36,862 bases of DNA, taken from a virus. The position numbers and the translations under genes are program-made. How positions within the stretch are numbered: position 1 is the first letter of the stretch; every line of letters starts with the position of its first letter. A model generated the notes under the pieces. The model made no database searches and had not been told where the DNA came from. It worked only from the letters and a program-made list of their open reading frames with translations. Below, piece after piece: positions 1-36,862 of the stretch. The stretch covers positions 1 to 36,862 of the IMG/VR virus record IMGVR_UViG_3300018424_000077. One strand, written 5' to 3'.

Positions 1-151
1 CAAATAAATTAAAACTCCATTCTTCATGACCTTCTGGAATTTCTTGCTTAATTCTTTCGCAAGTTTCTTTGATCGTATGATGCTCAAAGTCACCATCTGG
101 ATGATAAATTCCCAAGACTTTGGGAAAAAATTCTCTCAATTCATGCTTCAT
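1..151 (-). CDS. Unidentified protein, N-terminal fragment cut by the window edge
   Basis: An open frame begins with ATG at 149-151 and stays open to the left edge, giving about 50 residues that start MKHELREFFPKVLGIYHPDG and end in WSFNLF. The start lies only 5 bases after the TGA of the oxygenase gene (157-159), so translation is probably coupled to it. The fragment is rich in charged residues and histidines and looks like a soluble protein. It has no motif I can assign to a family. Its place at the end of the fibre cluster, directly behind an oxygenase, would suit a small accessory enzyme or assembly factor, but that is a guess. The continuous reading frame and tight spacing support it as a gene; its function is unknown. 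Confidence 0.65.
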   Translation of the reverse strand, partial: MKHELREFFPKVLGIYHPDGDFEHHTIKETCERIKQEIPEGHEEWSFNLF

Positions 152-156
152 AATAC

Positions 157-864
157 TCACTCAGAACAACAATCATCATCAATACCTTTGGACCTAATAA
201 ATCCCTGTAAGGTAATTCTTGGACCAGCGTTTACTGTACTTTTATTTACCTTATGTAGAATTCCTTTTGGACCTCCTTTATTGAGGACTAAGCGATTGGG
301 TTTGGGTTGAATGTAATTTCCTACACCCTCATCCAGGATAACATCATACAGAGGTTGGTTGTCAAATACTTTCCACTTTACATCTTTTTTATCTGGTAAA
401 ATATAGTCATTTGCTTCGCATGTCATAAATTCTCCACCCCATTCAGGAGACCAATATTGATGACAGTAAAATGTAAATGCACCCAGATAGTTACTATCAT
501 TGTGCCAACTCAGACCAGTTCCAGGTGGCCAGATATATGGGGTCATTACAATTGTAGTGATCTCATTTTTCTCTTCTTCGGACCACATACCAGATTCTTC
601 AATTGCTTTATTGACAGCTTCAAAATATGGCGTCAAGCAATCTTCTGGGTAAGCGAATTTCCTAGTAGCGTTCCTAGTCCAAACATATTTGTTGGCATGA
701 AGAATTTCACCATCATTAAACCCCCATACACGATTCCATTCACCATGAGAACGTTTATGAACCATCGGAATAAAGTTCATAAAGTCGAATAGTTTATCGA
801 ATTGTTCTTTATCTAGAATGTTATCGTATACTTTAGTGTTATTCGCGTCAAAAGTCAGTTTCAT
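157..864 (-). CDS. 2-oxoglutarate/Fe(II)-dependent oxygenase (prolyl 4-hydroxylase-like fold)
   Basis: This 235-residue protein has the residues expected of the 2-oxoglutarate and Fe(II) dioxygenase superfamily. An HxD metal pair is seen at H121 and D123 in SWHNDSNYLGAF. The distal metal histidine is H204 in GILHKV. R216, in RITLQGF, is 12 residues further on, where the family places the arginine that binds the 2-oxoglutarate carboxylate. Such enzymes couple decarboxylation of 2-oxoglutarate to hydroxylation of a substrate, and they are frequent in cyanophage genomes beside fibre genes. The substrate cannot be read here; modification of virion protein, nucleic acid or a host compound are all open. 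ATG at 862-864 follows the TAA of the lectin-like gene by 3 bases, so expression is probably coupled. There is no signal peptide or membrane segment. The protein seems complete. Confidence 0.87.
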   Translation of the reverse strand: MKLTFDANNTKVYDNILDKEQFDKLFDFMNFIPMVHKRSHGEWNRVWGFNDGEILHANKYVWTRNATRKFAYPEDCLTPYFEAVNKAIEESGMWSEEEKNEITTIVMTPYIWPPGTGLSWHNDSNYLGAFTFYCHQYWSPEWGGEFMTCEANDYILPDKKDVKWKVFDNQPLYDVILDEGVGNYIQPKPNRLVLNKGGPKGILHKVNKSTVNAGPRITLQGFIRSKGIDDDCCSE

Positions 865-867
865 AAA

Positions 868-1731
868 TTAGGGTTTCGCATTTGTTGACAAAAGATATCG
901 GTTTCCAGTGCTGTATGCACCGCCATCATTGAAACCAATATTACTCAAAGCATTAAGGTTGTTGGCGTTTCTGTTACCACCATACATTGATAAGAGACCA
1001 TATCCAGTATAGTCACCATTGGGTTCTGAGTGAGTGTTATCTCTTGCCCACCACTTCCCATTATCTGGAACTTGCCAGCTACCACAGTTGTTTCCACCAT
1101 ACTGCGATGATCTCATAATACATCCAGTGAAGTTTCCACCACCACCTGTTTTATGAATTGCATACATGCTTTCAAAGTATGAGTTGTGGTTACCACTATC
1201 AAAGTAACTAGCAGCTCTAGACATTGCTCTCCAATGATACTTAGATCTTGGAAATACGAGATTTAAACCGACACTAGAACCTGCATTTGTGCTGTTCACA
1301 TAGCTGACAGAAGGTCCGTTAGTTGTATAGTAAAAATCATATCCACCACCATCTTCTGCAGTATCAACGTACATCTGAAGAGCAGTAGGCATCTGAGATG
1401 ACTTGATCCAATACAAACCAGCGGATATATTGGGATAGTCCTGAATCAACTGATAACCAGATGCTGCAGCTTTATCTTGAGATGAACCATCAGGTGCAGC
1501 TTTGGTGATTGCATACCATTGGTTTGTACCACCGATAGTGATATAGACTTCAAGTTCTTCGGTATCGGTGTTAAAACCAAAAGTTCCAAGTTCTGAAGGG
1601 GGACGAGTTGAAGTAGTGTGGGTAGGCACTTTCATTTGCCCAGCTACTTCTAATAAATGACCATTAGGAATCCTTACTCTATTTGAGTAAGTGCTAAATC
1701 CTTGAATGTCATGTACTGTAATTGTGCTCAT
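868..1731 (-). CDS. Tail-fibre adhesin with fibrinogen/intelectin-like C-terminal domain
   Basis: The protein has 287 residues. Its N-terminal part (about 1-75) holds the short phage-fibre collar motif TRPPSELGTFGFNTDTEELE followed by W72, common in virion proteins. From about residue 90 it resembles the start of a fibrinogen-related or intelectin domain: SAGLYWIK, then a strand with MYVDTAEDGGGYDFY, which corresponds to the family's CDM..GGGW element although the usual cysteine is absent. The rest is rich in Gly, Asn, Ser and aromatic residues (NLVFPRSKYHW, GKWWARDNTHSEPNGDYTGY), as in sugar-binding domains. The C-terminus is NRYLLSTNAKP. I infer a receptor-binding fibre or adhesin. ATG at 1729-1731 follows the TAA of the 3369-residue protein by 3 bases, and a late-promoter octamer lies 53 bases upstream inside that gene. 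The family link rests on remembered motifs only. Confidence 0.75.
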   Translation of the reverse strand: MSTITVHDIQGFSTYSNRVRIPNGHLLEVAGQMKVPTHTTSTRPPSELGTFGFNTDTEELEVYITIGGTNQWYAITKAAPDGSSQDKAAASGYQLIQDYPNISAGLYWIKSSQMPTALQMYVDTAEDGGGYDFYYTTNGPSVSYVNSTNAGSSVGLNLVFPRSKYHWRAMSRAASYFDSGNHNSYFESMYAIHKTGGGGNFTGCIMRSSQYGGNNCGSWQVPDNGKWWARDNTHSEPNGDYTGYGLLSMYGGNRNANNLNALSNIGFNDGGAYSTGNRYLLSTNAKP

Positions 1732-1734
1732 TTT

Positions 1735-4700
1735 TTATACCACAGACCATGAACCGCCATCATTAATAGTAACGGTGATGTTATTATTTATAGTGATAGG
1801 TCCAGCGGTCATGCAGTTGTCACCATTGGCAACCGTAACGTTTTCTACAACTGTATTCCTGTTTCTCTTGAATACACCGTAACGGTCGATCCACTGCTTA
1901 TCACCATCGGCACGAAGAACAACTTCTCTCTGACCACCACTTACTCCAACGGAAGAAGTCTTGATGTTGAGACCATTTTGTCCCTGGACTTCCAGTCTAT
2001 ATGTTGACTGAGTATTTTCGCTCTGACCAGAACCATAGATTGTCCAAGTACCACCGTTACCATCGATGGAACCCATGCTGGTATCGTTATCAGATCTGAA
2101 GTAGAAGTTGTCTCCAGTTCTGAGGTATGTGTGGGAGTTGTTGGCAAAGTAGAATCTAGGTTGACCACCATCATCATTAATCCAAACGTTAACACTACCA
2201 CCCAAGTACGGGAGGTTGAGTGCAGTGTAACCGTCAAGCAGATCAGCGTTCAGGTTAGTAACCTTAGTTGTAGAACTGACTGACAGTGGTGCAGTACCAG
2301 TTGCAACTGTAGATTTAAGTTGACTGTCCGTTTCGATAGAACCACCAACGTTTAATCTAGAACCAGCACCAGTAGAACCTGCTTTGTTGATAAACCATCT
2401 ACCTGTAGCCTGATAGATTGCCAAGTTACAAGATCCAGTAGAACCTTGAGAGTTAATTAAGGCAGCACCACCTGGAGTAGCAAATCCTTTGATGACGAAC
2501 CAAGAAACGTTGGCATCATCAGCACCCAAGACCCAAGCATTATCATTGTCAGTATCTGTGAATGCGATAGATGGGGAACCACCACTTCCACCTAAACCAA
2601 TTCGACCGCGACCAGATTGTCCATGACCAAATGAAGCATATGAGAATAAACCATCTGCATTATTTTCAACAGTAAGAGCTGAACCTGGATTACTTTCTCC
2701 AATACCGATGCGACCATTGCGGAAGTAAACGTTATTGTAAGACAGATGTGTCCCGTTCCAACCAAAGGAATTGCTGTCAGTACCAAAGCGGATGTAACCA
2801 ACAGCGGAATTTTGCTTACCTCTTAAAGTAGCAGTGTTAGTTGCTACCTTACCAATTGTAATACCATTACCATCTGCAAGACTTAAGGTTCCTGCACCGT
2901 TGTTGGTGAAGATCCCTTGGTCGGCAGTGAGATCATTAACAGTTAAGTGTCCAGATGCATCTCTGCGAGCAATCGTATTTGCTGTAGCACTGGTGCTCTG
3001 AGTATAACCATCAAGATAGTGAGCATCTAACTGAGAGGAAGAACCATCATTACCAGAATGCCAGATGGTGTTACCATTAATGGTAAGGTCACCAGCATTG
3101 ATTCTGAGAGTACCATTGCCGTTGTTTGCATTACCACCAGAGACGATCATCTGAACGTCATAGACAGGTGCCTGACCAGAAGATCTAAAGTCAATCGTTG
3201 GTGTGGTAGAAGTTGCTGCCTTACCAATCTGCAGTTTTGCACCGTTAGCATCGTCACGAAGACCGATGATTGTGGTAGAACCGCTAGAAACTTTGTTGGA
3301 AGAAGAAACTGTCCACTTGGTACCTGGGTTAGGACCAAAGACATATACGTTAGCATTGCTGTTAGCACCAACAAATGCAACTGTACCAGTGACCAGAGTA
3401 TAAATCTCACCTGTTGTGTGAGTTAATTCTTGGACACCTGAAGCACCACTATCAACTACAATAGAACCAATGTTATTGGTTGCACCGACATCGGAGTAGA
3501 TAGTATATGTGCCACCTGGGTTGATGTTACCGCTAGTGCCAGTTCTGCAATGGAAATCTGGTACATAGAAGGTGTACTTGTTACCAGTATCATTGACATA
3601 GAAGTTCTCAAAGACCATTTTGTCTTGACCAAGAACTTCGGGCAAGAACATATCACCGATTGGATGATTGATCCCTGCACGGGTGTCACCAACGTTGTAA
3701 CCAGACTGATACCAGAGACCCTGCTTACCTTCTAACAGGTCAGCGTCCAGTCCAGAAGCAGCACCATCGTTAGCAGACGACCAGATCTTCGCCCAGTTGG
3801 TATACACAGCGTTACCGCCAGTGTTACCTCTGATATAAAGGTTATTGTTATCAGTGAAACCTAACTGAGTGGTTGCAGTTCCAGTTGCCTCTCTTCTATA
3901 TGTGACAACACCATGTGTGGTGCCACCATCGCTAAGACCTGTAGCAGCGTTATTTCTAAGTGCTGCAGCAACACCGTTTGTTGCCTGCGAAGGTCCTGGA
4001 TTGGAACCAGGTGCAGCAGTTTCGTTGAAGATTCTGTTCGCGGTATCTGCTGTACCAGAGATGGAGATGTTGTAGGTTGTATTTGCCAGACGTGCTGGAT
4101 CAAGTGTACCAAACAGAATGTTATTTGCTGTCTGATAGAAGGAACCTTGGTTACCATCAAGTTTGTCAGCATTCAGTTCAGAACCTGGACCTTGGTCGAT
4201 AGCGACGTTACCATTATTGTCGATAACGAAACCGCCTTGATCTTGGTTACCAACAGCTTGGTTTGCAACATCCTTACGGAAACGGAATACACCATAGTTA
4301 CCATAAACAGTTGCAGCAGGTGTTAAGTTATCACCTTTCTTGATATCAATTTCAATATTACCGAATGCGCGGTTGATGCTACCTTTAACTGCGTTCAGGA
4401 TTGCTCCAGTACCACCACCAAGTTCAGATGGGATAGTAACAGAGAAGTTGCCAGTGTATCCTGTACCAGAGTCAGTTACCGATGCACTAATGATTACGCC
4501 ACCAGAGACGATGTATGTTGCACGAGCAACATTATCACTAGAGATCGAGATATTACCGCCACCCATTGGGATGTTCTGATAAGTACCATCTGTATATCCT
4601 GTACCACCAGCAGTAATAGTAATAGTGTCAATGTAACTACTATCTGACAGAGATCCACTAATTACAATAGCATCTTGTGTAGTGGGTCTGATAGATTGAA

Positions 4701-7700
4701 GTGCATATTCCCAAGAAGAATCACCTCTAAGGAATGTGTAAGAGTTGGCAGTACCCTTACCTGCCATTCTTTCTGGGTCAATTGTACCAGCAACAATATT
4801 GGATGCATCAATATTAGTGGATGTTAACTGTGTCCAGTTTGCAGCATTGGATGCAGAAGTATTGATTGCTCTAGAAAGGTCAACAATTCTCTTTCTGTTG
4901 ACATTACCACTCAGGGTTCCGCTGTTAACGCTGGTAACTGTATACTGGTTAGCGTTGAGGACAGATACTGTATAGAATCCATCAGAAGCCCCACCCGTCG
5001 TAAAATCGAGATATACAAGATCAACGTTGGACAGGTTATGCCCAGTCTCACTAACTGTGATAGTTGTGCCTGACTGAGAATACGTACCTGTGCCTTCGTT
5101 AGCAAGAGACTGATCAAGAATGAAGTCACCAGCATCAAACTTGATATTGTTTGCAATATCAATATCAACACGAGCTTCAATTTGTGCAGAAATGCTTGCG
5201 TTATTTGCCGCACCACCAGGAGATACCTGAACCTGTACAGTTGGTTGGGTGTAGTAACCAGAACCTTTATTTGTGATAGTAACTTTAGTTACACTACCAT
5301 TTACGACATTTGCAGTAGCAGATGCCTGTGTACCACCTGGATCATCAGGAGCACCGATTGTGAGTGCAAAGTCTCCAGTATATCCAGAACCACCATCACT
5401 GATCACAAAGTTGTAGATCAGACCATCGTTGTATGACTGAACAGTACCACGAGCAGTTGTAGAACTACCAACGAGAATATCGTTAACAGTGAATGAATAG
5501 TTGCTGTTAGGTGCAAATGCTAAGAACTGACTTTCAAGGTCATTCTCCAAGATGTAGGAGATTGCAGTGCCTTGTGTGGTAAATGTATGTGTACCTGCGC
5601 CTTGCGTGAGAAGATCAATTGCACTGCCACCATTTGCATTAGATTCGGTAGTGGCAAGTTTGATGTTATCGTTATCAACCTTGATAACATAGTAAACATT
5701 ACCATCAGCAAGACCACCAATGTCACTAGTACCAGAACCATATGTTAATTGGTCACCATCATTTGTTCCATGACCAGGGATTGCAATTGCATCTGTGCTA
5801 GTATTGACAGAACCAGATGCAACGCTAAATGTAGTTGCACTTGTCTCGATAGCAATGTCACCCGCATTAGCATCTTCAATAGCAAGACGCTCTGCTTGAG
5901 ATGTGACAGATGTAATGTTGAAAGGACGCAGAGCAGGGATCTGGTCAATGTTGATCTTACCTGAAGATGTCAACTGAACCAGCGCAGAAGGAACAGCGTT
6001 GGTAGAATATGGTTGGTTCAGGTATGGACCAAGGTTGTTGGAGATGTAGTCTCTAACGGATGCCTGTGTTGGCAGCAGTGAATCAGATGCAAATGTGCCA
6101 CCCAGGTTATCATCATCGGAGAAACCTGTAATAGTGATTGCACCACCAACAATCTTAATGGAGGACAGTTCGGAGATACTAACAGTACCAACGAAACTAA
6201 TAGCACCAGTTCTGTTGAAGATGGTAACGAAATTACCAACCTTAAAGTCACCAAACTCGTTAGTACCCGAGGTATAAACCTGACCGAAGGATTGTTCAGA
6301 TGCTTCGTATGCAGTACCAAGACCAACACCACCGTTCTGAGGCAGTGCAGCATAAGTGTTACCAGCACCAGAGAATTCCCAAGTGTGGGAAGAAGAGTTA
6401 CAGACAGATGGTCTGTGGAACTGGATACCTCTTGTGTGAAGATTGCTCAGTGGCAAACTTCCAGCAACATAAGTAGGGCTACTGGTATTCTGATAGCGAT
6501 TGCCGTTGGAAGTATCAGTATAGTCCATCGCCCTGTTAGTGGTGATGTCTGCAGTAACTTGAGAACCTACAGAACCACTAATGATTTCAGTTTCAAGAAT
6601 GATGTGCTCAGTTGCAGGATCTGTTGGTGATGTGCCACTGATTCTGATGATGTAGTCTTCAACGGGAATGTTTGTCAGATTTGGACCACTAACACGGATG
6701 ACCTGTCTACCTGTTGGAACTCCATTACCATCTAAGTCATCACTGATGTTATCGATAACACCGATATCAAAGTCGTATGGTTCTGCTCTGAAACCAGTTG
6801 CACGAAGTGCGAACGTACCGAAGTTAGATGCTGAGTTAGTAACGGAAGCGTAACCACCAGACTGACAAAGGATACCATCTTGACAGAAGATTGCGAAGAC
6901 AGACACCAACTGAGTGTAACCATCATTACTGATGTTATAAGCAGTACCACCAAAGGAGATGATGGTAAATGCGTTAGCAACCATCGACTTACCTTGTGGG
7001 TCGAAGTTTGCAACGGTGTTACCCTGTGCATTCAGTTTCAGACCTGGACGTGGTACGTTTGGTGTAGCAACCTTAGCACCGTCAATTTCACAACCAGAAC
7101 CACCCAGGAAGGAGATCAGGGAGGAGTTCTGAATGTATGGAGATGCCTCAACAACTGGAAGATCGAGGTTGTTGGAAAGCAGTGGGAAAGAATACAGTCC
7201 GTTATCTTGCTCAGAGATAACTGGATCTGGAGTAGTTACAGTTCCACTATATGCAGTTCCACTAGCAAGAACGTTATCTAAAATACCCCAGTTAGTAACC
7301 AGAGCAGATACAACGTTTGCACACTCAGGTGCACTGCTATCTACAGTAATAGAACCATTTGCAACTGGTGCAATCTGAGAGAATTGTCCATCCTCTAACT
7401 GGTTTCTGATTGCATCAATTGCTAGTTCTTTTGCAGCTGCAAATGTTGCACGAGTAAATTCAACCTCTTCTGGGACGTGTGCGACAGATCCACCACTGAT
7501 GTAGAGGTTGGCTGCTTCAATAGTCTTGGAGTTACCACCATAACGTAAGTCATGGGAGAATGCTCTCAGAATCTTCTGTACGTCGTCGATGCACTGAATG
7601 TCACCAGGAGCAACAGTTCTGGTTACACCGTTGAGGTTACCAGTGCCAGAGTTGGTACCGATAGCGTTTGTAAGGACTGTTGTTAAAGTTGTGATACTAG

Positions 7701-10700
7701 ATGCAACGTCTGCACAGGTTGCATTTGTTGCTGCAGTTCTGGTTGCATGAGACATATTGTCGTTAGCTACCGCAGTAGTAACGATTGCCATCAGGGTATC
7801 TACACTAGACTTGATTGCTGCACAACCGCCTGGATCAACAGTGATGGTGTTGTCTTTGACTTGGGTCAGACCATGACTACCCTGTACAGTTACAGTCTCA
7901 TTGTTGAGGACTTGCTTAGCAATGTCTCTAGCATTGTTAAAGATTGCTTGAGTTTCAGTCTCTTCACCATCGACGTGGGTTGTTCCTGTATAGTATGATG
8001 CAGCATCATATACTGCGTCGTTGCCACCATGTGCCAAGTTGTAGGTCAGCGATCTCAGAACATCTACAACGTCATCAATACAGTTCTGGTTGCCACCAGG
8101 AACATTGAATCCTACGTTAGCGATTGTATATCTCTCAACTGCCTCTGCTGCAATAAATGCGAGGTTCGTGTTGATTTGATTGGCGGCATCACCTACAGAG
8201 TTGTTTAATACTGTATCGAGAGTGACTTGCTCATAATACTGTTGAATAGTGCTATGAGGATGTCTGAGTACAGGAAGGTTTCTAATTACCTGAATTGCAA
8301 AATCACGAGCATAGTTGAAGACCTCTACAGATCTGTCTTGCTCACCTGCAACATGTGCTCCTCTAACGTAGTAGTTCGCAGCATCATATACTCGGTCATT
8401 ACCACCCCATCTGAGGTTGTGTGCCATCGCCAACTGCAGGAAGTCTTTGACATCATCGATGCAAGACTGGTTTCCAGTTGGAATAGTAAAACTACCGTTA
8501 GCAGCAAGCATCTTGCCGACTGCTACCTCAGCGATCATTTCTGCATTAGAGTAGATCGCATCTGCAGCATCTGCATAGCGATCTGCAAATGGTTCGCTGC
8601 CAGGTGTTCTGAATGGTTTCTGGAAATCGTTAAATGTGCCAGTAGTTCCAGTTTGCCCTGTAGATTGAGTATTGCCAAGATCCAGAACAAATCTCTTATC
8701 ATCAAGAATATCATCGATGTCAAATGTTCCATTGGTACTGAGACCAGTGGTACCTGCAATAGTGACTTGAGTTGCAGTTCCACCGTCACTAGAGAACAGG
8801 TTATGACCTCTCTTGACAACGAAGGTTGCTTTAGTGCCAGTAACACTCCAAGATGTGATTGGACGAGTAACTCTTTCTGCTTGTGCTGCGAAAGTGGTTG
8901 GTCCAATGGTCAGAGAAGATGTTCTAGTTTGAGAGTTTTCGTAGTGGGACTTGACATATGCATATGCTTCTTCTGCAATAAACTCTTGGTTAGTCTTGAT
9001 TGCAGTGCCACCATCACGGAATCTGTCAGAAACGTTGACTGCATCAAAACCGTATGGAGAGTTGCGAAGAGATGCCAAAACATAGTTGGCAGAACCAATT
9101 ACGTTCTGGTCACCAGATGGATTCAGTGTTGCGGAGATGTTGGTGATATTTGCTCTAACAACAAACTGCAGCGAGTATCCATCAGCACGCTCGATGCGGT
9201 GTGTGATATACTTTCTACCATTGAGGTCTGCAACGTTATCGAGAACTGATACACCAGAACCGCTAGAAGAAACAATGTTATCTCCCGTGGTTGGAGAATC
9301 GGATTGCTTCAGTACAACAGTAACAGTAGTATTGGAACTATTATAACGTGCATAACCCATACCCAAATCTGTATTGGATGGGAGGCTAGGTGTTCCAGAT
9401 CCTAAGTCAAACTGACCGATATGATATGTCTTACTATAACGATTATCTTCTCCTGGGAAGTTAAATGTCAAACCACCTTCGCCAAGAGTGATCCAATCTG
9501 CGAACAGTGCGGAGGTCTTAGTATTGTCCACACTTGACAGAGTTACAGTAATTAAACCCCCACTGATTGTGTAAGCACTATTAACAGAACCACCAAAGTC
9601 GATGGCACTATTTGTAAATCCATATAACTCAACTTCCGTTCCAACTTCATAATCGTGGAAGTCTGAAGAAACCGAAGAAGTTGCCAGATTGAAGATTGGA
9701 CCATTATAAGTTCCCTGAGTGTTCAGAGAAGTATCAATTGTAGATACTGTTAAAAGTCTTTCACTAACATCAAATCTCTGGAATCCAAGTCCAGCAGATG
9801 TGATATCGATTGTTGTTGGATCGTCAGAACCATCTGCCGCTTTATTTACTGCGTCAGCAGCGGATGCTGCAATACGAATCCAATCGTCGTTTTCTTTATA
9901 TACGAAGTAATTAACATTGTTAGTAAGACCACCAATAGCGCCCATCTTACCAGCACGGTAAGTGATACCATCACCAGTTGTAAATTGGTGTCTTTCAATG
10001 TAAATATTGTTGCTCTCTGGCATTACTGCGCCAGATTTGAACTTATGGTAAAGTCCAGCAGTTGCTTCGCCAGTAAAGTCTCTTCTACCTTGAGTTACGT
10101 TAGTTGCTGCACTAGCATTGGCATACGTATCGTACAACTCAATGTTATCAGCATCAATAGTTCTTACATAGTAAACAGTTTGATCAATCAGACCAGGGAG
10201 TGCTACGGTATCTTCATACTTATCATAGTATACTGCATGACCTGTTTTCAGACCATGACCTGGAATGTTGATTGTATTATTAGTCGTATTTACAGCACTA
10301 GTGCGAGCAAAGAATTTGAGTTCTTCTCTTTCAGCATCTACTGTATGCTGATAGATTTGGTTGGAGATTGTCTCTAGTTCTGGTCTGAGAGATTCTGCAT
10401 CAACAACGTCAAGGCGGTCAGATACACCAGGGTTGTTAATATCTGTGATGATACTAGCAAAACTAGTATTATTATAGAAAATCTTCTCAGCATCCTGGAA
10501 GACATCATTAACGCCAGATGTGATTAGAACTGTAATGTCACCTGTTGAGTTGGGAGATGCATCAGGACCCGTAAAGTTAACTGACTGTACTCTACCTTGT
10601 GTACCAGAAGATCCACCTTGTAAGTATGCGTTAACAAGTAGAGTTAAGTCACTACCTGTGTGGTTGTTGAATGTAATCTTAAAGATGTTCTGACCACGGA

Positions 10701-11844
10701 ACTTGTCACCAGGTTTCGATGGGATTTGACCCAATTCTGGTTCGTAGTAGAGACGCTGCTTATCGTCAAATACGAATGCATATTTCCAGGTGTGGATTAC
10801 TGTACTCTGCGGATCCGATGGGTTTTGTAGAGCGTCACGAAATACAACACCAAAAATATACGTCTCGTTAGACGCCTTGATCATGTGGCGATCTTGGTTC
10901 TGCGGTCTGACAATTACTCGACGCAGGTTGTCACCGATCAGAGAGCAGTTTCTTGGCAGTGAAATTGGGTTGTCTTCAAAATATTCACCACCAGATACGA
11001 TGATAGATACGTACTCATCATCTGGATCTGGAGTTGCTTTCTGCAGACCATATGCAATTTGTGCTGCTTTTTTGATAGTGGCAACAGGTCGTGCAGCAGA
11101 ACGACCATCATTATCATCACTACCAATTGTGGAAGATACGTATACACGACCACCAGTATCGTTAGTGGCAACTTTATATACGAAGTCTGTGGTAGCAATA
11201 CGTCTAGACTGATCACTCAGTGGGGGAGTGTCTGCTGTAGGATAGAATGTAGTGCCGAACGTTGGACTAGTAACGTCGGTATCTTCAAAGTTGATCAGGT
11301 TAGGACCACGAAGAGCCAACGCTGGGTTGATAATCGTATCGATATCCAGGTTCGTAACCTGTGCAGTATCAGAGATAATAGAACGAGTAGTTCTAATTTG
11401 ACCCTCAACGTCAAGTTCAAACTGAGGATCAGTAGTATTAATACCAACACGAACGTTTTCTTGTACGTTCTTATTAATAAAGATAGCGTCCTTTTCAAGA
11501 GCACCAGTACCTACACTGAGTTCAAGAGACTCGTCCCCTTGAAAACTGAGAGAACGCACTCTCTTGTATGCCAGTGTTTGACCAGCAGTAATTATTCCAG
11601 TAGAGCTACTCTGGAAAGAAAGATTATCGTCGTCTACCTTGGTTACGGTGTAAGTACCGTCAGTCTCACCGCCCGTAAGGAAGTCGATGTACAGTTTTTC
11701 AGTTGCAATGATACCGTGTGCAACCGAAACAATATTTACTAAACCACTCGCAGATCTGCTATAAGTGGCATTAGTCCACCTACCTGTAGGTTTAGCGCCT
11801 GACGCTTCAATTCTCTGTTGGTCGGTATTAAACTTGAGACTCAT
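1735..11844 (-). CDS. Giant modular tail-fibre/baseplate structural protein (3369 residues)
   Basis: This is the largest protein of the window. In order it shows: an HGL/DGxY beta module (about 20-95); a fibre motif RVGINTTDPQFELDVEG (about 131-147); a right-handed beta-helix start with VYVSSTIGSDDNDGR (from about 230); an HGL/IGGL-type beta module (about 520-600); an alpha-helical cassette with three CIDDV helices and GGN motifs (about 950-1530); a second beta-helix-like part with SFGGTAYNISNDGY (about 1570-1700); a GDFKVGN element (about 1860); further beta modules and GxGY repeats (2000-2500); and four LDG-type fibre repeats (about 2550-3200). It ends in INDGGSWSVV, a tip motif resembling those of two upstream genes. 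It is inferred to be a long trimeric fibre or rim protein. No self-cleaving chaperone domain is evident. GGAG at 11854-11857 is its ribosome site, 9 bases before the ATG. Confidence 0.88.
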   Translation of the reverse strand: MSLKFNTDQQRIEASGAKPTGRWTNATYSRSASGLVNIVSVAHGIIATEKLYIDFLTGGETDGTYTVTKVDDDNLSFQSSSTGIITAGQTLAYKRVRSLSFQGDESLELSVGTGALEKDAIFINKNVQENVRVGINTTDPQFELDVEGQIRTTRSIISDTAQVTNLDIDTIINPALALRGPNLINFEDTDVTSPTFGTTFYPTADTPPLSDQSRRIATTDFVYKVATNDTGGRVYVSSTIGSDDNDGRSAARPVATIKKAAQIAYGLQKATPDPDDEYVSIIVSGGEYFEDNPISLPRNCSLIGDNLRRVIVRPQNQDRHMIKASNETYIFGVVFRDALQNPSDPQSTVIHTWKYAFVFDDKQRLYYEPELGQIPSKPGDKFRGQNIFKITFNNHTGSDLTLLVNAYLQGGSSGTQGRVQSVNFTGPDASPNSTGDITVLITSGVNDVFQDAEKIFYNNTSFASIITDINNPGVSDRLDVVDAESLRPELETISNQIYQHTVDAEREELKFFARTSAVNTTNNTINIPGHGLKTGHAVYYDKYEDTVALPGLIDQTVYYVRTIDADNIELYDTYANASAATNVTQGRRDFTGEATAGLYHKFKSGAVMPESNNIYIERHQFTTGDGITYRAGKMGAIGGLTNNVNYFVYKENDDWIRIAASAADAVNKAADGSDDPTTIDITSAGLGFQRFDVSERLLTVSTIDTSLNTQGTYNGPIFNLATSSVSSDFHDYEVGTEVELYGFTNSAIDFGGSVNSAYTISGGLITVTLSSVDNTKTSALFADWITLGEGGLTFNFPGEDNRYSKTYHIGQFDLGSGTPSLPSNTDLGMGYARYNSSNTTVTVVLKQSDSPTTGDNIVSSSGSGVSVLDNVADLNGRKYITHRIERADGYSLQFVVRANITNISATLNPSGDQNVIGSANYVLASLRNSPYGFDAVNVSDRFRDGGTAIKTNQEFIAEEAYAYVKSHYENSQTRTSSLTIGPTTFAAQAERVTRPITSWSVTGTKATFVVKRGHNLFSSDGGTATQVTIAGTTGLSTNGTFDIDDILDDKRFVLDLGNTQSTGQTGTTGTFNDFQKPFRTPGSEPFADRYADAADAIYSNAEMIAEVAVGKMLAANGSFTIPTGNQSCIDDVKDFLQLAMAHNLRWGGNDRVYDAANYYVRGAHVAGEQDRSVEVFNYARDFAIQVIRNLPVLRHPHSTIQQYYEQVTLDTVLNNSVGDAANQINTNLAFIAAEAVERYTIANVGFNVPGGNQNCIDDVVDVLRSLTYNLAHGGNDAVYDAASYYTGTTHVDGEETETQAIFNNARDIAKQVLNNETVTVQGSHGLTQVKDNTITVDPGGCAAIKSSVDTLMAIVTTAVANDNMSHATRTAATNATCADVASSITTLTTVLTNAIGTNSGTGNLNGVTRTVAPGDIQCIDDVQKILRAFSHDLRYGGNSKTIEAANLYISGGSVAHVPEEVEFTRATFAAAKELAIDAIRNQLEDGQFSQIAPVANGSITVDSSAPECANVVSALVTNWGILDNVLASGTAYSGTVTTPDPVISEQDNGLYSFPLLSNNLDLPVVEASPYIQNSSLISFLGGSGCEIDGAKVATPNVPRPGLKLNAQGNTVANFDPQGKSMVANAFTIISFGGTAYNISNDGYTQLVSVFAIFCQDGILCQSGGYASVTNSASNFGTFALRATGFRAEPYDFDIGVIDNISDDLDGNGVPTGRQVIRVSGPNLTNIPVEDYIIRISGTSPTDPATEHIILETEIISGSVGSQVTADITTNRAMDYTDTSNGNRYQNTSSPTYVAGSLPLSNLHTRGIQFHRPSVCNSSSHTWEFSGAGNTYAALPQNGGVGLGTAYEASEQSFGQVYTSGTNEFGDFKVGNFVTIFNRTGAISFVGTVSISELSSIKIVGGAITITGFSDDDNLGGTFASDSLLPTQASVRDYISNNLGPYLNQPYSTNAVPSALVQLTSSGKINIDQIPALRPFNITSVTSQAERLAIEDANAGDIAIETSATTFSVASGSVNTSTDAIAIPGHGTNDGDQLTYGSGTSDIGGLADGNVYYVIKVDNDNIKLATTESNANGGSAIDLLTQGAGTHTFTTQGTAISYILENDLESQFLAFAPNSNYSFTVNDILVGSSTTARGTVQSYNDGLIYNFVISDGGSGYTGDFALTIGAPDDPGGTQASATANVVNGSVTKVTITNKGSGYYTQPTVQVQVSPGGAANNASISAQIEARVDIDIANNIKFDAGDFILDQSLANEGTGTYSQSGTTITVSETGHNLSNVDLVYLDFTTGGASDGFYTVSVLNANQYTVTSVNSGTLSGNVNRKRIVDLSRAINTSASNAANWTQLTSTNIDASNIVAGTIDPERMAGKGTANSYTFLRGDSSWEYALQSIRPTTQDAIVISGSLSDSSYIDTITITAGGTGYTDGTYQNIPMGGGNISISSDNVARATYIVSGGVIISASVTDSGTGYTGNFSVTIPSELGGGTGAILNAVKGSINRAFGNIEIDIKKGDNLTPAATVYGNYGVFRFRKDVANQAVGNQDQGGFVIDNNGNVAIDQGPGSELNADKLDGNQGSFYQTANNILFGTLDPARLANTTYNISISGTADTANRIFNETAAPGSNPGPSQATNGVAAALRNNAATGLSDGGTTHGVVTYRREATGTATTQLGFTDNNNLYIRGNTGGNAVYTNWAKIWSSANDGAASGLDADLLEGKQGLWYQSGYNVGDTRAGINHPIGDMFLPEVLGQDKMVFENFYVNDTGNKYTFYVPDFHCRTGTSGNINPGGTYTIYSDVGATNNIGSIVVDSGASGVQELTHTTGEIYTLVTGTVAFVGANSNANVYVFGPNPGTKWTVSSSNKVSSGSTTIIGLRDDANGAKLQIGKAATSTTPTIDFRSSGQAPVYDVQMIVSGGNANNGNGTLRINAGDLTINGNTIWHSGNDGSSSQLDAHYLDGYTQSTSATANTIARRDASGHLTVNDLTADQGIFTNNGAGTLSLADGNGITIGKVATNTATLRGKQNSAVGYIRFGTDSNSFGWNGTHLSYNNVYFRNGRIGIGESNPGSALTVENNADGLFSYASFGHGQSGRGRIGLGGSGGSPSIAFTDTDNDNAWVLGADDANVSWFVIKGFATPGGAALINSQGSTGSCNLAIYQATGRWFINKAGSTGAGSRLNVGGSIETDSQLKSTVATGTAPLSVSSTTKVTNLNADLLDGYTALNLPYLGGSVNVWINDDGGQPRFYFANNSHTYLRTGDNFYFRSDNDTSMGSIDGNGGTWTIYGSGQSENTQSTYRLEVQGQNGLNIKTSSVGVSGGQREVVLRADGDKQWIDRYGVFKRNRNTVVENVTVANGDNCMTAGPITINNNITVTINDGGSWSVV
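1785..1792 (-). promoter_or_regulatory. Late-promoter-like octamer TATAAATA inside the end of the giant fibre gene
   Basis: The minus strand reads TATAAATA, an exact match to the T4 late-promoter -10 element. It lies within the last codons of the 3369-residue gene, 53 bases before the ATG of the 287-residue adhesin. It could give the adhesin, oxygenase and following gene their own late transcript. The octamer also encodes part of a repetitive Asn/Ile stretch, so chance is a real alternative. Confidence 0.5.
2195..4185 (-). repeat. Four LDG-type tail-fibre repeats in the C-terminal third of the giant fibre
   Basis: Four spaced copies of a motif seen in many phage fibres occur at roughly 4130-4185 (LNADKLDGNQGSFY), 3690-3765 (GLDADLLEGKQGLWY), 3000-3045 (LDAHYLDGYTQS) and 2195-2260 (NLNADLLDGYTALN). 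In known fibres these mark segment boundaries of a thin shaft. Their presence puts the shaft and tip in the C-terminal third and the modular beta/alpha part nearer the virion. The copies diverge at DNA level. Confidence 0.8.
4880..5100 (-). repeat. HGL/DGxY beta module, internal copy
   Basis: The encoded segment GTYSQSGTTITVSETGHNLS, followed by VYLDFTTGGASDGFYTVSV and SGNVNRKR, matches two other segments. One is the N-terminal part of the same protein (about 11555-11775, with HGIIATEKLYIDFLTGG and DGTYTV). The other lies in the 2410-residue protein (about 18475-18690, with AHGLTTNDYIYADHISG and DGFYQV). It is a beta-rich unit of about 70 residues, with DNA similarity limited to short blocks, so the duplications are old. 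Confidence 0.75.
5575..5805 (-). repeat. HGL...IGGL...YYV..IKLA beta module, intact copy
   Basis: The segment reads AIAIPGHGTNDGDQLTYGSG, then IGGLADGNVYYVIKVDNDNI, then KLATTESNANGGSAIDL and QGAGTHTF. A relative in the same gene is at about 10045-10285 (INIPGHGLKTGHAVYYD, VYYVRTIDADNIEL). Another is in the 2410-residue gene at about 16480-16700 (GDQVLYD, IGGLTSGQNYFVIRVDGDNV, KLASSLANANAG), and a weaker copy is in the right-edge giant at about 34995-35260. This copy is intact and serves as the reference for the split copy at 33020-34175. Confidence 0.75.
7250..8990 (-). repeat. Alpha-helical cassette with paired cysteines and GGN..YDAA motifs (copy in giant fibre)
   Basis: About 570 residues of mostly helical, repetitive sequence sit between beta domains. 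Three units carry CIDDV helices (cysteine codons at 8461-8463, 8080-8082 and 7591-7593), each followed by a GGN motif, for example LRWGGNDRVYDAANYY. Three further helices carry the second cysteine type: CAAIKSSVDTL (7822-7824), CADVASSITTL (7714-7716) and CANVVSAL (7321-7323). Helices with IAEEA or IAAEA and FNYARD or FNNARD lie between. Cysteine types run A-A-B-B-A-B. The same set of elements recurs in the giant at the right edge. I do not know a named family for it. Confidence 0.8.
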
Positions 11845-11853
11845 TTATTTGTA

Positions 11854-11857
11854 CTCC
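11854..11857 (-). promoter_or_regulatory. Ribosome binding site of the 3369-residue gene
   Basis: The minus strand reads GGAG followed by 9 bases and ATG at 11842-11844. It lies in the 19-base gap after the TAA of the 177-residue gene and supports the chosen start. Confidence 0.7.
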
Positions 11858-11863
11858 GAATCC

Positions 11864-12397
11864 TTAGGATACGACTGTGATGTCAACAATTCCAATCCAC
11901 GTAACCGTGGAAGATGTAGTTACTGTTTCAACTTCAAAGCTGAAAAAAGGTGCAGCACCAATTTGGAAAGCGTCTGCAGTTACACTCCATTCTTCCTGTG
12001 CTGGTGGATTGTTTCTGATTGTCTCTTCAAAAGTAGAAACAACAGAAGGTACCCCAGAAGAATCGGTTGCAACCAGGACTTCCATCACTGCAGCATAAAC
12101 ATAGTCATTATTAGTTGTTTCTTGCCCAAAAACTCTAGCGCTAATAAAGGCAACACTATCATTCGCTAAAGGTGGAGTATTTGTAGCAAGAGGAGTTCCA
12201 CCATCTAAAGACAACTGCAATGTGTTGTTTGCAGCATCAGTCTGCCTCTTCATTATATAGACATCCCTATTGGCATCAGTGAAATGATCACTGATCATGT
12301 GAATTTGCGAGATGTTCTTGAGGGCAAAATCAGTATTTACTACCTCAGTAGAACCAACCGCAAAGCCACCAATAGATGAAAAATTCTTAATTGGCAT
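11864..12397 (-). CDS. Unidentified beta-rich virion protein (177 residues)
   Basis: I do not recognise a named family. The protein starts MPIKNFSSIGGFAVGSTEVV and is acidic and rich in Thr, Val and Ala, with alternating hydrophobic residues typical of one or two beta-sandwich domains. Examples are VYIMKRQTDAANNTLQLSL in the first half and FFSFEVETVTTSSTVTWIG at the end. There is no cysteine, signal peptide or membrane segment. It sits between the two largest fibre genes, 19 bases before the next start, and has its own late-promoter octamer 20 bases ahead of its ATG, which argues for separate late expression as a structural part. It could be a fibre-fibre connector or a head-domain decoration; the sequence does not decide. 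The start at 12395-12397 follows the upstream TAA (12421-12423) by 23 bases. Confidence 0.8.
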   Translation of the reverse strand: MPIKNFSSIGGFAVGSTEVVNTDFALKNISQIHMISDHFTDANRDVYIMKRQTDAANNTLQLSLDGGTPLATNTPPLANDSVAFISARVFGQETTNNDYVYAAVMEVLVATDSSGVPSVVSTFEETIRNNPPAQEEWSVTADAFQIGAAPFFSFEVETVTTSSTVTWIGIVDITVVS

Positions 12398-12417
12398 GAC
12401 TTTAGATTACCTTAGGT

Positions 12418-12425
12418 TATTTATA
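12418..12425 (-). promoter_or_regulatory. Late promoter TATAAATA upstream of the 177-residue gene
   Basis: The minus strand carries an exact TATAAATA octamer overlapping the TAA of the 2410-residue gene and ending 20 bases before the next ATG. It matches the T4 late -10 element, which is recognised without a -35 box. The spacing is almost the same as at the gp8 promoter (19 bases). It probably drives the 177-residue gene and the 3369-residue fibre. Confidence 0.75.
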
Positions 12426-15400
12426 CCTTGACCTTGGTGGTTGTGAACCTACCAGTAAAGGATGTGGACGATGTTGCGGCACTTGATTTTGCCAGAGAGA
12501 TGTTGACGCTAGAACCGACAACCGCTACACTTGCATCAACCAAATCATTATCAGATGTTACCGAATTAGTAACTGTTGCATGTGCATCAGTACCTGCTGC
12601 AGCACAAACTACGGTAACCTCAAGCATGTGAACCTTACCATCGTTACTCTCAATAGCAACCAAAACTTTAGCGCCTTTATACTGTGCTTTATCAAATGCA
12701 GTAATAGTTGCAGATGTGCTGAATGTTGTGAGTTGACCACCCTCTACGCGACAATCGTCAAGTTCAACGAAGTCTGCGGTAGAATCCATTACAGTCAGGT
12801 AATTATTTGCTCCACCTGCCTGCCAAGATCTGTTAATTCTCAGACCTGCTTCAGATCCACTACCATCATACGTAATGAAGTTCTTACTATTTAAACGAGT
12901 TACATATTCGTTATAGAGGATATCACTACGAGTAAATGGTGTGCTTGGGCTGGTAATTGAATCAACTTTAATAGTAACGTCTTGGTCTGGAGTTGTGCCA
13001 CCTAGTGAGGTACCTGCAATAGTGATAATTTCACCAACTTCATATGAAGTTCCTCCAGAGGCAACTGTAACAGAGGTAACAGTTCCAGAAGCATTGACCT
13101 CTACATCAACGGTCAAACCAGTACCATCTACCTGTGCGTTAGTTACAATCCCAGTAAACGTAGTGCTTGCTGTATATGATGTAGCAACTTGTGTTAAACT
13201 TGCATTATCAAAAGCGGAAACAATACCTTGTGCAGGAACTGCACGAAGTCTCAAACCATCAATAATTTCAACATCCTTTTGGGATCTAACTTGTAAAATT
13301 GTTTGATCAACAACATTAACATTCAGTGCAGGAGAAAGTGCAGTGCCATTTATACTCAATGTGCCTGCAGTGCGGTATTCAAAGTCTCTAGGATGAATAA
13401 CCGTTGCCATGTTACCCTTATATGTCAGGGTAGTGTTGTTTAACGCTAAGTTATTTTGACCTGCTGCAAAGAATTCAAAAGTATCTTCGTCAGTACCTGG
13501 AGAAGATTCTGTAAGGATGTAGGTATCCTGGTCAACGTCACGGACACCACCCAGAGAAACGAAATCGGATCCGTTGTAACCTTCAAACTGTAACTGGGTT
13601 GTGTTGAATCTGATTGCACCAGTTCTCACATCGAGAGCATCTGGTCTAGAAGTGGTAGGACCAGCAGGAATAATCAGAGCGCCTTCACTATCAATAAGAA
13701 CATCCTTATTAGAAGAAGGTTTAATAATGACACCTTGACCATCAACGTCAATGACAGTAACTGTTCTTCCAGACCCACCACCAACAGAAGGAATAGTGAT
13801 AGGATCACCTACTCTATAGTTTTGACCCTTATCAACGACAGTAACTGTTGAGAAGTCTCCAGATGCAACTGTTACAGTAACAGTCAGACCTGTACCAATT
13901 CCCGTAGTAGTGGTTGCAACATCAGTATACGTACCATCAGTATATCCAGATCCAGTGCCTGTGACCTGTAGATCTAAAACCTGACCGAAGGAACGAACTG
14001 CAGCTGTACTGTTGTTCTGAATGACATTATCTCTAAAACGCAGGATACCTGCATCAAGATTACCACTAGCAGTAATGTCACCCGTTACGGTGTCAATGTT
14101 GAATGTCTCTGTAGTGCCATCAGTGATAGTAAAATCTACGTTAGTGCCACCACCAAATACAAAGTTTCCACCACCTTTAGTTGCAAAGTTCAGTGGAACA
14201 TCAATATCAGTACCATTAGTTGTAATGGTAGAGTTTGCAAGAATCTCAACGTTTGTTGCTGCAGCACCAACAGTAAGTTTTGGTGTAGCAGTATCTACGT
14301 TAAAGAATGGAGTGGAAGAATTAAGAGTAGAATGAACTTTGAGACCAGTGGTATCAAATCCACTAGAAGTAAATCTACTTGTTTCTGTACCTGCGGTAGT
14401 GATGCCAATTACATCTGCATCAGCTCTGAAGAGACCCGTTGTGTCAGAACTATCAAAGGAAAGTGATGGTGTTAAAGCTGATCCATCTTGAAGTTCTAAA
14501 TCTACTTGATCTAATGTATTATCACTACCAGTAGATGTAATGCCACCATTAAATGTAGCAAGACCAGTAAATGTGGAAGTTCCTGTTACAGCAGAAGTTC
14601 CACCAATAGTGATGTTGCCAGTAAGCGACGCCGCTGCTGCTGTAATCTGACCAGTAGAAGTAACACTCCAAGTAGATGTTTGGATTAATCCATCTGGTTG
14701 AATTGTTACTTGATTTCCTCCAGCTTCACCGAGAGTGAGATTTCCTTCCTGTGATAACTCAAGGGATTTAGTTGCTGAGATTGTAGCAATAGAAAGATCT
14801 AAACCTGTTCCTTGTGCTACTCCAACACCACCAACATTACCAAGAATAAGAGTATCTGCTGCTTCGTATGCTTGACCTGGAGTAGTTACTGTTGCTGCAC
14901 TAGCAAAACCTGCATTATTAACAGTGAATTGGAAACCACTACCACCGCCTCCGCCAACAGTAGCATCGTCTACACTCAAGACATCACCAATCTGATAGTC
15001 TTGACCAGTTAGTGAGATATTAGTTACACTGCTAATTCCAGAATTGTTGGCATTGATTGTATATGTAAACCCAGATCCACCTGCAATATCTCCAGTATCA
15101 GCTTGAAGAACGTCACCAACTTTGTAATTCGTTCCTTGTGCTGTAAGAGTTACAGCACTTACAACTCCAGAAGTGACCGTAACATCTGCCTGCATACCTT
15201 CGCCACTTTGACCAGCAGCACCAGTTGCAAAAGAAATGGTACCAGGTTCTTGCATTTGAGCACCATGTACCGTGCAAGTTAAGGTTGACGTTAAACTTAG
15301 TCCCGAAACAGCAGGACCGACAATAACCTCAAAGTATGCACCCGCTGTGCCTGGAGTTCCGAACGCTCTCCCACTAAATCCTGTTACAGCAGTGCCGATG

Positions 15401-18400
15401 GCTAGAGGGTGATTGGCATTAGAAGCATCAGATTGATCATATCGATATGTGTTATCATCAGTCAGAGTTTGGTTAAATGCCTCATTGCCATTAATTAGGT
15501 AGCGATTGACATTTAAAGATGAAACGTCAATGGTTGCTGAGGTTGCACCACTAGTTACATTTTCCTGCTGAGAATCTAAGAAAGTTCCCGTTACGTTATT
15601 GAGGTAAATGTATGATCCAAGTGGATCAACTGCAGTAACTGTACCAGTAGCACCAGAAACACTACCTGTTACGGTATTGCCTACAGAGAACGTTCCAGAA
15701 ATAGCTGTAATGTCGAGTTTATCTCTCTGTACAACAGTAACTGTAAATGTTGTTGTTGGTGGGTTTCTAAGAGCAACTGAATAAGTTGCATCTGTATATC
15801 CACTACCTGCATTGCTGATGGTTCCAGTAAAACCTGGAATTGTAAATGTTGCAGTTGCAGATTGACCACTACCTCCAGTAAATGCTACGTTTGCATAAGT
15901 GCCCGCAGTATATCCAGAACCAGATGCTGTAATAGTACCAGAAACGGATTGGATATCAACTGTAATTGTTGCTCCAGTACCTGCACCATTATCAACTGTG
16001 ATTGCTGGTGCGGTTTCATATCCAGTACCAGCTGTATCTAATGTAATAGCAGAGAGGCGACCAGTCTGTTCGTCCAATACAGGTGTAACTGTTGCTGGAG
16101 ATGTTGGATCACCGCCAACAGTTACTGTGGGGAGACTTCTATATCCTAAACCAAAATTAGAAACATTAATACTGGCGATTGCAAATCCCAGTACAGATGT
16201 ACCGACAGCACCGCTACCAGTTGTATCAAGAGCATCGTTTGTGAATGTTACTCCAGGTGCAGATCCAGATGCATAACTACCAACGGTAGTAATCGTCACC
16301 GAATCAACAGCTTTACCAAGAACGGTATTGAGTTGTTCTCCAGAACCTGCAGCATCAGTTACTGTAATGTTTGGAGCAGTAGAATATCCACTACCATCGT
16401 TAGTAACAGTAATTGCAGTAATGACACCTGCCGCTAAAGTAGCACTGACGGTAGCTTGTTCACCTTGCAAGAACTGAGATCCAGATGGGGAACCAGAAAG
16501 AGAAATTGCAGTTCCTGCATTTGCATTTGCTAAAGAAGACGCAAGTTTAACATTATCACCGTCTACTCTAATTACAAAATAATTTTGTCCACTAGTTAGA
16601 CCACCAATCGCTACAGCAGTAGCGTCAAGTGTGGTAGCATCATAAAGAACTTGATCTCCAGTTTCAAATGGATGAGTTGAAATAGTAATAGAGTTAGCAG
16701 TAGTATCTACAGTATCTGTAGATGCAGTAAATGCCGCTTGGGGTGCTTCATCAACTACTAAGGTTGGTGATGTAAAATTAGAACCACCATTAATAACTTC
16801 TACGGATTGTAATCTACCACCAGGTGCGAGAGAAGCGGTACCAGCAGCTGTTCCAGTGGAAAATGCGACAGTTGGAACTAAAGTGTATCCAGAACCTCTG
16901 TTAGTAAGACTTACAGTCTTAACTCCACCAAGGGTTTCTAAAGTTGCTGTTGCTGTAGCTTTTTGGAATGGTTCTGTGGTTACTTCTACTGCCTGTTGTC
17001 CACCAACGTATCCAGAACCAGCAGCAACAATATTTACAGTACCAATACCGTTCTTGAGAACTACAAAAGATCTGGTGGAGAAGTTGGATACTTCAGATGA
17101 ACCAAAGATTGTACTGTCTCTGAATCCACTGATCTTCAGAGCACCTTGTACTGTACTACCAAACGCGATGGATTTGTTGACATCAAAATAGATTGCTTCT
17201 TTAACAATCGTTTCTGCGTTTACAACAAAGTCTTCTTGACCAGCAGGGTCAACGATTACCTGACCTGTCGTAGATGTCAGACTGTTACCAGCAAGTCGTA
17301 AGTTTCCAGTTTCAATGTATGCTGGATAGATGTTAGTAGTACCAGTTCCATCACTCAATGTGATGTTGGCAGCAGATTGTGCTTGAGAAGTTGCCTGGAA
17401 CTGAACGTTACCAGTGCTCTGATCAACTACAAATGCATCACCAACTCTAAAGTCTCCCTTTTCGTTGGTTGCTGAGTAGAATATTCTACCGCCATTGAGC
17501 TCAGTAACTTCATTTGCCTGAACTGCCAATGATGGATCATTAGAGAAGTCAGAGTCTGCACCAATATATGCAAAGTTATGACTTGTCAGGAGCAGTTTTA
17601 CACCAGCACCATCTGCAACAGCACCCTTTGTGCCATAGATGTTTGCAGAGGAGATGGAGCGCAGTTCTGCACCGAACTGAGAATAGTCAGCAGTAATTAC
17701 TGAGGTTGCAGAATCTCCACCGCTAGAACGAACGTCAGAAATACCACCAGATGCATCATCAAATGTTGTGAGTGCGTCTGTTCCATTAGCGTGCAGCAGG
17801 AGTACCGTGTTCAGATCTGTCGAGTATTCACTAGTTGTTGGTGTGAATGCTCCAGTAAAGCGACCAGCACCTTTACTTACACGGACTTCATCAATGTGTC
17901 CAGTAAATTCTTCTGTAGGTGCAGTTGTATTGAAGTTAGCACCAATTGCCAATGGTTTTGTAGAACCATAGTCATTGGTGTCTGTAAATGATGCAACCTG
18001 TGTACCATCAACGAAAATGCGTGTTGTACCACCGCTACGTGCCGCTGCAATATGGTACCAAGTGCCTGTGGCAAGAGAACCCCCAGACTGTGCTGCACCG
18101 TTGCCTACGGCGTAATTAAGGGTGTATGGTGAGGTACCTGACAGATACAGTGTAGGTGCGGTATCTGTAGCAGATGCATCACGGAAGTCAAAAATTCTTT
18201 GTGTACCAGAACCACCATTTGGTCTGATGAAACATTCAAACGCAAAGTTAGAAGTACCAAAACCGAAGTCTTCAGAGGTTGGAACAGTCAGTTGGTCCTC
18301 AGTTCCGTCAAACAGAATAGATGCTGTACCAAACTTCTGTTGAGCAGTGTCTAACTGAGTATCACCGAATCTGGAGGTAGTCTTGGATTGTTTTGTTACA

Positions 18401-19653
18401 GTGGTAAACTCGCCAGTGCCTTTACCAGTGATGAATACGTATGTACCATCGTTACTAGAGACTGTACCGCGAGCAACTGCTTTCTTATAAGTTACGTTAC
18501 CCGAAGTAGTGCCAGAACTAGTATCAGTGTATGTAAAACTATTAACGTTAGATACTGTTACTTGATAGAATCCATCATTAGCAGAACCACTAATATGGTC
18601 AGCATAGATGTAGTCATTTGTGGTTAAACCGTGTGCAGTTCTTGTTACAGTAACAGTGGTTCCACTTCTAGCGTAAGTACCAGACTGGAAACTATCTTCT
18701 AACTGATATGCAACTTCGTTAGTCGAGAACGTTCCACTAACACCACCAAGTTTCAGACGAGTGTTTCCTGTGCCATATCTACCAGTGGCACCCTGAACAC
18801 CCTTAATACCTTCAGATGCAAAGTATACGAAAGAGTTCAACCACTCAACACGTACACCGTTAGTGACAAGTAAACCTACAGCATTAGGTACAATAAAAGT
18901 TACCTCATTGAAGAGGACTGCAGATTCAATGCTATTAGAGTTAAATAATGCACCATCTAACTTGGCACCACGACCAGCGTCACCCTGAGCAAATCCATAT
19001 GGATCAGTGCCAGAAGTTACACTACCTTTGGTGAGTACAGTTACTCTTTCAATATATGGAGATTTGTCAGAGCTCAAAGACGATGCACACACAAATCCAT
19101 AACCAGTATCATTACCAGAGTTATAGAAAAAGTCCTTGATTGTCAAATCAGAGACCTGAGAATCACCTTGAAGAACAAAAGCGTTTAAATCATTAGTTGC
19201 ACTACTAGGTCTAATTTGTGTAGAGCGAAGATTGGTACCACGAACTGTTACACCATCGGGAACAGTCAGTGGGAAGGTCTCCTGGTAATCACCAGGGGCA
19301 ATTAGAACAGTATCACCAGAAGATGCTAGACTGAGTGCTTTAGCAATTGTTAGGAATGGCGTATCTGGGTGCTTGCCATTATCTCCACCATTTGCTAGTG
19401 TGTTATTATCTGTTCCTACCGAGGCAACATAATACGTATTGCCCTGACCATTGGTGATGTCAGTAGCAAACATTGTGGTAACAACCTCGCCTGTATTAGG
19501 CTTTTGGTTTGCAACCTCAATGATATTTGCACCATTTCTGGCGTATAGTTTTCGATCAGCTATATTAAGCGCGACTTCTCCGTCTTCTAAATTAGAAGTC
19601 GTCGGTACTGCCGCTACCGTTGTTGATCTCTTGAGCTTGATTCTCGTTGCCAT
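12421..19653 (-). CDS. Giant modular tail-fibre protein with beta-helix and LamG-like lectin domain (2410 residues)
   Basis: Its N-terminus has the fibre docking motif IKLKRSTTVAAVPTTSNLED with VALNIADRKLYARNG (1-45). A right-handed beta-helix follows, starting at YYVASVGTDNN and PGDYQETFPLTVPDGVTVRG (about 72-285). Next come an HGL/DGxY beta module (about 325-395) and a LamG or concanavalin-like domain (about 439-620: ILFDG, FECFIRPNG, GTWYHIAAARSGG, IFVDGTQVASF, HIDEVRVSKG). There is then a GDFRVGDAFVVDQSTGNVQF element (about 730), a long array of GxGY beta repeats (about 870-1610), and fibre segments with a few more repeats. The C-terminal beta domain contains YKGAKVLVAIESNDGKVHML. It is inferred to be a host-contacting fibre that probably trimerises and binds carbohydrate. 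The start at 19651-19653 overlaps the preceding small gene by 62 bases; TTGAGAA lies ahead of it. Confidence 0.88.
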   Translation of the reverse strand: MATRIKLKRSTTVAAVPTTSNLEDGEVALNIADRKLYARNGANIIEVANQKPNTGEVVTTMFATDITNGQGNTYYVASVGTDNNTLANGGDNGKHPDTPFLTIAKALSLASSGDTVLIAPGDYQETFPLTVPDGVTVRGTNLRSTQIRPSSATNDLNAFVLQGDSQVSDLTIKDFFYNSGNDTGYGFVCASSLSSDKSPYIERVTVLTKGSVTSGTDPYGFAQGDAGRGAKLDGALFNSNSIESAVLFNEVTFIVPNAVGLLVTNGVRVEWLNSFVYFASEGIKGVQGATGRYGTGNTRLKLGGVSGTFSTNEVAYQLEDSFQSGTYARSGTTVTVTRTAHGLTTNDYIYADHISGSANDGFYQVTVSNVNSFTYTDTSSGTTSGNVTYKKAVARGTVSSNDGTYVFITGKGTGEFTTVTKQSKTTSRFGDTQLDTAQQKFGTASILFDGTEDQLTVPTSEDFGFGTSNFAFECFIRPNGGSGTQRIFDFRDASATDTAPTLYLSGTSPYTLNYAVGNGAAQSGGSLATGTWYHIAAARSGGTTRIFVDGTQVASFTDTNDYGSTKPLAIGANFNTTAPTEEFTGHIDEVRVSKGAGRFTGAFTPTTSEYSTDLNTVLLLHANGTDALTTFDDASGGISDVRSSGGDSATSVITADYSQFGAELRSISSANIYGTKGAVADGAGVKLLLTSHNFAYIGADSDFSNDPSLAVQANEVTELNGGRIFYSATNEKGDFRVGDAFVVDQSTGNVQFQATSQAQSAANITLSDGTGTTNIYPAYIETGNLRLAGNSLTSTTGQVIVDPAGQEDFVVNAETIVKEAIYFDVNKSIAFGSTVQGALKISGFRDSTIFGSSEVSNFSTRSFVVLKNGIGTVNIVAAGSGYVGGQQAVEVTTEPFQKATATATLETLGGVKTVSLTNRGSGYTLVPTVAFSTGTAAGTASLAPGGRLQSVEVINGGSNFTSPTLVVDEAPQAAFTASTDTVDTTANSITISTHPFETGDQVLYDATTLDATAVAIGGLTSGQNYFVIRVDGDNVKLASSLANANAGTAISLSGSPSGSQFLQGEQATVSATLAAGVITAITVTNDGSGYSTAPNITVTDAAGSGEQLNTVLGKAVDSVTITTVGSYASGSAPGVTFTNDALDTTGSGAVGTSVLGFAIASINVSNFGLGYRSLPTVTVGGDPTSPATVTPVLDEQTGRLSAITLDTAGTGYETAPAITVDNGAGTGATITVDIQSVSGTITASGSGYTAGTYANVAFTGGSGQSATATFTIPGFTGTISNAGSGYTDATYSVALRNPPTTTFTVTVVQRDKLDITAISGTFSVGNTVTGSVSGATGTVTAVDPLGSYIYLNNVTGTFLDSQQENVTSGATSATIDVSSLNVNRYLINGNEAFNQTLTDDNTYRYDQSDASNANHPLAIGTAVTGFSGRAFGTPGTAGAYFEVIVGPAVSGLSLTSTLTCTVHGAQMQEPGTISFATGAAGQSGEGMQADVTVTSGVVSAVTLTAQGTNYKVGDVLQADTGDIAGGSGFTYTINANNSGISSVTNISLTGQDYQIGDVLSVDDATVGGGGGSGFQFTVNNAGFASAATVTTPGQAYEAADTLILGNVGGVGVAQGTGLDLSIATISATKSLELSQEGNLTLGEAGGNQVTIQPDGLIQTSTWSVTSTGQITAAAASLTGNITIGGTSAVTGTSTFTGLATFNGGITSTGSDNTLDQVDLELQDGSALTPSLSFDSSDTTGLFRADADVIGITTAGTETSRFTSSGFDTTGLKVHSTLNSSTPFFNVDTATPKLTVGAAATNVEILANSTITTNGTDIDVPLNFATKGGGNFVFGGGTNVDFTITDGTTETFNIDTVTGDITASGNLDAGILRFRDNVIQNNSTAAVRSFGQVLDLQVTGTGSGYTDGTYTDVATTTTGIGTGLTVTVTVASGDFSTVTVVDKGQNYRVGDPITIPSVGGGSGRTVTVIDVDGQGVIIKPSSNKDVLIDSEGALIIPAGPTTSRPDALDVRTGAIRFNTTQLQFEGYNGSDFVSLGGVRDVDQDTYILTESSPGTDEDTFEFFAAGQNNLALNNTTLTYKGNMATVIHPRDFEYRTAGTLSINGTALSPALNVNVVDQTILQVRSQKDVEIIDGLRLRAVPAQGIVSAFDNASLTQVATSYTASTTFTGIVTNAQVDGTGLTVDVEVNASGTVTSVTVASGGTSYEVGEIITIAGTSLGGTTPDQDVTIKVDSITSPSTPFTRSDILYNEYVTRLNSKNFITYDGSGSEAGLRINRSWQAGGANNYLTVMDSTADFVELDDCRVEGGQLTTFSTSATITAFDKAQYKGAKVLVAIESNDGKVHMLEVTVVCAAAGTDAHATVTNSVTSDNDLVDASVAVVGSSVNISLAKSSAATSSTSFTGRFTTTKVKV
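13030..17050 (-). repeat. Array of GxGY short beta repeats in the 2410-residue fibre
   Basis: About fifteen copies of a 25-45 residue repeat are encoded, densest at 14810-17050 with outliers near 13820-13950 and 13040. Two forms alternate. The first is like GSGYSTAPNITVTDAAGSG or GTGYETAPAITVDNGAGTG. The second is like GTNYKVGDVLQADTGD followed by GGSGF, or GQNYRVGDPITIPSVGGGSG. The strand-turn-strand pattern suggests a beta-solenoid or a string of hairpins. Related copies are in the other giants and in gp8. Confidence 0.8.
17790..18340 (-). other. LamG/concanavalin A-like lectin domain within the 2410-residue fibre
   Basis: The encoded segment has the hallmarks of a Laminin-G_3 type jelly roll: SILFDGTEDQLTVP at the start, FAFECFIRPN, GTWYHIAAARSG, TRIFVDGTQVASF, LAIGANFN and GHIDEVRVSKGAGRF at the end. 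Such domains bind sugars in many phage and bacterial adhesins. It stands between the beta-helix and the repeat array. Confidence 0.8.
18800..19440 (-). other. Right-handed beta-helix (pectate-lyase-like) domain within the 2410-residue fibre
   Basis: The segment runs from YYVASVGTDNN through PFLTIAKALSLASSGDTVLI, APGDYQETFPL and GVTVRGTNLRSTQIRP to RVEWLNSFVYFASEGIKG, which is the usual start of a DUF1565-type beta-helix. A similar opening (VYVSSTIGSDDNDGR) is encoded near 11160 in the 3369-residue protein. No catalytic residues can be assigned, so enzymatic activity is not claimed. Confidence 0.75.
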
Positions 19654-19798
19654 CTATAGCATTCTCAATAGATTGTTGTTCTTTCATACTATTTAACTGA
19701 CTTCTCAAATCTTGAAGTTGCGCTTCAAGCATCACGTTTGTCAAAGTCAATTCAGAAACTTTACGTTGTAGTGTAGCAATAACAATTTGTACATCCAT
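19592..19798 (-). CDS. Small coiled-coil protein (68 residues) overlapping the giant fibre start
   Basis: The protein begins MDVQIVIATLQRKVSELTLT and continues with heptad-like hydrophobic spacing (VMLEAQLQDLRSQLNSMKEQ) to about residue 43. A polar Asn/Gly/Ser tail ending DDF follows. It looks like a short dimeric or trimeric coiled coil. A clear GGAG lies 6 bases before ATG (19796-19798), in the 11-base gap after the TGA of the 558-residue gene. The last 62 bases overlap the start of the 2410-residue gene in another frame, so the polar tail is the part under double coding. A trimerising or chaperone role for the adjoining fibre is plausible but inferred. The good ribosome site and the coiled-coil pattern argue that it is a real gene. 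Confidence 0.72.
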   Translation of the reverse strand: MDVQIVIATLQRKVSELTLTNVMLEAQLQDLRSQLNSMKEQQSIENAIDGNENQAQEINNGSGSTDDF

Positions 19799-19804
19799 AT
19801 TTAA

Positions 19805-19808
19805 CTCC
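19805..19808 (-). promoter_or_regulatory. Ribosome binding site of the 68-residue coiled-coil gene
   Basis: The minus strand reads GGAG, then TTAAAT, then ATG at 19796-19798. This strong site decides in favour of translating the small gene despite its overlap with the next one. Confidence 0.75.
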
Positions 19809-19809
19809 G

Positions 19810-21486
19810 TCAGAATGTGCCCCCATCGATAGTGTTAGTCCAGACAGGAACACCAGCAGATGTTACAGTCAGAACTTGGTAGGAGGTTGTGGCATCACTA
19901 CCAGTACCTGGACTTACCATGTTTGCGGCAGCAGTTACCTGCATTGGACTTGCACCTTGACCATAAACAATACCGTTAGTGGTAAATGTGCTAGCGCCAG
20001 TACCACCATACTGAACCTCAAGGTCAGTATCGAGTTCCAGATCACCCAGAACAACGGTACCACGGTTACCATTTACACCAAATACGGTGTTTGTATCAGA
20101 TGCATCCTCAATGAATGTCCATGCACCAAGTCCATCAGCACCGCCAGTGCGGTCATAACCAAAGAAACCGAACTTAGCACCCGAACCACCGTAGTAGTGA
20201 ACTTTAACACCACGATCCAGAGCATCATCTGCAGCGCGGGTTACTGTCAGTGCTTGACCAGAAGCGATGTTGCCAGTAATAGCAGCACTTAAAGTAAGTG
20301 TGCTAGTACCAGAATTAATTGCACTGATAGTTGTACTACCTGCGATATTTGTGCCAGTTACGGAATCACCAACAGTGAACCCTTCTACACGGTCAACAAT
20401 GATGTCAGTAGCACCACTAGTTGCATTGGTAGTTACTGTGATAGCAGTGGTAGGATCGCCCAGTTCAATCGTAGGATCGTTAACTGACATATTTGCCGAG
20501 TTAACAGTGGTTGTCGTACCATCAATTTGGAGGTCACCTTTGATGATGACCAGACCATCGGCATCCCCACCTGCTGGGAATGGGTCAATGATCAGTTCTG
20601 TGCCAGAAGTTGTGGAAAGAACATTGCCATCTAATTTAAGTTGGTCAATGGTAATTTCACCAGTCTGGGCAGTATTGCCTGTGATGGTGGTTGTGCCGTT
20701 AAACGTTACACCGTTCTGGAAAACTGTGGTAGAGTTAACGGTAAGTGCATCAGTGTTATCTGTACCCAGAATAACACTATCGTCTACTCTAAGATCCTTA
20801 GTCCAAGTGGTTGCAGCAACACCAATACCACCCGCATATGTTACACTAGCAGTAGTTCTGTTAGATGCATCTGTAGTGTCGGCGTAGTTAACTTGTACGC
20901 CAGTATTATATGTCCAGTCTGCGCCCTCAACTTGGATTCTATCCGAGGTCGTTTCATCATAGTGAATGGAACCGTCTTTGCCTGCACCGAAGTACAGCTT
21001 CATGTCATCGTCGAGGAGCAGGTCGGGGGTAGTTGCTCCAACACGAGTGATCTTGAGAGCTGCATCGGCGTCAACAAACTGCAGTTGAACGTCGCCAGTT
21101 GTGCCAAACTCTAATTCTTGACCATCTTCGATTACTAACTTACCTGTGCCATTTGCACGGAAGATGAGGTCAGTATCTGTAGTGCTAGTTGTAATGACGT
21201 TAGCATTCAATTGAATGTCATCAACCAACCAGTTGTCAATCTTAGAGTTACTGTCTACAATAACTGTAGAACTTGCGGTCAGTGTACCATGTACATGATC
21301 CAGCAGATCAGTAAAATATCTACCACCAACGACCTGAGCAGCACCGTTATTATCACCGATAAACAATCGGTCACCAGCGTTTGCCTGTGTGCCGTTAGCA
21401 CCTGTTGTTACGGCAAGTTCACCGTATGTAATAGTACCTGGAGCGACACTCCCTGTACTTCTTTTGATTAGGATGGATGATGCCAT
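19810..21486 (-). CDS. Fibre-like virion structural protein (558 residues)
   Basis: The N-terminus reads ASSILIKRSTGSVAPGTITY and GDRLFIGDNNGAAQVVG, a variant of the docking motif that also opens the 2410-residue fibre. The remainder is a long run of short beta strands, Asp/Thr/Gly rich and without cysteine, of the kind seen in phage fibre shafts. Examples are DTDLIFRANGTGKLVIED, LRVDDSVILGTDNTDALTV and IKGDLQIDGTTTTVNSANM. A segment TDIIVDRVEGFTVGDSVTG is related to the F..GE..G module of the giants. It ends TNTIDGGTF, like the 73-residue protein just upstream. The start ATG (21484-21486) overlaps the preceding TGA by one base, and a GGGGG stretch 9 bases upstream can serve as ribosome site. 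Inferred role: short fibre or fibre connector of the baseplate. Confidence 0.85.
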   Translation of the reverse strand: MASSILIKRSTGSVAPGTITYGELAVTTGANGTQANAGDRLFIGDNNGAAQVVGGRYFTDLLDHVHGTLTASSTVIVDSNSKIDNWLVDDIQLNANVITTSTTDTDLIFRANGTGKLVIEDGQELEFGTTGDVQLQFVDADAALKITRVGATTPDLLLDDDMKLYFGAGKDGSIHYDETTSDRIQVEGADWTYNTGVQVNYADTTDASNRTTASVTYAGGIGVAATTWTKDLRVDDSVILGTDNTDALTVNSTTVFQNGVTFNGTTTITGNTAQTGEITIDQLKLDGNVLSTTSGTELIIDPFPAGGDADGLVIIKGDLQIDGTTTTVNSANMSVNDPTIELGDPTTAITVTTNATSGATDIIVDRVEGFTVGDSVTGTNIAGSTTISAINSGTSTLTLSAAITGNIASGQALTVTRAADDALDRGVKVHYYGGSGAKFGFFGYDRTGGADGLGAWTFIEDASDTNTVFGVNGNRGTVVLGDLELDTDLEVQYGGTGASTFTTNGIVYGQGASPMQVTAAANMVSPGTGSDATTSYQVLTVTSAGVPVWTNTIDGGTF

Positions 21487-21707
21487 CAGAACGAACCCCC
21501 GTTGATCGTGATGTTATTTAATACGTTAGTTGGTACAAACTTGCTATTAGCATTATCATAAACCAGAACAGCGCCTTCAGCGAGACCGCCCTGAGAAGTA
21601 TCCGTCAGATCGATGTCGGATAAACCGCCAATAGTTCCGCCGCCACCGCCAGTGGCAACTCTGGTAACTCTTGGTACTGATTGATCTCCGAATCTAAGAC
21701 GTGCCAT
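21486..21707 (-). CDS. Small fibre-tip-like virion protein (73 residues)
   Basis: The protein starts MARLRFGDQSVPRVTRVATG, has a GGGG hinge, and then a fibre-type motif IGGLSDIDLTDTSQGGLAEG followed by AVLVYDNANSKFVP. It ends NNITINGGSF. The LSDIDL and AVLVYD elements are standard in phage fibre and tail proteins. The ending resembles those of the 558- and 3369-residue proteins. Start and stop overlap neighbours by one base each (TAATG upstream, TGATG downstream), so it is part of a translationally coupled trio. It is too short to be a fibre by itself; it may be a fragment or minimal paralogue that caps or trimerises a partner. The role is inferred. Confidence 0.78.
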   Translation of the reverse strand: MARLRFGDQSVPRVTRVATGGGGGTIGGLSDIDLTDTSQGGLAEGAVLVYDNANSKFVPTNVLNNITINGGSF

Positions 21708-22045
21708 TAGATAGTAACTCCTTCTAGAACACTTACAGTGCCTTCTAATACTCTAGATTTAATACCAGAGGCAGAAGTAATAACAACATCATATACGTAT
21801 CTACCAGATTTCATGCCAGCAGTTACTGTATTCCCTAGAGATAACTGGACTTGTCCAGAGGTAGCAGGTGATAAAATTGCTGCTGTCACAGTGGTAGAAG
21901 TGCTACTTGTATAGTGCTTCTTAATTAGACACGCAACAGAATATCCAGTCAAATTGAAAGGAGTTCCATTATCGTTTTCAACAGTGAAATCGATATTGAA
22001 ATCAGATCCTTGGTAGATCAACAAATTGGATACAGCAGAAGCCAT
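21707..22045 (-). CDS. Small beta-sandwich virion protein, BppU-N-like (112 residues)
   Basis: The sequence suggests a single Ig-like beta sandwich. It opens with LLIYQGSDFNIDFTVENDNG and LTGYSVACLIKKHY. Later come SGQVQLSLGNTVTAGMKSGR, YVYDVVIT and SRVLEGTVSVLEGVTI. The pattern (a bound-for-strand FTVxxxxG, a GQVQLSL strand, then GRYVYDVVI) resembles the N-terminal domain of phage baseplate upper proteins, which holds fibres to the baseplate; this is a resemblance by eye only. ATG at 22043-22045 follows the TAG of the 74-residue gene by 35 bases, and a GATAAATA element precedes it. Its stop overlaps the next start (TAATG). Confidence 0.78.
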   Translation of the reverse strand: MASAVSNLLIYQGSDFNIDFTVENDNGTPFNLTGYSVACLIKKHYTSSTSTTVTAAILSPATSGQVQLSLGNTVTAGMKSGRYVYDVVITSASGIKSRVLEGTVSVLEGVTI

Positions 22046-22080
22046 TCTCTACAGAATTCCTTATATTATTTAGCCTACGA

Positions 22081-22305
22081 CTATTTATCTTGTTGTTGAA
22101 CTAACTTACCAACAAGAGCTTTTAATTCGTCGATCTCTGCTCTAAGAGATTCTAGTTCTCTATCCTTTCTCTTGGACTGGTTTCTTGCTTTGATGTATGC
22201 GTCGTAGGCACTTTCATCAGTATTTACAATTGCATTACTACCAGGATCCCTGCCTAGGTTGTTATGACCATCGACAGGGATCAGTTCAATATTGTCTTCT
22301 ATCAT
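22081..22305 (-). CDS. Small coiled-coil protein (74 residues)
   Basis: The first 35 residues are polar (MIEDNIELIPVDGHNNLGRD). Residues 36-74 form a strongly charged helix with leucines at heptad spacing (RKDRELESLRAEIDELKALV, then GKLVQQQDK), a likely short coiled coil. It has no cysteine and no membrane segment. The ATG overlaps the TGA of the DUF4815-type gene as ATGA (22302-22305), the classic arrangement for re-initiation, with AGAGGAA about 13 bases upstream. I do not recognise a family. A second small coiled-coil gene of similar size sits before the 2410-residue fibre, so the cluster seems to use such peptides twice, perhaps to trimerise or guide fibres. Confidence 0.78.
   Translation of the reverse strand: MIEDNIELIPVDGHNNLGRDPGSNAIVNTDESAYDAYIKARNQSKRKDRELESLRAEIDELKALVGKLVQQQDK
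22082..22089 (-). promoter_or_regulatory. Late-promoter-like element GATAAATA before the 112-residue gene
   Basis: The minus strand reads GATAAATA overlapping the TAG stop of the 74-residue gene, 36 bases before the ATG of the 112-residue gene. One base differs from the TATAAATA octamer. Its position in one of the very few gaps supports a role in late transcription of the small fibre genes. Confidence 0.5.
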
Positions 22306-25300
22306 GCCAGAGCAATTCCTCTAAAGTCCTTCACTCTAGGTATGTATGGTTGATCATAACCAATAAATGCAATCTTAATTTGGAATGCATCAAATTCCTC
22401 TACATCTTCGACGGAGAACTCGTAGTCAGTGAATGTTTCGATTTCATTCTGTGGAACAAGAGCACCACTGTCTGCTTTACCGTCTGTATTGAAGAACTGG
22501 AATTGCAGATCGTCCAAACTTGCTGTGCTACCAACAGGAACCAACTTATACATCACTCTGATGTTTGATGGTGTCCAAGTATTTGCAGAAAGCATTACTT
22601 TCAGACTTGTAGCAGCATTTGCAAGGCGTGCAACTTTAGTAATGTAGTTTGCTGCACACTCACCACCAAGACCTGCGCTTGGTTCAACGTTATTGTAAAC
22701 ATTAGCAGTAGTGATGATTGAACATCTTGTCAAGTCAATGACAGGAGAAAGGTGATCGTTCTCAGATTGAAGATCCAACTCCATAGTGAAGGACTTAACA
22801 TTGTTCATTCTGTTTTGTTCGTTCAATTCATGAGCAATAACTTTAGTTGCTGGGAAGTAGTTTTCTTCTCCCAAAGTTACATCAACGTAAGTCGTATCTT
22901 TGACGAAAGATGTTTCTGCAGATACGCCTGATGGGAATGGACCACATGAAGTACCACTAGTTGCAAGAACTCTTGCAGAAATTCCTGTATTTGGTTGTGT
23001 CTGAGATTGAATCTGTGGTGTCAGAACATCCCAAGGAATATTCTGAGTTACTTCCATATTAGCGCCACCAGCATTTACAGTCTTACTAGCAGTCTTACCA
23101 GTAATTCTCAGTTTGTAACTATGTGGACTATTGATGGAAATAATACCACCCGTAGTAGAATTATGGGTAGTGTTGATCAGTGGTAAAGGAATGCCAGCAA
23201 TGTTATAGCATTCAACAACTGCATCATCGTCGTGCGCTTTTCCAGTAGAAGAACCTGATGTACCATCATGATTTCTGCCATTTGTAGCAATCGTAATTAC
23301 ATTACCAGCGATACCAGAGTATGCAATGATTTCATCTCCGCTTCCATCCTCATCATCACCAAGAATTCTAATAAATCCTGGGTTTGAACTACTCACAGCA
23401 GATCCACCGATTGTTGTGTGGAACTGAGATGCATCATCTACCGTAATACTTGTACCAGTGGTAGCGAGACCAGAACTTGCGTTGATGGCAGTTGCAGGGA
23501 CCTCAGAAACAACACCTTCAAGTTTTACATAGTTAAGATTAGATTGCATACCGTGATTAGAGTGGAATACTCTAATGTCTGCACTACCAGAAGTAAACTG
23601 CAGTGCATTTGGTGCAAGCGCTAAAGTACCACCGTTAGTTTCTTTGAGTTGTGCATTCTCCAAGATCAGTTTAGAGTTAGCAGAAGTTGTTGGTTTTGTG
23701 AACTTACAACGATAGATCTTGAACATAAGATCTTCATACTGAGAAGGTGTCCAAGTGGATGCGTTCTGAGACTTGAATAGAACACCAATATATGGTTGCT
23801 CTGAAATCTTCTCACCAGAGTGTGCTGCATCAACAGCATCTTGACCCAATATAGAAATGAATACCTTATATTGGTTAGAATCAGAAGTTAGAACCATTGC
23901 ATGTTCTTTTCTGAATGGGAGGAATACTGGACTTTCAAATGTGAATGTAGTAGGTGTGGACGCATCAGAAGAAATTGTTACATCTTCAGGTTGCTTAACT
24001 ACCTTAGAGAATGGTAAAATATCCTGTGTAGGAATACCATTTTCTACTGTGCGGATGTCCACAACAACAGGGATTTCACTATCTTTCTGGAAGAAGAACA
24101 AATCAATCTTAGAAAGGTATACACCACCTTCCAAGTTAGAATCTTCAATCAGGAAGGTTTGAGCAAGAGGGTCAACCCAACGTGTCTCTTCTCTACTAGA
24201 AGATGTGGAGTTGACGAGTGTTCTGCTTTGCTTCTGGTTCTCTGAGGTGACCTTTGCATTTCTAACCGATTGAATAGTCTCCTGTGTAGTTTGGAGAATA
24301 CCAGATGCGGTAAATTCTGCTTCGCCACTAGAATCAGATACACCCTGGATACCACTGTCGTTTGCATCGTCAGTGAGTTTTAATAGTCTTGTTCCAGTCT
24401 TAAACTTCAAAGATCCAGTTCCTTTTGGATTTGGAATAAAGAATGAAGCGTCAAGGTTGCCTCTTTGGTCAGTAATAAGTCTCTTATCACTAACTTTTGC
24501 AACTGCACCTGAGGTCTGACCAACCAGATAGAAGTTCTGCTTTGGAGAACCATAGAAAGATCCCTTTGCTTGATCCGCAAGAGATTTAGTATCAATATTA
24601 ATAAATCCAAGGTTTGCTGTGTAATCATTTACACTAGAGATATCATCGCCAGTGAGTGGATTGATAGTAAAGTTTTCATTTGGTGCAGCAACTTTCGCTC
24701 TAAAGGTTGCTTTTGCAGATTTAGTAGCTTTACCAAGAACAGTCTCACCAACTTGGAAAGGAATGTTATTAGTTTTGCTATCTGCACTAGGATTCTTAAC
24801 AACACCCATAATTCTAGGTGTCATCAGTTTTGCTGGAACCTTAATGCCATCAAAGAATGGATAGAACCTGGTTCTAGGCTTCAGTTTTTGTACCTTGACC
24901 TGGATGTTTCTAGAGCGCATAAATTGAATGTGCTCAACAGAGACAACCCTGCTTCCAAGAGACTGCTGTTCAATAACTGGAGTAACTCTGTAACGGATAC
25001 CAGTTCTTGTTTGTTTTGTAGTAGTTGTAGTGGTTGTAGTGATAGTTCTACTTTCCTGTCTTCTACCTTTTCCACCACCACCTCTCCATCCGCCTGTGCT
25101 TGTGCTGGTCTTTGTGCCAGTCCAAGTAGTTTTCCATGCATTCCAATGGATTGGTGAGAAACCATTCTGGTCAGCGTTGTATTCTCTAACTGTTGTCAAG
25201 AAGTTACCTTCAATGACAGGCAATTTAAGAGGAGACAATGACTTAGTATCTACCCAGTTGTCACTTTCTGGATACAGTTTTACATCACCCGTGTATGTAA

Positions 25301-28300
25301 ATACGTTAAATGGGTTGACGTTTTCTACTCCAGATGCATATGGTTGATCTACAAGAAGTTTATCTGTATATGGAAGTGTTACAATATCACCTGTTGTTTG
25401 GATATTTGTAGAGGCAGAACTTGGTACAAGATCAACCAGTGTGGTATAGTGAGGTGGTCTCAGTTGACCTTCTTCAAAGTCAACAGAAACTCTGTAATCT
25501 GGATGTAAAGTGTCACTAGTAGAGAGACTTGCAAAGTTATCTACAATAAATCCATTCTTAAATCTACTAAGACCACTAGCATCTCTGATTTCCATCGATG
25601 CGGTCTCACCTTCTAACAGTGACAGTTGAGTGTAATATTCAAGGGTCTTGATTCTATCATCAAGTTTTTGAATATCTCTAAACGTATATCTTCTGTAGTT
25701 AGTCTCTTTGATTTGAACGTCTTTGTCCACATCAAAGACATATGGTTGCATTGTTAATGTTGCAAGCAGCATTGCATCATCAATTTCCTCTGGTTCGAGG
25801 GGAACTGCTGCAGGTGCACCCTTAACAATTTGTACAACATTATCTTTGTTGAGGAATACCTTATCAATTCTGCCCAGATAGTATTGGAGACTTAAAATTG
25901 TAGTATCGCCCTGACCAGGAAGACCTACTTCGTTTCCAGAGAAACTTCTGTTCAGCAAATCAAATGATTTGGTTGCGGACAGAGTATATGGAGTAGAAAT
26001 GCTACCAGATCCACTAAGTGTTTCTGCAACAATCGGTCTAAAGTCGAGAACATTTCTCAACTCTTCATCATCATATGATGGGATAATCTTATAGTCATCG
26101 GTGCTATAAGAATCTACCGAATAGAAACTCTCACCAGAAGTAGTAAGGAAACGATCAAAGATTACAAAAACTCTATGAGTTGGAGCAGCAAAACCACTCT
26201 TTCTGTTGATAGAAGAATAATCGTAGAACTGATCTTTCTGACCATTAACAAAGTCAAACTCATCAGTAATATCTTTAGCCCCAGAAGTATTAATAGTACC
26301 TGCTTGAATTTTGAAAGTTGCGTTTGGTCCAGTGATAGTCTCACCATCAGTGAACTTTTCACCTTCAACAGGAATGAAATATACTGTGTTGGAAGATGTT
26401 GCGATTACTCGTGCTCTAGATTCAGATGTGTCACCAGTAATTACATCGTCAGTAGAAATAGTACCAACTAAATTAGTGTATGAGAATTGTGGGAGAACAG
26501 GATCATCGGCATTTGTAGATTCATAAATTGCCTTGACCTTAAATACATCACCGCAACCAAGAGAAATGCGACTATCGTCTACTCTGTTACCAAATCCGCC
26601 AGTTTGCTGAGTAAGACCATTTGCACTCGCGGCAAGACTCTTATCAAGTTTAAGGATCTTCATCCTTTCAGTGGTCTTTGCCTTAGCAGATCTGTCAGAC
26701 TTGTAAACAGTTGCAATAACATCAATGTTAGTTACACCAGTCAAACCAGTAACATTGATTTGCTGTACATTTGCCTGGGATCCTGAGATAGAGAAACCGC
26801 TACCTTCTTCAACGATTCCACCTGCTCCCGTACCAGAATTGATAATAACTTGGAAGTCGTCTCCGTCACCAGCATCGCGGAATACAAGACCACTACCAGC
26901 ATCTACTGTTACCGATCCACTAGAAACAGATAAGTTGGTGAAACTCTTTCTGTAGTATCCAGCAGGGTTAACTGTATTTGCTTTATTAGTGCTCTTTACT
27001 GCACCATATCCAAGATTTGTAATAAGTTTTCTATTCTGGGCATCTTGAATTCCAGTTCTAGTCCTGATAATAGCACTAGTGATTGCACCATTAGCAAGAG
27101 TGGTAGACCCAAGACGAGTGATAGTAAATACAAAGTTACTAGTAACTGCAGTAATCTTTGCTTTGTGCGAAGCGTTGTTATTGGAGAACTCAATAATGTC
27201 TCCAATTCTCAATTGAGAAGCATAGTTAGACAACGTTGCTGTCACAGTAGCACTGCCTGCAGAGTGACCAGAGATGATAGGACCACTGCCTGGGAGAGAT
27301 ACGCGCTCACCGAGAACTGCATCAGCAGTAAATCCAGCGCCATCACTATAGGATTTTACATCACCAAAAGAATATTCAAAAGCACCACCAGAAGAAGCAA
27401 GAGTTCTGCTTTGTCCTGCTACCTTAATTGCCTCTCCATTTTGGAATTTACCAGATACTCCATATACGTAACCAGTAGTGCCGCTACCAGAGTATACAAA
27501 ACCTGTAGCACCAGATGTAGAACCAGTAACGTAGTTACCCTGTGTCCAAGTTGTAGATGCTGTAGCTACTAACTTAGTAAAAACTTCTGCCTGTGCAATA
27601 TTAATTCTGTAACGAGTAGTTGCAGTATTGACACTACCAGAATCTGTAGAGAAGTTAAGTACCTTAGCGATACCAATGACAGTACCTACTGCTGTTCCAG
27701 GAGTAGATGTCAATTCATCTCTAAGAAGAATGTTAGAATAGAGACTAGGTGCTTGATATGCATTGGTAACTGTAATATAATTACCAATAATAGAAGAGAT
27801 TGATTGATTGTCTGCACCTAAGAATTCTCTTGGTTTTTCTACATCAGTGTAGGTTGTAGACAGTCTCTCAGTTCTATATCCAGAGATATACGCTGTACCC
27901 GAAGACAGCTGTACAGACATGTTTGCTTCACTAGGTGTAGCTCCTTGTGCAGTTGTCTGATCACTTGTGTATACACCATTATTGAAGGTGTCGGAGAGGT
28001 TTTCTCTTACATCTACCTCAAATTTTTTGACATAGTAGTCACCAGATTCCTCTTGAGTTCTGGTTGCAAGAACGTCCTTGATAAATCCAAGATCGCTACG
28101 AGATACTTTCTTTTCGAGATCACCAGCGTTGGTTCTCAGAAGTTCGATAAAGTCAGCTGAGTTTGGATCAGTAAGTTCCTTCTTGACCAGCGTAAGGATG
28201 ATTTTAAATCTATCTGCACCTGGTGCTGAGAAGTTTGTACTTCCAATAGCATTATCGTAGAGACTTTCGTCTTCGTCTGCAGTGACGATGCGCTCTTCTA

Positions 28301-28961
28301 CTTTAAGACCTACTTTGTAGGAAGGAGTAACATCATACTGATCCAAGATCAGTGTTTGTTCTGCTACAGTTACAAAGTAACCCCTGACATAGTAAACGCC
28401 TTTGCCAATGTTTGCTGTAGAACCAATGGAGTTTGCGCCAGAGTTAAGTAACTGAGCAAGAGGTGATCCAGACGCAATAGTTGTGGATTGATATGTAATA
28501 TCTTCTTCACAAACGAAAGTTTCACCATCGGTGAAAGTTGTAGTAGTGTTATCGTCTGCCTTTTGAAGATAATTTACATAGAATGTAATATTACCTTTTG
28601 TGGAGGTAGATGAACTAATCGAAAACAGGATACGAGCACGAACACCAGATGTCGATCCTTTGATAATCTTACCATCTAATTGAGAACGATAAAGTTCTAC
28701 ATCCAGATTCAAATAATTATTCTGGATGATAATACACTTAACATCCTTGTTCAAAGTAACCCCACCAGGGACTACCATAGAACCTTCCTTGTAGACACCT
28801 TGTCCAAAGGTGTCAATCTGGTTCTGCAAAACAGATTGCAGCGTAGTAAGTTCCCTTGCCTGTACTGGATACCCAGGCTTAAAAAGGACTTTTAGAAACC
28901 CCTTATCCGAATCGAAGTCGTCAAAATAAGGGGCAATGTTCAGGTTGGTGTTCTGTGCCAT
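22302..28961 (-). CDS. Giant DUF4815-type virion structural protein (2219 residues)
   Basis: The N-terminus NLNIAPYFDDFDSDKGFLKV, with LFKPGYPVQARELTTLQSVL and QNQIDTFGQGVYKEGSMVVP, is the signature I associate with DUF4815 proteins of marine myoviruses. Two F..GE..G beta modules follow (about 27440-27560 and 26290-26470). A Gly/Arg loop and an eight-threonine run lie near residues 1290-1310. Then comes VEHIQFMRSRNIQVKVQKLK with RFYPFFDGIKV, a motif of baseplate-associated proteins. Next is DPLAQTFLIEDSNLEGGVYL, leading into a jelly-roll-like segment with DLFFFQKDSEIPVVVDIRT. The C-terminus is a beta domain ending KDFRGIALA. The gene abuts gp8 exactly (TAAATG), so it is probably co-translated and likely forms the outer wedge or pin region that T4 builds with gp9-gp10. 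That equivalence is inferred from order only. Confidence 0.87.
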   Translation of the reverse strand: MAQNTNLNIAPYFDDFDSDKGFLKVLFKPGYPVQARELTTLQSVLQNQIDTFGQGVYKEGSMVVPGGVTLNKDVKCIIIQNNYLNLDVELYRSQLDGKIIKGSTSGVRARILFSISSSTSTKGNITFYVNYLQKADDNTTTTFTDGETFVCEEDITYQSTTIASGSPLAQLLNSGANSIGSTANIGKGVYYVRGYFVTVAEQTLILDQYDVTPSYKVGLKVEERIVTADEDESLYDNAIGSTNFSAPGADRFKIILTLVKKELTDPNSADFIELLRTNAGDLEKKVSRSDLGFIKDVLATRTQEESGDYYVKKFEVDVRENLSDTFNNGVYTSDQTTAQGATPSEANMSVQLSSGTAYISGYRTERLSTTYTDVEKPREFLGADNQSISSIIGNYITVTNAYQAPSLYSNILLRDELTSTPGTAVGTVIGIAKVLNFSTDSGSVNTATTRYRINIAQAEVFTKLVATASTTWTQGNYVTGSTSGATGFVYSGSGTTGYVYGVSGKFQNGEAIKVAGQSRTLASSGGAFEYSFGDVKSYSDGAGFTADAVLGERVSLPGSGPIISGHSAGSATVTATLSNYASQLRIGDIIEFSNNNASHKAKITAVTSNFVFTITRLGSTTLANGAITSAIIRTRTGIQDAQNRKLITNLGYGAVKSTNKANTVNPAGYYRKSFTNLSVSSGSVTVDAGSGLVFRDAGDGDDFQVIINSGTGAGGIVEEGSGFSISGSQANVQQINVTGLTGVTNIDVIATVYKSDRSAKAKTTERMKILKLDKSLAASANGLTQQTGGFGNRVDDSRISLGCGDVFKVKAIYESTNADDPVLPQFSYTNLVGTISTDDVITGDTSESRARVIATSSNTVYFIPVEGEKFTDGETITGPNATFKIQAGTINTSGAKDITDEFDFVNGQKDQFYDYSSINRKSGFAAPTHRVFVIFDRFLTTSGESFYSVDSYSTDDYKIIPSYDDEELRNVLDFRPIVAETLSGSGSISTPYTLSATKSFDLLNRSFSGNEVGLPGQGDTTILSLQYYLGRIDKVFLNKDNVVQIVKGAPAAVPLEPEEIDDAMLLATLTMQPYVFDVDKDVQIKETNYRRYTFRDIQKLDDRIKTLEYYTQLSLLEGETASMEIRDASGLSRFKNGFIVDNFASLSTSDTLHPDYRVSVDFEEGQLRPPHYTTLVDLVPSSASTNIQTTGDIVTLPYTDKLLVDQPYASGVENVNPFNVFTYTGDVKLYPESDNWVDTKSLSPLKLPVIEGNFLTTVREYNADQNGFSPIHWNAWKTTWTGTKTSTSTGGWRGGGGKGRRQESRTITTTTTTTTKQTRTGIRYRVTPVIEQQSLGSRVVSVEHIQFMRSRNIQVKVQKLKPRTRFYPFFDGIKVPAKLMTPRIMGVVKNPSADSKTNNIPFQVGETVLGKATKSAKATFRAKVAAPNENFTINPLTGDDISSVNDYTANLGFINIDTKSLADQAKGSFYGSPKQNFYLVGQTSGAVAKVSDKRLITDQRGNLDASFFIPNPKGTGSLKFKTGTRLLKLTDDANDSGIQGVSDSSGEAEFTASGILQTTQETIQSVRNAKVTSENQKQSRTLVNSTSSSREETRWVDPLAQTFLIEDSNLEGGVYLSKIDLFFFQKDSEIPVVVDIRTVENGIPTQDILPFSKVVKQPEDVTISSDASTPTTFTFESPVFLPFRKEHAMVLTSDSNQYKVFISILGQDAVDAAHSGEKISEQPYIGVLFKSQNASTWTPSQYEDLMFKIYRCKFTKPTTSANSKLILENAQLKETNGGTLALAPNALQFTSGSADIRVFHSNHGMQSNLNYVKLEGVVSEVPATAINASSGLATTGTSITVDDASQFHTTIGGSAVSSSNPGFIRILGDDEDGSGDEIIAYSGIAGNVITIATNGRNHDGTSGSSTGKAHDDDAVVECYNIAGIPLPLINTTHNSTTGGIISINSPHSYKLRITGKTASKTVNAGGANMEVTQNIPWDVLTPQIQSQTQPNTGISARVLATSGTSCGPFPSGVSAETSFVKDTTYVDVTLGEENYFPATKVIAHELNEQNRMNNVKSFTMELDLQSENDHLSPVIDLTRCSIITTANVYNNVEPSAGLGGECAANYITKVARLANAATSLKVMLSANTWTPSNIRVMYKLVPVGSTASLDDLQFQFFNTDGKADSGALVPQNEIETFTDYEFSVEDVEEFDAFQIKIAFIGYDQPYIPRVKDFRGIALA

Positions 28962-30476
28962 TTAGAATTCTATTACTACTTTGATCTCTTCGTTTTGATC
29001 TGCCGATCTTGTAATCGGGTTTCTATTATCTATGTAGAGCACTTCTCCAGAGTTAATTTCAATTTCTTCATTGGCGTAACCACCAACAAATGCTAATCCA
29101 AGTTCATACACAGAAACACCAATTGTAATCTGCGATACAGGAACAGAAGATGATCCGAATGATGCATCTGGTGTTGCTGTGATACTATTAACACTGGAGG
29201 TAATCTGATTTGAACCAGAGAACGCTACTACGTTACCTAAAGTAACGCCATCAGTCTCATTTTGATAATACTTCAAGACTTTTGTTGTGGAATTGTATGA
29301 AACCACAAAACCCTTTGCGTTTGTTGTTGCTTGAGTGATAGTTTCTCCAGGAGTAAACGTACCACTTGGAGATCCAGTTCCAGATTGAGGGAAGATCATT
29401 GCCTTTACAGCAGATCTTGTATTCTGACTGGAAACTGTAGTTGTGTTATAATCATATGGGTTCAGAATCAAACCCACTCTTCTATATGTAAGGTCATTTG
29501 GAAAATCAACAAAAGCACTAGTTGTTTCCAACTTACTAGTGAACATTAGACGATATCCACCCAGTTCTCTAACGGCATCACTTCCATGACCACCATTTGG
29601 TGGGAGAACAACGTCAAGAACTGCTCCTGTACCATTACCAATATTTGGAATAGATGCAACATCAATAGTAGCAAAGGAATACTTGGTTCCTGCTTGAGTG
29701 ATAGTTACGTTAGAAATTGCACCAGAAACAACAGTTACTGTACAAAGACCTTGTGTTCCGCCATTGATTTCATAATCACCTTTAATAGGAACATTAGTAT
29801 ATGTGCCGTTACTGTAACCAGCACCAGCATTTTCAATGACTACGGTATCAATAGAACCACTGCTAGCAGCATCTCTTACAAGAGTATTTGTTAAAACGGG
29901 AATAAACTCAGTAGTAACAAACTTCAGAATGTTGTCAGCATCAATAGTATACATGTACTTCCAACGATAGGAGTAGTTGCCTGGGCTATCGCTAGTTTCA
30001 ATAATAGTAGTCGATGTACCAGTTGGTTCTACCAAAGATGGACGACCTCTTGGATAATCTGGAGACTGACCATTATACAGACACTTGTAGACATTGAAAT
30101 CACTATTCATGACATAGAAGTTACTGTCAAACAGTCTAGAAGAACCGTTTGCAGTAGTCTTAGTAGGTGCATAATCTGGTTTGTACATAGAATATACACG
30201 ACCAGTTCCACCAGTAGTCTGAGATGGATCAATCCAATCTACTCTTGGGATTACCAGAGAAGTGTCAGAGATGTCAACTCTTTTGAATGCTACAGAATCT
30301 CTATATGTTTGTCTGTAATACTCAAAGCTGTCAATAGGCTCACCAGATGGAGGAACATCCGTGGCACCCCACGACTTTGCTCGTCCAACGAACATGTACA
30401 CCTTATTTTCAGTCAGAAGAGTATTTCTGAAGCTTTCTGCGGCGTATATTCTAAATTTATCAGTTACAAGTGCCAT
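28962..30476 (-). CDS. 8: Baseplate wedge subunit, T4 gp8 homologue with enlarged loops
   Basis: Several blocks match T4 gp8 as I remember it. VTDKFR occurs near the start and LVIPRVDW near residue 75. YRWKYMYTIDADN is followed by TTEFIPVL (about 170-195), and YRRVGLILNPYDYN comes at about 345. The C-terminus GEVLYIDNRNPI plus DQNEEIKVVIEF corresponds to T4's MENRPPI and DQTEEINILFTF. In T4, gp8 is a dimer that joins the wedge to gp7 and gp10 and helps the baseplate change shape. This protein has 504 residues against 334 in T4. The additions are a GxGY repeat segment (about 205-310: NAGAGYSNGTYTNVP) and an F..GE module segment (about 365-470: GTFTPGETITQATTNAKGFV). It has a late promoter 19 bases upstream, and its stop touches the next start codon. 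Confidence 0.9.
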   Translation of the reverse strand: MALVTDKFRIYAAESFRNTLLTENKVYMFVGRAKSWGATDVPPSGEPIDSFEYYRQTYRDSVAFKRVDISDTSLVIPRVDWIDPSQTTGGTGRVYSMYKPDYAPTKTTANGSSRLFDSNFYVMNSDFNVYKCLYNGQSPDYPRGRPSLVEPTGTSTTIIETSDSPGNYSYRWKYMYTIDADNILKFVTTEFIPVLTNTLVRDAASSGSIDTVVIENAGAGYSNGTYTNVPIKGDYEINGGTQGLCTVTVVSGAISNVTITQAGTKYSFATIDVASIPNIGNGTGAVLDVVLPPNGGHGSDAVRELGGYRLMFTSKLETTSAFVDFPNDLTYRRVGLILNPYDYNTTTVSSQNTRSAVKAMIFPQSGTGSPSGTFTPGETITQATTNAKGFVVSYNSTTKVLKYYQNETDGVTLGNVVAFSGSNQITSSVNSITATPDASFGSSSVPVSQITIGVSVYELGLAFVGGYANEEIEINSGEVLYIDNRNPITRSADQNEEIKVVIEF

Positions 30477-30495
30477 GCCTGTTGAGCTTTCTAGT

Positions 30496-30503
30496 TATTT
30501 ATA
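30496..30503 (-). promoter_or_regulatory. Late promoter TATAAATA upstream of gp8
   Basis: The minus strand carries an exact TATAAATA octamer that overlaps the TAA of the right-edge giant and ends 19 bases before the gp8 ATG. This is the T4 late -10 element; its spacing is one base different from the one before the 177-residue gene. The leader would be very short. Confidence 0.75.
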
Positions 30504-33500
30504 ATGATCTCTGGCGAACTTCCAGACCAATTCTGAACGTACCGCTATCATTTGCAGTCAATGCTGCAGTCATAGTAATAGTGAGTGTGTTTCCGCTTAC
30601 GTTCGTGATGGTATACTCTCCATCGGCAGTGAATGTTCCAGATGTACCATTTACATAAATTGTGCCACCTTGTACATACGGATGTGCGCCCAGAACACCA
30701 GTATTAGTGATGTCAAGTTCTACATCCCTACCGTTTGCCTGAACTGTATAATTTCCTGCATAGCAGGTTAAAGTTCCAGCAGTAGTTCCCCCATATCCTC
30801 TACCGCCAGTTGCAACAGTAAATATATCAGTTGATCTGTTTACAGCGCCGTAGAGAATTCTCTCCAGTTTTGCATTACCATTATCGAAGTATTTAACCAT
30901 CAATTCACCCTCATCTGGGAATCCAATCGCTTGAGTGGAGTTCCATTCAGAAGAAGAAAGTTCAATAGTAGTATCCGAACTAGTGCTATCTGCAATTACA
31001 TATGCACCTGCCAGTGGAAGAGAATTGGATATTAATCTGTTTCTTTGTTTCCTCTCAACATGTACTGGGTGGAATGGGCGAACAATTGGTGTAGATGTAT
31101 ATCCTGCGCCGCCGTTGAGATTTACGACACCGATAACTCTACCACTTCCCTCCTCAATCACAGTCTGAGCACTAGCTCCATCTCCATCACCACCAGTAAA
31201 TACAAGGATTGGAGGAACCTCATAGTTTGAACCAGGATTAATAATATTAACTGCAACAACTTCACCGCCGACAACAGTTGCTGTAAATTCTGCTACAGTT
31301 GGTCTCAGTGAAGTATATTCATATGTATCAACAGTTGAGGAACTAGAAACAACCGCAAGTCTACGTTCATCTCCTTCACTAGCAACTTGTAAAATATCAT
31401 CAGGATCAATAGAATTATATGTGTTCTCCAGAAGAATATCTGTAGAGGAACCTGTATAGATGTACAGTTCGCAAGTAGATCCTGCTCTTGGTGCCTCAGT
31501 AAACTCAATAATTGCTCCATTCAATTCATAAGAAATACCAGGTTCTTGGAATACCCCATTTACAAAGATAAACAAGTTATTTGATGCATTTACTGCAGGA
31601 TTATCTGATTCGAGGGAGAAAGGTTGAGCATTATTTTTTAAAATAAAGGTTTTCTTGGTATTATCAAAGAATGGTGCAATTGTGTCCAGAAGTGTCAACT
31701 TCCCGAAATAGAAACCATAGAAGTCCATTCCTGGAAGAGGTGCTTCATTAAAAGTGATATTACTTCCAGTGTATGTGTAAGATTCATCAGAACCTTTGAC
31801 TTGAAGTGTGCTATTTAAGAAGATGAGGAAATTATCAGATGCGGGCAGACTATATGAAGAACCGCCAACTAATGCAGTGAATGTAGTATCAGTTCCATCG
31901 AACGTTACCTGATCAATCTTAACTTGGAACTCAGGAATATATGCTGCTTGTCTAGTAATACTGTTTAGGTTACCTGGAGAACCAGTAGAACCAATAGCAG
32001 TAGATACGATACCAAACAGAGTTGTAATCGTAGATGCAATATCAGCACAATCACTAGTGTCATAGGTGCTATCACCACTGTCATCAGTAATTGTATTATC
32101 AGTAACTTGAGACCCAACAGTCTCAGAGTTAGTAGTTACCGTAATGTTACGCATAACCTCACGGCAGATGTCTCTAGCATGGTTGTAAACCTCTACAGAT
32201 TCATCTTCTTCACCAGTTAGATGTGCAGAACCCACGTAAGTCTTCGCTGCATCATAAGTAGCATCATTACCACCAAATTCTACGTTATCTGCAACTGCCT
32301 CAATGATAAGCTTAGTATCGCGAATGCACTTAGTAACGTCTGGGTTTGTAAATCCAGAGTTGGCAGGATCATTGATCATTCTGCCATATGCAGTTGTAGC
32401 AATGAAATTGGTGTTAAGTCTGATCAGCCTTGCTGCGTCAGCAACTCTATGATAGTTCCAAGTTCCCAGTGGATCAGAACCAGCGCCAGTTGTTAGATCA
32501 CTTACTCCAACAATATCGTCTGAGGTATAACCATTACCTGCGTTGTTAATAACAACGTTGGTAACTCTAGTTCCACTAACAGTAATATCAGCCGTTGCGC
32601 CAGTACCACTGCCGCGCTTGTTAACCAGTGGCACATCTGTATATGATCCATCTGTGTATCCATAACCAGGAACAAGACCATCGGTAAGATCGAAGGTTTT
32701 AATTTCGTCACCAATCTGATCGAGTTGGAAGCTAGAAGTATACGATGCACGATCGTAATACATCATCAAGAACTCAGATCCATCAAGAGGTGCTGTACTA
32801 AAAGTGATTATATCGTTAGCAAATGTATAATTTTGAGGATTCTGTACAATACCGTTAATAATTACAAACAACTGAGACTTAGCAGCAGTTTTTCCAATCT
32901 TGGTGGAAATATCCGAATTTGCTGTTCTCAGTTTGAATTTAGTATTAACACCATCCGCTTTTACATTAAGTTGGTGACCAACTCCTTCACCAATGGCAGA
33001 GAAGTTGATTGCAGATCCACCAGAGGTTGCTGCCAACTCAATCGTATTAGCATCAACATACTTAATAAAGTATGGATCTCCAGAAGTCAATCCGCCAATA
33101 GATGTACCAGTTCTCTGCTGAGGATAGTTTCCTCTATCTTCATTTGGAATAGTTCCTGGATTGTCTATACCCTCAGTAATAATTGCTGCAAGAGTTGTAA
33201 TAGCACTTTGTACATTTGCACAATTATTAGAATCATTAGTAATGCTTGCATCTACGTATGGTGTGATGTCAGTATATGTGCCTGCAGGCAGATTATTGTT
33301 AATTGCCAACAGAACAAGATCTCTTGCCTTATTATATGCAAAGATTGTTTCGGTCTCTTCACCACCAATATGCAGAGTGCTGCTAGAAGGAGCAACTCTT
33401 GTTACACCAGTCAGATTGTCATTTGAGATTGCATCTGTTAGAATTGTAAACAGAGTATCCATAGAAGATACTACGTCAGTACACCCACCAACAACGTTAG

Positions 33501-36500
33501 TAATAGTGTTGTCAATGAATTGGGTTCTAGATGTGTGCTGTGCAGTGATCGCTACATTGTTAATAACATCTACACAAAGGGTTTCTGCAATCTCAAAGGT
33601 TTTGACTGCCTGTGGTTCTTCACCGTCAAGGTGTACAGTGCCAACATAGAGATTTGCAGCGTCATACACTTCACTGTTGCCGCCATATGCTACGTTATAG
33701 CTTAAGGATTCGATGAAGTCTACAACGTCATCAATGCAGTTTTGAGACCCACCTGGGACACCTGGGAAACCAGATGGAAGACCCACTGTAGGATCTTGCA
33801 GCATTCTACCTACTGCTTCCTCAGCGATAAACTCTTTGTTTGCTCTCAGGAGATTACGTGCATCGGCAGCACGATCGGATACTGGTGCAACCTGACCAAC
33901 ATAAGAATTAGTTGCTTCCACAGTGAAGTAATTGCCACCATATCTCAGATCATTTGCCCAAGCAACAACAACTAATCTGGTATCTCTAGCGCAAGTTGCT
34001 TGAGTATACGACAGAGAAGGATAATTTGCATTTAATGCCCCAATTGTTTCCTCAACAATATAATCAATATTAGCGATGATAAGATCTCTAGCATCTTGGA
34101 AACGATCTCCTCCAGCGTTGTAAGTTACTCTCTGACCCTCAACAAAACCATGGTTTGTTAATGTAATTTGATTGTTGGAAATATTTACTACGTTGGAATC
34201 AGATGCATCGAATGAAACTGTACGGTCATCCGTCTTATCAATCTTATATGCAACACATGTAAGAATTTTCTGGATATCTAACAGTTGTCTACCGAGCAGT
34301 TCAACTTCCGTAGGAACTGCTGCTGTGTAATCTGGTTTGCCCAGAGCAAAGTTATTGATTAGAGAGAGTTTACCAACATTCTTTGCTTGTGGTTTAGGGA
34401 AGATAAATGTTTGTCCACTAAATGTACTTGGTGGAGTTTGTACTGGGTTCTGAACCCACCAATCAAATTGACTTGTGGAAGACAGGTTTTTGAAAGAAGA
34501 TGGTCTGTACAGTTTGGCAGTAGATTCAGAAATAATCTGAGTACCGACAACCTTAAATCCTGCAGGGTGTGCAGCAAACTTAAGTGGGTTTCTCCAATCA
34601 TTAATATTGATAGAAGAAGAAACATTGTAAGAGAATTCTTGGAATCTGTCACTATCGTACAGTCTCTGCTCATTGAGATCGAGAACACCAGTGGTTCTTT
34701 CAAAGCGTTGAGAAGAAATGCTGATTGGAGAAACTTCAAATGTAGCTTCTGCTCTTTCAAAAGAGTGAATTGCCCCAAACGCAGAAGATTCTTGACCAAA
34801 GACAGGTTCACCTACTTTAAATTCTCCACTAGTAATCTCAACACTAACAACACGACCATTTGGATCCCAGTTCTTAATAAATCCAGATGCTGTAAATGAT
34901 GTGTTAGATGCACCTTGGAAAATTCTTTCACCAACTTGGAAATTTGCAGGTTTCATGTAGGCTTTGATTTTATCACCCAAGTCTGTAGTTGACAGACTGA
35001 ATACTGTTTGTCCATTTGCACCGCCAACAGGATCTGTTGTAAATACAATGGTTGTTCCTGCATTTGCATTTGCAAGACTGGTAGCAAGTCTAATTTGGTT
35101 ATCTCCCAGACCATTTGCTACAGTAGCTGCAACTGCATAGTAAGTTGTGGTTGTATTCAATGGAGAAGGTAACACTCCCTGCGATACATTTAATGTAACT
35201 GCAGTTCCTGTAGGAATTTTGGTATTATATGGGAAGTTGAGTGTGCTACTAGATTTGATAGCAACAAATTGATGAGTTACCTTTGCCTTTACTGTAGGTG
35301 CAGAGAAGAAACCTCTACCTGGATTAACAACCTTAACTTCTTGAATAACTTCATTCTCAATAACAGCATCCAAGTCAAACAGAGAACCACTACCACCTTC
35401 TAGAATAATTTCTGGTACAGAAACGAAACTAGATCCACCATCAATCACATCAAGGTAATCAATAATTTGAGTTCTAATAAGTTGCAGATTATAAGTGGTA
35501 TTCAACTCTGGTTTCAAAGTGGTATCATGACTATAGTTGTAAGTGATGTTATCACCAGAAATCTTAACAATCTCACCAAGGTTACTAGACTTAAGGAGAA
35601 TAGATGCACCAGAACCAAGGTCCTGTTCAATGTTTACTACAGGAGCAGACGTGTACTGCTGACCAGCATTTTCAATGTTAATTGTCGAGACACCCTCGTT
35701 AACTAACAGTGCATTGAATTTGGCATCGATGCCATTGCCACCAGTTACTTTAATATCTGGTGCCGACAGATATCCAGATCCACTATTAGTAACAGTAATA
35801 GAATCTACAGAAGCGTTGATCTTAGTTGCAAATTGAACAACGTCATTGTGTGTCAATGCGCTAACTGTCACAGTGACATCATCAGTAGTATCGACACCAC
35901 CAAGAGAAGCACCAGAAATCGTAATTACATCTCCTAGTGCATATGTACTACCTCCATCAGTAACAGTTACGGTAGAAATGTCTCCACTTCCATCAGTGAC
36001 AATAGTAAATTCTACGTCAATTCCGCCCGTGGGTGCAACACTCTTTTGCGAAACCTCAGTGAACGATGTAGATGCAGTAAACTGACCATTGGTGTTTTGC
36101 GTAATTGTTCCAACAGTAGATACCAATCCATAGTATGGATCTGACATAATAATCTCAGGTGCAGTTCTATAGTTACTACCACCGTTATTGATAACAATTT
36201 CAGAAACTCTACCAACATCTGGACCAGTTGATGGTACTACTGCTGCAACTTGCGCTTGAGTTCCACTAATAGAACTAATATCTGCAGAAGAATCGGAAGA
36301 GATTATTTTATTGGTGTTTGCATTATTGTTGGTAAACATAATGAAACCATTTAATGCAGCACCTTGTCTGGTATTTCTAAGTGGTTTCAATCTCAGTACA
36401 GATGTCAAAGGATTCCACGAGATAACTCTACCTCTTGCAGTTTGAATGCCTTGAGTTTCTTGAGAGATTACAATCTCATTAGGAACAAAAGATCCAAATA

Positions 36501-36862
36501 CATTGGTAAGAGTTATATCCAAGAAATCTGGCATCGAAACGTTTGCAGTTGGCAAAGACGCTGCATTGTATCCAGAACCTTTATTGCTAATGGATACATT
36601 GGATAAAGAACCAGAGATAGTTGCTACAGCAGTTGCACCAGAACCAGATCTGGTAGTTCCACTAACTTTTGGAAGAGATGCATAATTTCTACCTGCATCA
36701 CCGATGTTGAGTTTGGCAATACCACCAGTTGGATATACCGAATTTGTAGTGTATGACATTTCTGCAGCAACTCCAGAATATCCAGATTCTGGTTCAATTG
36801 CTACATCATAAGTAACTGTTGTGTTAGTTTTGGACTTGACTGTATTAAGTCCAGTGAGTGGA
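30499..36862 (-). CDS. Giant modular baseplate/structural protein, N-terminus beyond the window (gene 7 position)
   Basis: At least 2120 residues are present. The methionine at 36757-36759 is not the likely start: the frame stays open to the edge and reads LTGLNTVKSKTNTTVTYDVA, EPESGYSGVAAE just before it. Contents in order: GxGY repeats (about 36750-35280) with F..GE modules (near 36360-36500 and 34740-34955), a LATSLANANAG beta module (about 35000-35260), a structural core (WWVQNPVQTPPSTFSGQTFI), the alpha-helical cysteine cassette (about 31960-34140), and three VNG-type repeats such as LFIFVNGVFQEPGISYELNG. The C-terminal domain contains RPFHPVHVERKQRNRLISNS and ends GLEVRQRSL. It precedes gp8 as gene 7 does in T4, so a wedge-initiator or rim role is inferred from order, not from sequence similarity. 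Confidence 0.87.
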   Translation of the reverse strand, partial: PLTGLNTVKSKTNTTVTYDVAIEPESGYSGVAAEMSYTTNSVYPTGGIAKLNIGDAGRNYASLPKVSGTTRSGSGATAVATISGSLSNVSISNKGSGYNAASLPTANVSMPDFLDITLTNVFGSFVPNEIVISQETQGIQTARGRVISWNPLTSVLRLKPLRNTRQGAALNGFIMFTNNNANTNKIISSDSSADISSISGTQAQVAAVVPSTGPDVGRVSEIVINNGGSNYRTAPEIIMSDPYYGLVSTVGTITQNTNGQFTASTSFTEVSQKSVAPTGGIDVEFTIVTDGSGDISTVTVTDGGSTYALGDVITISGASLGGVDTTDDVTVTVSALTHNDVVQFATKINASVDSITVTNSGSGYLSAPDIKVTGGNGIDAKFNALLVNEGVSTINIENAGQQYTSAPVVNIEQDLGSGASILLKSSNLGEIVKISGDNITYNYSHDTTLKPELNTTYNLQLIRTQIIDYLDVIDGGSSFVSVPEIILEGGSGSLFDLDAVIENEVIQEVKVVNPGRGFFSAPTVKAKVTHQFVAIKSSSTLNFPYNTKIPTGTAVTLNVSQGVLPSPLNTTTTYYAVAATVANGLGDNQIRLATSLANANAGTTIVFTTDPVGGANGQTVFSLSTTDLGDKIKAYMKPANFQVGERIFQGASNTSFTASGFIKNWDPNGRVVSVEITSGEFKVGEPVFGQESSAFGAIHSFERAEATFEVSPISISSQRFERTTGVLDLNEQRLYDSDRFQEFSYNVSSSININDWRNPLKFAAHPAGFKVVGTQIISESTAKLYRPSSFKNLSSTSQFDWWVQNPVQTPPSTFSGQTFIFPKPQAKNVGKLSLINNFALGKPDYTAAVPTEVELLGRQLLDIQKILTCVAYKIDKTDDRTVSFDASDSNVVNISNNQITLTNHGFVEGQRVTYNAGGDRFQDARDLIIANIDYIVEETIGALNANYPSLSYTQATCARDTRLVVVAWANDLRYGGNYFTVEATNSYVGQVAPVSDRAADARNLLRANKEFIAEEAVGRMLQDPTVGLPSGFPGVPGGSQNCIDDVVDFIESLSYNVAYGGNSEVYDAANLYVGTVHLDGEEPQAVKTFEIAETLCVDVINNVAITAQHTSRTQFIDNTITNVVGGCTDVVSSMDTLFTILTDAISNDNLTGVTRVAPSSSTLHIGGEETETIFAYNKARDLVLLAINNNLPAGTYTDITPYVDASITNDSNNCANVQSAITTLAAIITEGIDNPGTIPNEDRGNYPQQRTGTSIGGLTSGDPYFIKYVDANTIELAATSGGSAINFSAIGEGVGHQLNVKADGVNTKFKLRTANSDISTKIGKTAAKSQLFVIINGIVQNPQNYTFANDIITFSTAPLDGSEFLMMYYDRASYTSSFQLDQIGDEIKTFDLTDGLVPGYGYTDGSYTDVPLVNKRGSGTGATADITVSGTRVTNVVINNAGNGYTSDDIVGVSDLTTGAGSDPLGTWNYHRVADAARLIRLNTNFIATTAYGRMINDPANSGFTNPDVTKCIRDTKLIIEAVADNVEFGGNDATYDAAKTYVGSAHLTGEEDESVEVYNHARDICREVMRNITVTTNSETVGSQVTDNTITDDSGDSTYDTSDCADIASTITTLFGIVSTAIGSTGSPGNLNSITRQAAYIPEFQVKIDQVTFDGTDTTFTALVGGSSYSLPASDNFLIFLNSTLQVKGSDESYTYTGSNITFNEAPLPGMDFYGFYFGKLTLLDTIAPFFDNTKKTFILKNNAQPFSLESDNPAVNASNNLFIFVNGVFQEPGISYELNGAIIEFTEAPRAGSTCELYIYTGSSTDILLENTYNSIDPDDILQVASEGDERRLAVVSSSSTVDTYEYTSLRPTVAEFTATVVGGEVVAVNIINPGSNYEVPPILVFTGGDGDGASAQTVIEEGSGRVIGVVNLNGGAGYTSTPIVRPFHPVHVERKQRNRLISNSLPLAGAYVIADSTSSDTTIELSSSEWNSTQAIGFPDEGELMVKYFDNGNAKLERILYGAVNRSTDIFTVATGGRGYGGTTAGTLTCYAGNYTVQANGRDVELDITNTGVLGAHPYVQGGTIYVNGTSGTFTADGEYTITNVSGNTLTITMTAALTANDSGTFRIGLEVRQRSL
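31440..32870 (-). repeat. Three VNG...G..ITF.EAP..G repeats in the right-edge giant
   Basis: Three diverged copies of a roughly 45-residue beta unit are encoded. At about 32740-32870 the elements are LFVIINGIVQNPQNYTFAND and ITFSTAPLDGSEF. At about 31700-31840 they are FLIFLNSTLQ and SNITFNEAPLPGMDF. At about 31440-31580 they are LFIFVNGVFQEPGISYELNG and IIEFTEAPRAGSTC. Similar units are familiar from other phage structural proteins. The second helical unit of the cassette lies between copies one and two. Confidence 0.8.
31960..34140 (-). repeat. Alpha-helical cysteine/GGN cassette (copy in the right-edge giant)
   Basis: Three A-type helices carry cysteines at 33991-33993 (CARDTRLVVVAW), 33735-33737 (CIDDVVDFIESL) and 32326-32328 (CIRDTKLIIEAV). 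Each is followed by a GGN motif (LRYGGNYF, VAYGGNSEVYDAANLY, VEFGGNDATYDAAKTY). Three B-type helices carry cysteines at 33481-33483 (CTDVVSSMDTL), 33220-33222 (CANVQSAITTL) and 32046-32048 (CADIASTITTL). Linking helices contain FIAEEAVGRML, HLDGEE and YNKARD or YNHARD. The A-A-B-B-A-B order equals that in the 3369-residue protein. Beta modules interrupt the helical units. Confidence 0.8.

Follow-up and report, generated by a model that had tools for sequence, protein, structure and literature searches.

In phycobilisomes, the N-terminal helices of phycobiliproteins pair alpha with beta subunits, and the phycobiliprotein fold places its two attachment sites far apart. The attachment points of the beta subunit are Cys82 and Cys153, and the bilin on Cys153 has its pyrrole nitrogens bound by Asp39 (PMC6614406). 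Cyanophages also carry genes for bilin synthesis and attachment, and these have been termed a mystery because many such phages infect Prochlorococcus, which has no phycobilisomes (PMC3037559). In the current literature the host antenna is taken to be where the phage lyases act (PMC10665884), and phycoerythrin per cell has been reported to go up during infection by phage S-PM2 (PMC2984593). Here, we describe phycobiliprotein-like domains within gp7, a baseplate wedge protein that in the T4-like cyanophages P-HM1, P-HM2 and MED4-213 has a full length of 4446-4458 aa.

The window, the whole 36,862-nt stretch of DNA that was analysed, is an IMG/VR fragment (IMGVR_UViG_3300018424_000077) of a Eurybiavirus-like cyanomyophage. 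The giant protein at its right edge is identified as the T4-like gp7 baseplate wedge protein by its profile match (Table 1), by alignment with the proteins of P-HM1, P-HM2 and MED4-213, and by the gene order gp6-gp7-gp8; its open reading frame is open at the 5' end and runs past the right edge of the window. An earlier note, made from the letters of the window alone, had proposed that a beta module of this protein is split by a helical cassette of about 330 residues, and had taken as reference an intact module in a 3369-residue protein of the same window. The gp7 module, of 70 residues, is broken after residue 918 and continues at residue 1253, the N-terminal half reading ...SNNQITLTNHGFVEGQRVTYNAGG (residues 895-918) and the C-terminal half TSIGGLTSGDPYFIKYVDANTIELAATSGGSAINFSAIGEGVGHQL (residues 1253-1298). 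An HMM was built from 79 distinct intact modules, with the split gp7 site left out. Taken alone, the N-terminal half scored 13.8 bits at HMM positions 1-23 and the C-terminal half 15.1 bits at positions 28-75; joined, they matched as a single domain at 35.5 bits (E 4.9e-10 at Z=1000), and the highest-scoring of 5,000 shuffled versions reached 13.5 bits. Judged by these scores, the two halves together are one beta module, and the split, the size of the cassette (334 residues, 919-1252) and the intact reference module (residues 2016-2084) all hold as the earlier note had described them. The strands either side of the insert have a pLDDT of ~76-93 in a model of the natural region, a value that speaks to local confidence and not to mutual packing. 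Searches of Pfam and of PDB sequences gave no convincing relative for the beta module.

Table 1. Coordinates of features in the window; residue numbers are those of the protein named.
Feature	Window positions	Strand	Basis
Intact beta module in 3369-residue protein, residues 2016-2084 (reference of the earlier note)	5593..5799	-	module HMM
Phycobiliprotein-like units of 3369-residue protein, also nested	7267..9027	-	unit profile
gp8 baseplate wedge subunit, gene directly downstream of gp7	28962..30476	-	phrog_438, E 4.2e-167
gp7 baseplate wedge protein, C-terminal 2120 residues	30499..36861	-	phrog_2885 baseplate wedge subunit, E 8.7e-207
Further complete phycobiliprotein-like unit in gp7, residues 1470-1625	31987..32454	-	unit profile
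Split beta module of gp7, C-terminal half, residues 1253-1298	32968..33105	-	intact-module HMM positions 28-75
Insert in gp7, 334 residues (919-1252)	33106..34107	-	sequence; includes 18-residue linker at C end
Phycobiliprotein-like unit 1, C-terminal part, second Cys C1214	33160..33375	-	unit profile 82-160
Phycobiliprotein-like unit 2, complete, within unit 1, CIDD motif C1042, second Cys C1127	33421..33879	-	unit profile 3-160
Phycobiliprotein-like unit 1, N-terminal part, CARD motif (C957, D960)	33889..34107	-	unit profile 3-78
Split beta module of gp7, N-terminal half, residues 895-918	34108..34179	-	intact-module HMM positions 1-23
Intact beta module in same gp7, residues 537-613	35023..35253	-	intact-module HMM, 103.9 bits

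The gap between the halves had been described as filled by helical units. Repeated units do fill it, but they do not stand in a row: the insert consists of a phycobiliprotein-like domain that is itself interrupted by a second, complete copy. Along the insert, positions 3-78 of the unit profile fall at residues 918-991, positions 3-160 at residues 995-1147 and positions 82-160 at residues 1163-1234, and the inner unit is supported by an AlphaFold model and fold searches as well. The units of the 3369-residue protein are also nested. The outer unit is found in pieces at residues 940-975 and 1410-1526, and between these lies unit A (1088-1206, resuming at ~1376 as judged by eye), itself interrupted by the complete unit B (1217-1359); a Pfam PF00502 match at residues 1219-1277 of this protein reaches 22.2 bits, just equal to the Pfam cut-off. 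Among relatives, the gp7 site holds one, two or three nested units, with three, the third one deeper, in loci L022-L029, and zero in L094, L095, L098 and L105. The earlier note had missed the nesting of the insert, this one-to-three-unit variation and the phycobiliprotein fold.

A profile of 22 units searched against PDB sequences gave a best E of 1.5e-6, and among the matches listed all 60 were phycobiliproteins; with an earlier 9-unit profile, 53 phycobiliproteins came ahead of the first unrelated match. The reversed-sequence profile control returned zero phycobiliprotein matches, at a best E of 0.64. PF00502 was matched by 11 of the 22 units individually (best E 2.8e-6) and the NCBIfam CpeA model at E 1.5e-4, while Pfam searches of whole proteins gave borderline matches only. 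BNR_assoc_N, FIVAR and similar Pfam matches were isolated and weak, and were rejected. The structure of a unit was modelled with AlphaFold without templates, from an alignment without rows from annotated phages, at pLDDT 88.7 and pTM 0.87. The best 50 matches of this model were all phycobiliproteins both in Foldseek and in VIA-align (Z 16.9, rmsd 2.6 A, 140 aligned residues, 20% identity), and the nested unit taken from the whole-region model gave a Z of 16.3. The units are predicted to share the globin-like phycobiliprotein fold, and we have little doubt that they are homologous to phycobiliproteins. In both profile and structure alignments the match begins at beta-subunit residue 27-35, with helices X, Y and A absent and the phage residues ahead of the unit belonging to the beta module or a linker. 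Because these N-terminal helices are missing, we speak of a phycobiliprotein-like domain and not of a phycobiliprotein.

Residue conservation was assessed in 328 distinct unit sequences, counting non-gap sequences at each position. The Cys84 equivalent is present in 241 of 243 units, that of Asp87 in 242/246, that of Asp39 in 220/223 and that of Cys153/155 in 178/187, and the units in the window have both the Cys84 and the Asp87 equivalents. By structure alignment, C136 of the unit falls on residue 158 (C-terminal offset 22). Less favourable to bilin attachment, 70 of ~246 units have Asp at the position of Arg86, beside the attachment cysteine. Given that both attachment cysteines and the pyrrole-holding aspartates are kept, we infer a covalent bilin on the domains, with about an even chance that the units carry attached bilin in vivo. 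The virus tail may therefore carry a light-absorbing pigment.

The domains occur only in cyanophages. Three different units used as queries matched 327, 346 and 353 phage records, with names of cyanophages or cyanobacterial hosts throughout except for one 'Marine' record, and no relative turned up when bacterial genomes were scanned with one of the units. Among 29 genomes, 20 have both the unit and the bilin lyase CpeT, one (S-SKS1) has the unit with CpeT not detected, none has CpeT alone, and eight have neither. The Fisher p for this table, 2e-6 without correction, is not taken as a measure of strength, being mostly accounted for by shared ancestry, with the association amounting to only ~2 evolutionary changes on a capsid-protein tree, with no corrected significance. 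In S-PM2, cpeT lies 1.4 kb upstream of a unit-bearing tail-fibre gene; cpeT matches also lie a few kb from unit-bearing frames in S-RSM4, S-WAM2, ACG-2014i, S-CAM3 and Syn1, and the gene is found as well in phages isolated on Prochlorococcus. Against a pigment on the domain, the pebS gene does not track it: P-SSM2 and S-SSM7 have pebS and no unit detected.

The earlier note had read the cassette as a domain insertion and not a tandem addition, had called for relatives free of the insert, and had named derivation of the intact state by deletion as the outcome that would overturn it. Four such relatives were found, the orthologous gp7 loci without nested units named above, in which the module is unsplit at the same site and reads ...NRITLTAHGLVENQTVTFTGD-IGGLTTGTVYYVDVVDANTISLKP... 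at the joint; a query with the C-side flank gave no match. On a tree of 243 flanking residues, rooted with Kyanoviridae homologs without the entire module, every cassette carrier falls in one clade (support 100/96) and the intact loci lie outside it. Insertion is therefore a better reading than deletion, and the gp7 cassette almost certainly arose in this way, although the long outgroup branch, at 5 changes per column, leaves this polarity favoured rather than proven. An insecure root would suit the opposite history, a split module in the ancestor and later loss of the cassette from the orthologs whose module is intact, much as the one-unit clade seems to have cleanly lost a nested unit. We consider that history unlikely, as the intact orthologs stand outside the supported clade of all carriers and both intact modules (79 distinct) and units are common apart from this site. 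The likeness to phycobiliproteins could likewise have a different origin, in a phage helical bundle that came to resemble them without common descent, since high structural scores come easily to helical domains and sequence identity is merely ~20%. Such convergence is highly improbable in view of the profile matches and their loss on reversal, the reciprocal Pfam and NCBIfam matches, the agreement of pigment-site residues, and the occurrence of the units only in viruses of organisms that make phycobiliproteins.

Whether the domains hold pigment is a closer matter. They could well be phycobiliprotein-derived yet bind no bilin and act purely as stiff helical spacers or as binding surfaces, with the cysteines conserved for a different purpose, for instance to bond one unit to its neighbour. 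No chromophore has so far been observed, the conserved Cys and Asp residues could have another role, tandem and nested use resembles that of a structural building block, and without helices X, Y and A the bilin pocket could not be closed in the way that an alpha-beta pair closes it. However, the copies are otherwise 23-57% identical to the window unit and yet hardly ever differ at the two cysteines and the aspartates that partner them. In four distinct units the equivalents of Cys84 and Asp87 are present and the second Cys is absent, so the two cysteines are not an obligate pair; an intradomain disulfide, between sites that lie far apart in the phycobiliprotein fold, was judged unlikely. For the lyase, there is close to an even prospect that phage CpeT acts on the host antenna and that its co-occurrence with the tail domain reflects shared ancestry only, as would fit the few independent evolutionary events and the rise in phycoerythrin per cell in S-PM2 infection (PMC2984593). 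Action on the antenna sits poorly with cpeT in phages of Prochlorococcus, a host without phycobilisomes, with its place in the S-PM2 tail-fibre cluster and with its position near unit-bearing frames in five other phages. The presence of CpeT in nearly all tested domain-bearing phages, in several of them immediately upstream of a domain-bearing tail-fibre gene, makes it the likely loader of the domains.

We propose that nested insertions, bilin carriage and loading by CpeT belong together, a proposal that, taken whole, we consider somewhat probable. A phycobiliprotein-like domain (helices B to H) would have entered a loop of the gp7 beta module. The loop after helix F of this domain would then have taken up a second copy, which in one clade would in turn have received a third, in the loop ahead of its last helix. 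At every insertion the host domain would still have been able to fold, and the baseplate would have gained projecting helical domains. The T-type bilin lyase CpeT would then attach bilins supplied by the host or through phage ho1, pebS or pcyA. More tentatively, the pigment may serve the free virion, in light-sensitive adsorption, photoprotection or stability. Adsorption of S-PM2 was reportedly found light-dependent by Jia et al. in 2010, and P-SSM2 reportedly adsorbs in the dark. About no adsorption of P-HM2 takes place in the dark, whereas P-SSP7 does adsorb (PMC7112961). P-HM2 and S-PM2 have the domains and none were detected in P-SSP7 and P-SSM2, so that four phages fit so far; that CpeT-loaded virion bilins on tail and baseplate domains sense light and gate adsorption is nevertheless a doubtful reading.

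A structural domain with both bilin sites is a possible acceptor, or substrate, for the puzzling phage bilin genes, and it suggests a candidate cause of the light-dependent adsorption of cyanophages, itself still unexplained. The domain is not reported in the open papers found, which does not by itself prove its absence from the literature. The gp7 site also provides a clean natural series, from no module through an intact module to one, two and three nested units, in which the growth of a large structural protein through inserted domains can be studied.

Compared with phycoerythrin and phycocyanin beta subunits (PF00502), the phage units share the predicted fold over nearly their whole length and keep the equivalents of Cys84/Asp87 and Cys153-158/Asp39, but they are only ~20% identical, have no helices X, Y and A, and sit, often nested, in a baseplate or tail protein, where their bilin is inferred. 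The cyanophage genes pebS, pcyA, ho1 and cpeT occur in the same phages and concern the same pigment chemistry; they encode metabolic enzymes of unexplained benefit, whereas the units may be a phage-encoded acceptor. The gp7 genes of P-HM1, P-HM2 and MED4-213 are orthologous, lie in the same place between gp6 and gp8 and have the beta module broken at the same joint, but with one unit in place of the two nested units of the window. As in domain insertions in other proteins, the gp7 insert occupies a loop and both host halves are kept; gp7 differs in having the same domain inserted into itself, two to three levels deep, and in a nesting depth that varies between close relatives.

The earlier note had proposed that one beta module of the right-edge protein, identified here as the gp7 baseplate wedge protein, is split in two by an inserted domain. 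On an HMM built from 79 intact modules, with the gp7 split site left out, the N half aligns to positions 1-23 and the C half to positions 28-75, scoring 13.8 and 15.1 bits alone; joined computationally, they score 35.5 bits, compared with 13.5 bits for the best of 5,000 shuffles. The two halves thus complement each other to make up a single module, and the split is confirmed, with 334 residues lying between them. More important than the split itself is the identity of this insert.

Features of the window (res., residue; coordinates are window positions)
Feature	Position	Strand	Remark
gp7 (right edge)	30499-36861	minus	5' end open
N half of beta module	ends 34108	minus	ends res. 918
C half of beta module	starts 33105	minus	starts res. 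1253
Site of missing extra tandem module	about 36334		after res. 176 of right-edge ORF
2410-residue tail-fibre-like protein	12424-19653	minus	Laminin G-like (concanavalin-type) lectin domain, res. 449-595; Pfam E 7.2e-22
gp8; 2219-residue structural protein; tail-fibre-like proteins of 558 and 3369 residues		minus	other large genes

The first 53 matches of a nine-unit profile to PDB sequences are solely phycobiliproteins (best E 5.5e-4), as are the best 60 matches listed for a profile of 22 diverse units (best E 1.5e-6); the reversed-sequence control gave no phycobiliprotein match, with a best E of 0.64 (cathepsins). Half of the units individually match Pfam Phycobilisome, and matches in NCBIfam include phycoerythrin and phycocyanin subunit models. 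Compared with the PDB by Foldseek and VIA-align, the template-free predicted model of unit 2 (pLDDT 88.7, pTM 0.87) retrieved phycobiliproteins throughout, superposing on a phycobiliprotein with Z 16.9 and an rmsd of 2.6 A over 140 residues at 20% identity. The phage units lack helices X, Y and A. Most relatives from the viral model library are tail or structural proteins of cyanophages. The analysis shows a baseplate protein with an extra nested projection of predicted phycobiliprotein-like fold.

On the unit profile the window insert aligns, in order, to 3-78, a complete 3-160, and 82-160; therefore, unit 2 is nested in unit 1. Four relatives (L022, L024, L027 and L028) give 3-79, 3-131, 3-160, 137-160 and 82-160 in turn, which reads as unit 3 in unit 2 in unit 1, the whole set within the beta module. 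Unit-in-unit nesting also occurs in the 3369-residue protein. The highest number of unit matches among viral contigs is sixteen, on a single contig fragment (L067).

The half-module gap in a first ortholog set is 168-171, 337-342 or 509-514 residues, which corresponds to one, two or three units. When the flank upstream of the split site served as query in a further scan, the insert-free relative that the earlier note had proposed seeking turned up in four orthologs (L094, L095, L098 and L105) with an unsplit module at the same site, e.g. VTFTGD-IGGLTTGTVYYVDVVDANTI. The whole module is absent at the gp7 site of the more distant Kyanoviridae homologs. A tree built from the 243 residues upstream of the site, with these homologs as the root, places every insert carrier in one clade (support 100/96) and the unsplit loci outside it, supporting domain insertion into the module; just four changes explain the five states, with polarity weakened by the long outgroup branch. 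Because the one-unit clade is nested within two-unit lineages, its inner unit was probably lost again. Directly after the unsplit module, L094, L098 and L105 carry a different insertion, beta-rich and of ~100 residues (GVADAISDGTTTYTAASGTTYTPSTGLLVLEIGSHSLTTSN...), and similar repeats occupy large gaps elsewhere in P-HM phage gp7.

The closest isolates to this 36,862-base IMG/VR virus record are the Prochlorococcus phages P-HM2, P-HM1 and MED4-213 (Eurybiavirus), in which gp7 is 4446-4458 residues long and has a tandem extra intact beta module (~80 residues) that the window lacks. The Laminin G-like domain is plausibly a glycan-binding part of the tail fibre. A 235-residue ORF (160-864, minus strand) is labeled 'DNA endonuclease V' by PHROGs, but by eye the protein sequence (HNDSNYLGAFTFYCH...) bears a closer resemblance to a 2-oxoglutarate/Fe(II) oxygenase.

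Three different units matched 327-353 phage records, all named as cyanophage or by cyanobacterial host with the sole exception of one 'Marine' record. Among 29 cyanophage genomes, 20 have a unit and CpeT, the T-type bilin lyase of phage, one has a unit only (S-SKS1), none has CpeT only, and eight have neither; these absences are confined to two clades of a capsid-protein tree and therefore represent one or two independent events, leaving the co-occurrence without corrected significance. Partly separate evidence for the tie comes from gene neighbourhood: in S-PM2 the tail-fibre gene that encodes units has cpeT 1.4 kb upstream of it, and in S-RSM4, S-WAM2, ACG-2014i, S-CAM3 and Syn1 only a few kb separate CpeT matches from frames with units. 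The Syn1 match is clear (NC_015288.1, 19950-20462, E 1.5e-35); a published table of 16 cyanophages gives this phage as lacking cpeT. At 168556-173383 of the S-PM2 record (NC_006820.1), tRNA genes are annotated within the open tail-fibre gene encoding units, probably an annotation offset. A bilin reductase is also present in all three Eurybiavirus isolates. No unit was detected in P-SSM2 or S-SSM7, though the phage bilin gene pebS is present, which counts against a simple supply-and-acceptor account.

Asp87 of phycobiliproteins has a well-established role at the first bilin site. Beta subunits carry bilins at Cys82/84 and at Cys153-158; the pyrrole nitrogens of the bilin at the latter site are held by Asp39 (PMC6614406). 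Among 328 distinct phage units, counting sequences with a residue at the position, the equivalents of Cys84 (241/243), Asp87 (242/246), Cys153 (178/187) and Asp39 (220/223) are conserved, and the position of Arg86, neighbour of the attachment site, is Asp in many. CpeT may attach bilin at one or both sites of the unit and, more tentatively, the pigment might be active in the virion. Adsorption of S-PM2 is light-dependent, and P-SSM2 adsorbs in the dark. P-HM2 is reported to show almost no dark adsorption, whereas P-SSP7 adsorbs in light and in dark (PMC7112961), and adsorption of several cyanomyoviruses is light-dependent (PMC2984593). P-HM2 has units and none was detected in P-SSP7; the latter is a podovirus, different in most further respects, and across the four phages the presence of units parallels light-dependent adsorption as a hint only.
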